Source: Loigolactobacillus coryniformis subsp. coryniformis KCTC 3167 = DSM 20001
GTDB lineage: Bacteria > Bacillota > Bacilli > Lactobacillales > Lactobacillaceae
NCBI RefSeq assembly: GCF_002706425.1
Contig: NZ_CP017713.1
Location: 496,001-560,000, forward strand
Direction: 5' to 3'
Length of the DNA stretch: 64,000 nucleotides
Shown: positions 1-64,000 of the stretch, one piece after another
How positions within the stretch are numbered: position 1 is the first letter of the stretch
How the letters are laid out: each line of letters begins with the position of its first letter
The notes under the pieces: generated by a model
What the model was told of the DNA's origin: nothing
Seen by the model: the letters and a program-made list of their open reading frames with translations, nothing else
Databases searched by the model: none
Translations under genes and position numbers: made by a program

Positions 1-218
1 CGATGGTTGATGTGTGGGCGCCAGTCGTTGCGGCAGCCAAAGCCGGCAATTTAACTGAACAAGTGATCACAGATGCGGTACAGGCAACGGAACCGATGAA
101 AGCCACTAAGGGCCGGGCGTCCTATGTTGGCGATAATTCGATTGGTCATCTTGATCCGGGTTCAGTTTCCAGTGGCTATCTATTCAGTGAATTATTGAAA
201 GCGGGGGTGACTGCATGA
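1..218 (+). CDS. dhaL: Dihydroxyacetone kinase subunit DhaL, C-terminal part (5' end outside window)
   Basis: This is the C-terminal part of the ADP-binding subunit of the PTS-dependent dihydroxyacetone kinase. With DhaK and DhaM it phosphorylates dihydroxyacetone in the cytoplasm. The visible part ends with the DhaL-type segment GRASYVGDNSIGHLDPG followed by a Ser/Gly helix, as in the family. An ATG lies at base 3, but the reading frame is open to the window edge and the protein is far too short, so the gene begins upstream. Its stop overlaps the dhaM start by 4 bp (ATGA), which indicates translational coupling in a dhaKLM operon. Confidence 0.88.
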   Translation, partial: MVDVWAPVVAAAKAGNLTEQVITDAVQATEPMKATKGRASYVGDNSIGHLDPGSVSSGYLFSELLKAGVTA

Positions 219-583
219 GTTTAGGTATCGTGATCGTTTCACACGTTGATAAGATTGCAGCTGGTGTGCAAACGCTGATCAGCCAAGTCGCCGCTGATGT
301 TTCGGTGACAGTGGCTGGCGGAACTGACGACGGTGGTGTTGGTACTAGCGTCGAAAAAATTCAACAAGCAATCAGCGATAATGCTGGTACCGAGATTTTG
401 GCTTTTTATGATTTAGGTAGCGCCAAAATGAATTTAGAATTAGCACAAGATTTTAGTGATAAGCCGGTGCACTTGTATGATGTTGCGTTAGTCGAAGGTG
501 CCTATACGGCGGCAGCTTTATTGCAAGCTGGTGTGGATCGTTCAGCGGTCGAAGCCCAATTAGCTGACCTAAAAGTAAAATAA
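215..583 (+). CDS. dhaM: PTS-dependent dihydroxyacetone kinase phosphotransferase subunit DhaM
   Basis: This is a 122-residue single-domain DhaM of the EIIA-mannose fold. It relays phosphate from HPr to the ADP bound on DhaL. The N-terminus GIVIVSHVDKIAAG carries the phospho-accepting His (residue 10), and the glycine-rich GGTDDGGVGTS loop near residues 36-46 is typical of the family. The length matches short Gram-positive DhaM proteins rather than the fused HPr/EI form of enterobacteria. The start overlaps the end of dhaL, and the gene is followed at once by a rho-independent terminator, so it is the last gene of the operon. Confidence 0.92.
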   Translation: MSLGIVIVSHVDKIAAGVQTLISQVAADVSVTVAGGTDDGGVGTSVEKIQQAISDNAGTEILAFYDLGSAKMNLELAQDFSDKPVHLYDVALVEGAYTAAALLQAGVDRSAVEAQLADLKVK

Positions 584-590
584 ATTTTGG

Positions 591-618
591 CTAGGAGTGT
601 GAAGCTCCTAGTTTTTTT
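591..618 (+). terminator. Rho-independent terminator of the dha operon
   Basis: A perfect stem CTAGGAG / CTCCTAG with a short loop is followed by seven T. It lies 8 bp after the dhaM stop. The group II intron starts immediately after the T tract. Confidence 0.9.
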
Positions 619-619
619 G

Positions 620-2526
620 GTGCGCCCGGCATGGGCGTCAACTAGGTGGTGAAAGTCCACTGCGGGCCGTAGTAGTCGGAACCGCTAGCCAAAGGCAAGG
701 CCTTTATCGTGAGGTGAAGACTGAAGGAAGCCTGATGAGCAAAGTACTGCACCGATGAACAAGAAGCAGCTATAAGGCCGGAAGTAACTGGATAAGGTGG
801 CCAAACACACTGAAGTCCGATACTACCCGAAGTTACGACAGTAAAGCTGACGGTGACATGGTACGAAAGTTGACGTTCTTACCCGGGGAGACCTGTACAC
901 ACAATCCTGATTTTCTTAGGGAATACCCAAATGACAAGGAAATATGAGTTCAAAGCAAGTCAGAAATGGCTGGTTAAGTGTACAGGAGTCAGCCGAGGTC
1001 ATAGTAGTGGGTAACCATGAAGGACCAAACAATAATAACTCATATTGCGACTGGAAGTGAAGACGATGCGAAAATCGCAGAAAACAGAACAAGCTGACCG
1101 CCAGCGGATGATAGGTCTGGAAGACCAAAGACAAACTGGGGCGCGTAGTATCGCCTCCGGTGAAGGAGAAAAGATGAGTGGCACTCAGTTTCAAGCATTA
1201 GTTTTGGCCCGCAACAACCTGAATTTGGCTTATCAACGTGTGGTCAGGAACAAAGGGGCGGCCGGAGTTGACGGTATGACCGTTGATGAATTGAAACCGT
1301 ACCTGAAAGTACATCGCGAAGAATTACTCGCAGAATTGGCCAATGGGACTTATAAACCGGCACCAGTCAAGCAAGTCTCAATTCCAAAGCCCAACGGTGG
1401 AACGCGTAAGCTTGGCATTCCGACCGTGATCGACCGGCTAGTCCAGCAGGCCGTGGCCCAGGTCCTTTCGCCGATATATGAACAGATCTTCGCCAACAAT
1501 AGTTTTGGTTTTCGACCCCAACGCAGTGCACATGACGCAGTTCAACAGGTCGTTCAGCTAGATAATGCGGGTTATCACTATGTGGTTGATCTGGATTTGA
1601 AGGCCTACTTCGATACGGTTAATCATGACATGCTTATGAAGTTTCTCAAGCAGCGAATTAGTGACCGCTGGATACTACGGCTCATTCGCCGTTTTCTGAC
1701 TAGTGGCACCATGAATGGGCAATTGTTTGAACGCAGTGAGAAAGGCACACCGCAAGGCGGGCCGATCTCGCCACTGTTAGCGAATATTTATCTCAACGAA
1801 TTCGACCAAGAACTAGCTAGGCGCGGTCATGAATTTGTCCGTTACGCCGATGACTGCAATATCTTTGTTAAAAGTCCACGCGCGGGCCAACGAGTCCTCG
1901 CTAGTGTGACTCGTTTTCTCGAGCATGAGTTAAAACTCACGCTCAATCAGGAAAAGACACAAGTGGTCGCCACCAACAGAATGAAGTTCTTAGGTTTTAC
2001 GTTGGGCCACACTAAAGGCAGGGCTTTTCCCTATCCGGTGTGGTCAGCGAAGCAGCGAGTTAAACAAGCATTGAGGCGGCTGACTAAGCGTAATCGTGGT
2101 GTATCCGAAGACCAAATAATGGCAGAGATTCGTCAAAAGATGCGCGGTTGGTTGCAGTATTACAGCTTGGGTAGAATGAAGCGGTTCATCACGGAATTAG
2201 ATGCGTGGCTGCGGTCACGTATTCGCCAGTACATTTGGAAACAATGGAAGAAAGCCAAAACTAGAGAGAACAACTTGAGCGGATTAGGATTTACGAAAGA
2301 TGAAGCTAAGCTATCCGCTAACACGCGTAAAGGGTACTGGCGGACAGCGCATAGTAAAACGCTGTGCCGTACCCTAACTAACAAAGAGCTGGAACGTCGT
2401 GGACTCATTAACTTGAGTCAGACGCTCCAGCAAATTCAGAGTGCTTAAATTATTGAACCGCCGTATACGGAACCGTACGTACGGTGGTGTGAGAGGACGG
2501 TAACTTACAATTACCTCCTACTCGAT
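620..2526 (+). mobile_element. Group II intron, bacterial class C-like, inserted behind a terminator
   Basis: The 5' end reads GTGCGCCCGGC, the usual GUGYG start of a group II intron. A structured leader of about 450 nt precedes the reverse transcriptase gene. After that gene comes a domain V-like hairpin (about 2455-2500) and a short domain VI stem GGTAA / TTACC (2499-2515), with the element ending near CTACTCGAT. The insertion point is the T tract of a rho-independent terminator, the target preference known for class C introns. The 3' boundary is placed by analogy with class C ends and may be off by a few bases. Confidence 0.85.
1066..2448 (+). CDS. ltrA: Group II intron reverse transcriptase/maturase
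   Basis: This is the intron-encoded protein of about 460 residues; it helps the intron RNA splice and reverse-transcribes it at new sites. The RT core runs from the N-terminal NKGAAGVDGMTVDEL block through SIPKPNGGTRKLGIPTV, FGFRPQRSAHDA and GTPQGGPISPLLANI to the catalytic YADD box in FVRYADDCNIF. A maturase (X) domain follows (MRGWLQYYS and onward). No HNH endonuclease domain is seen at the C-terminus, in line with class C introns that use structured targets. I chose the ATG at 1066, preceded by GGAAGTGAAG; the open frame extends to 1045, and 1174 is another possible start. Confidence 0.92.
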   Translation: MRKSQKTEQADRQRMIGLEDQRQTGARSIASGEGEKMSGTQFQALVLARNNLNLAYQRVVRNKGAAGVDGMTVDELKPYLKVHREELLAELANGTYKPAPVKQVSIPKPNGGTRKLGIPTVIDRLVQQAVAQVLSPIYEQIFANNSFGFRPQRSAHDAVQQVVQLDNAGYHYVVDLDLKAYFDTVNHDMLMKFLKQRISDRWILRLIRRFLTSGTMNGQLFERSEKGTPQGGPISPLLANIYLNEFDQELARRGHEFVRYADDCNIFVKSPRAGQRVLASVTRFLEHELKLTLNQEKTQVVATNRMKFLGFTLGHTKGRAFPYPVWSAKQRVKQALRRLTKRNRGVSEDQIMAEIRQKMRGWLQYYSLGRMKRFITELDAWLRSRIRQYIWKQWKKAKTRENNLSGLGFTKDEAKLSANTRKGYWRTAHSKTLCRTLTNKELERRGLINLSQTLQQIQSA

Positions 2527-2632
2527 TGCTGACGTGCGTTAGAATAAAGAGGTGTAGTTCAGAAGTAGCGTCATCTCTTTGCGGCATGCTTTACGCCACA
2601 AGAATGGCCACTGTCGCTGTTTTTTTTAACCA

Positions 2633-2733
2633 TACTGGTTAGCAAGTATCAGATATTAACCTTATTTGCCAAACCGTACTTGCTTGCCGATGTCGATTGG
2701 ACTAATGCCAAGGTATGGCAAGTCCAAGTCGCA
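2633..2733. repeat. Dispersed two-hairpin element, copy A (second copy at 15098)
   Basis: This roughly 100-bp element recurs at 15098-15195. Both copies begin ACTG-N-TTAGCAAGTATC, then have 28 variable bases, then CTTGCTT-N-CC-R-ATGTCGATTG-R-ACTA, and end AAGTNCNAGTCGCA. Copy A can form AGCAAGTA/TACTTGCT and then GGACT/AGTCC with inner GCCA/TGGC. The second stem changes base-paired letters in copy B, which suggests selection on structure. No known RNA family is recognised. Confidence 0.6.
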
Positions 2734-3087
2734 TCGCCCGTAACATCAAAAATTTTTGGTACAAAATTAATCAATAATTGTGAAGTAGAGCCATGTTTCT
2801 TGCGGCATGTTTTACGCCACAAGAATGGCCATCGCCCGTAACATTAAAAATTTTTGGTACAAAAATTAATCAATAATTTTGAAGTAGAGCCATGTTTCTT
2901 GCGGCATGTTTTACGCCACAAGAATGGCCATCGCCCGTAACATTAAAAATTTTTGGTACAAAAATTAATCAATAATTGTGAAGTAGAGCCATGTTTCTTG
3001 CGGTATGTTTTACGCCACAAGAATGGTCATCGCCCGTAACATCAAAAATTTTTGGTACAAAAATTAATCAATAATTGTGAAGTAGAG
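2732..3087. repeat. 99-bp tandem repeat array in front of the HAD phosphatase gene
   Basis: About 3.6 copies of a 99-bp unit stand head to tail, nearly identical; the marker ATGTTTCTTGCGG recurs at 2793, 2892 and 2991. Each unit holds a hairpin (TTCTTG-C-GGC paired with GCC-A-CAAGAA), an AT-rich palindrome AAAAATTTTT, and GAAGTAGAG. In the last copy GAAGTAGAG becomes the ribosome site of the gene at 3099. A related single hairpin stands at 2575 and another at 12356. Each full unit also carries a 27-codon ORF starting MFLAACFTPQEW that crosses into the next unit; whether it is translated is unknown. Confidence 0.85.
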
Positions 3088-3098
3088 GAAGTGGCTCG

Positions 3099-3929
3099 AT
3101 GATAAAATTAGTGGTAACCGATATGAATGGGACGTTGCTCAATGCAGCGCAGCAGGTGGATCATACACGCCTTGCTCGGCTACTACAGCGTTTGGCGCAA
3201 CAGCAAGCCTATTTTGCGGTTTGTAGTGGTAACCAGTACCGCCATTTACGTGAAGTGCTGGCGCCGTTGACGGCTGATAATTTAATTTATGTCGCAGAAA
3301 ATGGCGCCTCGATTTATTGGCAGGATCAGCAAATCTTTGATGGTGCGTTGACGCAACAACAATTGGCGGACTTTTTAGCGGCGTACCAGGCGCAGGTTCC
3401 GGCGTTACAACATGCTTATGTTATTTTAACCGGTAATGAGCGTTCATACACTAATCAAGGGGTAGCACCGGATTTGTTAGCTCAAGCAAGTAAGTTTTAC
3501 GCCAACTTACAGCCAACTGATTTAACTCAAGTTACTGAGCCGATCAAGAAAATTAGTTTGGCTTATCATGGTGGAGTTGCGGCTGAACATGTCACAGCGT
3601 TGAATGATTATTTTGCTGGTAAATTAGTTGCCCATGACAGCGGGTATGGTGTAATCGATGTTGTGCGTGGCGATGTTAGCAAGGCAGCGGCGGTGGCGTT
3701 TTTACAGCAACGTTGGCAAATTACCTCAGCTGAAGTTGCTGCGTTCGGCGATGGCGCTAATGATATTGAAATGCTGCAAGTCGCTGGTCAAAGTTATGCG
3801 ATGCAAAATGCTCCTGACTTTGTTAAAGCCGTGGCGCAACAAGTAACTGAACTTGATGCGGAGCACGCAGGTGTTTTAGCCACATTGGAACAATTATTAG
3901 CGGTATCAAAAAAGAGTCAGGAACAATAA
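3099..3929 (+). CDS. HAD-superfamily Cof-type phosphatase
   Basis: This 276-residue protein is of the Cof/YbiV (HAD IIB) type, a family of cytoplasmic sugar-phosphate and flavin-phosphate phosphatases; the substrate cannot be told. Motif I is at residues 7-13 (TDMNGTL), motif II near VCSGNQ, a Lys (motif III) near KKISLAYHG, and motif IV is FGDGANDIEML near residue 215. Oddly, the second acidic residue of motif I, normally DxDGT and the acid/base catalyst, is Asn here (DMNGT). The ATG at 3099 follows AGAGGAAG, which is the end of the last 99-bp repeat unit, so the repeats are probably its promoter or leader region. Confidence 0.85.
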   Translation: MIKLVVTDMNGTLLNAAQQVDHTRLARLLQRLAQQQAYFAVCSGNQYRHLREVLAPLTADNLIYVAENGASIYWQDQQIFDGALTQQQLADFLAAYQAQVPALQHAYVILTGNERSYTNQGVAPDLLAQASKFYANLQPTDLTQVTEPIKKISLAYHGGVAAEHVTALNDYFAGKLVAHDSGYGVIDVVRGDVSKAAAVAFLQQRWQITSAEVAAFGDGANDIEMLQVAGQSYAMQNAPDFVKAVAQQVTELDAEHAGVLATLEQLLAVSKKSQEQ

Positions 3930-3947
3930 TTGTTCTTGGCTCTTTTT
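3912..3947 (+). terminator. Rho-independent terminator overlapping the HAD gene stop
   Basis: The stem AAGAG-CA-GAACAA pairs with TTGTTC-TG-CTCTT and is followed by T residues; the stop codon lies inside the hairpin. It also ends the convergent small gene at 3946. Confidence 0.8.
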
Positions 3948-4071
3948 AATGCCCATTGCGGCGCGTGCCGCGCTTATGTGCGCTTAGTTGATTGGCTTGT
4001 TTCTTGAACTTTTCCCAAGTTTGATCACGTTGGGTGCTATTAGTGTTGCGATGCTGTTTGGTGTATTTCAT
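3946..4071 (-). CDS. Small basic hypothetical protein (41 aa)
   Basis: A 41-codon gene reads leftward, beginning MKYTKQHRNTNSTQRD and ending HKRGTRRNGH. It has a strong ribosome site (GGAGGTG, 8 bases before ATG). The protein is very basic and hydrophilic, with one Trp and no membrane segment, and resembles small conserved proteins of unknown role in lactobacilli. It is convergent with the HAD gene and shares its terminator. The good ribosome site, the base composition and the terminator make it a real gene; no function can be assigned. Confidence 0.7.
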   Translation of the reverse strand: MKYTKQHRNTNSTQRDQTWEKFKKQANQLSAHKRGTRRNGH

Positions 4072-4214
4072 TTTATTCACCTCCAAATAATAGTGTGTTC
4101 TATTATACCGCAAACTCAGTACGTGTCTAGCCTAACTTGACCGACTGTATACGACCGCGCATAATGTGGACAAATATGTCTTTTGTTAGTGGCCAAATAA
4201 AAGGAGGTAAGCGG

Positions 4215-4778
4215 ATGGTTGATCTAACTGAAATTGCAACGCAGATCAAGCAAGGTGCCAGTGAATTATTAGCTGTTGCTCAGCTAAAGGCCGGCGATGT
4301 TTTTGTGGTTGGTTGTAGTACGAGTGAAATTCAAGGGGAACACATTGGTCAAGATTCAAGTCGTGAAGTTGGTCGGGTAGTCGTTAAGACGCTGCAAGAC
4401 TTGTTAGTACCGCGGAGGATTCATTTAGCAGTTCAAGGTTGTGAGCATTTAAATCGTGCTTTGGCAATTGAACGTGCAGTTGCCGAAGCACATAATTGGG
4501 AGATTGTTAGTGTCGTACCAGCATTACACGCTGGTGGTGCAACGCAAATGGCAGCATTCGAGAATTTTAAGGATCCAGTGGAAATTGAGCATATTACGGC
4601 ACAAGCAGGAATGGATATTGGCGATACAGCAATCGGGATGCACGTTAAATTTGTGCAGATTCCTGTACGTACAAGCATTAAAACAGTTGGCGCTGCTCAC
4701 ACAACTTATTTACGCAGTCGACCCAAGTTGATTGGTGGCGAACGGGCGCAATATAAGGTAACGTCAAAAGTTCTATGA
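4215..4778 (+). CDS. UPF0340 / TIGR01440 family protein (YwlG-like)
   Basis: This 187-residue protein belongs to the TIGR01440/UPF0340 family, of unknown function and widespread in Firmicutes. Family hallmarks are DVFVVGCSTSEIQGEHIGQDSS near residue 30, LAVQGCEHLNRALAIER near residue 75, and VPALHAGGATQMAAF near residue 105. The frame is open from 4137, but the ATG at 4215 follows AAAGGAGGTAA at ideal spacing, so that start is used. It stands alone between the small reverse gene and an insertion sequence. Confidence 0.85.
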   Translation: MVDLTEIATQIKQGASELLAVAQLKAGDVFVVGCSTSEIQGEHIGQDSSREVGRVVVKTLQDLLVPRRIHLAVQGCEHLNRALAIERAVAEAHNWEIVSVVPALHAGGATQMAAFENFKDPVEIEHITAQAGMDIGDTAIGMHVKFVQIPVRTSIKTVGAAHTTYLRSRPKLIGGERAQYKVTSKVL

Positions 4779-4951
4779 AAACCGTGGTTCAGAAGGTGGT
4801 GTAGATGCAACTGTAGAAATCGACTTAAGGATTGAGTGGTCTAGTTGGTTAGTTCTGTACGCGCACAGTATTAATCCGGCCAATCGCCCGTTTCGAGGCA
4901 ACACAAAGTCAGCTTAGACAAGTTTGATTCTAGTCCTAAACTAATGCTTGC

Positions 4952-6400
4952 TTATGCAGTTGGTAATTGGCTTTGTGCTAGATCAATCAAGGCCAACCAT
5001 TTATCGTACATGCGCGGTTTATTGTCCAGCTCTGGTAGGTGTACCGGCACCTTATAATCTAGCGCTTCGTGCGGGCGTAAAAAGTTATAAGCCGCTGAAT
5101 ATAAGGCGGTATAACTGGCTGAACCGGTTGGTGAGTTAAAACCAGTGGCCGACCGATAATTGCCCTTAAAACTACGGTTTAAACGCTCAATTGTTTGTTT
5201 CAAGAAACGATACTCTTTACTGATTGGATCTTTGTTGGTCAACCCTACTACTTGCTTGATTTTAAAATTGATCCCTTGTTGAGCAAAATAAAGTTGTGCT
5301 ACTTGATAAATGGGATTGGCGTCGACTACGAACTGTAGGTCGGCTGGACGTTCGGACATCTTCTGTAGGACTTGATTGATGGCAACGACCGCTGATTCAG
5401 TTGTGCGGTTGGGCGTTATATAGTCGGCTAGAATTAGCTTTTTAACCGCGTCGTAAAAGTAAAAGATATAGTTCCACTTACCTTTGACCTTGACGTAAGT
5501 CTCATCACCAACTAATTGGTTGGAAAGTTCGTAAGGATAGTTAGCCCAGAATGGTCGAATAACGGTCGCTACCGCCTCTTCGTAGTTGTGAATGGTTTGG
5601 TGGGAGATCTTAACGCCGTGAACGTCGTACATGATGGCTGCGGTACGACGGGCCGACAGGCCATAGTTAATGTGATAGGTCAGGGCAAGCCCTAAAACCT
5701 CAGGGCTGGCTTGGATCTTACTCAAATCGACCTTGGCTTGAACTGGCGAACTAGCCGCTAAGCCTTTGAGATCGAATTTAAAGTTACGGAAAGTGTAGCG
5801 TACTTTGAAGCTAGATGGCTGTTCCTTGAATTGTTTGGCTTCAGCTACGGATAACTGCTTGATTTGTTTTAAACGAAATGAACATTGGTCATTAGGACAA
5901 CGTAACACATCGAAGTTACTACGGTGGTGATGAGCTTCCAATCGATGTTGGCAGTATGGGCAACGAAGTACCACCGCTTTCTTCTTCTGCGCATCACCAT
6001 TTTGGAAGCTAAAAGCGCAGATCTTACACTTAAGCTGATTACCTTTACCGTTATTAGCGTATAGATAGTCGCTTGGGGCATTACAGCGTGGGCAACGTTG
6101 GTTCTGGAACGTGATCACGGTGCCTTGTCGGCGCCGAATTGGTTTTAGATCTTTGCCGGTTTTGGTCATGTAGTCAATGATCAGTTGCTCATAATTAAGT
6201 GATTCTGGACCAATATCGGCTGCTAAAATTGGTAATTTATCGTCAACTTGAAATTGATTAAAGCGTTTATAGGTTGGTTTATCGGTGCTGGGCAAGCGCG
6301 AATGGTCAAAAATATCAATCAGCTGGGCCAACAAAAAGATGATCAATGCACGTTGGAACTTGATTATTTGGACTAAATAAGTTAATAATGGTGTAAGCAC
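4952..6400 (-). CDS. DDE transposase with N-terminal zinc ribbons
   Basis: This transposase of about 482 residues has CxxC pairs (CPRCNAP, LKCKIC, LRCPYCQH, LRCPNDQC) forming zinc ribbons, then an IS6/IS240-like DDE core. The first Asp is in LVGDETYVKVKGKWNY, the second in FVVDANPIYQ, and the Glu in KQTIERLNRSFKG. The frame is open back to 6484, but a GTG at 6400 stands 6 bases after AAGGAG and is the likelier start. The element's ends are not clear: no convincing terminal inverted repeats or target duplication were found between about 4880 and 4950 or between 6490 and 6560. Confidence 0.85.
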   Translation of the reverse strand: MLTPLLTYLVQIIKFQRALIIFLLAQLIDIFDHSRLPSTDKPTYKRFNQFQVDDKLPILAADIGPESLNYEQLIIDYMTKTGKDLKPIRRRQGTVITFQNQRCPRCNAPSDYLYANNGKGNQLKCKICAFSFQNGDAQKKKAVVLRCPYCQHRLEAHHHRSNFDVLRCPNDQCSFRLKQIKQLSVAEAKQFKEQPSSFKVRYTFRNFKFDLKGLAASSPVQAKVDLSKIQASPEVLGLALTYHINYGLSARRTAAIMYDVHGVKISHQTIHNYEEAVATVIRPFWANYPYELSNQLVGDETYVKVKGKWNYIFYFYDAVKKLILADYITPNRTTESAVVAINQVLQKMSERPADLQFVVDANPIYQVAQLYFAQQGINFKIKQVVGLTNKDPISKEYRFLKQTIERLNRSFKGNYRSATGFNSPTGSASYTALYSAAYNFLRPHEALDYKVPVHLPELDNKPRMYDKWLALIDLAQSQLPTA

Positions 6401-6575
6401 TCGGATCTCCTTCTTTCTTGGAATTCTTGTTGGTTGCACACCAAGGATAACAGAAGAATTGGTCCGGGTGTTTTTTAATTTCACTTAGATAATACAAAAC
6501 CATTAGAAACAATAATTAAAACTAGACAAAATCGGGTACGTTTGACAGTACCCAATATAAATGGGGGTCAGAAAA

Positions 6576-7442
6576 ATGAATGAGAAAAAAGCGTGGTATA
6601 TTAATGGTTATCTCGGAATCGTACTCTTGATCATACTGACGTTGGTTGGCGGTGGATTGATTGTTTTGGGTGTTTTTCAACAGATTGTGTTTAGCATTAT
6701 TATCGGTATACTGCTTTTAGTGGTGGCGCTATTCTTTTTCAGTGCCTTGACGATTATTGCGCCAAATGAAGCACAAGCGCTGACCTTCTTTGGACGTTAC
6801 ATTGGCTCAATAAATGAAAGCGGCTTGTTCATCACTGTGCCACTGACTAACAAACAACCCATTTCACTACGAGTGCGTAATTTTAATAGCGACATTTTAA
6901 AGGTCAACGATGAACAAGGTAATCCTGTAGAAATTGCGGCGGTAATTGTTTTCCGTGTAGTTGATACAGCGAAGGCTTTGTTTAACGTTGATCATTACGA
7001 GGAGTTTGTACAAATTCAAAGTGAAGCCGCCGTACGCCATGTGGCTAGTCAATACGCTTACGATACTTTTGCGGATGTTGATGCGATCACTTTACGTGGC
7101 AATACGACCGAAGTATCACAAAAATTGACCACTGAATTGGAGGAGCGCTTGCAGGTTGCCGGCGTGGAGATCATCGAGACTCGGTTGACACATTTAGCCT
7201 ACGCTACAGAAATTGCCAGTGCAATGTTACAGCGGCAACAAGCAGCGGCTATTTTAGCGGCACGGAAGATCATTGTTGAAGGGGCCGTTTCTATGACTGA
7301 AGATGCGCTGAGTCAATTAGAAGCAAATGACCAGCTCCAGCTTGATGATGAGCGTAAAATGCGGATCGTGAATAATTTGTTAGTTTCAATCATTACCGAT
7401 CGAGGAACGCAGCCGGTGATCAATACTGGCGAAACCGACTAG
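6576..7442 (+). CDS. SPFH/Band-7 (stomatin-like) membrane protein
   Basis: This membrane-anchored SPFH protein has about 288 residues. Two N-terminal hydrophobic segments (about residues 10-30 and 35-55) are followed by the Band-7 domain, beginning IIAPNEAQALTFFGRYIG and including TLRGNTTEVSQKLTTELEERLQVAGVEIIETRLTHL-type sequence, and then an Ala-rich coiled coil near LQRQQAAAILAARK. The family scaffolds membrane microdomains; the partner is unknown. The ATG at 6576 is preferred to 6561 because TGGGGGT precedes it. The stop codon TAG lies within the target duplication of the adjoining IS5 element, yet the reading frame is intact. Confidence 0.85.
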   Translation: MNEKKAWYINGYLGIVLLIILTLVGGGLIVLGVFQQIVFSIIIGILLLVVALFFFSALTIIAPNEAQALTFFGRYIGSINESGLFITVPLTNKQPISLRVRNFNSDILKVNDEQGNPVEIAAVIVFRVVDTAKALFNVDHYEEFVQIQSEAAVRHVASQYAYDTFADVDAITLRGNTTEVSQKLTTELEERLQVAGVEIIETRLTHLAYATEIASAMLQRQQAAAILAARKIIVEGAVSMTEDALSQLEANDQLQLDDERKMRIVNNLLVSIITDRGTQPVINTGETD

Positions 7443-8293
7443 GGTCCGTCTGAAAACTACTTAAGTAAGATGCAAATTGAGGCAATGTAGACCGTAGCCA
7501 GATAAACATGAGCGAGCTTATCATAACGCGTTGCAATCCTACGAAAGTTCTTCAACTGATTGAAGAAGTTCTCAATCAAATGGCGCTCACAATAAACGTG
7601 GTAATCACAGGTCCACTTGTCTTTGGTATTTTCCTTTGGCGGAATGGTATAGACGCCTGCTTTATCTTCAATATACTGGCGAAGTTTCGCGGTGCCATAG
7701 GCTTTATCCGCGATAATATTTGATTGAGAAATATCGAAGCCTTCCAGCAACTCACTGGCAACTTGGCTATCATGTACTTGACCACCTGTTAGGCGAAAAC
7801 CCAAGGGATTCCCTAATCCGTCAACGAGTGCGTGAATCTTGGTCGTTCGGCCACCTCGACTTAGTCCAATAGCTTGATTTTCGACCATACATTCGGCGTT
7901 TTTTTTGCCCCAGTGGCCTTTTGATGCGCTCGAACGATCGTTGAATCTAAGCTCAAGTTTTCCATGTCGGGATCGTCAATCAATTCGAGAAAAACCTGTT
8001 CGAACAAGCCTGAACTTACCCAGGCTCGGAAGCGACTATACACCGTTTTCCAAGAGCCATAGCGTTCAGGTAGATCACGCCAAGGAGCCCCGCTGCGCAT
8101 GAGCCAGAGGATAGCGTTGAGGGCGGTACGGTTGTCTAGGCTTGATGGACGGCCAGTCCGGTATGGCGGGAAGTATCCTTTGATTCGGTCCCACTGAGCA
8201 TCTTCCAGTTCGTATCGTTTAGGTGTTGTCATCGGAATGCCTCGATTCGTTTTTCCTCAGATTATACCTGAATTTTTAGTTTTCAGACAGTCC
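7443..8293 (-). mobile_element. IS5-family insertion sequence (IS427-type), 851 bp
   Basis: Terminal inverted repeats are GGTCCGTCTGAAAACTA on the left and, read inward on the right, GGACTGTCTGAAAACTA. Both sides are flanked by CTAG (7439-7442 and 8294-8297), a 4-bp target duplication. Transposase reading frames overlap with a frameshift, as usual for this group. Confidence 0.9.
7457..8232 (-). CDS. IS5-family transposase made by programmed frameshift (two overlapping ORFs)
   Basis: The first frame (8232 to 7861, 123 aa) holds the N-terminal helix-turn-helix region and the first catalytic Asp in LSLDSTIVRAHQ. The second frame (7888 to 7457) holds the second Asp in IIADKAYGTAKLRQY and the Glu in ERHLIENFFNQLK. 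The frames overlap at a run of eight A on the coding strand (T8 at 7899-7906), a likely slippage site that would join ATGAKK to NAECMVENQAIGLSRGG. All three DDE residues are present, so the element may be active. Confidence 0.85.
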
Positions 8294-8316
8294 CTAGTAA
8301 GCTATCGGTAAATAGA

Positions 8317-8355
8317 AATGGACTTAACTGCTAAAGCTAGCGGTTGAGTCCATTT
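8317..8355. terminator. Hairpin, probable bidirectional terminator
   Basis: AAATGGACTTAAC pairs with GGTTGAGTCCATTT around a short loop at the end of the AP2 pseudogene; T-rich sequence lies on both sides. Confidence 0.55.
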
Positions 8356-8818
8356 TGCTATTTTGGGGATGTAGATAGGCGGCTTCGGCCTGGCGCCGTG
8401 CTGCAACGGCTTCGTCGTAACTTTTAAAGCTTTTCAATAAAACATAATGGTGATTGACCATTAAACGAGCAAACCAACACTGACGTTTCTGATCGAAGGA
8501 AACGCCGATCACACCACTTTTGTTGCGCTTACTTTTGACTAATGAATTTAAGAAGATACCATTAGCGTGTATTAAGTTACTTGGGTTGCCGATACGACGC
8601 TGAAAGGCTGCATTTTTGCGACTATTTTCGCGACTTGTAGCTTGGCGTAAGCAACCACAACTCCGAGTTTGACCAGAGCGCAACCGATAGCCATCAACGA
8701 CGATTTGGCGACCACAATCACAATCACAGAGCTACTGAATATTTCCGTTGGCGACTTTTTTGTCCGCACGTGCGATAACCATCAGCCGACCGAAACGTTG
8801 ACCCAACATTTGTCGCAT
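8324..8818 (-). pseudogene. AP2-domain DNA-binding protein, broken by an in-frame amber codon
   Basis: Read from the ATG at 8818 (ribosome site AAAAGGA), the frame gives MRQMLGQRFGRLMVIARAD through NIQ, then TAG, then LCDCDCG, SGQTRSCGCL and an AP2/ERF-like domain (NKSGVIGVSFDQKRQCW to SYDEAVAARRQAEAAYL). Proteins of this kind usually have Trp at that position (WLCDCDCG), so a TGG-to-TAG change is likely. Such proteins have a zinc-binding Cys cluster and one AP2 domain and resemble accessory or DNA-binding parts of phage and homing-type genes. No frameshift is seen, and the part after the stop could restart only at an internal codon. Confidence 0.75.
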
Positions 8819-8864
8819 GTTTCTCAGTCCTTTTTTTTCATATTATGCCGCTAATTATGCTAAA

Positions 8865-10551
8865 CCTGAATTATGCATATCTTTTCCTAAACCTTAACGA
8901 GAATGCTGCTACACCATCGTTTTACCTTTGATTGAGGGTTTCACCAAAATGGTGTACCAAAAAAGCACCTTCCGTGTTATTGTTATAGCGACCAAACAAT
9001 AACGAACACAGGAGATGCCTCATGACTAACTTACACGAAACCCAACTGCGATTCAACCCTAAAATCAAAATTAAGACTGATGATGTTCAACTTTCAAATA
9101 ACGCAGGCCTGTTGTTTTACGCCGAATTTAAGCACGCAGCTGGTCTTGACCAAACTATTGATCAAGCGGCGGCACAATTAAGCGAAAAACGTATTGGCCC
9201 TCATTATTCTAAAACTAGCTTACTCAATCAAATGCTGGAACTGAATATTGCCGGTTACGGCAATGATGTCGCGGCCGACGCGCTACAACACGACCCAGTC
9301 ATGAAACAGGTCCATGGGACGACTGATTTAGCACCACAACCGACTATTTCTCGTTTTTTAAGTGCGCTAACTTGTGATGATGTTCTGCACTTGAACCGTT
9401 TGATTTTAACCTTGGCGCTCGATTATATCAGGACTAACCATATTGACACGGTCATGCTTGATGTTGATTCGACGCATTGTGATACCTTTGGTCATCAAGA
9501 AGCTGCTAGTTTCAATGCGCATTATGGGGTTACTGGTTTCCATCCGCTAGTGGCCTATATCGCGCAGCTGAATTTGCTTTTAGGAATCAAGCAACGTCCA
9601 GGCAATCAGTACACCAGCACTGGTGTCAAAGAATTCTTAGCCCCGATCTTTGCGGCTTTTTGCGAATTGCCGTTTGATGTTCAGTTGATTTTACGCGGTG
9701 ATAGTGGTTTTGCGACGCCTGAGCTTTATACGCTCTGCGAATTTTATGATGTAAAATATGTGATCCGCCTGAAGCGAAACGCCGCTTTAGACCAACTAGC
9801 TGATGAATTCACACCAGTAGTGCCCAAGCATTTTGATCAGAATTCGGTCATCTATGGTGAATTCAACTACGCGGCCAAGAGCTGGTCGATTGATCGGCGC
9901 GTCCTAGTAAAATCGACGCATCAAGTAGGCGAACTATTCTTTGAACGGCAATATGTGGTCACTAATATGACTGAAGCCGGGGTCAAATTATTGTACTTAG
10001 CCTATCAAAAGCGTGGGGCCATGGAAAACTTGATCAAAGAAAGTAAAGCCGGCTTTTTTATGGATAAGACGAATAGCCACACCTTTACTGCCAATGCCGC
10101 ACGGGCAACTATCAGCGGCATTGCCTATAACTTGATTGCCTTGATGAAGTTAATGGCCTTACCAAAAGAGCAGCGCAACACGACCATTAGTACACTACGC
10201 TTTCAAATCTTTCACGTTGCTGGAAAACTAGCCCGTCACGCCGGAAAAATAATCATTCATCTGGCGCAAAGCAACGTCTTTAGCCAGCAGATCGAAGCCT
10301 TATTAGCTAACATTCACACGTTAAGCCCCTTAGTGACCAACTAAGAAAATAGCGCAGTTACTTTTAAAATTATTGTGTTTGACCAAGGGATTAGTGGCTA
10401 CTTTTTTGACGCGATCAAGTATGAAAACTAATCAAACTAACTAAATTAAGTCAAACTTGGCTAGTCATGACTAGCCCAAGTCGTGAATATAGAGAAATTA
10501 CGTAAAACTGATAATTTGGCCAATCAATTTGATGCATATGCATAATTCAGG
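8865..10551 (+). mobile_element. IS1380-family insertion sequence, copy A (1687 bp)
   Basis: Inverted repeats CCTGAATTATGCATAT lie at both ends, with a 5-bp target duplication CTAAA (8860-8864 and 10552-10556). As far as I can read, the element is base-for-base identical to the copy at 28436-30122, including all non-coding parts. Confidence 0.93.
9022..10344 (+). CDS. IS1380-family transposase (copy A)
   Basis: This is a 440-residue DDE transposase. The first catalytic Asp lies in VMLDVDSTHCDTFGHQ, the second in LILRGDSGFATPELY, and the C-terminal Glu in KRGAMENLIKESKAGF. The ribosome site is AGGAG before ATG. It is full length, intact, and identical in protein sequence to the second copy. 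Confidence 0.93.
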   Translation: MTNLHETQLRFNPKIKIKTDDVQLSNNAGLLFYAEFKHAAGLDQTIDQAAAQLSEKRIGPHYSKTSLLNQMLELNIAGYGNDVAADALQHDPVMKQVHGTTDLAPQPTISRFLSALTCDDVLHLNRLILTLALDYIRTNHIDTVMLDVDSTHCDTFGHQEAASFNAHYGVTGFHPLVAYIAQLNLLLGIKQRPGNQYTSTGVKEFLAPIFAAFCELPFDVQLILRGDSGFATPELYTLCEFYDVKYVIRLKRNAALDQLADEFTPVVPKHFDQNSVIYGEFNYAAKSWSIDRRVLVKSTHQVGELFFERQYVVTNMTEAGVKLLYLAYQKRGAMENLIKESKAGFFMDKTNSHTFTANAARATISGIAYNLIALMKLMALPKEQRNTTISTLRFQIFHVAGKLARHAGKIIIHLAQSNVFSQQIEALLANIHTLSPLVTN

Positions 10552-10572
10552 CTAAATTATTTTATATAAATG

Positions 10573-10596
10573 TACTTTTCGGGTACACCTTAAAAG
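10573..10596. repeat. Left inverted site flanking the serine recombinase
   Basis: The core GGGTACACCTTAAAAG (10581-10596) has an exact inverted match at 11407-11422. With the flank it reads T-CTTTT-GGGTACACCTTAAAAG on both sides. Each site is itself an imperfect dyad centred near GTAC, as expected of a serine recombinase crossover site. Confidence 0.6.
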
Positions 10597-10659
10597 GATA
10601 GTTAATTCATTACTTCATCTTATGTAATCATGAGCGGTTTTATATTTAGAGGTGAGAAA

Positions 10660-11286
10660 ATGAGGTATGGATATGCGCGCGTCAGCACAAAAGATCAAAA
10701 TCTAGCTCGACAAATCGCAATCTTGAATGCTTACAATGTAGAAAAAATATTTAATGAAAAAGAGTCTGGTGCTAAGCTGAGACGACCAATTTTCACTAAA
10801 GTCTTGACCTTGTTAAAACCGGGGGATGAATTGATCGTTTCTAGCTTAGACCGTTTAAGCCGTGATGCAGACCATTTAACGTTGTTATTACTGGAGATTA
10901 ATTTAAAAGGTGCCAAACTTTTAGCGCTTGATGTGCCAGATTTTAACGAAGTGAAAAATCAGAATATTCAGCGTTTATTGCGTTCGATGCTATTAGAAGT
11001 TAAAAAATTTATGGCCGCTGAAGAGCGGATGCGAATCTTAGAGCGGCAACGACAAGGAATTGAGTTAGCCAAAAAACGAGGTTCTTACCATGGCCGGCCG
11101 TTACTTTATGGGCCAAACGTCCCTGATTCTGAACGGCGCAAAACTTACTTTACCATTAAAGAGCTACTAAAAAGCGGTTTATCAATTACAGAAATCCAAC
11201 GACAAACAGGTAAAAGTCGTAACTTAATTCGCCGGATCAAAAACGAATGTGATTGCGACGAACAAACCGGTCCATTGAATATCTAA
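10660..11286 (+). CDS. Serine recombinase (resolvase/invertase family)
   Basis: This 208-residue small serine recombinase starts MRYGYARVSTKDQNLARQ with the catalytic Ser at residue 9. SSLDRLSRD carries the active-site Arg region, a long E helix contains AEERMRILERQRQGIELAK, and a C-terminal helix-turn-helix includes SITEIQRQTGKSRNLIRRIK. I chose the ATG at 10660 after GAGGTGAG, not the open frame from 10630. The gene sits between inverted 16-bp sites about 830 bp apart. That arrangement fits site-specific inversion or the two ends of a small mobile unit. Confidence 0.9.
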   Translation: MRYGYARVSTKDQNLARQIAILNAYNVEKIFNEKESGAKLRRPIFTKVLTLLKPGDELIVSSLDRLSRDADHLTLLLLEINLKGAKLLALDVPDFNEVKNQNIQRLLRSMLLEVKKFMAAEERMRILERQRQGIELAKKRGSYHGRPLLYGPNVPDSERRKTYFTIKELLKSGLSITEIQRQTGKSRNLIRRIKNECDCDEQTGPLNI

Positions 11287-11406
11287 TTTTTAAATATTTT
11301 AATTATAATAATGACTTTATTTAGTGGGGTATACTTATAATTTGGTCGAATGATTTGAATTTAGAAATAAACAATTAATAGTTGTCTGGTTTTATGATTT
11401 GTTGTA

Positions 11407-11430
11407 CTTTTAAGGTGTACCCAAAAAGGA
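11407..11430. repeat. Right inverted site flanking the serine recombinase
   Basis: CTTTTAAGGTGTACCC at 11407-11422 is the exact reverse complement of the left core site; the flanking AAAAAGGA extends the match with mismatches. Confidence 0.6.
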
Positions 11431-11503
11431 CAGTCACTCCAGAAATCACGGCGGTACTAAACATTATAAGTAGAAAAACAAGTATCGTAAAATCAGGACA
11501 GCA

Positions 11504-11549
11504 TAAAAGGATCCGCGGAAAACAATTATTGTTTCCGCGGATCCTTTTA
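11504..11549 (-). terminator. Strong hairpin terminator of the DHFR-like gene
   Basis: A 19-bp stem (AAAAGGATCCGCGGAAA pairing with its complement across an AATTATTG loop) is followed on the minus strand by a T-rich tail. It stands 10 bp after the stop of the leftward gene. Confidence 0.85.
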
Positions 11550-11559
11550 TGTCGGGTGC

Positions 11560-12096
11560 TTAATGCTGATCGACCGCGTAAGTTAATTCAACTAGGCGAC
11601 CGATTTTTTTAGTTGTGATCAAGTTTAATGGGACATCCTTTAAATTCGTATTCAGTAACGGGGTGCCACTGCCAAGTAAGACTGGGGCTATCGAAATGAT
11701 CAATTTATCGATCTCATGTGCTTTTAGCAGTTCGGCAAATAAATCGGGACCACCAACCAACCAAATGTCGCCGCCTTTTTCTTGCTTTAATTGGCGAACG
11801 AATTCGACGACGTCGCCAGCAACAACGGTGGCGCGATCTTCGGTGTCGTGCATTGTGGTTGAGAAAACAAAACTTTGTTTGTCGCTATAGGGATAACTAC
11901 CAGCGCGCTGTGTCGCTCGCGTATAGGTTTTGCGACCCATGATCACCGTTTCAACCCGGCTGTAGAAATTTTGAAAGGCGCTGTCAGCTTCAGTGGTGTT
12001 CAATTGTTGTAGCCAAGTCATGCTGCCGTCGCTTTCAGCGATATAACCGTCGAGACTTTGGATCAAGTATAAAAGAACATTGCGTGTTTCTGCCAT
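11560..12096 (-). CDS. Dihydrofolate reductase-like (RibD C-terminal domain) protein
   Basis: This 178-residue protein matches the YyaP/YwjB-like RibD_C family, NADPH-binding reductases of unknown substrate related to dihydrofolate reductase. It begins MAETRNVLLYLIQSLDGYIAESDG, has VIMGRKTYTRA near residue 50 and the nucleotide loop DIWLVGGPDLFAELL near residue 110. The frame is open to a GTG at 12105, but that GTG is part of the ribosome site GGGGTG, so the ATG at 12096 is the start. It is a single gene with its own terminator. Confidence 0.88.
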   Translation of the reverse strand: MAETRNVLLYLIQSLDGYIAESDGSMTWLQQLNTTEADSAFQNFYSRVETVIMGRKTYTRATQRAGSYPYSDKQSFVFSTTMHDTEDRATVVAGDVVEFVRQLKQEKGGDIWLVGGPDLFAELLKAHEIDKLIISIAPVLLGSGTPLLNTNLKDVPLNLITTKKIGRLVELTYAVDQH

Positions 12097-12310
12097 AAAT
12101 TTCACCCCGTTAATTTTCTTTTACTGCTAATATCGGCAATATAAAAACTAATTAAATAGTTCGAATGCACCGATACTTGAAGATAAGTTAAGTATATCAC
12201 GAAAGCGCTTTGATTAATATATTCAGCGTTATGCGGGTTTAGTATTGAATTATGAAGTAAGCAAATTTTCGGCTACGTCAAAATGCGATAAATCATAAAG
12301 AGACGCTTAG

Positions 12311-12339
12311 TTCACAAGTGGGGGTCGCTTTGCTAGAAT
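12311..12339 (+). promoter_or_regulatory. Promoter before the metalloprotease-like/Sir2 pair
   Basis: TTCACA (12311-12316) and TAGAAT (12334-12339) are separated by 17 bp, with an extended -10 TGC. The predicted transcript would carry the hairpin at 12356 in its leader. The rest of 12106-12310 is AT-rich with no gene seen. Confidence 0.6.
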
Positions 12340-12355
12340 AGATACAGGCACATGT

Positions 12356-12385
12356 TTCTTACGGCACATGCTTTACCGCAAGAAT
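12356..12385 (+). repeat. Single hairpin related to the 99-bp tandem repeats
   Basis: TTCTT-A-CGG pairs with CCG-C-AAGAA. The wider sequence (ATGTTTCTTACGGCACATGC) closely resembles the repeated unit at 2793-3010, so this is a dispersed element found in gene leaders. It lies about 105 bp before the start of the downstream gene. Confidence 0.55.
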
Positions 12386-12490
12386 GATCGTAATTTTAAA
12401 TAAAATAAAAAGTAACAGTTAATATGATGAGCAGGGCTACACCGATTTGGACAGTAATTACACTAATGATGAAGTGAAGGGACGCGCAAC

Positions 12491-13447
12491 ATGACAGAAA
12501 AATTTGCACCAGCAGTGATGAATTTACTTGATGAAACACAGCAATTAAGCGGTCGAAGAATTCAGGTTGAATTAGGCACAAAACAGGTCGGTTATATTCG
12601 TCATGGTCAGTCACGACAGATTGATAATGACGATGGTAGTCTAACCATCGCGGTGACGGATACGACCAATGTTGATTATACGGTCAGCCATGAATTATTG
12701 CATTTATTGCTAATGCAGCGCGGCTACCCGCAGATCCGCTTTAACTTGACTACCGGTGAGGAAATGCTGGATCGCCAACTGTGGGCAACGGCAATTGAAC
12801 TCTATAATGTCGTTAGCCATGTAGTGATCGGTGCCGAGCAACAGCAATTAGGGTTGGTTGATGCTCAGGTGCAAGAACAATATTTAGCCGGCATCTTAGC
12901 GGAAGTGCCAGCAGAAGAAAAGGCAGATCGCCTAGTCGTTTTTCGTACCTTGGCTTTATTGGATACCTTAGTTTTTTATCAAGGGGCAACCACTGCGTTT
13001 GCGCAAAAATTTGAGCAACGCTATCCTGCGGCTTATCATGGTGCTCAGTCCTTATATCAAGTGATTGCAGCTAAAACGATCGATTCACCATTTAGTTTTC
13101 GCCGCGCAGTTGTGAACTTGTTTGCGGCCTTTGATCCTTGGCTTGCTAGTGTTGGTTTGGCAACGACTAACCACAATCAATTGATCACGTTGGATGGCGT
13201 CTTTTCTGAACGGCAACAACGTTTAGAAGTACGCCAAGTTTTTGAAATTTTGCATTCAGAGCTAACTGTACGTGAAGGCGGTGGCTCAGCCTATATCGGT
13301 TTAGGTAAAAACGACCACCAGAATACCTTTGTGATCACAGCACCAACTGATCAGGATAAAAGTGCCGCCTTTTTCAAGCAAATTTATGGCGAGTCAGTGC
13401 AAACGTTTATGCAACAGCAGCAGATTCCATTTATGGAAAGGAAATGA
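12491..13447 (+). CDS. Zinc metalloprotease-like protein (HELLH motif)
   Basis: This 318-residue soluble protein has the sequence VDYTVSHELLHLLLMQRGYP near residues 55-75, which contains HExxH, the zinc motif of metallopeptidases. The third ligand is not evident. The remainder is helical with no signal peptide or membrane segment. Similar lactobacillus proteins have, I believe, been annotated as IpaB/EvcA family proteins, a label that says little about function. The gene ends 4 bp before the Sir2 start, so the two are almost certainly cotranscribed. A peptidase activity is inferred from one motif only. Confidence 0.6.
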   Translation: MTEKFAPAVMNLLDETQQLSGRRIQVELGTKQVGYIRHGQSRQIDNDDGSLTIAVTDTTNVDYTVSHELLHLLLMQRGYPQIRFNLTTGEEMLDRQLWATAIELYNVVSHVVIGAEQQQLGLVDAQVQEQYLAGILAEVPAEEKADRLVVFRTLALLDTLVFYQGATTAFAQKFEQRYPAAYHGAQSLYQVIAAKTIDSPFSFRRAVVNLFAAFDPWLASVGLATTNHNQLITLDGVFSERQQRLEVRQVFEILHSELTVREGGGSAYIGLGKNDHQNTFVITAPTDQDKSAAFFKQIYGESVQTFMQQQQIPFMERK

Positions 13448-13451
13448 GTTG

Positions 13452-14138
13452 ATGCTAGATCTACAAGCAACGATCAAAGCAGCTAAATTTGTCATGTTTC
13501 TTACCGGCGCTGGGGTTTCAACGCCATCAGGTATTCCAGATTATCGCTCCAAAAATGGGCTCTACGCTAATCAGCAATCACCTGAATATTTGCTGAGTAC
13601 AGAAAACCTACAGCAGCATCCGGCCGATTTTTATCAGTTTGTTAAGGAAAATATGTATTATCCCCAAGCAAAACCGAATGTGATCCACGAAAAGATGGCG
13701 GCGATCAGTAACGAAAAAGGCGCGATCGTGACCCAAAATGTAGATGGCTTGCACAAAGCGGCTGGGGCAAAACATGTGGTAGAATTTCACGGCAATTTAT
13801 ATCATATCTATTGTCAAAAATGTCATCAAAACTTCGGTTATCAACAGTATTTAACCAGTGATCGCCATGCCGCTGATGGTGGTATTTTACGTCCAGATAT
13901 TGTGCTGTACGGTGAGGCTTTGCCGGAACAAGCAATCAGTCAAGCCGTGGCAGCAGTAAATCAAGCGGACTTGATCATTATCTGCGGCACATCATTTCGG
14001 GTGGCACCATTTTCATTGTTGGTCAATTACGCCCAGCCTAATGCTCGTGTGATTGCAATTAATGAAGAAAAGTTGGAGCTACCGTTTCCGTTTGAAATGG
14101 TCCAAGCTAATGCGGTTGATGTTTTTCAGCAACTCTAA
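13452..14138 (+). CDS. Sir2-family NAD-dependent protein deacylase
   Basis: This 228-residue sirtuin removes acyl groups from lysine using NAD. It shows the NAD motif FLTGAGVSTPSGIPDYRS near residue 15, QNVDGLHKAAG near residue 95, the catalytic His in EFHGNLYHIYC, then LRPDIVLYGE and ICGTSFRVAPF. One zinc pair (CQKC) is present, but the usual second CxxC is missing from the segment between CQKC and GGILRPD, so the zinc site looks incomplete. The ATG at 13452 was chosen because the longer frame from 13362 lies inside the preceding gene. Coupled to the HELLH protein. Confidence 0.9.
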   Translation: MLDLQATIKAAKFVMFLTGAGVSTPSGIPDYRSKNGLYANQQSPEYLLSTENLQQHPADFYQFVKENMYYPQAKPNVIHEKMAAISNEKGAIVTQNVDGLHKAAGAKHVVEFHGNLYHIYCQKCHQNFGYQQYLTSDRHAADGGILRPDIVLYGEALPEQAISQAVAAVNQADLIIICGTSFRVAPFSLLVNYAQPNARVIAINEEKLELPFPFEMVQANAVDVFQQL

Positions 14139-14203
14139 CCTTGTTTTGCAGTAGTAAATTGCTTAAAATTATAATTAAATAAATTTTAGATGGAGCGTGT
14201 GAA

Positions 14204-14491
14204 ATGTTAGAAGCAGAACGCCAAGAAATCAATGAAATCGATGCCCAATTAACCGCCTTATTTGAAAAGCGGTTAGCAGTGGCACATAAAATCGCAACGG
14301 TGAAGTATGAGAATAAAATTCCGCTAACTAATGTTTTGCGCGAACAAGAAGTGATCAGTCAACAAACAGCGGCTTTAGCCGACCCAACCCTGGCTCCTTA
14401 TCTGACTGACTGGTATCGCAGCACGATGTTGATTGCAAAACAATACCAAGCCCACGTGATCAAAGGGCTGCAAAACGGTAAGTCGGTCTAA
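14204..14491 (+). CDS. Chorismate mutase, AroQ type
   Basis: This 95-residue all-helical AroQ-class chorismate mutase converts chorismate to prephenate for Phe/Tyr synthesis. Family features are the start MLEAERQEINEIDAQLTALFEKRLAVAHKIATVKYENKI-type helix with the Arg and Lys ligands, then VLREQEVIS and the C-terminal helix. The length is that of a monofunctional enzyme. The ATG at 14204 follows GGAGCGTG. It stands alone, not in an aro operon. Confidence 0.85.
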   Translation: MLEAERQEINEIDAQLTALFEKRLAVAHKIATVKYENKIPLTNVLREQEVISQQTAALADPTLAPYLTDWYRSTMLIAKQYQAHVIKGLQNGKSV

Positions 14492-14524
14492 GCTATGGTA
14501 AACTTTAGATAGAAAGAGTTGTGA

Positions 14525-15007
14525 ATGATGGCTTACAAATACACGCTTGCGTTGTTGCATTATCAGGATCAATTGTTAGTGTTGAATCGGCGCAAGCCAC
14601 CTTATCCTGGTCAGTGGAATGGAATTGGTGGTAAATTAGAAATAGGTGAGACACCAGTAGCAGCGGCCCAGCGGGAAATCTTTGAGGAAACTGGTATCGC
14701 TAATGATGCTTATCAAATGAAAGCAGCTGGTGTGATCGATTGGTTTATTGCTGGTCAGTACGTTGACAGTATTTATTTATATGTTGCTGAATTGCAGCAA
14801 ATCGATTTAGATGCTTATCCACAACAAATGCGCGAAGGTGTGCTTAACTTTTTCCCAGTAACGTGGCTGACTCAAACCGCTAATTTGGGCATTGTTCCTG
14901 ATTTTAAACGGTTGATCGCACCTGTATTGGCGGGTAAACAGCAGCGCTACATCACTAATTTTGTTGATGAACAGCTGGTTGATTTTTGGGTGAAGCCGTT
15001 AGATTAG
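14525..15007 (+). CDS. Nudix hydrolase
   Basis: This 160-residue Nudix hydrolase has a complete box, GGKLEIGETPVAAAQREIFEETGI, near residues 38-61 (Gx5Ex7REUxEExGU). It begins YKYTLALLHYQDQLLVLNRRKPPYPGQWNGIGG, which resembles MutT/8-oxo-dGTP-type enzymes of lactobacilli; the true substrate is unknown. The start is ATGATG at 14525 or 14528. No terminator is evident after it. Confidence 0.88.
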   Translation: MMAYKYTLALLHYQDQLLVLNRRKPPYPGQWNGIGGKLEIGETPVAAAQREIFEETGIANDAYQMKAAGVIDWFIAGQYVDSIYLYVAELQQIDLDAYPQQMREGVLNFFPVTWLTQTANLGIVPDFKRLIAPVLAGKQQRYITNFVDEQLVDFWVKPLD

Positions 15008-15097
15008 TGTGCATTTTCAATACATTCTGGCCTACGTTTCAAAGTTGATTTTTACCGCTAATTTAGCATAAACGTGGTTGAAAAAGTCTTTGGCAAC

Positions 15098-15195
15098 ACT
15101 GCTTAGCAAGTATCCAATTTGATGCGTGTTCGCTAGACGGAGCTTGCTTTCCAATGTCGATTGAACTAGGCAAAATCCGCCAAGTTCTAGTCGCA
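15098..15195. repeat. Dispersed two-hairpin element, copy B
   Basis: This is a homologue of 2633-2733 with the same 28-base spacer. Pairings are AGCAAG/CTTGCT, then GAACT (15163-15167) with AGTTC (15183-15187), with inner GGC/GCC. Compared with copy A (GGACT/AGTCC) the stem shows a compensating change. It lies between the Nudix gene and the Rrf2 promoter. The rest of 15008-15298 holds only a -10-like TATAAT at 15246. Confidence 0.6.
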
Positions 15196-15298
15196 GATTA
15201 TGGCGTGTCACTACGCTAGTCATATTGTCTAGTTAGATTGCACGCTATAATCTGGGCGCTTTTTCAACTCACTTAAAAAATAGAAGGGGAGCGTTGGT

Positions 15299-15766
15299 AT
15301 GCGTCTGGATTTTTCAGTTGCTGCGCATAGTTTACTTTATTTAGAACAGAAAAAACCGCGCCTGGTGTCCAGCCGTGAACTGGCTGCTTCCATGACTACT
15401 AATCCTGTCATGATCCGCAATATTTTATCTGTGTTGCATAAACAGCATTATATTCGTGGCGTGGTGGGAAAAAATGGTGGTTATCAGCTGGATCGTGAGC
15501 TTGCACAGATCAATATTGGTGATTTATATGATTTAACGATTCCACCGACCTTGAGTTATGCGCGGTTTACGACGGGTAATACTGGTGCGGTTGGTGAGGG
15601 CAATGATATTAGCCGTAATATTGAAGAAACGTTGACTGATTTATTTACCCTAGCTGATGAAGGGTACCGTGCTTTTTATCATCAGTTTACGATGGCTGAC
15701 TTAAAACGTGATATTGAACAGCATGGCTATTTCAAATCAATTGCACAGGCGCCCTTTAGTAAGTGA
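15299..15766 (+). CDS. Rrf2-family transcriptional regulator
   Basis: This 155-residue Rrf2-type winged-helix regulator starts MRLDFSVAAHSLLYLEQ, has the helix-turn-helix segment VSSRELAASMTTNPVMIRNILSVL, and a wing GVVGKNGGYQLDRE. It contains no cysteine, so unlike IscR or NsrR it cannot hold an iron-sulfur cluster; it is closer to the YwnA/Saci-type branch. The ribosome site AAGGGGAG precedes the ATG, and a TATAAT at 15246 is the likely promoter. The target is unknown; the downstream small membrane gene is a candidate. Confidence 0.85.
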   Translation: MRLDFSVAAHSLLYLEQKKPRLVSSRELAASMTTNPVMIRNILSVLHKQHYIRGVVGKNGGYQLDRELAQINIGDLYDLTIPPTLSYARFTTGNTGAVGEGNDISRNIEETLTDLFTLADEGYRAFYHQFTMADLKRDIEQHGYFKSIAQAPFSK

Positions 15767-15833
15767 TATTCTAGGTGGCGATTAGATAAGATAATGTGTA
15801 GAAGGTAAAGGTTAGTTAGTGGGGAGGCGGCAT

Positions 15834-16157
15834 ATGGTCCGCGAGGATTTGGTGTTAGCACTACAATTGATCACACAACGGATGCGTAACGTGAGACGGA
15901 TTCAATTTGTTGTTGACTTTTTATTTGCTTATGTCTTGTTACGGGTAGCGTTCAGTGGGTTGCAGCTGACGATCTTCGCAGTATCCTTTACACGCGGGCG
16001 TGCGATGGCAGTGGCTTTTCTACTTGCATTGATCGCGGTGGCACTTAACTATATTCGACGCAATTACCGGCATAATGGGCAACGCGTGGTATCGGCACTA
16101 GGTCAGCGTTTAAGTCAGCAGGAACTATGGCTGGTGCAGCAATTTCAACGTTATTGA
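15834..16157 (+). CDS. Small two-helix membrane protein, function unknown
   Basis: This 107-residue protein is not recognised. Two hydrophobic segments (about residues 22-45 and 58-78 of the protein) are joined by a short basic loop TRGRAM. The N-terminus and the C-terminal tail (NGQRVVSALGQRLSQQELWLVQQFQRY) are amphipathic. The start at 15834 is chosen because GGGGAGGCGG lies just before it; the upstream GTG at 15819 is within that ribosome site. It sits between the Rrf2 regulator and the DUF72 gene. Confidence 0.65.
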   Translation: MVREDLVLALQLITQRMRNVRRIQFVVDFLFAYVLLRVAFSGLQLTIFAVSFTRGRAMAVAFLLALIAVALNYIRRNYRHNGQRVVSALGQRLSQQELWLVQQFQRY

Positions 16158-16178
16158 ATTTGTGAATGGAGGGAAACT

Positions 16179-17021
16179 ATGATCACACTGGCATTAACTA
16201 CTTGGAGTGAACACGGCAGTTTGCTGCATGAAGGTCGTGAACGTAAATTAACTTTACCTGAGTATAGTCAATTTTTACCTTGTGTTGAGTTAGACACCCC
16301 ATTTTATGGTATCCCGCGGCTAAGTTCTTTTGCAAAATGGGCCGAAGAGACACCGGAACAATTTCAATTTATTGTTAAAGCAAATCAGATCATGACGCGG
16401 CATCGCGGTCCGGAGACTGCCGGGGCTTTAAGCGAGCGAGAGGTATTTGACCACTTTAAACAAAATAGTGCACCATTGGTAGCTGCTGGTAAATTAAAAA
16501 CGATCTTGTTTCAATTTCCACCGTTTTTTGGTGTGACCAAAGAAAATATCAATTACTTGAAAAAAGTACGCGATTATTTAGGCGACTTACCGGCGGCAGT
16601 CGAATTTCGTAATCAAGTCTGGTATCAAGAAGCTTACCGGCAGCAGATGCTTGATTTACTGCGCAAGTTGAATTTCAGCCATGTGATCGTTGACGAACCG
16701 CAAACACCGACGGGCAGTGCACCGTATTTTCCGGTGGCAACTAATCAGTTGGCTGTTTTTCGCTTGCACGGGCGTAATTTTGCCGGTTGGGCCAACCAAG
16801 GTAAGGACTGGCGCAGTCAGCGTACATTATGGCGTTATAGCCGTAATGAATTGCAGAGCTTTATTCCGGACATTCAACGTTTGACTCAGGAAGCCAAAGA
16901 AGTCTGTGTGATCTTTAACAACAACTCCGGCGGGGATGCGGCTGATAATGCAGTGATGTTACAGCAAATGTTGCATCTGGAATTTACTGGTCTAGCGCCG
17001 CAACAGATGGATCTATTTTAG
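16179..17021 (+). CDS. DUF72 family protein (YecE-like)
   Basis: This 280-residue protein is of the DUF72/YecE family, TIM-barrel-like proteins of unknown function. It begins MITLALTTWSEHGSLL, then has VELDTPFYGIPRLSSFAKWAEETPEQFQFIVKAN, LFQFPPFFG, AVEFRNQVWY and FRLHGRNFAGW, all hallmarks of the family. The ribosome site GGAGGG precedes the ATG. It is followed 18 bp later by tag and is probably cotranscribed with it. Confidence 0.9.
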   Translation: MITLALTTWSEHGSLLHEGRERKLTLPEYSQFLPCVELDTPFYGIPRLSSFAKWAEETPEQFQFIVKANQIMTRHRGPETAGALSEREVFDHFKQNSAPLVAAGKLKTILFQFPPFFGVTKENINYLKKVRDYLGDLPAAVEFRNQVWYQEAYRQQMLDLLRKLNFSHVIVDEPQTPTGSAPYFPVATNQLAVFRLHGRNFAGWANQGKDWRSQRTLWRYSRNELQSFIPDIQRLTQEAKEVCVIFNNNSGGDAADNAVMLQQMLHLEFTGLAPQQMDLF

Positions 17022-17039
17022 TGAGGAGACGGCGGTAGC

Positions 17040-17593
17040 ATGGCAGATAAACAACGGTGTAGCTGGGCCAATTCTAGTCCAGCGATGCAAGCGTATCATG
17101 ATAACGAATGGGGACGACCAACGTATGACGATCATGAATTGTTTGAGCGGCTATGCATGGAAACTTATCAAGCTGGTTTGAGCTGGGCGACTGTACTAAA
17201 TAAACGGGCGGCCTTCCATCGTGATTTCCATAATTATCGAATTGAAGCCGTGGCAGCGATGACTACAACCGAGATCGACGCGGCAATGCAAGATGCTGCG
17301 ATTATTCGTAATCGGCGTAAGTTGGAAGCCACCGTCAATAATGCCCAGGCCTTTTTAAGAATAGTTACTGAATTTGGTAGCTTTGCTACGTATTTTTGGA
17401 CGTTTGTCGGCGCACCGCAGCAAAATACTTGGACGGATTATCGTGATGCACCGGCACAGACACCGACATCAGCGGCCTTAGCCAAAGATTTAAAAAAACG
17501 TGGCTTCAAATTTTTAGGCCCAGTGGCGGCTTATGCATTTATGCAAAGTGTTGGGGCAGTCAATGATCACGAAATAAATTGCGCTTGGCGCTG

Positions 17594-17594
<1 letters not shown>
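17040..17594 (+). CDS. tag: DNA-3-methyladenine glycosylase I
   Basis: This 184-residue Tag glycosylase excises 3-methyladenine from alkylated DNA. It starts with the zinc-binding RCSWANSSPAMQAYHDNEWGRPTYDD, continues LFERLCMETYQAGLSWATVLNKR (Glu in the base pocket), and ends with GPVAAYAFMQSVGAVNDHEINC, which supplies the last Cys/His ligands. Full length. The ribosome site is GAGGAG. It ends exactly at a terminator stem. Confidence 0.93.
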
Positions 17595-19736
<2,142 letters not shown>

Positions 19737-19829
19737 AGTTGTGCGAGTGTGTTGAAAACGCGCCTAGCTATACGTAATAAGCTGCTGTTTCAACCACGTT
19801 TCAACTATATTGTCTGAAAAAAGCAAAAA

Positions 19830-19870
19830 AAGGGCCGCGACAATTACTTACGTCACAGCCCTTTATTTTT
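19830..19870 (+). terminator. Terminator between metG and tatD
   Basis: AGGGC pairs with GCCCT around a loop with weaker inner pairing GAC/GTC, followed by TTTATTTTTTG. Confidence 0.7.
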
Positions 19871-19942
19871 TGAAAGTGTTTGAAAAGGGTGTTCAGATCA
19901 GAAAGCGTGATTGCGACACTTTTTTATACTTTGGAGGTAATT

Positions 19943-20716
19943 ATGCAAATTTTTGATTCCCATACGCATTTAAATGATGAACCGTTTGCGGGGCAAGAAG
20001 CGGCGTATATACAGCATGCTCGTGAACTAGGGGTTACAAAAATGGCCATCGTCGGTTCAGATGCTAATTTAAATCAAGGAGCGCTGGACTTGGCTGCGCG
20101 TTTTGATAATCTGTACGCGATCGTTGGCTGGCATCCCGAATACGCTATGGATTATACGCAGCAGGTCGCTGATAAATTGCGCCAGCAGTTACAGCAGCCA
20201 AAAGTGATTGCGGTCGGTGAAATCGGCTTGGATTATCATTGGGATAGTGAACACCATACTCAGCAACAAAAAATTTTCCGCGAACAAATTGAGTTGGCAC
20301 ACGAGCTACATTTGCCGATCTCAGTGCATACTCGGGACGCGCTAGCCGATACCTACGAAATCTTAAAAGATGCTCACATCGACGAATATGGCGGTGTGAT
20401 GCATAGTTTTAACGGTAGCGTTGAGTGGATGAACAAGTTTTTAGATTTAGGGATGATGATCTCGTTTAGTGGGGTGGTCAGCTTTAAAAATGCGCCATTA
20501 GTTCACGCAGCTGCAAAAGCTGTACCTGCTGACCGGATGATGGTGGAAACGGATGCGCCGTATCTGACGCCAACACCGTACCGGGGCAAGCAAAACGAAC
20601 CTGGCTACACACGCTATGTAGTCGAAGCAATTGCTAAGTTACGCAATGAATCAGTTGAAACAATTGCGGCGCAAACTTATGCTAATACCACTAACTTTTT
20701 TAAGGTGACACCATGA
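19943..20716 (+). CDS. tatD: TatD-family metal-dependent DNase
   Basis: This 257-residue amidohydrolase-fold nuclease is of the TatD/YcfH/YabD type. Metal-binding residues appear in FDSHTHLND (residues 4-12), VGEIGLDYHWD, LPISVHTRDA, MHSFNG and VETDAPYLTP. Orthologues sit between metG and rnmV in many Firmicutes, as here. The ATG at 19943 follows GGAGGTAATT; the earlier in-frame ATG at 19880 lacks a ribosome site. The stop overlaps rnmV by 4 bp. Confidence 0.93.
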   Translation: MQIFDSHTHLNDEPFAGQEAAYIQHARELGVTKMAIVGSDANLNQGALDLAARFDNLYAIVGWHPEYAMDYTQQVADKLRQQLQQPKVIAVGEIGLDYHWDSEHHTQQQKIFREQIELAHELHLPISVHTRDALADTYEILKDAHIDEYGGVMHSFNGSVEWMNKFLDLGMMISFSGVVSFKNAPLVHAAAKAVPADRMMVETDAPYLTPTPYRGKQNEPGYTRYVVEAIAKLRNESVETIAAQTYANTTNFFKVTP

Positions 20717-21285
20717 CAGAAAAAATAAAAGAAGTGATCGTGGTCGAAGGCCGTGATGATACGCGCCGCTTACAAGATGTGGTCAATGCGGATACGATTG
20801 AAACTAATGGCTCAGAAATTAGTGACGAAACGCTGGCTGAGATTGCGTTAGCACAAGAAAAGCGGGGCGTGATCGTTTTGACCGACCCTGATTTTCCTGG
20901 CGAACAGGTGCGCAAGATTATTACCCGTGCAGTTCCTGGCGTTAAACATGCCTTCTTGCGCTCTGGCCAAGCACAACCAGCCGATCATCACAGCAGTTTA
21001 GGGGTTGAACATGCTAGTAACAAAGCTATTTTAGCCGCACTAGCCAAGCTGTATACCCCAATGCCAGAAGCACCGGCAGTGATTTCCCGACAACAATTAC
21101 AACAAGCACGACTAACTGCGGGTGCCAATGCCCGTGCGCGGCGCCAACGGCTTGGCGATATTTTGCACATTGGTTACACCAATAGCAAGCAACTTTACAA
21201 ACGCCTGCAACTATTTCAAATTTCCACCGCTGATTTTACAGCTGCGGTGGCGCAATTAGATAGAGAGGAACAACTTAATGACTGA
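20713..21285 (+). CDS. rnmV: Ribonuclease M5
   Basis: This 190-residue Toprim nuclease matures 5S rRNA. The Toprim Glu is in IVVEGRDDTRRLQDVV and the Asp pair in VLTDPDFPGEQVRK, followed by the conserved GVEHASNKAI. It overlaps tatD (ATGA) and overlaps rsmA by 8 bp, giving the classical tatD-rnmV-rsmA operon. Confidence 0.95.
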   Translation: MTEKIKEVIVVEGRDDTRRLQDVVNADTIETNGSEISDETLAEIALAQEKRGVIVLTDPDFPGEQVRKIITRAVPGVKHAFLRSGQAQPADHHSSLGVEHASNKAILAALAKLYTPMPEAPAVISRQQLQQARLTAGANARARRQRLGDILHIGYTNSKQLYKRLQLFQISTADFTAAVAQLDREEQLND

Positions 21286-22168
21286 AGAACAAAAACCGAT
21301 CGGTAGTCGCGAGCGCACCAGGGAAATTTTGGCGGCGTACGGCTTAACGTTTAAGAAAAGTCTAGGCCAAAACTTCTTAACGGAACCCACAATTTTACGC
21401 CAAATTGCTAGCGCGGCTGAATTAACTACAGCTGATGATGTGCTGGAAATCGGTCCTGGTATTGGTAGCTTGACCGAGCAACTCGCACAAAATGCCCATC
21501 AGGTACTAGCCTTAGAAATTGATCAACGCTTGTTACCGATTCTAGCTGATACATTAGCACCTTATGATAACGTGACTGTGCTGAATCAAGACGTGCTAAA
21601 AAGTGACCTGGCAACGTTGATCCGTGAACATTTTGACGGCCAACATAAAGTTAAAGTGGTCGCTAATTTGCCCTATTACATCACAACACCAATTTTGTTG
21701 CGGTTACTGGAAAGTGGCGTTGCCTTTGATCAAATCGTCGTCATGATGCAAAAAGAAGTTGCTGAACGTTTAGCAGCCGCTCCTGGCAGTAAAGCGTACG
21801 GTTCACTATCCGTGGCGGTCCAGTACCAAATGACCGTTAAATTGGCATTTATCGTACCGAAGACGGTTTTTGTACCGCAACCAAACGTGGACTCAGCCAT
21901 CGTATCACTCACGCGCCACGTGACGCCACCAGCAGTCGCTACTGACGAGAAAGTGTTTGCCCGCTTAGTCCGTGGCAGCTTTGCCCAACGCCGCAAAAGC
22001 TTGTGGAATAATTTAACAGCATTGTACGGCAAAGATGCAACCACAAAAGCCGCACTGACTGAAGTTTTAGCAGCCGAAAAAATTGATCCTGGCATCCGTG
22101 GCGAACGACTGAGCGTAACCGATTTCGTCCGCTTGGCTAACGCAATTAGCGACCACGCCAAACTTTAA
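21278..22168 (+). CDS. rsmA: 16S rRNA (adenine1518/1519-N6) dimethyltransferase
   Basis: This 296-residue KsgA enzyme dimethylates two adenines in helix 45 of 16S rRNA. It shows the start KKSLGQNFLTEPTIL, the SAM motif VLEIGPGIGSLTEQL, the acidic LEIDQRL, the catalytic motif NLPYYITTPIL, and the C-terminal RGSFAQRRKSLWNNL. Full length. It overlaps the end of rnmV. Confidence 0.97.
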   Translation: MTEEQKPIGSRERTREILAAYGLTFKKSLGQNFLTEPTILRQIASAAELTTADDVLEIGPGIGSLTEQLAQNAHQVLALEIDQRLLPILADTLAPYDNVTVLNQDVLKSDLATLIREHFDGQHKVKVVANLPYYITTPILLRLLESGVAFDQIVVMMQKEVAERLAAAPGSKAYGSLSVAVQYQMTVKLAFIVPKTVFVPQPNVDSAIVSLTRHVTPPAVATDEKVFARLVRGSFAQRRKSLWNNLTALYGKDATTKAALTEVLAAEKIDPGIRGERLSVTDFVRLANAISDHAKL

Positions 22169-22217
22169 TGTTTTTCGCTAAGCTTTTTGTTGCGCTGAAT
22201 AAAAGCTTGTGGTATAA

Positions 22218-22246
22218 TTGCAAATTCTGCTGATTCGTGATATACT
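22218..22246 (+). promoter_or_regulatory. Promoter of veg
   Basis: TTGCAA (22218-22223), a 17-bp spacer and TATACT (22241-22246). A second, extended -10 TGGTATAAT lies just upstream (22210-22218) and may give a tandem promoter. Confidence 0.75.
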
Positions 22247-22275
22247 AGTGGTTATCTTAAGAAGAGGTGAAGCAG

Positions 22276-22533
22276 ATGCCAATTACACTAGCGAGCATTA
22301 AAGCAAATCTCGATAGTAAAGTCGGAAAGAAAATGATGGTCGTTGCGCAGGCAGGACGGAAGAAAGTTACTAGACGCAAAGGAATTTTGCACGAAACGTA
22401 TCCTTCCGTTTTCGTTGTCGACTTAGATCAAGACGAAAATGCTTTCGAGCGCGTTTCCTATAGCTATGCCGATCTACTCACAAAAACCATTAAAATTGAA
22501 TTTGATGATGACAAGCAAACTGCTGCATCCTAA
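22276..22533 (+). CDS. veg: Veg family protein
   Basis: This 85-residue member of the Veg family is a small strongly expressed Firmicutes protein linked in Bacillus to biofilm control. It begins MPITLASIKANLDSKVGKKM, then has a Lys/Arg-rich AGRKKVTRRKGILHETYPSVFVVDLD and an Sm-like strand pattern. The gene follows rsmA as in B. subtilis. The ATG at 22276 comes after GAAGAGGTGAAG; the GTG at 22267 lies within that ribosome site. Confidence 0.93.
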   Translation: MPITLASIKANLDSKVGKKMMVVAQAGRKKVTRRKGILHETYPSVFVVDLDQDENAFERVSYSYADLLTKTIKIEFDDDKQTAAS

Positions 22534-22543
22534 AAAGAATTTT

Positions 22544-22577
22544 GACTCAGGGCTGAATAAGTTCTGAGTTTTTTTAG
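22544..22577 (+). terminator. Terminator after veg
   Basis: ACTCAG pairs with CTGAGT, followed by seven T. Confidence 0.85.
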
Positions 22578-22599
22578 TGGCTTGAATTAAGAATAAAAT

Positions 22600-22625
22600 A
22601 AAAAAGCCTAGTAACAGGCTTTTTA
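22600..22625 (-). terminator. Terminator of the small leftward gene
   Basis: AAAAAGCCT and AGGCTTTTT form a short stem with a GTAAC loop; the T tract on the minus strand ends the gene at 22628. Confidence 0.75.
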
Positions 22626-22627
22626 GC

Positions 22628-22885
22628 TTACCAGTCACCAAACTTCTCGTTTGCCATTTGGGCAAGTAGCGCTTGATATTTTTCTTTGTCGCCGTTGGAA
22701 CCGCTACCAAATTCTTGCGTTTCAAGCTGATCAAATCGTTCAGCGAGGTAATACGCGGTCAAATACAAAGTTAATTTCCGCTTAACGATTGCTTCAGGGT
22801 CGAGGTCATCAGAGACTTGATGAGAATTGATCACTAATTCTGCGAATTTGTGCGGATCAAGCTGTAATTCATTATTTTGGGCCAT
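22628..22885 (-). CDS. Hypothetical acidic protein (85 aa)
   Basis: This protein is not recognised. It begins MAQNNELQLDPHKFAELVINSHQVSDDLDPEAIV and contains a helical segment LTLYLTAYYLAERFDQL; the C-terminus is Gly/Asn-rich then helical. It is soluble and acidic, with no signal peptide. The ribosome site GAGGAGG and the ATG at 22885 are clear (the frame is open to 22900). It is convergent with veg and has its own terminator. A single gene, function unknown. Confidence 0.7.
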   Translation of the reverse strand: MAQNNELQLDPHKFAELVINSHQVSDDLDPEAIVKRKLTLYLTAYYLAERFDQLETQEFGSGSNGDKEKYQALLAQMANEKFGDW

Positions 22886-23016
22886 ATGACGCCTCCTCAT
22901 ATTACTGAATCTTATAATAAAACCATGTTCATTTTACCATATAAACATCGCGTCATCAGTCAAAAACATTTAAAGAACAATCTTCGGCTAATACAATTTT
23001 TTCGAAGATAGGTGTA

Positions 23017-24573
23017 TTAAAGTTTTAGCGGCTTTACTTGTTTCACAACATCCAATAACGTACCATCACGAGCTTCAACTACGGCAACGATTTTATCTGC
23101 CCATTCAAGTTTGTCAGGAGTACCGACTAAGTTGTAGGCTTTTTCTTTTAGCGCTTCAATGGTTACGTGTGGAATGCCGGCAACATCAAGATTCTTGATC
23201 AAATCAGGGCGCAATGGATTAACTGCAATACCGTAATCGGTGACTAATACGTCTACACAATCGCCGGGAGTGGTAACCGTGACTACAGAATCACAGACTG
23301 TGGCCATCCGACCACGAGTCAATGGGGTGACGATGATACAACATTTACTACCAGCGGCCGTATCGGGATGTCCACCTGGTGCACCACGTAAAATGCCATC
23401 AGAACCAGTAATGACATTGACGTTAAAATTAGTATCGATCTCAAGCGCGGCCAGGACAACAAAATCAAGCTTGTTAGCATAGGAACCTTTATTGGCCGGA
23501 TTTGCATATTCGTTTAAATCGATTTCGTGATGATTAGGATTGTTAAAGATATGCGTGCTTGCACCCTGATCGAAATCCTGTGTATCTAAAATATGGTCGA
23601 CTAATCCTTTATCTTGAAGTTTACAAATTGCGCTGCTAGTACCGCCTAATGCAAAACTCATTTTGATGTTCTTAGCAATCATTTTGGCTTCTAAGAATCT
23701 ATTTACGGCAAGTGAGGGACCGCCAACACCAGTCTGAAAAGAAAAGCCATCCTTGAAGTAGGGGGTTGCGGCGATAACATCAGTTACGTTCTGAGCCATC
23801 ATCAATTCGCGCGGATTGTCAGTGATGCGGGCTTCCTTTGTGGCAATTTTGGTTGGATCACCAATATTATCGATCACGCAGACACAGTCAACATCGGCCG
23901 CCGCAATTGAAGAAGGCAGGTTTGGAAAGGTGGCCAATGTGTCAGTAATAATAACCGTATGGTCGGCATAATGAGCATCTTGAATGCCAAAACCCATAGA
24001 ACCGCAATTGTTTTTTCCACCAACACATTTAGCGTTACCAAATTCATCTGACGTTGAAGCGGCCAAAAAAGCAATATCAATGTGAACATCGCCTAATTCA
24101 ACTGCGCGGGCCCGGCCACCATGACTGCGAATAATCGCTGGTTTAGCTAATTTACCTGCAGAAATAACTTCGCCTATTTTACCCCGGACACCGGAAGTTT
24201 GAACCCCGGTGATTTTGCCTGCTTCAATATAGTCGGCAATTATTTCTTGTGCATTACCTAATGAAGTTGCGGCAACGGTAATATTCTTTAACCCCATTTC
24301 CTCAACTAAAACTTTGGCCACTAAGCTGGCAACGTAATCACCATCTCTAAACTCAGTGTGAAAGGAAAAGGTCATTCCATCATGGGCACCGCATGCGACA
24401 CACGCTTCACGAATAGAGGCCATTAACTTAGTTGTGCGTGGTTTGATCATGACTTTAGTTGTTGGCGCGTCGTGTTTAACATACTTGCCATCCATATAGT
24501 GTTTACCCTGATAAATCTCTTGACCATTTACTAACAGTTCAGCCGGAATTTCTCTATTTACAGCATTTAACAT
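23017..24573 (-). CDS. citF: Citrate lyase alpha subunit (set 1)
   Basis: This 518-residue CitF is the citrate:acetyl-ACP transferase subunit of citrate lyase, which exchanges acetyl for citrate on the acyl carrier CitD. Family segments include [63 protein letters not shown] and GSDGILRGAPGGHPDTA. It is the last gene of a leftward citD-citE-citF cluster, 13 bp after citE. The second CitF in this window (37316) is clearly a different sequence, so this is not a recent duplicate. Confidence 0.95.
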   Translation of the reverse strand: MLNAVNREIPAELLVNGQEIYQGKHYMDGKYVKHDAPTTKVMIKPRTTKLMASIREACVACGAHDGMTFSFHTEFRDGDYVASLVAKVLVEEMGLKNITVAATSLGNAQEIIADYIEAGKITGVQTSGVRGKIGEVISAGKLAKPAIIRSHGGRARAVELGDVHIDIAFLAASTSDEFGNAKCVGGKNNCGSMGFGIQDAHYADHTVIITDTLATFPNLPSSIAAADVDCVCVIDNIGDPTKIATKEARITDNPRELMMAQNVTDVIAATPYFKDGFSFQTGVGGPSLAVNRFLEAKMIAKNIKMSFALGGTSSAICKLQDKGLVDHILDTQDFDQGASTHIFNNPNHHEIDLNEYANPANKGSYANKLDFVVLAALEIDTNFNVNVITGSDGILRGAPGGHPDTAAGSKCCIIVTPLTRGRMATVCDSVVTVTTPGDCVDVLVTDYGIAVNPLRPDLIKNLDVAGIPHVTIEALKEKAYNLVGTPDKLEWADKIVAVVEARDGTLLDVVKQVKPLKL

Positions 24574-24585
24574 ACTACTTTCCCC

Positions 24586-25497
24586 CTATAGATCACCTTT
24601 GTAGACGCCCATTGATTTAGCCAGATCGATAACTCGTTGTGCGTCAACAATAAATGGAATGTCGATCATTTTACCGTCAACTGTGTAGACACCGACACCG
24701 GAGTCCGCCTGTTCGTTAAATGAGCGAACTAATTTTTCCGCGTAATGAATTTCTTGCTCGGTTGGCGCAAAGGTTTCGTGTACAAATTGAATTTGTTTTG
24801 GATTAATAACGGACTTGCCATCAAAGCCCATTTTGCGATTTTGAATCACTTCGGCTTTGAAGCCAGCCATGTCATCTAAATTAGAGAACATGGTATCAAA
24901 GCATTGGACCCCGGCCGCTCGTGCTGCTAATAGCATTTGTGCGCGTGCAGTCAGCATTTCAATGCCACCGACTTCAACCTTAACGTGCATTGCTTTTCGA
25001 AAATCGCCGCCGGAGATCGCACAACCGAAGATACGATCAGAGGCAGTAACGATTTCATAAGCATTCATGATGCCTTTAGGACTTTCCAGTGCGGCCATCA
25101 AAAGCGTACGGCCTACTTCAACACCGAATTCTTTTTCAGCCTTAAGTACATACTGATCGACCAGTTTAACATCGGCAGCACTTTCACACTTGGCAATTCT
25201 GATACCATCGACACCAGCAGCGACAACACAGCGGATGTCTTCTTTCCAATGTGGCGTATCCAGACCATTGATACGTACAATTACTTCAGTATTGCCATAA
25301 TCGATACTTTTCATGGCATTAAATAGCGAAAAGCGTGCAGCATCCTTCTGATTTTCCGCCACGGCGTCTTCGAGATCCAAAATAATACTTTCACTGCCAT
25401 AAATATACGCATCTTTGATCAAAGCTGGTCGCTGTGCATTCATGAACATCATCGTTGTTCTTAAGCGAAACTTTTCTGGCTTTTTACGTGTGATCAT
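24586..25497 (-). CDS. citE: Citrate lyase beta subunit (set 1)
   Basis: This 303-residue CitE is the citryl-ACP lyase that splits citryl-ACP into oxaloacetate and acetyl-ACP. It shows RTTMMFMNAQRPALIKDAYIYGSESIILDLEDAVAENQKD (Mg-binding acidic region), [31 protein letters not shown] and GFDGKSVINPKQI. Here MNAQRPA replaces the usual PGNNPA of the family. The ATG at 25497 overlaps the citD stop (ATGA) and follows GGGGGATCT; the longer frame to 25512 lies within citD. Confidence 0.95.
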   Translation of the reverse strand: MITRKKPEKFRLRTTMMFMNAQRPALIKDAYIYGSESIILDLEDAVAENQKDAARFSLFNAMKSIDYGNTEVIVRINGLDTPHWKEDIRCVVAAGVDGIRIAKCESAADVKLVDQYVLKAEKEFGVEVGRTLLMAALESPKGIMNAYEIVTASDRIFGCAISGGDFRKAMHVKVEVGGIEMLTARAQMLLAARAAGVQCFDTMFSNLDDMAGFKAEVIQNRKMGFDGKSVINPKQIQFVHETFAPTEQEIHYAEKLVRSFNEQADSGVGVYTVDGKMIDIPFIVDAQRVIDLAKSMGVYKGDL

Positions 25498-25793
25498 TTT
25501 AGATCCCCCCAAGGAATATTTTTTGTTGATTGACCACAGCTTCTGAATACTGCGCCTTCGACCCTTGCTTTCAACGTACAGTCTAGCGCGCCTTTATCCA
25601 CAACAACTATTTTGCCATTTTTAACATTCAGATTATTGAGTGTGTCGAGGATCGTTTGTTTGATTTGACGACCAAAACGATTCATGACGCTGCTTTGAAT
25701 ATTTAAGTCGACACCATTAGTAGCCGGCATAACGGTTACTTGCGCATCGCTTGATTCTAAGGTGCCAGCAATTGCACTCTTTTTTATTTCCAT
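25494..25793 (-). CDS. citD: Citrate lyase acyl carrier protein (set 1)
   Basis: This 99-residue CitD is the gamma subunit, which carries the phosphoribosyl-dephospho-CoA group. It starts MEIKKSAIAGTLESSD, with the modified Ser at residue 14, and keeps VVDKGALDCTLKARVEGAVFR. The ATG at 25793 is used; the in-frame ATG at 25805 is too close to AGAAAGG. First gene of the leftward citDEF set. Confidence 0.94.
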   Translation of the reverse strand: MEIKKSAIAGTLESSDAQVTVMPATNGVDLNIQSSVMNRFGRQIKQTILDTLNNLNVKNGKIVVVDKGALDCTLKARVEGAVFRSCGQSTKNIPWGDLK

Positions 25794-26034
25794 AGTTATA
25801 AACATTCCTTTCTAGACCTTTGATATTTTCAATCTAGCATTAATAACTAACGATTGTAAAAGTCAAAGTTAACCATGATCGTTATGCCATATTTGAATGG
25901 TACTGAGACTGTCTTTTTTAAAGAACAATTGAATTGAATAAAAAGATAGTCTTTCTGCCAAGGCAGGCTTTATTATGATAGTAGTAAGAAAAAACGGTTT
26001 ATGATTCCTGATCAGAATCTAAAAAGGGGTGTCG
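25794..26034. promoter_or_regulatory. Divergent promoter region between citDEF (set 1) and the LysR gene
   Basis: This roughly 240-bp AT-rich space between divergent genes is the usual place for LysR-type binding sites. No unambiguous T-N11-A box or -35/-10 pair is claimed. The stretch around 25913-25960 (GTCTTTTTTAAAG and AAAAAGATAGTCTT) forms an imperfect inverted repeat that may be an operator. Confidence 0.4.
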
Positions 26035-26904
26035 ATGATGGATGAACGTGATTTTGAGTTATTGTTAGTTCTAAATAAAACGCGAAATATTACGCACGCG
26101 GCAGATCTACTGTATGTATCACAGTCATCATTGTCTAAACGTATCGCTGCTATTGAAACTGAATTAGCGACTAAAATACTGATCAGGTCACGGAAAGGGG
26201 TCCATTTTACGCCTGAGGGTGAGGAAGTTGTGAAGTACGCGACGTTAGTTAGTGCACGTTTACAAGAAATGCGGCAAAGGATCGATTTTTCAAAAAACAT
26301 TATCTCAGGGTTTTTGCGCGCCGGCATTTCGCTTAATTTTACGCTATTTCGCTTGTCACCAATTATAAATGAATATCATAAGCGCTTTCCGGAAGTGGGG
26401 ATGCATATTACGACGGAGCATAGTGCTGAATTACATAAGCGTTTATTGGAGGGAACACTGGATGTTGCGATCATTAGAGGCGAATTTCCTTGGAATGGTG
26501 AGCGAATATTGATCGAACGGGAGAATATTTGTGTGATTTGGAATCAAGAATTAAAGGATACGCCATTGCAAGATTTAACTTACATTGGCCGTAAAACTGA
26601 TCTGGTTTTTGAAAGTCAATTAGTAAAATGGCTGCGTGAAAACCAACTTGAGCCAAAGAATGCTAATGTCTATGTAGATAATATTACGACCTGTGTGGAT
26701 ATGGTTAAGGCAGGTAATGGTTGGTCGGTCGTACCAGAAATCGCATTAGATCACTTTACAGGTGACGTTGTACCATTGAAGTTTGCTAATGGTGAGCCGT
26801 TTGTACGCTCGACTTATCTTATGTTTTCGGCGGATATATTGAAGCTACCACAAGTATTTGAATTCATTGAACTAGTTAAGCATTTTAATAAAATGGAGGT
26901 TTAA
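26035..26904 (+). CDS. LysR-family regulator, probable citrate regulator
   Basis: This 289-residue LysR protein has a helix-turn-helix region in LVLNKTRNITHAADLLYVSQSSLSKRIAAIETEL (residues 9-42) and an effector domain with PIINEYHKRFPEVGMHITTEHS. It is divergent from citDEF set 1 and 3 bp before citC, so it probably controls both in response to citrate or a related acid. The ATG at 26035 (or 26038) is preferred over the GTG at 26029, which lies in the ribosome site AAGGGG. Its ligand is inferred from context only. Confidence 0.85.
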   Translation: MMDERDFELLLVLNKTRNITHAADLLYVSQSSLSKRIAAIETELATKILIRSRKGVHFTPEGEEVVKYATLVSARLQEMRQRIDFSKNIISGFLRAGISLNFTLFRLSPIINEYHKRFPEVGMHITTEHSAELHKRLLEGTLDVAIIRGEFPWNGERILIERENICVIWNQELKDTPLQDLTYIGRKTDLVFESQLVKWLRENQLEPKNANVYVDNITTCVDMVKAGNGWSVVPEIALDHFTGDVVPLKFANGEPFVRSTYLMFSADILKLPQVFEFIELVKHFNKMEV

Positions 26905-26907
26905 CAG

Positions 26908-27954
26908 ATGAACAACTATACAATTTCGACGATCTATCCAAGTGAGAAGCTGGTTAATCAACAAGTTGATGTATTGTTAGAAGCAGCAGGAATCAGTCGC
27001 GACAGAAATTTGGATTATACCTGTGGTATTTTTGATGCCAGCGGTCAACTGATTGGTACTGGTAGTTGCTTTGGTAATACGTTGCGCTGCTTAGCTATTC
27101 GTCACGACCATCAGGGTGAAAGCCTGATGAATACACTAGTGAGTCACTTAGTCAGTGTTCAGTACGAACGCGGCAATACGCATCTATTTGTTTACACCAA
27201 AGTTAAATCGGCCCCTTTTTTTAAAGATTTGGGCTTTACAGAAATCGCACGAGTAGCGGATAAACTAGTATTTATGGAAAATCGTAATGACGGTTTTTTT
27301 AATTATTTGCATCAATTGAAACAATCGAAATTAGTATCAAAAAAAATTACTAGTATAGTGGTCAATGCCAATCCGTTCTCATTAGGCCATCAGTTCTTAA
27401 TTGAAAAGGCTAGTGCGGAAAATGATCTCGTTCATCTTTTTATTGTCAGTGAAGATAGCAGTTTGATTCCGTTTTCGGTAAGAAAAAAATTAGTAGAACA
27501 AGGGACTACACATTGGACCAATATTATTTATCATACAACGGGTCCTTATATTATTAGTAATTCAACATTCCCTAGCTATTTTTTGAAAGATGAAGAAACT
27601 GTTATTCGTACGCAAGCTGCCTTAGATATTGAACTATTTATCAAAATTGCGCAGCAATTAAACGTGACTAGCCGGTATGTTGGTGAAGAGCCTTATAGCC
27701 AAGTAACACATATTTATAATGAAGTTATGTTGGATAAATTGAACCAGGTAGGCATTCAATGTAATGTGATTCCACGCCTAAAAATCGGTAAGGAGGTAGT
27801 TAGCGCCTCTAAAATAAGACTTGCTTTAAAGCAGGGAGACTTAGCCTCTGTTAAAGAAATGGTGCCAGCATCAACATATGAATTTTTTCTAACGGATGAA
27901 GGTAAAAATATTATCGATAAAATTAAGCAAAGTACGCAAGTTGTACATTATTAA
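26908..27954 (+). CDS. citC: Citrate lyase ligase ([citrate (pro-3S)-lyase] ligase)
   Basis: This 348-residue CitC uses ATP and acetate to acetylate the CitD prosthetic group and so activate the lyase. A GNAT-like N-terminal region (residues about 10-130, GTGSCFGNTLRCLAIRHDHQGESL) is joined to a nucleotidyl-transferase domain with IVVNANPFSLGHQFLIEKAS (HxGH-type motif) and VVSASKIRLALKQGD. It is the only citC in the window, so it would have to serve both CitD proteins. It is cotranscribed with the LysR gene. Confidence 0.94.
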   Translation: MNNYTISTIYPSEKLVNQQVDVLLEAAGISRDRNLDYTCGIFDASGQLIGTGSCFGNTLRCLAIRHDHQGESLMNTLVSHLVSVQYERGNTHLFVYTKVKSAPFFKDLGFTEIARVADKLVFMENRNDGFFNYLHQLKQSKLVSKKITSIVVNANPFSLGHQFLIEKASAENDLVHLFIVSEDSSLIPFSVRKKLVEQGTTHWTNIIYHTTGPYIISNSTFPSYFLKDEETVIRTQAALDIELFIKIAQQLNVTSRYVGEEPYSQVTHIYNEVMLDKLNQVGIQCNVIPRLKIGKEVVSASKIRLALKQGDLASVKEMVPASTYEFFLTDEGKNIIDKIKQSTQVVHY

Positions 27955-27977
27955 CATAACGGAGGGATATATTTAGC

Positions 27978-28434
27978 ATGGAGACTATTTATTTTGTTGG
28001 TGGTTGTTTGTGGGGTGTACAAGCCTTTATGCAGACGTTATCTGGTGTGGTCGACCGAGCAAATGGGGCCGACCAACACTTTAGACAGTGACTATGATGG
28101 TTACGCTGAATGTGTTAAAACTGATTTTGATCCTGATGTAGTATTTGTAACCCAATTGATGGCATATTTTTTGAAGTTATTGATCCTTGTAGTCTCAATC
28201 ATCAAGGGGAGGATATCGGCGTAAAATATCGGGCTGGTGTTTATAGTCGACATTTAGTACTTGCAAGCGACTATATTCAAAACCAAGCAAACTATGAACA
28301 GATCGTTGTAGAAACATGCCCACCAACCCAACTATGTTGTAAGTGCACCAGAACATCAAAATAGATTAACGAGATATCCTGAAGATTATCGCTATTGTTA
28401 TATTCCACAACGACTATTAAATAAATATAAATAA
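27978..28434 (+). pseudogene. msrA: Peptide methionine sulfoxide reductase A, decayed
   Basis: From the ATG at 27978 (ribosome site GGAGGG) the frame gives METIYFVGGCLWGVQAFMQTLSG with the catalytic Cys in GGCLWG. It then shifts: TNTLDSDYDGYAECVKTDFDPD continues in another frame, GEDIGVKYRAGVYSRHLVLAS in a third, and NYVVSAPEHQNRLTRYPEDYRYCYIPQRLLNKYK ends it. At least three indels are needed to restore MsrA, so it is dead. It lies directly downstream of citC and directly upstream of the IS1380 insertion. Confidence 0.85.
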
Positions 28435-28435
28435 T

Positions 28436-30122
28436 CCTGAATTATGCATATCTTTTCCTAAACCTTAACGAGAATGCTGCTACACCATCGTTTTACCTTT
28501 GATTGAGGGTTTCACCAAAATGGTGTACCAAAAAAGCACCTTCCGTGTTATTGTTATAGCGACCAAACAATAACGAACACAGGAGATGCCTCATGACTAA
28601 CTTACACGAAACCCAACTGCGATTCAACCCTAAAATCAAAATTAAGACTGATGATGTTCAACTTTCAAATAACGCAGGCCTGTTGTTTTACGCCGAATTT
28701 AAGCACGCAGCTGGTCTTGACCAAACTATTGATCAAGCGGCGGCACAATTAAGCGAAAAACGTATTGGCCCTCATTATTCTAAAACTAGCTTACTCAATC
28801 AAATGCTGGAACTGAATATTGCCGGTTACGGCAATGATGTCGCGGCCGACGCGCTACAACACGACCCAGTCATGAAACAGGTCCATGGGACGACTGATTT
28901 AGCACCACAACCGACTATTTCTCGTTTTTTAAGTGCGCTAACTTGTGATGATGTTCTGCACTTGAACCGTTTGATTTTAACCTTGGCGCTCGATTATATC
29001 AGGACTAACCATATTGACACGGTCATGCTTGATGTTGATTCGACGCATTGTGATACCTTTGGTCATCAAGAAGCTGCTAGTTTCAATGCGCATTATGGGG
29101 TTACTGGTTTCCATCCGCTAGTGGCCTATATCGCGCAGCTGAATTTGCTTTTAGGAATCAAGCAACGTCCAGGCAATCAGTACACCAGCACTGGTGTCAA
29201 AGAATTCTTAGCCCCGATCTTTGCGGCTTTTTGCGAATTGCCGTTTGATGTTCAGTTGATTTTACGCGGTGATAGTGGTTTTGCGACGCCTGAGCTTTAT
29301 ACGCTCTGCGAATTTTATGATGTAAAATATGTGATCCGCCTGAAGCGAAACGCCGCTTTAGACCAACTAGCTGATGAATTCACACCAGTAGTGCCCAAGC
29401 ATTTTGATCAGAATTCGGTCATCTATGGTGAATTCAACTACGCGGCCAAGAGCTGGTCGATTGATCGGCGCGTCCTAGTAAAATCGACGCATCAAGTAGG
29501 CGAACTATTCTTTGAACGGCAATATGTGGTCACTAATATGACTGAAGCCGGGGTCAAATTATTGTACTTAGCCTATCAAAAGCGTGGGGCCATGGAAAAC
29601 TTGATCAAAGAAAGTAAAGCCGGCTTTTTTATGGATAAGACGAATAGCCACACCTTTACTGCCAATGCCGCACGGGCAACTATCAGCGGCATTGCCTATA
29701 ACTTGATTGCCTTGATGAAGTTAATGGCCTTACCAAAAGAGCAGCGCAACACGACCATTAGTACACTACGCTTTCAAATCTTTCACGTTGCTGGAAAACT
29801 AGCCCGTCACGCCGGAAAAATAATCATTCATCTGGCGCAAAGCAACGTCTTTAGCCAGCAGATCGAAGCCTTATTAGCTAACATTCACACGTTAAGCCCC
29901 TTAGTGACCAACTAAGAAAATAGCGCAGTTACTTTTAAAATTATTGTGTTTGACCAAGGGATTAGTGGCTACTTTTTTGACGCGATCAAGTATGAAAACT
30001 AATCAAACTAACTAAATTAAGTCAAACTTGGCTAGTCATGACTAGCCCAAGTCGTGAATATAGAGAAATTACGTAAAACTGATAATTTGGCCAATCAATT
30101 TGATGCATATGCATAATTCAGG
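28436..30122 (+). mobile_element. IS1380-family insertion sequence, copy B (1687 bp)
   Basis: Inverted repeats CCTGAATTATGCATAT lie at both ends, with a 5-bp target duplication ATAAT (28431-28435 and 30123-30127). It is identical to copy A and inserted at the stop codon of the msrA pseudogene. Confidence 0.93.
28593..29915 (+). CDS. IS1380-family transposase (copy B)
   Basis: This 440-residue transposase is identical to that at 9022-10344; the same DDE residues lie in VMLDVDSTHCD, LILRGDSGF and GAMENLIKE. Intact. Confidence 0.93.
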   Translation: MTNLHETQLRFNPKIKIKTDDVQLSNNAGLLFYAEFKHAAGLDQTIDQAAAQLSEKRIGPHYSKTSLLNQMLELNIAGYGNDVAADALQHDPVMKQVHGTTDLAPQPTISRFLSALTCDDVLHLNRLILTLALDYIRTNHIDTVMLDVDSTHCDTFGHQEAASFNAHYGVTGFHPLVAYIAQLNLLLGIKQRPGNQYTSTGVKEFLAPIFAAFCELPFDVQLILRGDSGFATPELYTLCEFYDVKYVIRLKRNAALDQLADEFTPVVPKHFDQNSVIYGEFNYAAKSWSIDRRVLVKSTHQVGELFFERQYVVTNMTEAGVKLLYLAYQKRGAMENLIKESKAGFFMDKTNSHTFTANAARATISGIAYNLIALMKLMALPKEQRNTTISTLRFQIFHVAGKLARHAGKIIIHLAQSNVFSQQIEALLANIHTLSPLVTN

Positions 30123-30131
30123 ATAATAGAT

Positions 30132-30178
30132 AAAAATGGTCCAACTGAAAATATTCGTTTTCAGTTGGACCATTTTTA
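30132..30178. terminator. Bidirectional terminator of the oad operon
   Basis: AAAAATGGTCCAACTGAAAA pairs perfectly with its complement around a short loop, with A tract and T tract on the two sides. It ends the leftward oad operon. Confidence 0.9.
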
Positions 30179-30192
30179 TACATGATTTCGCA

Positions 30193-31587
30193 CTAGCCAA
30201 GATCAATTGTTACATCAACTTTCTGCACCGGCACATCATAAAATGGATCTTCGCGCCGCCCCAGAAAGTCTTTCGCCTGTTCTGGGAACAAGGCGTACAT
30301 CAATACATCCTCAGTCGAATGAGCATAGTCACCGATTTCTTTGCGGAACTGCGCCATTTGCGGCTTGATCAAATCAGCGGGTCTGACTGTGATCACATCG
30401 GTATCATCGCCAATGATTTTATGACGAATTTCATCTGAAATTGGAACTGGTGGGCGGCCATAATAACCTTTGACATATTCTTTGATCTCTTTGGGTACTA
30501 ATTTGTAACGTTCACCGCTGATGACATTCATCACAGCCTGGGTACCGACCATTTGTGACAGCGGCGTGACTAATGGTGGAAAACCAAGATCAGCACGAAC
30601 GTTGGGCACTTCTTCCAAAACTTCTTGATAACGATCCTCTAGGCCTTGTTCTTTTAACTGATTCAGTAAATTAGATAACATGCCGCCGGGCACTTTATAC
30701 AATAGTGTCCGTGGCTCAGTGTCCTTAACTTTAGGGTTGAGTAAGCCTGCCTTGCGAAAACGATCGCGAACCGGGTTGAAGTGGGCGGCAATTTTTGACA
30801 ATTGGGTCACGTCTAAGTTTGTGTTGTAGCCGAGATCCGATAAGGCGATTGCCATCGATTCCGTACTGGGTTGACTGGTGCCGCCAGAAAAAGACGAAAT
30901 TGCCGTATCGATAATATCGGCGCCAGCTTCAACCGATTTCAAGTAAGTCATTTCGGCAATGCCGCTGGTGGCGTGGGTATGCACCTCAAGCGGGACACTA
31001 ACCGCTGCCTTGATTTCACTGACCAAGGCATAGGCATCGTTGGGTGTTAATACACCGGCCATATCTTTAATGGCAATCGAATCCGCGCCTAGCCTTTCTA
31101 GTTCCTGGGCTAATTGAACAAAGTAGGGAATCGTATGAAAGTCACTAGTGGTGTACGAAATCGCTGCTTGGGCTTCGCCGCCAGCTTCTTTAGTAGCTTT
31201 AATTGCGGTTTCGAGATTACGCGGATCGTTTAAGGCATCAAAAATACGGATAATATCAATGCCGTTTTCAACTGATTTATGCACAAATTCAGTCACCACG
31301 TCATCAGCATAATGTTTGTAGCCGAGTAAGTTTTGCCCCCGAAGGAGCATCTGTAGTTTAGTTTTTTTTACGTGTTGGCGGATCATTCGTAGCCGTTCCC
31401 AAGGATCTTCGTTCAGGAAGCGAATGGCCGAATCAAACGTCGCCCCACCCCAAACTTCGAGGGCGTGATAGCCAGCATGATCCATGGTTTCGAGGATCGG
31501 TAGCATATCACTAAACGGCATCCGGGTCGCAATTTGACTTTGTTGACCGTCACGTAAAACAGTTTCCATAAAGCGAATGTTTTTCAT
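30193..31587 (-). CDS. oadA: Oxaloacetate decarboxylase alpha subunit (carboxyltransferase)
   Basis: This 464-residue OadA transfers the C4 carboxyl of oxaloacetate to biotin. The TIM-barrel carboxyltransferase has RFMETVLRDGQQSQIATRM (metal Asp), HALEVWGGATFD, IKDMAGVLTP with the catalytic Lys, and the metal ligands in EVHTHATSG. The C-terminal PYC_OADA region follows, but there is no biotinyl domain: the chain stops near VDVTIDLG. The biotin carrier is the separate gene at 32905, as in Enterococcus-type enzymes. Last gene of the oad operon. Confidence 0.95.
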   Translation of the reverse strand: MKNIRFMETVLRDGQQSQIATRMPFSDMLPILETMDHAGYHALEVWGGATFDSAIRFLNEDPWERLRMIRQHVKKTKLQMLLRGQNLLGYKHYADDVVTEFVHKSVENGIDIIRIFDALNDPRNLETAIKATKEAGGEAQAAISYTTSDFHTIPYFVQLAQELERLGADSIAIKDMAGVLTPNDAYALVSEIKAAVSVPLEVHTHATSGIAEMTYLKSVEAGADIIDTAISSFSGGTSQPSTESMAIALSDLGYNTNLDVTQLSKIAAHFNPVRDRFRKAGLLNPKVKDTEPRTLLYKVPGGMLSNLLNQLKEQGLEDRYQEVLEEVPNVRADLGFPPLVTPLSQMVGTQAVMNVISGERYKLVPKEIKEYVKGYYGRPPVPISDEIRHKIIGDDTDVITVRPADLIKPQMAQFRKEIGDYAHSTEDVLMYALFPEQAKDFLGRREDPFYDVPVQKVDVTIDLG

Positions 31588-31609
31588 GAGTTAATCCAGT
31601 CCTTCATTT

Positions 31610-31732
31610 TTATTTAGCGGGGAAGATTTTAATTAAAACTTGTGAGATCAGATAAAGCAGGAAGAGAACTAAAAAGACACCGACCATGCCAAAAAGCATG
31701 AGTTCACCTGCTTGGATCAAGGCATTATTCAT
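31610..31732 (-). CDS. Small membrane subunit of oxaloacetate decarboxylase (gamma-like, 40 aa)
   Basis: A 40-residue protein, MNNALIQAGELMLFGM through IFPAK, has one transmembrane helix (about residues 12-33) and a basic tail. It has a ribosome site AGGAG and lies between oadB and oadA. OadG (gamma) subunits have exactly this layout, an N-terminal helix starting with a short acidic segment such as ELMLFGMVGVF, so I call it a minimal gamma-like subunit. The long soluble zinc-binding tail of enterobacterial OadG is absent. Confidence 0.8.
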   Translation of the reverse strand: MNNALIQAGELMLFGMVGVFLVLFLLYLISQVLIKIFPAK

Positions 31733-31751
31733 ATTTTGCTCCTAACTTTGA

Positions 31752-32873
31752 CTAACTAAAGAATGACAACAACAGACCACCGGCGACAACGGAGGCAATC
31801 TGACCAGAAACATTGGCACCAACGGCATACATCAAGACAAAGTTTTGTGGATCTTCGTCAGTGGCCATTCGTTGAATGACCCGGCTGGACATAGGGAAAG
31901 CCGAGATTCCGGCGGCTCCGATCATCGGATTGATCTTCTTTTTGCGGAACAGATTGAGCAACTTGGCGAACAACACCCCGCCGATCGAATCCATCACAAA
32001 AGCCACGAGGCCAAAGGCAATGATCATTAAAGTTTGTACGTTTAAAAATTGACTTGCCACGAGCTTGACGGAAATCGTCAGCCCTAACAATATTGATACG
32101 ATATTGACTAATTCATTTTGGGCTGATTGTGATAGCCGATCTAACACACCACATTCACGTAATAAGTTACCAAACATCAAGAAACCGACTAATGGCAAGG
32201 AGATCGGCGCGATAAAGCCGGCAACGATCGTAATGGCGATCGGGAATAAAATCTTAACTGTTTTCGAGACGTCCTCGGCTTTATATGTCATGCGAATCTG
32301 CCGTTCTTTCTTGGTGGTGACGGCCTTAATCGCGGCTGGTTGGATGATCGGCACTAACGCCATATAGGAGTAGGCGGCTACCGTGATCGGTCCTAAGAGT
32401 TTCGGCGCGAGCTGACCAGAAACGAAGATTGAAGTTGGCCCATCGGCGGCACCGATGATACCGATTGAAGCGGCCTCTTTAATGTCAAAACCGAATAAAA
32501 CGGCGACGATAACGGTGAAGAAAATACCAAATTGTGCTGCAGCACCGAACAATAGCATAAATGGATTCTGCAATAACGGACCGAAATCGATCATAGCGCC
32601 GATGCCGATGAAAATCAGTAAGGGAAAAAGTTCGGTGCTAATGCCAGCACTAAATAAAATATCTAAAACCCCTTTAGATTGATGTCCACCAACAATTTGG
32701 GTCAGGACACCACTGCCAGGGATATTAACGAGAATCGCCCCCAAACCCATGGGGACTAATAAAGTTGGTTCATATTCTTTTTTGATCCCTAAGTACATTA
32801 GCAAGCCGCCGATCAACATCATCACGATTTCTTGCCAAGTAATTGAAGTGATCCCTTGAAGTAATGTTTCCAA
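31752..32873 (-). CDS. oadB: Oxaloacetate decarboxylase beta subunit (Na+ pump)
   Basis: This 373-residue membrane protein has about nine hydrophobic segments; it decarboxylates carboxybiotin and couples this to Na+ export. The Na+/proton site is in IIGAADGPTSIFVSGQL (family Asp203 region), followed by NLLRECGVLDRLSQSAQNELVNI and GAAGISAFPMSSRV. It starts with TTG at 32873 after GAGGAGC. It lies between the biotin carrier and the small gamma-like gene. Confidence 0.94.
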   Translation of the reverse strand: METLLQGITSITWQEIVMMLIGGLLMYLGIKKEYEPTLLVPMGLGAILVNIPGSGVLTQIVGGHQSKGVLDILFSAGISTELFPLLIFIGIGAMIDFGPLLQNPFMLLFGAAAQFGIFFTVIVAVLFGFDIKEAASIGIIGAADGPTSIFVSGQLAPKLLGPITVAAYSYMALVPIIQPAAIKAVTTKKERQIRMTYKAEDVSKTVKILFPIAITIVAGFIAPISLPLVGFLMFGNLLRECGVLDRLSQSAQNELVNIVSILLGLTISVKLVASQFLNVQTLMIIAFGLVAFVMDSIGGVLFAKLLNLFRKKKINPMIGAAGISAFPMSSRVIQRMATDEDPQNFVLMYAVGANVSGQIASVVAGGLLLSFFS

Positions 32874-32904
32874 ATTATAAGCTCCTCTTCCAAAAATATA
32901 ACGT

Positions 32905-33288
32905 CTATTGAATCGTGATCAAGGCGTCGCCAGCATTGACGTTTTCACCGACTGTGACGTTGATCCCAGTCACCTTACCAGCATGATTAGACACCACTTC
33001 ATTTTCCATTTTCATGGCTTCTAAAATAATCAGCGGCTGATTTTCTTTGACTTCATCGCCAACCTTAACCAAGAGCTTTAAAATCGAGCCGGGCATTGGT
33101 GCGGGTAACGTGTCACCAGCGGCATTTTGTGGCGCTGCAGGTGCAGGAGCTGGCGCTGCCGGTGTGACTGGGGTCGGTTGCGGGGCTGATGTAGCTACTG
33201 GTACCGCTGGGGCCGGTGTACCACCAATTTCTTCCATTTCAACTAGGTATTCAGTACCATCGATTGTGATTTTAAATTTACGTAACAT
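32905..33288 (-). CDS. oadD: Biotin carrier subunit of oxaloacetate decarboxylase
   Basis: This 127-residue biotin carboxyl carrier has a short N-terminal strand region (LRKFKITIDGTEYLVEMEE), a Pro/Ala-rich linker of about 45 residues, and a biotinyl domain with the modified Lys in EAMKMENEV. It supplies the carrier domain missing from OadA. The gene order oadH-oadD-oadB resembles that reported for Enterococcus faecalis, so I use that name. The ribosome site is AGGAG. Confidence 0.9.
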   Translation of the reverse strand: MLRKFKITIDGTEYLVEMEEIGGTPAPAVPVATSAPQPTPVTPAAPAPAPAAPQNAAGDTLPAPMPGSILKLLVKVGDEVKENQPLIILEAMKMENEVVSNHAGKVTGINVTVGENVNAGDALITIQ

Positions 33289-33298
33289 GTGTTTTCTC

Positions 33299-33634
33299 CT
33301 AATCTATTTTGCGTTGAACTGACTTAACAATAAATTTCTTGTCGGGGGCATCACCAGCAGCGATACTAGTTGCGATCAGGGTCACCAACTTAAATTCAGG
33401 ATTAAGCTGCTGGATACGTTTAACTTTAAGACGACTAGAACTGTTTTCACCAGCCGCAATCGCTGTTGTAATGATCGAAATAATTCTGTTTTTAGCGTGA
33501 TCGTCAGAAGGGACAAATTTACCTATATTTAACCAGCTAGGTGAATTTTCAACTTGCGGTTCCACTGTTGTGGTACTAAGAGCTGCGGATACAGATCCTA
33601 GTTCCTTTCCAAATAATTTTTTAAAAAATCCCAT
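33299..33634 (-). CDS. oadH: OadH-like subunit, first gene of the oad operon
   Basis: This 111-residue basic protein starts MGFFKKLFGKELGSVSAAL and contains two similar halves: HAKNRIISIITTAIAAGENSSSRLKVKRIQQL and EFKLVTLIATSIAAGDAPDKKFIVKSVQRK. Position and size match the OadH subunit described with the E. faecalis enzyme; the assignment rests on this position and on the IAAG repeats. The ATG at 33634 follows GGAGAGTG. Confidence 0.7.
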   Translation of the reverse strand: MGFFKKLFGKELGSVSAALSTTTVEPQVENSPSWLNIGKFVPSDDHAKNRIISIITTAIAAGENSSSRLKVKRIQQLNPEFKLVTLIATSIAAGDAPDKKFIVKSVQRKID

Positions 33635-33649
33635 ATCATCACTCTCCAT

Positions 33650-34022
33650 ATCATGTTGTATTAATCATTCCTACTTGGTACTATTATATTAAAAAATTCA
33701 CGAGCATAGCTGATTCTAGATGTTCTTAAGCTGTTCTTTTTATAATGATTGATATCAGCAAAAACATGCAATCGCTTTCTTTGGGAAAATTGATTTAGCG
33801 CTGATTGCAAAAATTTATTATTTCACATTTAAATAATCCTTGTTTTATTTGAATGTTAAGTGTTTTCTAAATGTTTTTTTGTCTTAATTAGTGACAAATC
33901 AAACATTAGATACGTTACACTGATTATAAATTTTAAAAATATTTCATTTTCATTCCTACTTTGATCATATGGTCACAATGATACTTTTAAAATAAATTTT
34001 ATTTACGAAGGGAATTACGACA
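33650..34022. promoter_or_regulatory. Divergent control region between oadHDB-A and citM
   Basis: This 373-bp very AT-rich space contains no gene. TGCAATCGCTTTCT (33767-33780) is a good match to the CcpA cre consensus (12 of 14). TATAAT for the leftward operon is at 33688-33683. The AT-rich blocks around 33835-33960 (such as ACAAATCAAACATTAG) are where CitO-type GntR proteins bind in related bacteria. Citrate induction and catabolite control are inferred. Confidence 0.5.
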
Positions 34023-35366
34023 ATGTTAATTACAATATTTGCCTACCTGATGGTTATTGTTTTCATGGTTATGATCATGAAGAAATGGATGTCACCATTA
34101 AGCGCCTTAGTAGTAGTACCCACAATTTTTACAATTGCCGCAATGATACTAGGTATTGCTAACAAAGGGACATTAGGAAAATGGGTATTAGCTGGGATCG
34201 ATACAACTTCTCAAACTGGTATCATGCTCTTATTCGCCATTTTATATTTTTCAATTATGTTGGATGCCGGTTTGTTTGATCCAATCACGAAGAAAATGAT
34301 CCATTTTGCTAAAGGTGATCCGATGAAGATCTTAATGGCAACTGCGATTGTCTCGGCTGCCGTCTCAATGAACGGTGACGGTACCACGACAACATTGATC
34401 GTAGTTTCAGCCTTTTTACCAATTTATCAAAAATTAGGTATGAAATTAATGAACTTGGCTGTACTACTGATTTTACAAAATACAATTATGAATTTATTGC
34501 CGTGGGGCGGACCAACAGCCAGAGCAATGGCCGTCTTCCATGTTGGCGCCAATATTTTGACCTACTTATTACCAGGAATGATCATTTCGCTACTATATGT
34601 TATTTTCATTGTTGCACGGGGAATGGGAAAAAAGGAGCGTGCCCGTCTAGGCGTCACGCAAATGACAGACTTAGAGATCGATGCGTTAGTTAAAGATGAT
34701 GATCCGGAAAAGGCCAAAATGAAACGGCCTAAGTTGTTTGCTTTTAACGGAATTATGACTTTAGCCTTGATTGCTTTATTGGTTATTGATTCTTTCGTTG
34801 ATTTGGGCTTACCACCATTGTTATTATTCTTGTTAGGAACAGTTATTGCGTTGCTGGTTAATTATCCTAATCTAAAGGAACAGTCAGCACGGATCGGCGC
34901 AAACGGTGGCGATGCAGTTCAAGTCGTTATCTTAGTGTTCGCGGCAGGTGTATTTATGGGCTTATTCCAAGGCTCAGGAATGGCAACTGGCTTGGCCAAA
35001 AGTTTAACCACGATCATCCCGCAATCATGGTCTGGTTATTGGGGTCTGATCATTACTGCTTTATCGGCGCCAGGGACATTCTTCCTTTCTAACGACGGTT
35101 GGTACTTCGGCGTAATTCCTGTGCTACGGGAAGCTGGATTACAGTACGGCTTTACCGATATGCAAATGGCGTTGGCTTCATTAATGGGTCAAGCGTTCCA
35201 TTTATTGAGCCCATTAGTTGCCTTCATCTATCTATTACTTCGTTTGACCAAGCTCGATATGGGTGAATGGCAAAAGGCTACTGCTAAGTATGCCGTCGTT
35301 GTCTTTGCGATTTTCGTTATTACCGTTTTAGCTTTAGGCCATATGCCGATCCACGTTGCGCAATAA
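34023..35366 (+). CDS. citM: CitMHS-family citrate/metal symporter
   Basis: This 447-residue transporter of about 11-12 transmembrane segments belongs to the CitMHS family, which imports citrate complexed with Mg, Ca or other divalent metals. Family segments are VSAAVSMNGDGTTTTLIVVSAF near residues 110-130, LLPWGGPTARAMAVF, and the C-terminal SNDGWYFGVIPVL with ASLMGQAFHLLSPLVAF. It stands divergent from the oad operon and just before the GntR regulator, so it probably feeds the citrate lyase pathway. Confidence 0.93.
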   Translation: MLITIFAYLMVIVFMVMIMKKWMSPLSALVVVPTIFTIAAMILGIANKGTLGKWVLAGIDTTSQTGIMLLFAILYFSIMLDAGLFDPITKKMIHFAKGDPMKILMATAIVSAAVSMNGDGTTTTLIVVSAFLPIYQKLGMKLMNLAVLLILQNTIMNLLPWGGPTARAMAVFHVGANILTYLLPGMIISLLYVIFIVARGMGKKERARLGVTQMTDLEIDALVKDDDPEKAKMKRPKLFAFNGIMTLALIALLVIDSFVDLGLPPLLLFLLGTVIALLVNYPNLKEQSARIGANGGDAVQVVILVFAAGVFMGLFQGSGMATGLAKSLTTIIPQSWSGYWGLIITALSAPGTFFLSNDGWYFGVIPVLREAGLQYGFTDMQMALASLMGQAFHLLSPLVAFIYLLLRLTKLDMGEWQKATAKYAVVVFAIFVITVLALGHMPIHVAQ

Positions 35367-35394
35367 CTAAAATAAAACGTAGGGAGTCTAAGCA

Positions 35395-36090
35395 ATGAAT
35401 GACTTTATCAGAGAAACTAGCAATAACTTGGATTTATCAGATAATCGGCCGCTAAAGGAATTATTGTATGAAGCAATGCGCAAAACAATTATTCTGGGTG
35501 AAGTGGCAACCGGTGTCAGAATAAATGAAAAAGAAGTTTCTCGACAAATGAACATTAGTCGGACTCCGATCAGGTATGCGCTAAAACAATTAGAAAATGA
35601 TGATTTAGTCGATCATGTTCAAGGTAAAGGCGTAATTATCAAAGGAATTAGTATCAAAGACGCTCATGAAATATACGCCATTCGAATTGCTTTAGATACT
35701 TTAGCTGAGATCACAGCAATGAATAATATGAGTGAGGCGGATTTTGATGCGATGAACCAATTATTAGTTGAGACTGAACAGGCTAATGAATTAGATGATG
35801 TAGATATGGTCATGGAAAAGATCGCTGAATTTAATAATATGCTTTATAACGAAGCAAATATGCCACGATTAAAATCAATTATTTATAAATTACGTGAATA
35901 CTTGATCTATTTTAGAGACATTGCTATTCGTGCACGCGTTCGACGCGATAAAGCTTTGTTAGAGCATCGAATTATTTATAGCAGTATGCGACTTAAAGAT
36001 AAGGATGCACTAGAGCGGATCACGCGACAACATTTGGAAGCATCGCAGGTCTTCATTATTAAAGAAATGGAGAAACGTAAAAATAATTAG
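35395..36090 (+). CDS. citO: GntR-family regulator, CitO/CitI type
   Basis: This 231-residue GntR/FCD regulator has a winged helix-turn-helix with INEKEVSRQMNISRTPIRYALKQLENDDLV (residues 40-70), then an all-helical FCD-like effector domain. It lies between citM and citD. In Enterococcus (CitO) and Lactobacillus/Weissella (CitI is SorC) citrate regulators, this position and the GntR type point to CitO, a citrate-responsive activator. The ligand is inferred from context. Confidence 0.82.
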   Translation: MNDFIRETSNNLDLSDNRPLKELLYEAMRKTIILGEVATGVRINEKEVSRQMNISRTPIRYALKQLENDDLVDHVQGKGVIIKGISIKDAHEIYAIRIALDTLAEITAMNNMSEADFDAMNQLLVETEQANELDDVDMVMEKIAEFNNMLYNEANMPRLKSIIYKLREYLIYFRDIAIRARVRRDKALLEHRIIYSSMRLKDKDALERITRQHLEASQVFIIKEMEKRKNN

Positions 36091-36133
36091 TTTTAGCGGA
36101 TTTTTTGTGGATATGTGAAGGGAATGTATATTA

Positions 36134-36427
36134 ATGGAAATCAAAAAGACAGCTACGGCTGGAACTTTAGAATCATCAGATATTCAAATTATAATCGATA
36201 AGGGTAGCGATGGAATAAAGATTCAGTTAGATTCTGACGTTAAAAAAGAATTTGGTGAACAAATTGAGTCAGTCATTCGACAAACATTAGTCGCAAACCA
36301 TATTGACCAAGCTAACGTTAAAGCCGTTGATAAAGGGGCTTTAGATTGTGTCATTAAAGCGCGGACTTTAGCTGCTGCAAATCGTGCGCTTGATACCGCT
36401 GATAAACCATCTTGGGAGGTGCTGTAG
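36134..36427 (+). CDS. citD: Citrate lyase acyl carrier protein (set 2)
   Basis: This 97-residue CitD begins MEIKKTATAGTLESSD, with the modified Ser at residue 14, and contains VDKGALDCVIKARTLAAANRA. It shares the first and last motifs with the set 1 CitD but differs through the middle, so the two are old paralogues. The stop is 2 bp before citE. Confidence 0.94.
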   Translation: MEIKKTATAGTLESSDIQIIIDKGSDGIKIQLDSDVKKEFGEQIESVIRQTLVANHIDQANVKAVDKGALDCVIKARTLAAANRALDTADKPSWEVL

Positions 36428-36429
36428 CA

Positions 36430-37341
36430 ATGGTTGCAACTGAAGAACGACTAAGAAGAACAATGATGTTTGTGCCTGGGAATAACCCGGCTATGCTAAA
36501 GGACGCAGGTATCTACGGTGCTGATTCGATCATGTTTGATCTGGAAGATGCCGTTTCGTTAGCTGAGAAAGATGCTGCTAGAATTTTAGTTTATGAAGCA
36601 CTGACAACCCAAGATTATGGTGATGCTGAGCTGGTTGTACGGATTAATGGTCTGGACACGCCATTTTGGGAAAATGATGTTACGGCTATGGTAAAAGCGG
36701 GTATTGATGTTATCCGGCTTCCGAAAACGGAGTCAGCAGCAATGCTTCAACAACTAGAGAAAAAAATTGTTGCGGTTGAAAAACAGTTTGAAATTCCGAT
36801 TGGCACGACGCATATGATGGCAGCCATCGAATCTGCTAAAGGCGTTTTAAATGCAGCAGAAATTGCTGCGGCTTCCGAGCGGATGATTGGGATCGCGTTG
36901 TCAGCTGAAGATTATACGACTGACCTAAAAACACATCGTTATCCTGATGGTGCGGAGTTAGCATTTGCGCGGAATATGATTTTGAATGCCGCTCGTGCTG
37001 CCGGTATTGCGGCATTTGATACTGTTTTTACTAATATTGATGATGTTGCAGGTTTTAAACGCGAAACAGAGTACATCCATCAATTAGGTTTTGATGGTAA
37101 ATCATTAGTGAATCCACGACAAATTCCAATGGTCAATGCAGTTTACGCGCCAACTGTTAAAGAAATAATCAATGCTAAGAATGTTTTGGCCGCAATTGAA
37201 GATGCACGGATCAAAGGATCTGGGGTCATTTCATTGAACGGTCAAATGGTAGATCGGCCAGTTGCTTTACGGGCACAACGAGTAATGAAATTGGCAAAGG
37301 CATCAGGGTTAGTAGATGAGGATGGTGTTATTCTTGAATAA
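36430..37341 (+). CDS. citE: Citrate lyase beta subunit (set 2)
   Basis: This 303-residue CitE begins [40 protein letters not shown], the standard family start, with the Mg-binding ExxD region, then [29 protein letters not shown] and [13 protein letters not shown]. The ATG at 36430 follows GGGAGG and is preferred to 36412, inside citD. Confidence 0.95.
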
Positions 37342-38872
37342 TAATATAAAACGTAATTTATCAGATGATGTTGCAGCTAAATTAGGTTATCAACCCTTTA
37401 AGTCTGCGGTGATTCCTGACTCTGTAGTTGAGCGCACAACGCATCAAGTTTCCATTTCAACTGGTGATGATAAGGTGTCGGCGTCAGTCAAAGAGATCGT
37501 TGCAAAAACGGTTAAAGATGGAATGACGATCTCGTTTCATCATCATTTTCGCGAAGGTGACTTTGTCTTCAACTTGGTTATGCAAACGATTATTGATCTA
37601 GGCATAAAGGACCTAACTTTAGCGCCATCTTCTTTGACCAATGTGATGAACGATATGGTCGTTAAAGCAATCAAAGCTGGTACGGTCACTAATATCACTT
37701 CTTCAGGCATGCGAGGTAGCTTAGGCGATGCAGTCTCACATGGTGCGCTAGCTAATCCAGTAATTTTTAGATCTCATGGTAATCGTGCCCGTGCAATTGA
37801 ACAAGGCGATATTAAGATCGATGTTGCGTTTTTGGGTGTTCCTAATTCTGACCGACTGGGTAATGCAAATGGGATGGACGGTGACGCGGTGTTTGGCTCA
37901 TTGGGTTACGCGTTGATGGATGCCCAATATGCCAATAAAGTCGTTCTCTTAACTGATAATATTGTGCCGTATCCTAATACACCTGCCTCCATTAAACAGA
38001 CGCAAGTTGATTATATTATTCAAGTAGACAAGGTCGGTGACCCTGAAAAAATTGGTTCAGGTGCAACGCGCTTCACTAAAGATCCTAAAGAATTAAAAAT
38101 CGCTGCAACGGTTAACCAAGTTATTACCAACTCACCATACTTTAAAGATGGTTTCTCTTTCCAAACAGGTTCTGGTGGTGCTGCATTAGCTGTTACGCGT
38201 TACTTACGGGAAAGTATGAAGCAAAATGATATTCGTGCTTCATTTGCCTTAGGTGGTATTACTAAACCGATGATCGATTTACTTGAAGAAGGTTTGGTTG
38301 CTAAAATAATGGACGTACAAGATTTTGATAAAGGTGCCGCTGAGTCAATGCACAATTCAAAGAATCAACAGGAAATTGATGCTTCCTGGTATGCTGATCC
38401 ATATAACAAAGGGGCGATGGTTGATCAACTTGATGTCGTTATTTTAAGTGCGCTAGAGATAGATACAAAATTTAATGTCAATGTTATGACGGGATCGGAC
38501 GGTGTTATTCGTGGCGCTATTGGTGGACATCAAGATGCCGCAACCGCTAAATTGACTATCATTTCTGCACCATTGGTTCGCGGACGAATCGCAACCGTCG
38601 TGCCTGATGTCACAACTATAGTGACACCTGGTGAATCAATTGATGTTTTGGTTACTGAAGTTGGAATCGCGGTTAATCCTAAACGCCAAGATTTATTAGC
38701 AACGTTGCAAAAAGTTCCGGGCTTACCTATCTTTACAATTGAAGAACTTCAACAAAGGGCAAGCAAAATCGTTGGTCAACCAAAACCGATCGAGTACACG
38801 GATCGGACCGTGGCTTTGATCGAATATCGGGATGGCACATTGATAGATATGGTGAAACAAGTTAAAGATTAA
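37316..38872 (+). CDS. citF: Citrate lyase alpha subunit (set 2)
   Basis: This 518-residue CitF overlaps the end of citE by 26 bp. It has [68 protein letters not shown] and [17 protein letters not shown]. The start is uncertain (ATG 37316 or 37322, or TTG 37334). It is clearly paralogous to the set 1 CitF but diverged. Confidence 0.94.
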
Positions 38873-38883
38873 TTATTACGATG

Positions 38884-38945
38884 GAACGAATTATTAACTT
38901 TTACTCGTTTGCGAGTCTAAGTCTAAAAATTCGTTCTTTTATTAT
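38884..38945 (+). terminator. Terminator-like structure between citF (set 2) and citX
   Basis: GAACGAATT pairs with AATTCGTTC around an inner hairpin ACTCG/CGAGT, followed by TTTTATTATTT. It may reduce read-through into citXG. Confidence 0.55.
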
Positions 38946-38964
38946 TTGAAGCGTGAGGGGTAGG

Positions 38965-39501
38965 ATGATGGAGAATATTTTTAAAACAGGTATCGCACAG
39001 TCGCTAACTGACGTGATGAATAGCCGTGATATGCGCAACCAATTACAAAATGAACTAATTCAGCGTTATCCAACGGCAACAGTGCTGGCAATTAAGCTAA
39101 ATATTCCTGGACCAATCAAAAATAATCAATATTTGATTGATTTATTTAGACAAGGCTATCGAGAATTTAGAAAGCAATTAAGCGATAACGCAGTGCAAGT
39201 GATTACTGAAATTGATTGGACACGGGATACTGGCCGCGAATCAATTCTAGTAGTTGATTCAGGAGCACTAGCTTTAAAACAAATCGCAATCGAGTTTGAA
39301 GATAACACGAACTTTGGTCGTTTATTCGATATTGATGTGTTGAGTTTAAGCGTAGGTCATTTATCGCGTGCGGATTTAAATCTGCCTGTAAGATGCTGCT
39401 TAATTTGTTCGCGACCAGCGAAGGAATGCGCGCGCTCACGCCAGCACAGTATTGAGGAGCTCCAAAATAAAATTTCAGCGATCTATGTCGCTTATAGGTG
39501 A
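38965..39501 (+). CDS. citX: Apo-citrate lyase phosphoribosyl-dephospho-CoA transferase
   Basis: This 178-residue CitX attaches the prosthetic group precursor to CitD. The motif GRLFDIDVLS near residue 115 and the C-terminal RCCLICSRPAKECARSRQHSIEEL, with its Cys residues, are family signatures. The ATGATG at 38965 follows GAGGGGTAGG; the GTG at 38953 is within that site. Confidence 0.92.
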   Translation: MMENIFKTGIAQSLTDVMNSRDMRNQLQNELIQRYPTATVLAIKLNIPGPIKNNQYLIDLFRQGYREFRKQLSDNAVQVITEIDWTRDTGRESILVVDSGALALKQIAIEFEDNTNFGRLFDIDVLSLSVGHLSRADLNLPVRCCLICSRPAKECARSRQHSIEELQNKISAIYVAYR

Positions 39502-39508
39502 TTTTATA

Positions 39509-40378
39509 ATGACAAATGAGGTAAGAGCTAAAAAAAATGTCCATAATGCGCTTAAGTCACTTTTATATGAGGTTTCGGTTACACCTAAGCCAGGCTTGGT
39601 CGATCCGAGCAGTCATGGTGCGCACCCAGATATGACAGTTTTTACGTTTATCGACAGTTCACTTAGCTTGGAGCAGTATTTTTATGAATGTGCAGCGGCG
39701 GGCTTTAACTTTACAGGAACCGATTTAACGCAGTTATTTCGTAAACTCAGACCATTAGGGATTCAAGCTGAAAAAGAGATGTTTTTAGCTACAAAAAATA
39801 TTAATACACATAAAGGTGCTATTTTTTCAGTAGGCATTGCAGTGGCAGCGGTCGGCTATCTTGAGCAAACAAACAAAGCCTTAGATGCATTTCTGATCAG
39901 GACTACGATTCGGGATATGTTAGTTGATTTGATTTCAACAGATTTCAATAATTTAACCGATAAAGCTGAAAATGAGTTGACCGCTGGTGAACGCCACTTT
40001 TTAAAGTATGGTAAGTCAGGTATCCGTGGAGAAGCACAGGCTGGCTTTCCGGTGGTCTTTGAGCACGCTTTGCCTTTTTTTAAAGCAAGCTCAGGTCCAA
40101 TTAATGAGCGTTTACTAGATACATTGATGATTATTGCCAGAAATTCTGAGGACTCTAATCTAATCAAGCGAGCAGGAAATTTAGCCATTTTAGATTGGTT
40201 ACATGAGCAGATTGATTGCTTTTTTGACTTAGGCGGAAGCCAAACTAGTGCTGGTAAGGCGTTTCTTAGACAATTAGATGTCATTTTTTCGGAAAAGCAG
40301 CTCAGTCTGGGCGGCTCAGCTGATTTGCTAATTTTGACCGTTTTCTTGTCACTAACGCTAAGCACTGCTAACCAATAA
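39509..40378 (+). CDS. citG: Triphosphoribosyl-dephospho-CoA synthase
   Basis: This 289-residue CitG makes the prosthetic-group precursor from ATP and dephospho-CoA. It shows VTPKPGLVDPSSHGAHPDMTVFTFIDSS, NTHKGAIFSVGIAVAAVG and KYGKSGIRGEAQAGFP. Separate from citX here, whereas some bacteria fuse the two. The ATG at 39509 is 7 bp after the citX stop, with TAGGTGA as a ribosome site. Confidence 0.93.
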   Translation: MTNEVRAKKNVHNALKSLLYEVSVTPKPGLVDPSSHGAHPDMTVFTFIDSSLSLEQYFYECAAAGFNFTGTDLTQLFRKLRPLGIQAEKEMFLATKNINTHKGAIFSVGIAVAAVGYLEQTNKALDAFLIRTTIRDMLVDLISTDFNNLTDKAENELTAGERHFLKYGKSGIRGEAQAGFPVVFEHALPFFKASSGPINERLLDTLMIIARNSEDSNLIKRAGNLAILDWLHEQIDCFFDLGGSQTSAGKAFLRQLDVIFSEKQLSLGGSADLLILTVFLSLTLSTANQ

Positions 40379-40743
40379 AATGTACTTACGCGTACAGCAG
40401 TTCTAGATAATAAATTTATCGATCAGTAGGAGGTGTTTCAACATCGAATTCCTATCTAAATTATTTTCAATCATTGTGTTGAACTTAATATTAAGTGGTG
40501 ATAACGCAGTTGTTATTGCGTTAGCAACTAGAAAATTAGGGTCTAATAAACGTAATCAGGCTATTATTATTGGAACAGCAGGCGCAGTTATTTTACGGAT
40601 AATTTTAATGTTGGTTGCTATTCAGTTATTAGCCATTCCTTTGGTCAAAGTGGTAGGCAGCGTATTGCTATTTTATATTGCTTATGATTTAGTGAAACCT
40701 AATTCTGATACAGAAATCGATAAGGTTAAAAGTGGGAATACAT

Positions 40744-41726
40744 ACGCGTGGTGCTAGTTCGTCATAAAATCAAAAAAGCCTAAATTGTATACCAATATCG
40801 TCAATTCAATCTTTAATTGAAAACCAAATAGACTACGGGTGAGATTGGTTTCAATCCCAAATTGCTGGGCTAAAATTGAAAAGCGTGACTCTATTGTCCG
40901 CCGTAACGCCTTGAGTTGACGCTTATTATGCTATTTAGCACCTTTCATATTAGAACGATAAGGCGTCCATAAGTTATAGCCTAGGGCCCTAAAACTGGTC
41001 TTGAGTTTTTTCCCAACATAACCAACATCGGCCAAAATATTGGGACAAGGACAACCGCTAATTAGCTCAGGCGCTACCTTAGCATCATGAACTGAGGCTG
41101 CCGTGATCACATAATTCAGAATATAGCCATTAGCCGTGACGACCATGTGGGTTTTAAACCCATAAAATGGCATTTTCTTGGTGGCATTATAGCCAATGTT
41201 GGCCTTCCCAGCAAAAATTCTAACTCTGAAATTACGAACTTTGGCACATAGTGGGTTGGGTAAACTGTCGATAATCGCTAGGTCGCCCGAATGAGCATAA
41301 TCCTTAGTGATACCTGAGCGAATGGTATTGACTACTGCCAGTAATTGTTGCGCGCGGCGGTTGAAACGTGAACGTGATACCACCATTTGCCGCGGCATAA
41401 GCGCTGCCATCAGATAATAGAAGCGGCGTTGCGATTGAATTCCCAGTGTGACTTGTAAGCACAGTAAAGCTAAAAGTTTAATATCAGTAATTTTAGTATG
41501 TTCAACGTTGCGCCGCTCAATGACGCTACGCGGACAATAACGCTGATAAAGCAATGAACATAACTGGTAAAAGTAATGGAAACTAACTTGTAATTCGTGA
41601 CGATTTTGCTTAAACTTGAGGTGGTTCAACACAGTTATTACTCCTTTTAAGTTTTGTCACTTATGAGTCTAACTGGGTTGGACTTTTTTGTTAAATTTCT
41701 AAATGTTACAAACTAGCACCACACGT
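40744..41726 (-). mobile_element. IS982-family insertion sequence, copy A (983 bp)
   Basis: Inverted ends ACGYGTGGTGCTAGTT flank the element, with a 9-bp target duplication GGAATACAT (40735-40743 and 41727-41735). The second copy starts at 63693 in the opposite orientation. Confidence 0.9.
40754..41632 (-). pseudogene. IS982 transposase with an in-frame amber stop
   Basis: From GTG 41632 the frame reads MLNHLKFKQNRHEL to SNMKGAK, then TAG, then HNKRQLKALRRTIESRFSILAQQFGIE to the end of the element. IS982 transposases normally continue with Gln or Lys here, so a single base change has stopped the protein. The catalytic Asp region AIIDSLPNPLCAKVRNF and the KKMPFYGFKTHMVV block are present. Translation would be about 233 residues, lacking the C-terminal Glu. 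Confidence 0.8.
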
Positions 41727-42199
41727 GGAATACATTTTTAGCAGCAGTATGGACGATTATTATCGCTGATTTAGTGATGAGTTTGGATAATGTATTAGCG
41801 ATTGCAGGGGCTGCTGATGGAAGTACATTACTGGCTGTTATTGGAATCATGATCAGTATTCCAATTGTGGTTTTTGCTAGTCAGTTTATTGTGATACTAA
41901 TGAACCGTTTCCCTATATTAATCTGGATTGGGGCACTGTTGGTCGCCTATACTGCTGGATCGATGATCATTGAGGATAGATTAGCAGCCCAATGGTTGAA
42001 TAATCATATTGCCGGAATCAGTCATACGCATCTGATTCCCATATTGGCCTGTGGCTTGTTGATTGTGGTTAGCTTAGTAAATAAAGCTACAAAGCAACAA
42101 CATGCAAAAAACTAATCAAGTAGCTGATTTTAGATGCTTACAATACAGTTGGATAGCTTCCCTGATATAAATACAGCGGTGTGAATAATTGAATATAAT

Positions 42200-42279
42200 A
42201 AAAGACACCTGTTTAAAGTGAGTCTCTGAAAATTGAATAGTCTAATTTCAGTGAATCATTTCACAACAGGTGCTTTTAC
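42200..42279. terminator. Long inverted repeat
   Basis: AAAAG-A-CACCTGTT and AACAGGTGCTTTT lie 50 bp apart, with inner GTGA/TCAC pairing. It could be a terminator after the TerC gene or a relic of a small mobile element. Confidence 0.45.
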
Positions 42280-42347
42280 TTAGTATGCTACTATGGAAAA
42301 TTATTAACTTAATGAGTAGAAAATAAGTTAGCTAAAATTATTTTTAA

Positions 42348-42566
42348 TTAGCTGATAAATTCGCTTACAGGTAGTTTTATAACTGCTTTCTTTACAGACA
42401 CCTGTTTGTGGACATTTAGGCAGGCCTCATGTGCGTCATCTGGAGTTAGGAGTAGATAGTCACCTGTTTGAAGGAGTACATTAGTCGTTTTTCCTGTATA
42501 TTTTTCATAATAAAGTGCATCTTTTTCAGCTAGCGCGTTTGTTTTAACGGTAAGATTTTTTCGCGC
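42348..42566 (-). pseudogene. YhcH/YjgK/YiaL (NanQ-like) family, C-terminal remnant
   Basis: The minus strand reads RKNLTVKTNALAEKDALYY, then a Gly-rich turn, then LLLTPDDAHEACLNVHK and VKKAVIKLPVSEFIS with a stop at 42348. LTPDDAHEACL and VKKAVIKLPV are hallmarks of the YhcH/EbgC family of cupin-like sugar-acid/sialate anomerases. About half the usual length remains. The 5' half is lost next to the IS30 element at 42622. Confidence 0.75.
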
Positions 42567-42621
42567 GTTTTATAATCAAGTTAGCCAATTAGATCCAGCT
42601 AATTGAAAAAATAAAAAACAC

Positions 42622-43756
42622 CAAGACAAATCTCTGTTATCATTGATGTTCCAACACAAAAATGAAAGAGGTTATTGTCTTGATGCAAGAACAGAATACC
42701 ACAGTCCGAGAAAAAGGTCACCACCTAACTTCATTTGAGCGCGGCAGAATCGCCACGCTACACAGCCAAGGATACTCTAACCGCGCAATTGCTAGAGTTA
42801 TCGGCGTTTGTCATCAAACAATCAGTAATGAACTACGCCGTGGTGAGATCGACCAAGTTAAAAAAGTGAACGGTCAACGGCAATATCACCGCGAGTACTC
42901 GCCAGAAGCGGCACAGGCCAAATACGAAGCTAACCGAATGTCCTGTCATCGACCTTTGAAACTCGCTGGTGTCGCTGACTTTATCCACTACTTTACGGCC
43001 CATTTGCACCAAGACGGTTGGTCGCCTGATGCCGCGGTGGGCCGTGCTAAACTTGAAGGCTTATATCAACCTGAGGAGATGGTTTCGACCAAGACGTTAT
43101 ACCACTATATCGATGCGCAACTACTTGAAGTCCGTAATCTTGATCTGCTCGAAAAAAACCGGCGCCGCACCAAACACCACCATTCACCCAAGCATAAGCG
43201 TCTGGCCGGACGAAGTATCGAAGAGCGACCTAAAAGTATTGATCAGCGCCAAGAGTTCGGTCACTTTGAGTTGGATACCGTAGTCGGTAAACGTAACGGC
43301 CAAGAAAGTGTTATTCTAACGCTGATCGAGCGCCAATCTCGCTGTCAGATCCTGCGTTTGATTGATGGCCGTGACACCGATTCAGTCAACTACGAACTGG
43401 CTAAGATCTGCCAAGAATACGGGCACATCATGAAGTCCGTTACCGCTGACAACGGGGCAGAGTTCGCAGCGGCGGGGACGGTGCTTGACGGCGTTGCCGA
43501 CCTTTATTATGCCCACCCTTACCGCTCTTCAGAACGAGGCACAAATGAGGCGCATAATCGAATGATCCGTCGTGATGTGCCTAAGGGCCTGTCCATGGAT
43601 ACTTTAGGCCCTAGTGATATCCAAGCAGTGGAAGCCAAGCTAAACAACTTACCACGCCGGCAGTCAGGTTACCAAACCCCAAAAGAGCTTTTCTCCGCTG
43701 CCGCTGGCTAAAGATTGAATCTTTAAAATATGAATATCAATGAAAATACTGTCTTG
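42622..43756 (+). mobile_element. IS30-family insertion sequence (first)
   Basis: Imperfect inverted repeats are CAAGACA-n-TCATTGAT-n-TTC on the left and the complementary GAATATCAATGA-n-TGTCTTG on the right. Exact ends and target duplication are uncertain. Confidence 0.7.
42683..43711 (+). CDS. IS30-family transposase
   Basis: This 342-residue IS30 transposase has helix-turn-helix SNRAIARVIGVCHQTISNELRRGE near residue 35 and catalytic residues in FGHFELDTVVGKRNGQ (D), SVTADNGAEFAA (D) and SSERGTNEAHNRMIRRDVPKG (E). The ATG at 42683 follows AAAGAGG at some distance; 42662 is the other option. Intact. Confidence 0.9.
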   Translation: MQEQNTTVREKGHHLTSFERGRIATLHSQGYSNRAIARVIGVCHQTISNELRRGEIDQVKKVNGQRQYHREYSPEAAQAKYEANRMSCHRPLKLAGVADFIHYFTAHLHQDGWSPDAAVGRAKLEGLYQPEEMVSTKTLYHYIDAQLLEVRNLDLLEKNRRRTKHHHSPKHKRLAGRSIEERPKSIDQRQEFGHFELDTVVGKRNGQESVILTLIERQSRCQILRLIDGRDTDSVNYELAKICQEYGHIMKSVTADNGAEFAAAGTVLDGVADLYYAHPYRSSERGTNEAHNRMIRRDVPKGLSMDTLGPSDIQAVEAKLNNLPRRQSGYQTPKELFSAAAG

Positions 43757-43830
43757 CCGGGATTTATTGCGTGGCTAATTTGTTCTTGCAATTTGGGTAA
43801 ACTTAAATTTTACAATCTACCAAAAGTAAA

Positions 43831-43914
43831 AATAATATTGATGTGCTGGTACGTCATGAGGTGACCGCAATTGATCCAGCAACTAAATCGGTAACTGTTA
43901 AAAATTTGACTACT
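43831..43914 (+). pseudogene. Fragment of a pyridine nucleotide-disulfide oxidoreductase (NADH oxidase-like)
   Basis: The 28-codon stretch NNIDVLVRHEVTAIDPATKSV and on to TVKNLTT matches the FAD-domain segment of NADH oxidase/CoA-disulfide reductases (typical xDVRVRHEVTAID...KTVTVKDL). It is stranded between an IS30 and an IS3 element and has no start or end. The identification is by pattern only. Confidence 0.6.
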
Positions 43915-43983
43915 GCGATAATCCCTTTGTGGTTGTCAGATGAAATACAATAATTCATCTGATGATTATGGAGGGATTTTTGT

Positions 43984-44658
43984 ATGTCCAGATCTAAGTT
44001 CACAGTTCTCGAGAAGCTCAATTTAATTGAAGATTATCAGCAGTCGGGGCTCCCTAGGGCTACTTATGAAAGGCGGCATGGAATCGGTAAAGATACACTT
44101 AGAAGTTGGTTGATACGTTATCAAAGAGATGGTCTAGAAGGCCTGCAAGAAGCAAAGAAGAATATTCACTATAGTAAGGAGTTGAAGCATACAGTTGTCT
44201 TTGCGTACTTAAATGGAGAAGGTACATTTGGTGAGTTGGCGGACAGATATGGTCTGCGTAACGCTACCCAAGCACAAAACTGGGTTACCAAGTATAATGA
44301 GGACAAACCTTTGACGGCATCGCCGTCCAGAAAGCGGGTCCCCACTATGCCTAAGAAGACAACTTTCGAAGAACGAATTGAAATCGTTGAGTACGTAGTC
44401 AAACATAAACATTCATACGCTGAGGCCGCAGAGCACTTTCAAGTCTCCTATCAGCAAGCACGATCTTGGGTGCTTAAGGCCAAGAACGGTGGTTATGAGG
44501 CCCTCGTCGATAACCGTGGTCATCACAGGGACGAGTCTGAATTGACTGATCTCGATAAGGCAAATCTTCGCATCCGCCAGCTGGAAGCTGAGCTTAAAGA
44601 TAAAGAATTGGTGGAACAATTCGCAAAAAAATTGCTGGAACTTCAGCGCAAGGGGTGA
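43984..44658 (+). CDS. IS3-family OrfA (IS150-type)
   Basis: This 224-residue OrfA has two helix-turn-helix units: YQQSGLPRATYERRHGIGKDTLRSWLIRY and SYAEAAEHFQVSYQQARSWVLKAK. A leucine-rich helix DKANLRIRQLEAELKDKELVEQF ends it. A run of seven A near 44625 may be a slippage site, and its stop overlaps OrfB. A hairpin TCAGATGAA/TTCATCTGA stands at about 43937-43961, before the ribosome site GGAGGG. Confidence 0.9.
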   Translation: MSRSKFTVLEKLNLIEDYQQSGLPRATYERRHGIGKDTLRSWLIRYQRDGLEGLQEAKKNIHYSKELKHTVVFAYLNGEGTFGELADRYGLRNATQAQNWVTKYNEDKPLTASPSRKRVPTMPKKTTFEERIEIVEYVVKHKHSYAEAAEHFQVSYQQARSWVLKAKNGGYEALVDNRGHHRDESELTDLDKANLRIRQLEAELKDKELVEQFAKKLLELQRKG

Positions 44659-45548
44659 ATAAACAGCATCAACTGGCCTACGTCGCAATCAAAGAGGTCA
44701 GTCAAGGCAAGCGCGGTGCGCTTACCAAGTTATTAGCCGTTGTCGGCGTAAGCCGGCAGGCTTACTACAAAGGCTTAAAGCGTGAAGAAACAGCTTGGGA
44801 AGTTCGTGATCGTCAACTCAAGGAACGGATACAATACTGGTTTGATTTCCATCATCAGGGCATCGGTGCTGGGAATCTCTTAGTGAATCTACAGCATGAT
44901 GAATCGATTACGTTTGAAGTGACCTATAAAATGGTTCGGCGTGTGATGCGAGAGCTTGGACTGAGGTGTCAGATTCGAGTCAAGAAACACAGTCGTCAAA
45001 AAGCTAGTGAGCAGTACGTCCAAGACAATGTCTTAAACCAAAATTTTGATACGGACGCGCCTAACAAAGTTTGGTTGTCTGACTCGACTGAATTGAGATT
45101 CGGCCCGAATGGTGAATACAAAATTCGACTGAGTGGCGTTCTTGATCTCTATGGACGCCTTCTCTTGGCACACAACCTCAGCATTACCGAAACCTCAGCT
45201 GCGGAAATCGAAGTGTTCCAACGTGCATTTGATCGTGTTGGAGACGTTCATCCATTGATTCATACGGATCGCGGCTCAGCTTATACATCTGGTGCCTTCA
45301 ACAACTTTCTAGGCCGTTACGATGTGATACGCAGTATGTCTCGTCCAGGTACACCATACGATAACGCGCCGATGGAACGTTGGTGGAATGAGTTTAAATT
45401 GCGTTGGATGGAGCGTCATCCGATGCCTAAGACCCTTCAAGAACTCGAGAAGCTGGTTGAAGAAGGTATTGAATACTTTAATCACCACAACCGTTCGGCA
45501 CAAAGAAACGGCCTCACTCCAGATGAATACTGGAATGAAGCCGCTTAG
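44655..45548 (+). CDS. IS3-family OrfB transposase
   Basis: This 297-residue rve-type transposase has N-terminal LLAVVGVSRQAYYKGLKR, HHQGIGAGNLLVNL, and DDE residues in KVWLSDSTEL, LIHTDRGSAYTSG and PMERWWNEFKL. It begins with GTG overlapping the OrfA stop, so it is probably produced as an OrfAB fusion by frameshift. The IS3 right end is close to 45570. Confidence 0.9.
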   Translation: MNKQHQLAYVAIKEVSQGKRGALTKLLAVVGVSRQAYYKGLKREETAWEVRDRQLKERIQYWFDFHHQGIGAGNLLVNLQHDESITFEVTYKMVRRVMRELGLRCQIRVKKHSRQKASEQYVQDNVLNQNFDTDAPNKVWLSDSTELRFGPNGEYKIRLSGVLDLYGRLLLAHNLSITETSAAEIEVFQRAFDRVGDVHPLIHTDRGSAYTSGAFNNFLGRYDVIRSMSRPGTPYDNAPMERWWNEFKLRWMERHPMPKTLQELEKLVEEGIEYFNHHNRSAQRNGLTPDEYWNEAA

Positions 45549-45578
45549 AAACAGATTCAATTCCCGAATTGTCAAATC

Positions 45579-46737
45579 AAGTGCAACACTTGCTAAACTT
45601 CACTTATAAGTGGTCTAGGTGGTGGTCATGCGAGTAGCTGCTCAGCCATGAATTCATTGGCTGATTTATAACCAAATAGTTTACGTGGCCGTTGGTTAAG
45701 TGCCGCGGTCGCTTGCTTAATATGATCATCACTGAAATGGGTAATTGATTGACCTTTAGGGATAAATTCTCTTAGTAGCCCATTAAGCTGTTCGTTACTG
45801 CCCCGTTCTGACGGCGTATAAGGATGAGCAAAATATAGGTTGGTCCCAGTGACCTCACTCAGCGCAGAAAATTCTGCACCATTATCAAAAGTGAGTGACT
45901 TAACCACCTCAGCATCAAGTTTATTCACAAACTGTTGAACTGCAGCCTTACAGGTTTCAGCCTGATAGTTGGGGATTCTGATCACGACTTCGTAGCGCGT
46001 CATTCGTTCAGTTAGGGTGAGCAGTGCCGGTTGATCGCTGGTTCGCTTGCCTTTGACTAAATCACCTTCCCAATGACCAAATTCAGAACGATCATTAGCC
46101 GCTACTGGTCGCTGTTCAATTGAAGTCCCCAAGATCTTTTTATTTTGGCGTACACGACCCGTACGGTGCTTTTGGTGACGTTTGACCTGTTGTGGTAAAT
46201 CGATATTGGCGACAGCTAGTAACCCACGATCAATGTAACGATAAACAGTGGGTGTTGCGGGGCAATATTCAGCTGGATGGTGACGTTTATAAGCACCGAC
46301 AAAGCTATCTACACTGTGCACCCGGAACTTAGCTTTAAGCGCAGTGGTCAATTGGTTAAAGAATTCCGGATTATGTTCGAGTAGACTTTTGCGATGGCAA
46401 TTTAAACGGCGTTGTTCGTATTGAATTTGACCGCTATCGGCAAAATAACGCTGGGTATAAACGCCATAACTGGACATTTGCGTCACGGTGCCGCGCTTGA
46501 TTTCACGGCTGATCGTGCTGGGATCGCGGGCTAATCTTTTAGCAATCGCCCTGATCGAATAATGATCTTCATAAAGACTCTGGATTTGGCCACGCTCCTC
46601 ACTTGATAGTTGCTTATAAGATTTTTTGATGGTATCTTTAGATTGGGTCATGAAGTCCGTCCTAACTTATTGGTTTTGTCACTTATAAGTTTAAGGCTTC
46701 ATGGCCTTTTTGGTCTAGTTATTTTGGTGTTGCACTT
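45579..46737 (-). mobile_element. IS30-family insertion sequence (second)
   Basis: Ends AAGTGCAACAC (45579-45589) and GTGTTGCACTT (46727-46737) are exact inverted repeats. Internally, CACTTATAAGT occurs near both ends. It is inserted into a PTS IID gene, of which only the right-hand part remains. Confidence 0.85.
45626..46651 (-). CDS. IS30-family transposase
   Basis: This 341-residue IS30 transposase has helix-turn-helix HYSIRAIAKRLARDPSTISREIKRG, FGHWEGDLVKGKRTSDQ (D), SLTFDNGAEFSALS (D) and TPSERGSNEQLNGLLREFIPKG (E). Full length and intact; only distantly like the other IS30 transposase here. Confidence 0.92.
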   Translation of the reverse strand: MTQSKDTIKKSYKQLSSEERGQIQSLYEDHYSIRAIAKRLARDPSTISREIKRGTVTQMSSYGVYTQRYFADSGQIQYEQRRLNCHRKSLLEHNPEFFNQLTTALKAKFRVHSVDSFVGAYKRHHPAEYCPATPTVYRYIDRGLLAVANIDLPQQVKRHQKHRTGRVRQNKKILGTSIEQRPVAANDRSEFGHWEGDLVKGKRTSDQPALLTLTERMTRYEVVIRIPNYQAETCKAAVQQFVNKLDAEVVKSLTFDNGAEFSALSEVTGTNLYFAHPYTPSERGSNEQLNGLLREFIPKGQSITHFSDDHIKQATAALNQRPRKLFGYKSANEFMAEQLLA

Positions 46738-47326
46738 ACATTGTAAATCCGGCAAACAGATTCAATTTTTTATTATTTCATCTGTCAACTTGACAGGGCC
46801 TAGTGCAACCAAAGCAAGTTTGATGGGACCATTTTCTGGGATTGGCGATACCTTATTCTGGGGAATTCTACGGGTAGTTGCTGCAGGAATTGCTATGACA
46901 TTTGGAACACAAGGCAATATTTTAGCACCAATCGTCTTCCTAATTGTTTATAATGTACCATCATTTTGGTGCCGGTGGGAGCTGACAAAGTTAGGCTATT
47001 CTTTAGGCTCTCATTATATTGAGGATATGTATGAATCAGGCATGATGGATATACTTACAAAAGCGGCCAGTGTTTTGGGATTAATTATGTTGGGAGGGAT
47101 GACAGGTAATTTAGTGACATTTAAATCAAAAATGATTTTCCATCTTGGTGGTGGTCAAACATTACAATTACAATCAATTTTAGATCAGATTTTTAAGGGA
47201 ATTATACCTTTATCGTTGACACTAGGATGTTTCTATCTATTATCAAAAAAGAATGTAAGTTTTACAGTATTAATGATTGGTGTTATCGTTCTTAGCTTAG
47301 TATTGGCTTTCTTCGGCATTGCGTAA
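46738..47326 (+). pseudogene. PTS mannose/sorbose-family IID component, 5'-truncated
   Basis: After the IS30 end the frame encodes TKASLMGPFSGIGDTLFWGILRVVAAGIAM, the conserved IID block, then transmembrane segments and ends LSLVLAFFGIA. About 190 of the roughly 280 residues of a IID protein remain; the N-terminal part is absent to the left of the IS. The upstream in-frame sequence from 46610 belongs to the IS. No IIA/IIB/IIC partners are present in the window. Confidence 0.82.
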
Positions 47327-48331
47327 ATTATTGAAGTTATAGTTAAAATAATGCTATTTAAATTTGAATGCTTAAAATGTAAGTTAGAGTTGTAATTGGT
47401 CATAAAGGATGATGTTGAAATTAGGTGTTATTGGAACTAATTGGATTACAGAACAATTTATCCAAGCGACAAAAATAACAGGAAAGTATCAGTTGAATAC
47501 TGTATATTCAAGGAGTAAGAATAAGGCACAAACAATAGCAAATAAATACCATGCTAAAGAAATTTTTACTAATTTGGAATCCTTTTTTTCTAAAGGAGAT
47601 TTTGAAATTGTCTGTATTGCCTCACCAAATAGTTTACATTTTAAACAAGCTAAATCAGCTATAGCTGCCGGAAAACACATTATTGTTGAAAAGCCAGCTT
47701 TTTCTAGCCCTAGCGAAATGTTGGTCATAAATAATTTATTATTAAAGAATACAGGACTGTTTTTCTTTGAGGCGGCACGTCGTATTTATGAACCTAATTT
47801 TAAAGCCGTTCAAGCGGCAGTTACTCAGTTAGATAAATTGCAAGGTGTTACTTTGACATATATGAAATATTCCACTCGATATGATCAAGTGCTTGCTGGC
47901 GGTGAACCAAATATTTTTCCCTTAAGTTTTCTGGTGGTGCCCTACAGGATTTAGGTGTATACGATGCTATATCATGGTTTGAAGTGCCAGAGATGGTGTA
48001 TTATTATACGACATTTTTATCAATTGGTATTGATGGTAAGGGGATAGCTATTCTACGATATAAAGATTTTGATGTAACATTAATGATTGGGAAAACTGCT
48101 GCTACTTATCTACAGTCAGAAATCTATGGCTTACATGAAACTATCAGAATAGGTGAAAGTGCCGCTGACATTCATGAAATCAAACTATACAATCGTGATG
48201 AAGTGACCTTACTAAGTATGCTACCAACAAATAATCCAATGTTATATGAAGCGCAGGCTTTTAGCAGAATGATTGAAATGAATGATCATATTACTGCAGA
48301 AAAGTATTTATATTTGAGTAAACAACTAAAC

Positions 48332-49888
48332 CGTGAAAGTTCAAAACCCAGCTAAACCCTGATTGCACTAAGTTATTTTAGCCCAAAATTAAACACAAGC
48401 AGCTCCTTGAAGTATACTTGAGTCGTCTAAACCACGATACAAAGGAGTGCTTGTGCTATGGCTAGTATACCGCAAAATAAAATTGAAAAATCAAGTTTTA
48501 AAATAATTACCCAATTTTGTGCCTTGGCGCACCTACCAGCTTTGGTCCGCTTGCTCAATGATCACCGCCATTCTAACGTTTCACTAACTGCAATCTTGAT
48601 TTGGTTACTCAAGGTTATTTTCCAGCGGCGGACACTTTACCGAGCAGAAGCACCAGGCATGTGTACCAAACGCACGGTCTACAATATCTTGAATGACGGT
48701 CGGATCAATTGGCAACGGCTTAGTTGTTTATTGGCACAACGGGTGATTACTGGCCTAGCACAGTGGCTCGACGCCCGCAAAAGTGGTGCGCTGATCATTG
48801 ATGACACCCTGATCTCACGACTGAATGCGAAACAAACCGAGCTTTTAGCCAACACCTTCGATCATGATCGGCAACGCTACTTAAAAGGTTACCGTGGTTT
48901 GACCTTGGCTTGGAGTAACGGCCAGCTCGTGTTGCCAGTCACGACGGCAGTTTTGTCGTCACAGAAAGCACGTAATCGGGTGGGCACACCAGCTAAAACT
49001 TTAGATCAACGCACCTTAGCCGGACAACGGCGGGCCCAAGCGATGCGGCCAATGCCAGCGGTCGCACTAGAACTGATCAAGCAAGCGCGGGCAAATGGGC
49101 TCAAAGCTAAATATGTGCTATTCGATAGTTGGTTTACCTCGCCTAAAATGTTTGCGGCGTTAAACGACCAAAAGTTGATCGGTATTGGCATGCTTAAACG
49201 GACCAAGAAGATCTATTACCGCTATCGTGGCCGCCAATACACCGTCAAAACGCTCTATCAGTACTTACGTCAGTCGCATCGTCAACCACGAGCCGACTAT
49301 TTATATAGTTGCGTGGTTCAGGCCGCTACCGCAAAGTTACCGTTACGCTTAGTTTTTGTCGCTAAACGCCATTGCGCCAACGACTACCTGGTGTTAGCGA
49401 CCACAAAAACCAATCTGACCCCGGCAGCGATCATTCAACTTTATAGTCGCCGTTGGCAGATTGAGAACTATTTTAAGGCCGCCAAACAATATTTACGCCT
49501 TGATCAGACTCAGATCCAGGATTATGACGGGCTTTGTGCGCATATGGCTGTGACCATGATGACCTATGATCTGTTGGCTTGGCAACAGCGGCGCCAACCA
49601 GGCGACCCAACGATTGGCGATATTTTCTATCAATTGGATACCTTACTGCCGATCATTGATCTGGCGACTGCAATCGGCCAGTTACTAGGTGAGTTGACTA
49701 ACCTAAAGGTGACTAAATCACCTGCAAAAATGACTGCGCAGATCAAGACACTGATTGACCAATTTTTAAATGGCTTATCGATTCAAACTTCGGCGCTGAT
49801 CACGCTGAGCATGAGCAATAGTTGAAGGTTAATTTTTAGGCTGTAAAGCTTGGTGGACTAAGGGATTACTCGAATTGGAACTTTCACG
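48332..49888 (+). mobile_element. IS4-family insertion sequence in the Gfo/Idh gene
   Basis: Ends CGTGAAAGTTC and GAACTTTCACG are exact inverted repeats, with further imperfect matching inward. The flanks share only an imperfect AGTAAACAA-n-TAAA, so no clean target duplication is called. Confidence 0.7.
48458..49825 (+). CDS. IS4-family transposase
   Basis: This 455-residue transposase has ALIIDDTLISRLNAKQTELLANTFDH (first Asp), YVLFDSWFTSPKMFAAL (second Asp) and YSRRWQIENYFKAAKQYLRLDQTQ (YREK signature with the Glu). The ribosome site is GGAG. Intact. Confidence 0.9.
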   Translation: MASIPQNKIEKSSFKIITQFCALAHLPALVRLLNDHRHSNVSLTAILIWLLKVIFQRRTLYRAEAPGMCTKRTVYNILNDGRINWQRLSCLLAQRVITGLAQWLDARKSGALIIDDTLISRLNAKQTELLANTFDHDRQRYLKGYRGLTLAWSNGQLVLPVTTAVLSSQKARNRVGTPAKTLDQRTLAGQRRAQAMRPMPAVALELIKQARANGLKAKYVLFDSWFTSPKMFAALNDQKLIGIGMLKRTKKIYYRYRGRQYTVKTLYQYLRQSHRQPRADYLYSCVVQAATAKLPLRLVFVAKRHCANDYLVLATTKTNLTPAAIIQLYSRRWQIENYFKAAKQYLRLDQTQIQDYDGLCAHMAVTMMTYDLLAWQQRRQPGDPTIGDIFYQLDTLLPIIDLATAIGQLLGELTNLKVTKSPAKMTAQIKTLIDQFLNGLSIQTSALITLSMSNS

Positions 49889-50029
49889 ACTTAGTAAACA
49901 AGTAAATCAAGTCTTGTATGATTTACGAAGTTCTGCCGAAATAGAATTTGCTGCAGATATAGACTGCTAATCAAGTATGCAAAACTTATGCTTTTATTTT
50001 GTGCTTACCGTAATATGACTTTTATAATT

Positions 50030-50083
50030 AAACCAGAAACGACATAAGCTCTAAATTCAGAGCTTATGTCGTTTCTGGTTTTA
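50030..50083. terminator. Strong bidirectional hairpin
   Basis: AAACCAGAAACGACATAAGC pairs perfectly with its complement, with a TAAATTC loop and A/T tracts on both sides. It ends the dehydrogenase remnant region and isolates the PRD regulator. The rest of 49971-50196 holds no gene. Confidence 0.88.
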
Positions 50084-50732
50084 GGACAAAAATTACTTTC
50101 CTAGCTTGGGCGGAAGAAAATCATGTTTGTATGGATATGAAATTTACCATAGGATAAACATGTAAGGTAAGTTGTCGAATGGAGGAAGGAAATAACATGA
50201 AGGATAAATATGCTAAACTTCTTCTTCAATTACAAAAGAGTAGAGGTGGTATTGGTGGGCAAGCATTGGCAAAAGACTTGAACGTTAGTACAAGAACAAT
50301 ACGAAATTACATTAAAGATTTAAATGAAAACTATTTAACTGAAGGTACGATCACCTCAGACAGCACTAAAGGTTATATTCTAAATGGATCAATTACTAAT
50401 TTAACAGAAACAGATCAGTTAATTTTTGAACAGCGCGCTTTTTTTATCATTAAGTATTTAATGAGCGAATCTGATGTATCTTATGAAATATTAGCTAATA
50501 GATTACATTATTCAGTGCCGACAATTCGTAGCGATATTTATCGTATTCAAAAGATTATTGAATCAGAAAGACGAAACGTAAAACTCGAAGCAATTATTTT
50601 TCAAGGTGTATCACTACTTGGCGATGAGTTAGACTGTAGGCTGTTGTTAGATAGCTTTTTCAATCCACAATTATTGAATACTGAACAGTTTTTAATTGAT
50701 TTTAATTTTTATTTTGATGGTTGGGCAAATAT

Positions 50733-52216
50733 CAGCACTTTACAGCTTTTTAAAAAAATTTGGATATAAAAAGGCACGAATGCCTATTCTTTGCTAAAAT
50801 GAGTTCGACAAAAAACCACTCAGAAAGAAGGATTCGTGTTGAACTCATTTTATCAAAAATCATCACTTTTAACCACCCTCCACGCCTATTTTTTTGATTT
50901 AAAAGCGGCTGGCTTGTCTAAGCCAATGGGCCTTAACTATTTTTGGTTGTGTCTAGCGTTGTTAGTGATCGGTGACCGCCACTCGATCCGCCACTTATTT
51001 GAACAATTTCTGGGCCGGGTGACGAAGCATTCTTTGAACACGTTTTATCGGGCTTTGGCAGTGATCGGTGACCACTTGCCACAGTTAGAAGTGCGCAACT
51101 TGACGTATTTACTGACCTTGATTCCCACTACTTGTCAGGACTTGCCCTTATTATTGGTTCTGGATGACACGGTCCAACCCAAGTTCGGCCACAAATTTAC
51201 CGGCGTCAAATATCTATTCGATCACGCCGCACATACGGGTAAGCGGCTCGTCAATGCCCATGATTTCGTTACTTTAGGTCTGATGATCCCAACACAGCGG
51301 GACCAAGATGACCAGCCAGTTTATACGTTCTTACCGTTAGCCACGCACCTTTATCAGGCGGAACAGGCGACCAAATACCAGCAAGCGGCGCAAATGATCA
51401 AGACGACTTTGAAATCGATCGCCAGCGACCAACAAGTGTTCCTACTGTGTGACAGTTGGTATCCCAAAGCTGAGATCAACCAACTGGTCATGACGCAACC
51501 TAATCTAGCTATGATCGCCAATGTGCGTAAAGATACCGCCATGTTTGGCTTACCCAAACGCACCGGTAAGCGCGGCCGGCCGCGGAAATATGGTGACCAG
51601 ATCCATTTGGGAAATATTGCATTAAATCTTTGTTCGGCCGGAGATCAGATCGGTATAGTGCGGTGTCTGACACGCTTGATGCCCCAGCCAGTTTACATGA
51701 TCCGCGTACAACGCAAGACGACTTGTCGTCTGTTCATGGCGACGAGCGCGCCCGAAGAATTAGCGGCGATCACAACCGAAACCCTAGCCGTTGATCCGAC
51801 CCAGCTCACCTATCGGACGCCGGAGACCAGCGCCCCTGCGCCAGCGCTACGAGCGTTGGCCTACTATCAAAAACGTTGGGCGATCGAGACCTATTTTTAT
51901 GAAATGAAAACATTCTGGCACTTCGGTGATTACGCCGTGCGTTCAGTAGCCAAGATTGAAGCCGATCATCATTTATTGAATACGGCGTATACCTTGATGA
52001 TCGTATTGCCATTGACCCAACCTAGTTTAGCTTTTTTGGTAACCAAAAGTTTGCGTGAACGCAAACTCTGGTTAAGTCGGCAAATTCAAGCGGCGCTGTT
52101 TTTGGCTAGTTTAGCGCGGCAAGTGCAAAGGCGGTTAAAAACAACACCGGCCAAAGTGGTGATTCAGTGGTTGGCTTCTTGTTGGTCGGGGGTCAGTGAA
52201 AAGCTGTAAAGTGCTG
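50733..52216 (+). mobile_element. IS4-like insertion sequence in the PRD regulator (1484 bp)
   Basis: Inverted ends CAGCACTTTACAGCTTTT match on both sides, with an 8-bp target duplication GCAAATAT (50725-50732 and 52217-52224). Clean boundaries imply a simple, fairly recent insertion. Confidence 0.92.
50836..52209 (+). CDS. DDE transposase, IS4/IS701-like
   Basis: This 457-residue transposase has LLLVLDDTVQPKFGHKFTGV (first Asp), VFLLCDSWYPKAEIN (second Asp) and YYQKRWAIETYFYEMKTFWHFG, whose Y-RW-E-K spacing matches the IS4 YREK motif. An ATG/TTG start lies near 50836. Not closely related to the other IS4 transposase in the window. Confidence 0.88.
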   Translation: MLNSFYQKSSLLTTLHAYFFDLKAAGLSKPMGLNYFWLCLALLVIGDRHSIRHLFEQFLGRVTKHSLNTFYRALAVIGDHLPQLEVRNLTYLLTLIPTTCQDLPLLLVLDDTVQPKFGHKFTGVKYLFDHAAHTGKRLVNAHDFVTLGLMIPTQRDQDDQPVYTFLPLATHLYQAEQATKYQQAAQMIKTTLKSIASDQQVFLLCDSWYPKAEINQLVMTQPNLAMIANVRKDTAMFGLPKRTGKRGRPRKYGDQIHLGNIALNLCSAGDQIGIVRCLTRLMPQPVYMIRVQRKTTCRLFMATSAPEELAAITTETLAVDPTQLTYRTPETSAPAPALRALAYYQKRWAIETYFYEMKTFWHFGDYAVRSVAKIEADHHLLNTAYTLMIVLPLTQPSLAFLVTKSLRERKLWLSRQIQAALFLASLARQVQRRLKTTPAKVVIQWLASCWSGVSEKL

Positions 52217-53557
52217 GCAAATATAGGATCCATTAAAAAATTATGTTCTTATATTTATCGAGAATTAAAGCGTAACAATATCAAATGTGATGTTAAATTA
52301 TTACGTTCCGTATTAACTTATTTAGTAATTTCAGTTTATCGTAACGAGCATGATCATTTTTTGAATAATACTGTAACAAGTACTATGAATATCAATAAAT
52401 CGGTGTATGTCTTAGCAGAAGCGTTATTTCATCAAACCGTTAGTCTTATTAGTGAGAATACACTAGTTGTGACTAAAAAAATTGAAAATTTTTATTGGTT
52501 TTTGATTAGTCAGGAGTTTAGCAGTACTATCGGTCAGCAGTATTATTCAATCAATTCGGAAATTTTGGATTGGGTTAAGGAAGCATTATCTCAAACGAAT
52601 AAAATTCATCAGATTGATTTTACAAACGATCAAAAATTATTGACGGATCTGGCATTGCATATTTCGCGTGATATTTTACCATTAAAATTTAATTTCTTTA
52701 TTGAAAATTCTTATCTCCATCATATTAAGACTGATTATGTTGTTGCCTATCAATATGCAGTGACTTTTACGGAATGTTTAAAGCAAGGAGCAGAAATCAC
52801 ATTACCAGAAAATGAAATCGGTTACTTAGCGCTGCATTTTGCTGCCTATATTGAACGTCATAAGCAGCGGGATATAGATGTAGCAATTATATATGGCGCA
52901 CATGCGGTATCGGCGAAATTACTAGCTCATCGAATTGAGGAATTATTTTCTAATTTAAATGTTAAGCGAATTGTGCATATTTCAAATATAAAAAAAGTAC
53001 AAGATATTGATTTTATTATTGCAAGTGATCGAATTGTTGTTGAAACAGAGATTCCATTTGTTTTGGTCAATGATTTGTTAACTAAAAATGATGTGAAGAA
53101 AATTAACTTACAAATTAATCAGCTAGTTTTATCCAATGTGTTAAAAAATAGCGTTTTAGTTCATGGACAATTTTCTAATAAAACAGAAGTTATTAAGCAA
53201 CTTCTAGTTCAGTTAAAGCAACCAGAAATGTTGGACAATGTCATGGAGCGAGAACGGCTCTCTTCAACTGATGTTGGAACATTCACAGCTTTACCGCATC
53301 CATTGATTATGAAGACGGATTGCCCGTTCTCTATGGGAATCGCTGTTCTAGATAAGCCGATTCAATGGGGTGAACGTGAAGTGAGTTTAGTCATTTTACC
53401 ACTACCAAACTCAAACAATCATTTAGAGTATGAACGAGTATTCGGTATTTTACAGAAGATCATTGTTAATGAAGATAATTTAGCTCAGTTAAAGCGTTTA
53501 CAAGTACCAACTGATTTTATGAAATTAATTTTATAATGGAAATGAGGCGAATTATAA

Positions 53558-55474
53558 ATGGAGATTTCTGAAGTATTAAGTCAAGATAATATTCAACTTG
53601 ATTTACAGGGGGCAGGTAAGGATGATGTAATACGATCATTGGCTACATTACTCTATCAAAATGGTAGTATTAGTGATTTAGAGGGATATATTAAGGATGT
53701 TTGGAAAAGAGAAAAAGAGATTTCAACCGCTGTGGGTAATGGTATTGCGATACCTCATGCAAAGAGTAAGTATGTTAAGAAAACGGCAATTGCATTTGGT
53801 CGCTCATTAAGTGGCATTCAATATGGTGAAGAAAAATGTCAATTATTTTTCTTGATTGCTGCCGGTGAAAATGCGTCAAATGAGCATTTAAAGGCACTGT
53901 CAAAATTATCTGGTTTTTTGATGGACGATATCTTTCGTGCACATTTAATATTAGCACAAAGCAATGCTGAAGTTCTTGATTTAGTTAATGAAAAAGAAGT
54001 AGATGAAAAAACTGATTCATCTGATGTAATTGCAAAGCCAAATGATAGCCAAAACTTTATAGTTGGTGTGACAGCGTGTACAGCCGGGATAGCCCATACT
54101 TATATGTCCGCCAAAGCTCTAGAGGATGCTGGTGAAAAACTTGGTATTAAAGTTAAGATTGAAACAGAAGGATCTAGCGGTACCGAAAATGAATTGACAA
54201 GTGATGAAATTAAACAAGCAAGTGGTGTTGTAATTGCCGCTGATCGCACGATTGATATGTCACGCTTTAGTGGAAAGCGTGTGTTACAAACTTCGACTAA
54301 AGCCGGTATTAATGATGCTGAAAACTTAATTAGAACTGCAAATTCAGCACCAATTTATCAAGGTAATGATGGTGATAATGCAATAATTGAGCAGCAAACC
54401 AGTGCAAAATCTATTGGTTTTGGTATCTATAAACATCTTATGAATGGTGTTTCGTTTATGCTACCTTTTGTGGTTGCCGGTGGTATTTTGATTGCAATAT
54501 CGTTTATGTTTGGTACCGGTTCTGCAGATCCTAAAAGTGCAGATTATAATGCACTAGCTGCTTTTTTAAATATGGTTGGTAGCAAAGCCGCATTTGGATT
54601 GATGGTACCTATATTTGCTGGTTATGTTGCATATAGTATTGCTGATCGTCCTGGGTTGGCACCTGGTGCAATTAGTGGTATGGTTGCATATTTAGGTGGT
54701 TCAGGTTTCTTAGGTGGGGTAGTTGCTGGATTTTTAGCAGGCTACATCATTTTAGGCCTGAAAAAAGTATTCAGTAAATTACCACAATCTCTGCAAGGAT
54801 TGAATCCGGTACTATTATATCCAGTTTTTGGTACATTGTTTACAACATTAATTATCCAATATTCAATTAATGGTCCGGTTAGTGGGTTCAATAAGGTATT
54901 AACTGCTTGGTTAAGTCATATGGGTGGTACTAATGCTGTATTAGTCGGCTTTATTCTGGGTGGTTTATTAGTGAGTGATATGGGTGGTCCGTTAAATAAG
55001 ATAACGTATGCGTTTGGTATTCAAATGTTAACTACAGGAGTAAACGCGCCAATGGCAGCAATTATGTGTGGGGGGATGATCCCGCCAATTGCACTAGGAC
55101 TTGCAACCACAATTTTTAGAAATAAATTCACGTCTCAAGAACGTGAAACGGGTAAAGTTGCATATGTTTTAGGTGCTTGCTTTATTACTGAAGGCGTTAT
55201 CCCATTTGCCGGTGCAGATCCATTAAGAGTTATTCCAGCAAACATAGTGGGTGCAGGAGTTGGCGGTGCATTATCGATGGCCTTTGGAATCACACTTTCA
55301 GCCCCACATGGTGGTATCTTTGTCATTCCAATTGCCATCAATAAACCATTATTATATCTTGGATGTATTTTTGCTGGCGCAGCAGTTGAATGTTTGATTG
55401 TTGGTTTGACTAAGAAAAGTGTAGCAACTGATGAAGTTAAAGATACAAAATCAGATGCAGTTTCATTATTTTAG
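53558..55474 (+). CDS. PTS fructose-family EIIABC
   Basis: This 638-residue permease has EIIA (residues 1-145, phospho-His 67 in AIPHAKS), EIIB (about 165-265, phospho-Cys 174 in VGVTACTAGIAHTYM) and EIIC (about 285-620, with roughly nine membrane segments, GISFMFG and SDMGGPLNK). The domain order is that of fructose permeases of Firmicutes. Fructose-family PTSs phosphorylate C1 of ketoses, but family members also take mannose-type and other sugars, so the substrate is open. It is followed 24 bp later by a class II aldolase and preceded by the broken PRD regulator. Confidence 0.93.
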   Translation: MEISEVLSQDNIQLDLQGAGKDDVIRSLATLLYQNGSISDLEGYIKDVWKREKEISTAVGNGIAIPHAKSKYVKKTAIAFGRSLSGIQYGEEKCQLFFLIAAGENASNEHLKALSKLSGFLMDDIFRAHLILAQSNAEVLDLVNEKEVDEKTDSSDVIAKPNDSQNFIVGVTACTAGIAHTYMSAKALEDAGEKLGIKVKIETEGSSGTENELTSDEIKQASGVVIAADRTIDMSRFSGKRVLQTSTKAGINDAENLIRTANSAPIYQGNDGDNAIIEQQTSAKSIGFGIYKHLMNGVSFMLPFVVAGGILIAISFMFGTGSADPKSADYNALAAFLNMVGSKAAFGLMVPIFAGYVAYSIADRPGLAPGAISGMVAYLGGSGFLGGVVAGFLAGYIILGLKKVFSKLPQSLQGLNPVLLYPVFGTLFTTLIIQYSINGPVSGFNKVLTAWLSHMGGTNAVLVGFILGGLLVSDMGGPLNKITYAFGIQMLTTGVNAPMAAIMCGGMIPPIALGLATTIFRNKFTSQERETGKVAYVLGACFITEGVIPFAGADPLRVIPANIVGAGVGGALSMAFGITLSAPHGGIFVIPIAINKPLLYLGCIFAGAAVECLIVGLTKKSVATDEVKDTKSDAVSLF

Positions 55475-55497
55475 ATAATCGAAAGGAAGTACTAGTT

Positions 55498-56460
55498 ATG
55501 GTATTAGTTTCAGCAAAGGTATTGGTTGATAAAGCTTATCAGAATCATTTTGCAGTAGGTGCTTTTAATGTTGGCAATAGTGAATTTGTTAAAAATATTC
55601 TCGCTGTTGCTGAAGATTTAAAATCACCAGTTATTATGCAGATTCACCCATATGAGTATGATTTGATGGGGAGTGATATTGTTAAATATGTACGCGAGGC
55701 CGCTATGACTGCCAATGTCCCAGTGGCGATCCATTTAGATCATGGTCGTGATATCAATGATGTTATGCGAGCTTTGCGCGATCAAATGAATTCCGTTATG
55801 ATTGATACTTCAGGCTTGCCATTTGCCGAAAATTTAGCAACGACTAAGCAGGTCGTTGATTTGGCACATCGAATTGGTGTCGCTGTTGAGGCTGAACTTG
55901 GTAGTATTGGTAATCGTAATGCAACAGCTGATAATAATATGGGTCGTGTTTATACTGATCCAAAAAGTGCAAAAGAATTTGTTGATCAAACGGGAGTTGA
56001 TGATTTAGCAGTTGCCATTGGTACCGTTCATGGACCATATCCGAGTGGTGATAATGACATTAAAATTGACCGGCTTGATGCGCTAAATGAGGTATTACAC
56101 ATGCCTTTAGTACTACATGGTGGTTCTAATAATCCTAATAATAAAATTAAGGAAGCAATCGCGCACGGGATAGCCAAGGTTAATATTTCAACTGATATTA
56201 AGATGCCATATTATCATGCAATTAAAGATACTGTTTTAGCAAAACCAGATCAGTATGAGCCTTGGATCATGACACCAGCAGCCGATGAGGTGCAGAAACA
56301 AGTTTTACGTGATAAGATGTTGCTTTTTGGCAGTGATGATAAGGCTAAATTGTATTTTAACGATCCAGAAACATTGAAGCCATTATATCCGTATGATAGC
56401 GATATTGTGGATGAAATTATTTATGATCAACAGACTGATGAAACATTAGTTGCTCGGTAA
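55498..56460 (+). CDS. Class II ketose-bisphosphate aldolase
   Basis: This 320-residue zinc aldolase of the FbaA/GatY/KbaY family cleaves a ketose phosphate to dihydroxyacetone phosphate and an aldehyde. The catalytic Asp81 and the zinc His82 are in IHLDHGRD; AVEAELGSIGN, VAIGTVHGPYP, PLVLHGGSNNP and KVNISTDIK are further family blocks. It is cotranscribed with the PTS EIIABC and followed by a terminator. A PTS plus an aldolase with no separate kinase suggests that the imported phosphosugar itself is the aldolase substrate. Confidence 0.9.
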   Translation: MVLVSAKVLVDKAYQNHFAVGAFNVGNSEFVKNILAVAEDLKSPVIMQIHPYEYDLMGSDIVKYVREAAMTANVPVAIHLDHGRDINDVMRALRDQMNSVMIDTSGLPFAENLATTKQVVDLAHRIGVAVEAELGSIGNRNATADNNMGRVYTDPKSAKEFVDQTGVDDLAVAIGTVHGPYPSGDNDIKIDRLDALNEVLHMPLVLHGGSNNPNNKIKEAIAHGIAKVNISTDIKMPYYHAIKDTVLAKPDQYEPWIMTPAADEVQKQVLRDKMLLFGSDDKAKLYFNDPETLKPLYPYDSDIVDEIIYDQQTDETLVAR

Positions 56461-56517
56461 TATATCAGTGAAAGCTTAAGAAAAAAGTATGAAATTAAAA
56501 GGATGAATGTATAAGAG

Positions 56518-56551
56518 CAAGCGTAAGCAAATTTTTTACTTACGCTTTTTT
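56518..56551 (+). terminator. Terminator after the PTS-aldolase operon
   Basis: AAGCGTAAG pairs with CTTACGCTT, followed by a T tract. The space 56552-56722 carries the promoter region of the ROK gene; no clear box is called. Confidence 0.82.
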
Positions 56552-56722
56552 GTGTTTTCTTGTTAAAAAAAGTGTATTAATAATGATATGATGGAATATA
56601 CTAAAGCTAAGTAAAGAGAGAAGGCAAACCTTATTTATAAGATAAAGGGTGTGTCTTATCGTGTAATGTGAATATGAGAAAAGCTTTATCATACATCTCA
56701 TATATTTATGAGGAGCAGCGAT

Positions 56723-57964
56723 ATGATTACTAATTCAAAAAAACGAGTTAAGCGCGAAAATCAATTGCGTATAATCAAATTATTACAATGTAAAAAAAAG
56801 ATGTCCCGTAAGCAAATTGCAAGTATGTTACAGCTGACACCAGCAAGTATAACTCAACTGACTAGTGATATGATCGAAGCTGGTATTTTACAGGAAGTTG
56901 GAACAATTGAGGGGCGAAAAACAACTTCTGGTCCCAGAGAGATTCTATTGAATATTAATGAGAATTATAAATATTTATTAGGAATTGATATTGAGATAGA
57001 TAATGTCTCTTTAGGGCTTGTTACTTTGGCCGGACGATCAATCATCAAACGATCATTTAAATTTAACTTAAAGTCATTAAGTCAAGATTCACTACCTACC
57101 TTAGTAAAAAAAGTAAAATCAAGAATATTACAAGTTCTTAATAAAAAGCAACTAGAATTTCGGGATGTTTTATATTGTGGTATTGGTATGGTAGGCAGAG
57201 AATATTATTATCAAAGTCGAGGATTAGCAATACCACCAATGTTACATTTGAAAAATGAGCTGATCAAATTATTAAGTAAAGAAATAGCAATACCTATGTA
57301 CTTAGAAAATAATGTTCGTGCGTTGGCAATAGCAGAGTCTAATTTTCATCAGCATGAAGCGACTTCATTTTTGTTCATTAAAGTAGGCCCAGGTATTGGT
57401 AGTGCTATTGTGTTAGATAATCAGCTATATTATGGTGAGCGCGGGCGTGCGGGCGAAATTGGTAGTTCGATTGTAACTTCATTTTATCCAAATAGTAATC
57501 AAAAAGAGGATATTTTTTTAGAGGACATTATTTCATTAGATTTTATTAAAGTAGAATTGAGTCAGAAATGGACAAAACAACAGTATCCATTATTGTATGC
57601 TAAGACAGCTGGAAAGTTAGATGAAATGACGATAAATGATGTTTATTATGCTTTAGCAAATAAAGAAGCAAATTTAATTGCATTGTATCAAACAAAAATG
57701 CATATTTTAGCAAGCAGAATTATTGATTATACTGATTTACTGGATTTGAAAATGGTTTATTTATTTTTTTCTGGTACTAAATCTAAGTTTTTATTCAATT
57801 TGCTCAATAAAGAACTAGAAACTTCTTTTAAACGGACTAATCGGGAAATCAGGCTAAGTAATATTGATAATAATCAAGCTTTTATTGGCGGAGCAGGAGT
57901 GGCATATATAAAATCTATAGAAATGCTAGCTAATTTGGATATTGATCTTATTGATTTAAGCTAG
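56723..57964 (+). CDS. ROK-family transcriptional repressor
   Basis: This 413-residue ROK regulator of the NagC/XylR type has a winged helix-turn-helix with KMSRKQIASMLQLTPASITQLTSDMIEAGIL (about residues 25-55). The sugar-binding ROK domain contains IKVGPGIGSAIVLDNQLYYGERGRAGEIGS. The metal-binding Cys cluster usual in ROK proteins (CxCGxxGC) is missing; the corresponding region reads SFYPNSNQK. The ATG at 56723 follows ATGAGGAG. It precedes the sulfoglycolysis-like operon and is its likely repressor. Confidence 0.88.
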   Translation: MITNSKKRVKRENQLRIIKLLQCKKKMSRKQIASMLQLTPASITQLTSDMIEAGILQEVGTIEGRKTTSGPREILLNINENYKYLLGIDIEIDNVSLGLVTLAGRSIIKRSFKFNLKSLSQDSLPTLVKKVKSRILQVLNKKQLEFRDVLYCGIGMVGREYYYQSRGLAIPPMLHLKNELIKLLSKEIAIPMYLENNVRALAIAESNFHQHEATSFLFIKVGPGIGSAIVLDNQLYYGERGRAGEIGSSIVTSFYPNSNQKEDIFLEDIISLDFIKVELSQKWTKQQYPLLYAKTAGKLDEMTINDVYYALANKEANLIALYQTKMHILASRIIDYTDLLDLKMVYLFFSGTKSKFLFNLLNKELETSFKRTNREIRLSNIDNNQAFIGGAGVAYIKSIEMLANLDIDLIDLS

Positions 57965-58010
57965 TTGAAATAATTGTGTTTTTTTTAACAAAAAGGGTTT
58001 ACTTTTTCGT

Positions 58011-58056
58011 ATAAAGCGATTACAGTATAGTTGTAATAATTAATTAACTTAATTAA
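58011..58056 (+). promoter_or_regulatory. Candidate promoter, cre site and operator of the transaldolase operon
   Basis: ATAAAGCGATTACA (58011-58024) matches the CcpA cre consensus at 12 of 14 positions. TATAGT (58026-58031) is a possible -10. A perfect 17-bp palindrome TTAATTAACTTAATTAA (58040-58056) lies between it and the ribosome site, where a repressor such as the ROK protein could bind. Confidence 0.5.
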
Positions 58057-58075
58057 CTAATAGGAGGGTTTTACA

Positions 58076-58741
58076 ATGAAGTTTTTCTTAGACAGCGCCA
58101 AAATTGATGAGATTCGTGAAGCACGGGATACATTTGGTATTGATGGTATTACGACAAATCCGAAGCATGTGATGGCATCTGGTAAACCATTTTTAACTGT
58201 AATTCATGAATTGGCTGAAGAATTTAAAGATAACCCTGACTTTCCAATTTCCGTTGAAATTAATCCGCATTTAACTAAGGCAACCGAAATTATTCCTGCT
58301 GCTAAAAAAATATCAGCTATTTCCCAAAACTTTGCAATTAAGATTCCATGCACAGTAGAAGGACTAGCTGCAGCTAGAGAATTAGAAAAAGCTGGTGTTA
58401 GGACGAATGTCACATTGGTTTTCTCGCCATCTCAAGCAATTGTTCCTGCAAAAATTGGTGCTAAGTTCGTTTCACCATTTGTCGGCTGGAAAGAGGATAG
58501 TGGTGATGACGGTCTTTCTTACGTACGTGATATTGTTCAAATTTATAAGAATTACGATTATAAAACAGAAATTATTGTGGCTGCCGTACGTAATGGGTAT
58601 CAAATTGCTGAAGCTGCAAAGGCTGGTGCCGACATTGTAACGGCTGGATTATCGGTTTACAAAACTGCATTTGAACATCCGTTTACTAAGCAAGGATTAG
58701 GCGTTTTCCAGAATGCTTGGGATAATACAAAAACAGAATAG
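58076..58741 (+). CDS. Transaldolase-family enzyme, probable sulfofructose transaldolase
   Basis: This 221-residue small transaldolase is of the FSA/TalC type. MKFFLDSAKIDEI and DGITTNPKHVM are the start motifs, the Schiff-base Lys is K89 in FAIKIPCTVEGL, and VFSPSQAIVPAKIGAKFVSPFVGW follows. Usual members have TTNPSL or TTNPSI; here it is TTNPKH, with a Lys in the substrate region. With the genes downstream it fits SftT-type enzymes, which cleave 6-deoxy-6-sulfofructose to 3-sulfolactaldehyde and pass the C3 unit to glyceraldehyde-3-phosphate. First gene of the operon. The substrate is inferred from context. Confidence 0.85.
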   Translation: MKFFLDSAKIDEIREARDTFGIDGITTNPKHVMASGKPFLTVIHELAEEFKDNPDFPISVEINPHLTKATEIIPAAKKISAISQNFAIKIPCTVEGLAAARELEKAGVRTNVTLVFSPSQAIVPAKIGAKFVSPFVGWKEDSGDDGLSYVRDIVQIYKNYDYKTEIIVAAVRNGYQIAEAAKAGADIVTAGLSVYKTAFEHPFTKQGLGVFQNAWDNTKTE

Positions 58742-58750
58742 GGGATACTT

Positions 58751-59407
58751 ATGTTTACAGCATTAAAAAAAGTAAATACGGATTTCCCGTTATTTAACGT
58801 TAAGGATGATGAGTTTAAAAAATATGGCCAAATTATAGACGATATTGACTCAGATAGTTTGCTAAAAGTATTAGCTGACAAAACAATTCCGGACGTTGGT
58901 AATACCTATGTTGCATCTGATGTAAGCTTGGAAAGTTTACCAATTACAACTACTATTAAAACGAATATTTTTGGTGGCCTACCGATTGAAGTAGGTTATT
59001 GTAACGGACACAGCCATCAACTAAATTGTCTTGAGTGGCATAATTCGCCAGAAGTAAATATTGCAACTGAAGATATTGTACTTTTCTTAGGACAGACTCC
59101 TAAATTACAGAATGATCATTATGATGTATCGGATATTGAAGCATTCTTTATTCCAGCTGGAACCATGATTGCTATTTATGGAACAACAATGCATTTTGCA
59201 CCGTGTCGAACTTCTGACAGAGGATTTAAATGTTTAGTTGTATTACTCAAGGATATTAATGCTGATTTACCAGAAAACTTAGCTAAGCCTAAAACACTAT
59301 TTAAGTATGGTAAATGGTTAATTACTCATCCAGATAATGAAAAGTTTACTTCACAAGGTGCATTTCCTGGAATAATCGGTCAAAATTATGAACTGAAATT
59401 AATGTGA
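58751..59407 (+). CDS. DUF4867 family protein, probable sulfoquinovose isomerase (SftI-like)
   Basis: This 218-residue cupin-like protein contains the pattern GLPIEVGYCNGHSHQLNCLEWHNSPEVNIA, IVLFLGQTP and FFIPAGTMIAIYGTTMHFAPC, whose His and Glu residues look like a metal site. I place it in DUF4867; as I recall, members of that family were shown to isomerise sulfoquinovose to sulfofructose in the Firmicutes transaldolase pathway. It follows the transaldolase by 9 bp and precedes the fucose-isomerase-like gene by 15 bp. Its function here rests on that recalled link and on context. Confidence 0.75.
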   Translation: MFTALKKVNTDFPLFNVKDDEFKKYGQIIDDIDSDSLLKVLADKTIPDVGNTYVASDVSLESLPITTTIKTNIFGGLPIEVGYCNGHSHQLNCLEWHNSPEVNIATEDIVLFLGQTPKLQNDHYDVSDIEAFFIPAGTMIAIYGTTMHFAPCRTSDRGFKCLVVLLKDINADLPENLAKPKTLFKYGKWLITHPDNEKFTSQGAFPGIIGQNYELKLM

Positions 59408-59422
59408 GAGGTGGTAATTAAA

Positions 59423-60757
59423 GTGGCAATTCGCGTATTATATTTACCGGCTGCAAGGTTGACTTTCGATGGTGAACTGGCAAAAAAAGTATTTCAAGAA
59501 AGTCAAAAAGTCCTTGCCAGTATTAAGAATGTAGCCCTGACATCACCAGACGGACTTCTAAGTGATCCGGACGATCTGACTAAATTTATTCAGTCTCATG
59601 GGACTACTTATGATCTGGTAGTCTTTCAAGATATTACCTTTGTTGATGGTGAATTCATTAATAATACGATTGATTTAGTTGATGCACCGGTTATTATTTG
59701 GGGAGTTCGTGAACCAAGCGTTGGTGGTCGATTGCGATTGAATACATTAACTGGGGTTATGAGTACTGCTAATACTTTGCAGACTAATAATCGGCGCTAC
59801 CTATATTTGATTGGTAATCCGAGTGATGCAGAAACTGTGCAGAAGCTAGAAAAACAAATTGATGTTTTAAATCTAGTACATCGTTTAAAGAGTATGAATA
59901 TTGGTGTAGTTGGAAAGTATCCAAACGGTTTCTTTTTCTCAGATACCAATAATCAAGTTTTGCATGATACTTTTGGAATCTCAATTAAAAATTATGAATT
60001 AAATGATTGGTTTGATGAATCACGTAAGATTAAAGCAGCAGATTATCAGAATGAATTACAATTTGCAGAAAAAAATATTGTTGGTTTAAATAAAACTGAC
60101 GATACTGTTAAACATTTTGCACAATTCACTACAGTTGCTAAGAAACATATTAATGATGATCAGCTAAATACGATTGCTATGCGTTGCTGGCCAGATTTCT
60201 TTGAACAGTTACATGCCGCTCCTTGTGGCGTATTCTCACAATTGACGGATCAAGGTTTTCCGACAGCTTGTGAAGCAGATATTCATGGTTCGCTATCAAT
60301 GTATATTTTGCAAGAATTAACTCATGGTACCGCACCTTATTTGGGTGATGTAGTCAATTTTATTCCGGAAGATAATTCAATTATTATGTGGCATTGTGGT
60401 TTTTCCCCATACTCCTTGGCTAATCAAAAAACTGGAGCTCAAGCAGGTGTTCATCCGAATCGTAAAATTGGTTTAGCGATGGATTTCGGCTTAAAGCCAG
60501 GGAAAGTTACTTTATTTAGAGTAAGCTATACACCAAAAGGATATCGTTTCATTATCACTTCTGGTGAGGTGTTGGATAAAGATAATCTATATAATGGGAC
60601 TTCGGCGCAAATTAAATTAGATCCAGATGTTAATCAATTTCTTGATCAGTCAATTAAAGAAGGCTATGAACCGCATTTTGCTTTAGTATATGGTGATGTG
60701 ACTGAACAATTAGCGGCAATGGGGCATATATTGAATCTAAATACAATTCAAATTTAG
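59423..60757 (+). CDS. L-fucose/L-arabinose isomerase-like protein, function uncertain
   Basis: This 444-residue protein has the fold pattern of the fucose/arabinose isomerase family: IRCWPDFFEQL-type segment (here MRCWPDFF), TACEADIHGSLSMYIL (metal acid residues), IIMWHCGFSPYSLA (His) and VTLFRVSYTPKGYRF. Such enzymes interconvert aldoses and ketoses with Mn. A second isomerase beside the DUF4867 protein is unexpected: it may handle another sulfosugar or be the real isomerase. The start is GTG at 59423 after GAGAGGTGG; the earlier GTG at 59411 lies in that site. Confidence 0.7.
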   Translation: MAIRVLYLPAARLTFDGELAKKVFQESQKVLASIKNVALTSPDGLLSDPDDLTKFIQSHGTTYDLVVFQDITFVDGEFINNTIDLVDAPVIIWGVREPSVGGRLRLNTLTGVMSTANTLQTNNRRYLYLIGNPSDAETVQKLEKQIDVLNLVHRLKSMNIGVVGKYPNGFFFSDTNNQVLHDTFGISIKNYELNDWFDESRKIKAADYQNELQFAEKNIVGLNKTDDTVKHFAQFTTVAKKHINDDQLNTIAMRCWPDFFEQLHAAPCGVFSQLTDQGFPTACEADIHGSLSMYILQELTHGTAPYLGDVVNFIPEDNSIIMWHCGFSPYSLANQKTGAQAGVHPNRKIGLAMDFGLKPGKVTLFRVSYTPKGYRFIITSGEVLDKDNLYNGTSAQIKLDPDVNQFLDQSIKEGYEPHFALVYGDVTEQLAAMGHILNLNTIQI

Positions 60758-60771
60758 GGGTGCATATTATT

Positions 60772-61644
60772 ATGAAAATTGGCTTTATTGGATTAGGTAT
60801 TATGGGTGGCGCTATGTCAGCCAATTTAATTAAAAAGAGTAATCGAGATGTTTTTGTGTTTGATTTTGATGAGAGCAAGGTCGCAAAATCAGCCGCGATT
60901 GGGGCGCATGCCTGTGCTAGTAGCGCAGAAGTAGTGGAGAATGCTGATGTGATTTTCACTAGTGTTCCAAAAGCAGAACATGTTCGCGCAGTACATGAAA
61001 GTGTATACGATGTAATCAGATCGGGACAGATTTTTATTGATATGAGTACAATTGCACCTAAAGATTCGGTAACATTAGGCAAAAAAATTAATGAGTACGG
61101 TGCACAATTTCTTGATGTACCAATTGTTAAGTCAAAGCAACAAGCAATCGATGGTACGCTGGGTATTTATGTTGGTGGACCTAAAGAAGCGTATGAAAAA
61201 GTGAAGTCGTTACTTGAACTTTTAGGCAGTGATATCGTCTATATGGGTGAAAATGGTAAGGGTATTACTATGAAAATTTTACACAATATGTTAGTCGGTG
61301 AAATTCAAAATGGGGTCAATGAAATGATGTTGCTGGCTGAGAAAAATGGAATTGACTGGCAGACTTTTTTGAAAGCGATTTCTATCGGTGGCGCAAATAA
61401 CTTCTATATTCAGACTAAAGCCGAAGTAATCGGCAAACGGAAATTTGATACTGCTTTTTCAGTAGCTAACATGCGTAAAGATGTTGGTATTGCCGAGGAT
61501 ATGGTAAATGATCAAGGAATTGATTTACCTGGTGTGAAATTAGTGAATGGTATTTATCAGCAGGCGATAGATCGTGATTTAGGAAACCTAGATTTCTCTG
61601 CATCATTTAAGGTTGTGGAAAGTAACGCAAAAGCTGCAGAGTAG
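60772..61644 (+). CDS. Beta-hydroxyacid dehydrogenase, probable 3-sulfolactaldehyde reductase
   Basis: This 290-residue NAD(P)-dependent enzyme is of the 3-hydroxyisobutyrate dehydrogenase family. The dinucleotide motif is IGFIGLGIMGGAMSANL, and the catalytic Lys (K168) is in GKGITMKILHNM. The substrate loop reads DVPIVKSKQQAIDGT, like the DVPVGRTSANA loop of E. coli YihU, with Lys120 where YihU has the sulfonate-binding Arg123. In sulfoglycolysis YihU-type enzymes reduce sulfolactaldehyde to dihydroxypropanesulfonate, regenerating NAD+ in fermenting cells. The ATG at 60772 follows TTAGGGGTGC. Confidence 0.8.
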   Translation: MKIGFIGLGIMGGAMSANLIKKSNRDVFVFDFDESKVAKSAAIGAHACASSAEVVENADVIFTSVPKAEHVRAVHESVYDVIRSGQIFIDMSTIAPKDSVTLGKKINEYGAQFLDVPIVKSKQQAIDGTLGIYVGGPKEAYEKVKSLLELLGSDIVYMGENGKGITMKILHNMLVGEIQNGVNEMMLLAEKNGIDWQTFLKAISIGGANNFYIQTKAEVIGKRKFDTAFSVANMRKDVGIAEDMVNDQGIDLPGVKLVNGIYQQAIDRDLGNLDFSASFKVVESNAKAAE

Positions 61645-61657
61645 AGGGGATGAAAAA

Positions 61658-63685
61658 ATGGAGATTAGCAAGCAGGCTAATGTAGTTATCTTTAAAGATG
61701 GACGATTAACTTATAATAATCGTGTTATTTTGAGCGGAAATAATGACTCACCGATTCTATTTTTAGGTTCTGGTAAAGAGAATCTTAAAATGTATCGTGG
61801 CCATTTTAAGATTAAAGACTATATAGAATCTAGGATTCCACTGGTTATTGATAAAGTTGAGAATCAGAAGGATACAATTATTATTGCTTTCAAAAGCCAG
61901 GATACTACGTATATTAAACTTGCCGTTAGTTTAGATGATGAGGGACGATTAATAATTAAACCAATTTTAATGGATGGAAAATGGAATCGACTTTGGTTAA
62001 GATTGTATGCCAATCAAGATGAAAGAATTTATGGTTGTGGTGAACAAATGTCCTATTTTAATTTACGGGGCAAACATTTTCCTTTATGGACTTCGGAACC
62101 TGGTGTTGGGCGCAACAAGGAAACTCTTACAACTTTCTGGGCAGACGTAAAAGATAAGGCTGGAGGAAATTACTACACAACTAATTATCCTGAACCAACT
62201 TTTATTTCAACTCAAAAGTATTACTGCCATACAACTTCATACCAATATGCTGATTTTGATTTTAGGAATACTAATTTTCATGAATTACAATATTGGGGTA
62301 TCCCAGATCAAGTGATTTTTGAAACAGCAGATAATTATATTGATTTAGTTGCTAAACTAACTAATTTGTTAGGCCGGCAACCTGTATTACCTGAATGGAC
62401 GGATAATGGGGCTTTATTAGGTGTTCAAGGTGGTTCAAAACGAGTTGAAGAAATTACCCAAAGAATGCTTAAAAAAGGTGTTAAATTAGCGGGAATATGG
62501 TGCCAAGACTGGGAAGGTATTAGAATGACAAGTTTTGGTAAACGTCTATTTTGGAATTGGGAATCAAATGAAGAACTGTATCCAAACTTAAAAGAGAAAA
62601 TAAAAGCTTGGAAAGGTAAAAATTTAAAGTTTCTTGCATATATCAATCCATATGTTGCTAATGATACAGAAATGTATAAAAAAGCGGATACGATGGGATT
62701 CTTTGCTAAAAATAAGGCTGGAAATACTTATTTAGTTGATTTTGGTGAGTTCTATTGTGGCGTCGTTGATTTTACAAATCCCCAAGCATTCTCATGGTTC
62801 AAAAGTATCATCAAGAAGAACCTTATTGATATTGGAGTTGTTGGTTGGATGGCTGATTTTGGCGAATATCTACCAACCGATATCGTGTTGAATGATGGAT
62901 CTAATCCAATGGTTGCTCATAATGAATGGCCAATGCTGTGGGCTAAATGTAATTATGAAGCAGTTAAAGAGTCTGGAAAATTAGGCGAAGTTGTTTATTT
63001 TATGCGTGCGGGTGCAACGGGAAGTCAAAAGTATTGCACGTTACTCTGGGCAGGGGATCAGAGTGTTAATTGGAGCCTAGATGATGGACTTGCTTCGACA
63101 ATTCCTGCAGCTTTATCAGCAGGAATGACTGGGAATGGATTAAGTCATAGTGATATAGGTGGATATACTAGTTTGTATGGAAATATTCGCTCCAAAGAGT
63201 TATTCATGCGCTGGGCAGAAATGGGGAGTTTTTTACCTTTTATGCGTACACATGAAGGAAATCGCCCGTCCGAAAATTTTCAAGTGTACGATGATGATGA
63301 AGCTATAGATCATTTTGCAAAATGCACTAATGTATTTGTTGATTTAACGGAATATCGTCATAAAATTATTGAAGAAAATGCAACTAAGGGAACTCCAGTT
63401 CAAAGACCGTTATTTATGCAGTATGAAAAAGATGATGAAGCTTATGAGGTTCAGTATGAGTACTTATTTGGACCAGATGTTTTGGTTGCACCGGTATATG
63501 AAGAAGGTAGGACAGATTGGTCTGTCTATCTACCAAATGATGAATGGATTCATCTTTGGAGTGGTAAAGAATATTCTGGTGGAGAAGTGAATATTGATTC
63601 ACCATTAGGAAGAATTCCAGTATTTTATCGTAAAAAGTCTCGATTTAGCGATTTATTTAAAAGCATAACTAAAAAATATCAATAA
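61658..63685 (+). CDS. GH31 sulfoquinovosidase
   Basis: This 675-residue GH31 glycosidase releases sulfoquinovose from its glycosides, the plant sulfolipid headgroup. Against E. coli YihQ every key residue appears at a constant offset of -5: Q283 in WCQDW, R296 and W299 in GKRLFWNW (sulfonate pocket, YihQ R301 and W304), nucleophile D400 in GWMADFGEYLP, acid/base D467 in AGDQSVNW, and Y503 in SDIGGYTSL. No signal peptide, so the substrate is hydrolysed in the cytoplasm. The ATG at 61658 follows AGAGGGGATG. Last intact gene before the IS. Confidence 0.92.
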   Translation: MEISKQANVVIFKDGRLTYNNRVILSGNNDSPILFLGSGKENLKMYRGHFKIKDYIESRIPLVIDKVENQKDTIIIAFKSQDTTYIKLAVSLDDEGRLIIKPILMDGKWNRLWLRLYANQDERIYGCGEQMSYFNLRGKHFPLWTSEPGVGRNKETLTTFWADVKDKAGGNYYTTNYPEPTFISTQKYYCHTTSYQYADFDFRNTNFHELQYWGIPDQVIFETADNYIDLVAKLTNLLGRQPVLPEWTDNGALLGVQGGSKRVEEITQRMLKKGVKLAGIWCQDWEGIRMTSFGKRLFWNWESNEELYPNLKEKIKAWKGKNLKFLAYINPYVANDTEMYKKADTMGFFAKNKAGNTYLVDFGEFYCGVVDFTNPQAFSWFKSIIKKNLIDIGVVGWMADFGEYLPTDIVLNDGSNPMVAHNEWPMLWAKCNYEAVKESGKLGEVVYFMRAGATGSQKYCTLLWAGDQSVNWSLDDGLASTIPAALSAGMTGNGLSHSDIGGYTSLYGNIRSKELFMRWAEMGSFLPFMRTHEGNRPSENFQVYDDDEAIDHFAKCTNVFVDLTEYRHKIIEENATKGTPVQRPLFMQYEKDDEAYEVQYEYLFGPDVLVAPVYEEGRTDWSVYLPNDEWIHLWSGKEYSGGEVNIDSPLGRIPVFYRKKSRFSDLFKSITKKYQ

Positions 63686-63692
63686 TTATGTT

Positions 63693-64000
63693 ACGTGTGG
63701 TGCTAGTTTGTAACATTTAGAAATTTAACAAAAAAGTCCAACCCAGTTAGACTCATAAGTGACAAAACTTAAAAGGAGTAATAACTGTGTTGAACCACCT
63801 CAAGTTTAAGCAAAATCGTCACGAATTACAAGTTAGTTTCCATTACTTTTACCAGTTATGTTCATTGCTTTATCAGCGTTATTGTCCGCGTAGCGTCATT
63901 GAGCGGCGCAACGTTGAACATACTAAAATTACTGATATTAAACTTTTAGCTTTACTGTGCTTACAAGTCACACTGGGAATTCAATCGCAACGCCGCTTCT
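63693..64000 (+). mobile_element. IS982-family insertion sequence, copy B (runs off the window)
   Basis: It starts ACGTGTGGTGCTAGTTTG, like copy A, and the visible 308 bp match copy A read in reverse complement. It is inverted relative to copy A and lies 7 bp after the sulfoquinovosidase stop. Confidence 0.9.
63787..64000 (+). CDS. IS982 transposase (copy B, 5' part)
   Basis: It begins GTG for MLNHLKFKQNRHELQV after AAAAGGAG and stays open to the window edge. The part carrying the amber codon in copy A lies outside, so it cannot be said whether this copy is intact. Confidence 0.88.
   Translation, partial: MLNHLKFKQNRHELQVSFHYFYQLCSLLYQRYCPRSVIERRNVEHTKITDIKLLALLCLQVTLGIQSQRRF

Follow-up and report, generated by a model that had tools for sequence, protein, structure and literature searches.

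A candidate operon for reductive sulfo-TAL sulfoglycolysis in Loigolactobacillus coryniformis

The sulfo-TAL pathway, which breaks down the sugar of plant sulfolipid, has been known since 2020 and occurs in bacteria of gut and soil. In fermenting Firmicutes (Eubacterium/Agathobacter rectale, Clostridium symbiosum and Enterococcus gilvus, the last a studied sulfo-TAL fermenter; PMC11489063), the excerpts of the literature consulted describe a sulfoquinovosidase (SQase), a sulfoquinovose (SQ) isomerase, a sulfofructose (SF) transaldolase and a reductase converting sulfolactaldehyde to dihydroxypropanesulfonate (DHPS), together with a DUF4867 protein in E. rectale and a sugar transporter in E. 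gilvus (PMC11968277, PMC11489063, PMC9594981, PMC8397734); we liken the present locus to them by these descriptions. Here, we have analyzed a stretch of 64,000 nucleotides from Loigolactobacillus coryniformis (the window), in which genes for these four enzyme types were found together, the isomerase and the reductase falling under the formal cut-offs of their models. We read the cluster as a reductive, fermentative sulfo-TAL (sulfo-SFT) sulfoglycolysis operon in a Loigolactobacillus, with a probability of about 0.87. The initial annotation had proposed fermentation of SQ to DHPS, a proposal now supported by profiles, PDB sequences, trees and the presence of the same set, minus DUF4867, on a clostridial contig (L156, see below).

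Gene layout and enzyme families

Five genes of the same strand, separated by short gaps (gene block 58076-63685), follow the gene of a ROK-family transcriptional regulator of the NagC/Mlc type (56708..57964, +); from ROK through GH31 the gaps are 111, 9, 3, 2 and 13 bp. The one-directional set of five behind a ROK gene was thus as first described, with the reading frames in place and the Pfam families in agreement. The ROK protein matched Pfam ROK (64.3 bits) and HTH_24, and scored 90.5 bits against NCBIfam NagC, under the cut-off of 650; it is a possible local regulator, and regulation of the operon, by this protein or otherwise, is presumed. A search of the whole window for CcpA cre sites gave one match, at 22695 (1.04 expected by chance), and neither promoter-like sites (23 versus 31.8 in shuffles) nor terminator-like sites (3 versus 3.0) exceeded their shuffled numbers.

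The first gene of the block encodes SftT/SqvA, a predicted 6-deoxy-6-sulfofructose transaldolase (58076..58741, +), which matched Pfam TAL_FSA with 158.7 bits. Its best PDB match was 8bc3, BmSF-TAL (322.6 bits), with 8bc4 and 8bc2 (both named Transaldolase) at 319.8 and 316.2 bits and the next transaldolase at 159.9. The protein stayed under the cut-off of the FSA equivalog TIGR00875 (202.8 versus 245.95 bits) and stood apart from three FSA-type rows in the tree (support 99). The grouping with enzymes of ordinary sugars that had been named as a possible objection was therefore not observed. Lys89 is presumably the expected Schiff-base lysine, and the segment GWKEDSGDD has the counterpart GWKENSGDD in BmSF-TAL. 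Among eight genomes of the genus, no sulfo-type SftT above 41% identity was found except in the organism's own genome.

The last gene of the block, sftG (61658..63685, +), was taken from the ATG at 61658, the listed reading frame opening at an in-frame TTG, 61613. Its product matched Pfam Glyco_hydro_31_2nd (164.5 bits) and passed the cut-off of NCBIfam PRK10426 (981.7 versus 553 bits), which we take to be a YihQ-type model, NCBIfam's own name for it being alpha-glucosidase. Among the PDB sequences, the best six (744.9-951.6 bits) include four under the name YihQ, and the next GH31 sequence scored 155.2. In the alignment with E. coli YihQ, 358 of 672 aligned positions were identical, and Q283, R296, W299, D400, D467 and Y503 paired one to one with YihQ Q288, R301, W304, D405, D472 and Y508, so that the earlier claim of six retained residues at one constant offset held in full (6/6, offset 5). 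We take these YihQ positions, whose letters were verified on the K-12 sequence, to be pocket and catalytic residues. In the GH31 tree, 40 rows including the window protein and YihQ were separated from YicI and two GH31 proteins of the same genome with a support of 91; the outgroup branches were very long and one of these two proteins was entered twice. The phylogeny, which could have placed the protein outside the sulfoquinovosidase group, put it on the YihQ side, as predicted for a YihQ/SftG-type sulfoquinovosidase.

The product of the third gene, SftI/SqvD-like (59411..60757, +, GTG start), only just passed Pfam Fucose_iso_C (29.6 bits, cut-off 29.3). Its sole NCBIfam match at E <= 0.001 was the SQ isomerase model NF048012, which scored 576.5 bits over residues 3-441 of 443 and missed the equivalog cut-off of 700. 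When seven other isomerases were scored with this model, those of Metabacillus (819.5) and Paenactinomyces (807.7) passed, and five, clostridial (401.7, 408.3) and lactobacillar (366.1-420.5), were all under 700. No solved structure was matched in the PDB sequence search. The isomerase appeared nearest to SftI, and conversion of SQ to sulfofructose is predicted from its sequence.

The fourth gene (60760..61644, +, GTG start) encodes an SftR/YihU-like candidate 3-sulfolactaldehyde reductase with Pfam domains NAD_binding_2 (140.7 bits) and NAD_binding_11 (83.8). The sulfolactaldehyde reductase model (YihU, PRK15461) gave 150.1 bits, missing its equivalog cut-off of 348, and no YihU chain was present among the 14 PDB matches at 1e-30. 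The protein was 46% identical to reductases within two clostridial sulfo-TAL loci (L155 and L156) and 29% identical to E. coli YihU. Positions 123-126 read VKSK, where YihU has GRTS and the own-genome paralogue L074 has SGGE, and a P-[IV]-V-K-S-[KR] segment is common to the window protein and the L155/L156 reductases. The label 'YihU-like' thus comes from operon context and kinship with these two reductases.

The second gene (58751..59407, +) encodes an SftX/SqvB-like DUF4867 protein, well over the PF16161 cut-off (236.1 versus 28.7 bits), for which a role as mutarotase or ring-opening factor is proposed. Its sole PDB match (185.8 bits) was 9gyy, the B. megaterium SqvB structure according to the part of the source consulted (PMC11968277). 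In the tree, however, it clustered (100/99) with four Lactobacillaceae DUF4867 proteins, apart from the SftX of SQ loci. Two of these four stand alone, and two lie beside FGGY-kinase-like and transketolase-like genes (by eye) in neighbourhoods that also hold an SftI-like isomerase of 25-27% identity. The reservation that the DUF4867 protein might group with enzymes of ordinary sugars was therefore touched on for SftX, whereas the GH31 protein and the transaldolase were unaffected. This clustering would suit an operon with a tartronate-semialdehyde-type reductase that acts on a different substrate, either an ordinary alpha-glucoside or some other sugar or sulfosugar such as an SQ isomer, as would the reductase's best NCBIfam model, 2-hydroxy-3-oxopropionate reductase (TIGR01505; 200.8 versus a cut-off of 340.75, missed). 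Considering the GH31 pocket and tree, the wide margin of SF-TAL as top match, the SQ isomerase model as SftI's only match and the YihO/YihP-like symporter and TauE described below, we regard this explanation as highly improbable.

Transport genes, mobile elements and predicted pathway

No dedicated importer or exporter had been seen at first, which was correct for the window itself; directly beyond it, however, a TauE/SafE gene (64703-65446) and a gene for a YihO/YihP-like GPH symporter (66760-68160) were identified by Pfam and NCBIfam (extrapolated window coordinates). The symporter was 43-45% identical to E. coli YihO/YihP versus 27% to YicJ, and in the tree it joined the symporters of lactobacillar SQ loci, then YihO/YihP. 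Of 80 related loci, just one gave a TauE match, which counts against the reading. In the clostridial locus L156, tauE comes after sftI. By inference from family, the symporter is a candidate SQ importer and TauE/SafE a candidate sulfonate exporter.

An IS982 element with inverted-repeat ends (63694..64000 in the window, continuing to about 64674, +) lies between sftG and tauE, and an IS30 transposase gene (65564-66616, extrapolated, outside the window; reading frame and profile match) lies between tauE and the symporter gene. The pathway might then be encoded but decaying, with transport cut off from the operon by IS982 and IS30 and no growth on SQ. Such a remnant would agree with these two insertions, with the 11-bp direct repeat of IS982 (at best fit), within which the stop codon of sftG falls, with the many IS genes around the cluster, including one regulator gene split by a transposase, and with the fragmented sftG of four among the 15 related lactobacillar loci having this gene (that of Levilactobacillus brevis CD0817 is one in pieces, whereas Paucilactobacillus suebicus DSM 5007 has sftG in one piece). 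We nevertheless think it unlikely: nearly whole profiles (Pfam, NCBIfam) are spanned by the regulator as well as by each of the seven reading frames for pathway and transport, purine-rich stretches that could bind ribosomes are kept before tauE and the symporter gene (by eye), and IS elements can bring promoters.

The cluster is within an IS-rich island of ~54 kb, and three sister genomes lack this island at that place. A plasmid origin was rejected, as the DNA of 48400-64000 matched 12 plasmid records, each covered to at most 10% and mostly in transposase genes; SftI had 20 matches in plasmid records, all below 60% identity. A fully mosaic origin was also dropped because SftG, the GPH symporter and SftI (on a long branch) adjoin lactobacillar relatives, SftT being without clear placement and SftX and the reductase differing.

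For the operon read as reductive sulfo-TAL, we infer every reaction, and DHPS as product, from the observed gene content, families, pocket residues and gene order. The symporter would import SQ or sulfoquinovosyl glycerol, SftG would release SQ, SftX may hasten anomer or ring opening, and SftI would produce sulfofructose. SftT would then transfer the three-carbon DHA unit of sulfofructose to glyceraldehyde-3-phosphate, giving fructose-6-phosphate, which could enter glycolysis (one PFK match in the genome), and sulfolactaldehyde, which the YihU-like enzyme would reduce to DHPS with glycolytic NADH for export by TauE. Since the reductase would consume NADH, pyruvate could pass through a PFL-like glycyl-radical enzyme, which by its Pfam match could be a pyruvate formate-lyase, to formate and acetate, both reported for E. 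gilvus in the excerpts consulted. The genome has two PF02901 matches. One of them, an 808-aa glycyl-radical enzyme, scored 541 bits against the HpfG equivalog (cut-off 1000) and adjoins an FSA-type transaldolase gene; for this enzyme, HpfG-type dehydration of DHPS was not supported.

Related clusters and comparison with known systems

Among 397 Lactobacillaceae genomes sampled, 17 others carried a related sulfo-TAL cluster with an aldehyde dehydrogenase (Paucilactobacillus, Secundilactobacillus, Levilactobacillus, Liquorilactobacillus and Ligilactobacillus). The window adjoins most of them in the SftG and GPH trees, and identities were 55-60% for GPH, 59-67% for SftT and 42-64% for SftG (where in one piece), whereas SftI was about 38-42% identical; in the stretch read, SftX was missing in 4/17 and SftG in 2/17. 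As all 17 have an aldehyde dehydrogenase and none a match to the reductase (1e-5), sulfolactaldehyde might also be oxidised to sulfolactate in L. coryniformis, as expected for its relatives, with another role for the YihU-like protein. We find this highly improbable, because the L037 aldehyde dehydrogenase had no match at 1e-3 in the window or the next 15 kb (L005), and the reductase gene forms part of the operon and has counterparts in two clostridial clusters. One of these, the goat-rumen Clostridia contig JAFSYM010000116 (L156), holds SftG, SftT, reductase, SftI and TauE, with a GPH symporter also in close proximity; it differs in gene order, in having no DUF4867 match in the locus and in its symporter (28% identical).

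At 1e-60, SftI was found in 3/395 genomes of the order sample and 13/398 of the class sample, the own genome counted. The value of 0/29 in a family guessed to be Enterococcaceae is uninformative. A sulfo-EMP2-like cluster in L. jiayinensis (strain 257-1) and a sister species has an SsuABC-like importer, an SftI-like isomerase, a PFK-family kinase, a class II aldolase and an ALDH. It seems reasonably probable that the Lactobacillaceae are an unrecognised guild of SQ degraders with three arrangements, namely the reductive sulfo-TAL island (Loigolactobacillus, DHPS), the ALDH-type sulfo-TAL clusters (several genera, sulfolactate expected) and this sulfo-EMP2-like one.

The initial view that no such pathway had been described for this group was too strong, since sulfo-TAL fermentation has been studied in E. 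gilvus, itself a lactic acid bacterium; novelty applies to the family Lactobacillaceae, for which no description of the pathway was found among the listed titles and abstract openings of our literature search. Silage and plant fermentations, where sulfolipid is plentiful, commonly contain lactobacilli. If the operon is active, SQ fermentation reaches lactobacilli, beyond clostridia and enterococci, and the DHPS that they release could sustain bacteria that respire sulfonates and form H2S, a relation described for the gut. Two expected products, DHPS and sulfolactate, would occur side by side in one family with culturable strains.

Excerpts of previous reports connect lactobacilli with SQ enzymes, predicted pathways or consortia, and demonstrate no lactobacillar SQ use (PMC8674285, PMC11790720, PMC12967013, PMC11695228, PMC7692227). 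In another excerpt, a variant of Ligilactobacillus became enriched with SQ but dropped in absolute abundance, so that the authors thought SQ degradation by it unlikely (PMC12330013). E. gilvus, according to the excerpts, extends the pathway to 3-HPS and 3-SP with HpfG, HpfD and HpfXYZ, whereas the present host belongs to the Lactobacillaceae. The sulfo-TAL system of Bacillus megaterium/aryabhattai shares the SftT, SftX, SftI and SftG families, with the PDB matches 8bc3 and 9gyy; there, as far as the part of the source consulted describes, sulfolactaldehyde is oxidised to sulfolactate (PMC9594981), whereas the window has a candidate reductase.

The probable sulfoglycolytic operon and its enzymes

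Genes for a ROK regulator, SftT, a DUF4867 protein (SftX), SftI, a YihU-like reductase and the GH31 protein SftG form a probable transaldolase-type sulfoglycolysis (sulfo-TAL) operon at 56708-63685. As the initial annotation had described, all six lie on the + strand (gaps of 111, 9, 3, 2 and 13 bp), and their family assignments were borne out by profile matches far past chance (Pfam, NCBIfam). Fructose-type PTS and class II aldolase genes upstream (53558-56460) probably represent a separate sugar system, because the ROK gene stands between them and the operon. They lie downstream of a transposase gene (50836-52209) that apparently interrupts a BglG/Mga-type regulator gene, leaving its HTH part at 50179-50769 and its PRD/EIIA part at 52196-53536.

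SftG passed the NCBIfam model PRK10426 (981.7 bits, cut-off 553). Its six best PDB sequences scored 744.9-951.6 bits, the next GH31 protein being YicI (155.2); four of the six are named YihQ, and the top two are 8r56 ('glycosyl hydrolase family 31') and 6pnr ('alpha-glucosidase'). Identity to E. coli K-12 YihQ covered 358 of 672 aligned positions, and the six YihQ residues previously noted as conserved (Q288, R301, W304, D405, D472 and Y508, equivalent to Q283, R296, W299, D400, D467 and Y503) were indeed kept. The GH31 tree (44 rows, 43 different) placed the window protein with SftG rows and other GH31 rows separately (91, very long branches), in agreement with its proposed sulfoquinovosidase identity; it was sister (99) to 10 of the 14 lactobacillar SftG rows, with four Levilactobacillus-type rows more distant. 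For SftT, the sulfofructose (SF) transaldolase entries 8bc3, 8bc4 and 8bc2 scored 316-323 bits and the next transaldolase 159.9, and both Lys89 and GWKEDSGDD were present. In a 46-row tree, SftT grouped with SF transaldolase rows and apart from three FSA-type rows (99), with no supported placement among the former. Among eight genomes of the genus, sulfo-type SftT occurred in the window genome only, the next matches being 23-26% and 41% identical; the latter match (G191, C19:24908-25537) is intermediate between sulfo-type and ordinary FSA-type ones.

The only NCBIfam match of SftI at E <= 0.001 was the SftI model, with 576.5 bits under a cut-off of 700. Two of seven isomerases from other sulfoquinovose (SQ)-type loci passed this cut-off (808 and 820) and five failed (366-421); thus, it seems tuned to the Bacillus clade. 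A PDB sequence search found no solved structure matching SftI. Its identity was higher to Bacillaceae isomerases (up to 49%) than to those of Lactobacillaceae (35-43%). In an 85-row tree it neighboured the lactobacillar isomerases (96), a placement flagged for long branches that meet.

The YihU-like protein is a candidate sulfolactaldehyde (SLA) reductase. It missed the formal cut-off of the corresponding NCBIfam model and was 46% identical to reductases located within two clostridial sulfo-TAL loci (L155 and L156, the latter from goat-rumen Clostridia), at most 36% to three paralogues of its own genome and 29% to YihU. A P-[IV]-V-K-S-[KR] segment is common to the window and clostridial reductases and absent in YihU and the three paralogues. 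The reductase had no match at 1e-5 in 20 other lactobacillar loci; of 435 relatives from a named collection, the best 80 included 3 with a match to it.

The single PDB match of the DUF4867 protein was 9gyy, B. megaterium SqvB, for which a role as a mutarotase or in opening the sugar ring has been suggested (PMC11968277, PMC9594981). In a 50-row tree it grouped (100/99) with four others: stand-alone proteins from two Loigolactobacillus genomes, and a pair with FGGY kinase- and transketolase-like neighbours (by eye), near which SftI-like isomerases (25-27%) are encoded. This grouping went against a criterion of the initial annotation, which counted a DUF4867 protein grouping with enzymes of ordinary sugars as evidence against its reading; we interpret the tree as showing a generic sugar factor that was recruited locally. 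DUF4867 genes without obvious ketose genes adjoining were also seen at L208:9112-9768 and L209:18152-18799, in genomes with an EMP2-like locus, and at L212:7448-8080, in a Levilactobacillus genome whose own sulfo-TAL cluster lacks DUF4867.

Candidate transport genes and genomic setting

It had been stated that no importer or exporter was visible, which holds for the window itself but not for the next 15 kb (L005), where candidates of both kinds follow directly: a TauE/SafE gene (L005:1204-1947; PF01925, 92.9 bits) and a GPH symporter gene (L005:3261-4661; TIGR00792, 462 vs 231.35 bits), preceded by transposase genes of IS982 (L005:288-1166) and IS30 (L005:2065-3117), respectively. The symporter was 44.7% identical to YihP, 42.7% to YihO and 26.7% to YicJ, and grouped with 15 lactobacillar symporters (98), then with YihO/YihP (97). 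IS982 has inverted repeats and, as the best fit, an 11-bp direct repeat that includes the sftG stop codon, and without the element the tauE start would be 25 bp past sftG (hand count); therefore, tauE was very likely once part of the operon. TauE was matched in 1 of the best 80 of the 435 relatives.

In the window genome (2.95 Mb, single contig), ~54 kb separate the veg and lactate permease genes (window 22530 to L005:13029). The three relatives compared at this site had ~295 bp (G147, G123) or other genes (G170); backbone genes (veg, L-lactate permease, ispE, glmU) were recognised by eye. G+C was 31-38% in the pathway genes, 28.5% in TauE and 45% in the permease-glmU stretch, and SftI-like matches were present in 3 of the 8 Loigolactobacillus genomes. 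The island with its SQ cluster was likely acquired by the window lineage, and its absence from the relatives may instead reflect loss there. Besides this likely acquired cluster, it holds many IS genes, two apparent citrate lyase/oxaloacetate decarboxylase sets (by eye), and a gene (about 40476-42115) whose membrane-protein product looks TerC-like by eye and which is seemingly broken by an IS982-type transposase gene (40931-41632). Short window stretches, mostly transposase, matched L. backii and L. coryniformis plasmids.

Related loci in Lactobacillaceae

A search of 397 evenly drawn Lactobacillaceae genomes (E <= 1e-20) found SftI matches in 33. Besides the window genome itself, 20 of these reached E <= 5.7e-78, whereas the other 12 were weak, with 24-26% identity. 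Reading 14-18 kb around each of the 20 revealed SftT, a GPH symporter and an aldehyde dehydrogenase (ALDH) in 17 loci (L036-L051, L055; families by Pfam for L037 and by similarity for the rest), with SftG in 15 and SftX in 13 of them within the stretch. The expected product of these ALDH-type clusters is sulfolactate. Four had a fragmented sftG (L040, L048, L051, L055), and L040 and L055 carried further broken genes. The broken sftG copies and the rarity of TauE slightly lower the odds of both our best explanation and its extension to the wider family.

The remaining three loci encode an SsuABC-like importer, with an SsuA-like gene nearby, an SftI-like isomerase (35-38%) and a class II aldolase (L053:5367-12961 in L. 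jiayinensis; L052:6051-13778; L054:7996-11863). L052 and L053, from two sister Loigolactobacillus genomes, additionally have ALDH and a kinase of the PFK family, the latter confirmed by PF00365 in L053. Judged from gene content, these two, and partly L054 from a third genome, look like a sulfo-EMP2-type SQ route.

Proposed route and relation to known pathways

As a whole, the mechanism we propose is drawn from the known pathway. SQ would be converted to SF, SF and GAP to F6P and SLA, and SLA with NADH to dihydroxypropanesulfonate (DHPS); F6P would enter glycolysis via PFK, which had one match in the genome. Pyruvate could be split into formate and acetyl-CoA by a PFL-like enzyme; acetate and formate are the described products of SQ in E. 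gilvus (PMC11489063). At L169:6724-11929, an 808-aa glycyl-radical enzyme is encoded next to an FSA-type transaldolase, and its neighbours, judged by eye, also include a DeoR-like regulator and an activase-like gene. Its score, under the HpfG cut-off, gives no support to its being HpfG, the DHPS-dehydrating enzyme.

Among the papers listed in literature searches, none reported sulfo-TAL in Lactobacillaceae. Words beginning 'Lactobacill' numbered 0 in the sulfoglycolysis papers checked, a test that names such as Ligilactobacillus escape, and Ligilactobacillus is named in PMC12330013. Since sulfo-TAL has already been reported from Bacillus, from clostridia and from E. gilvus (PMC9594981, PMC12890257, PMC8397734, PMC12330013, PMC11489063), the novelty is limited to the family: a known pathway, in a family for which we found no report.
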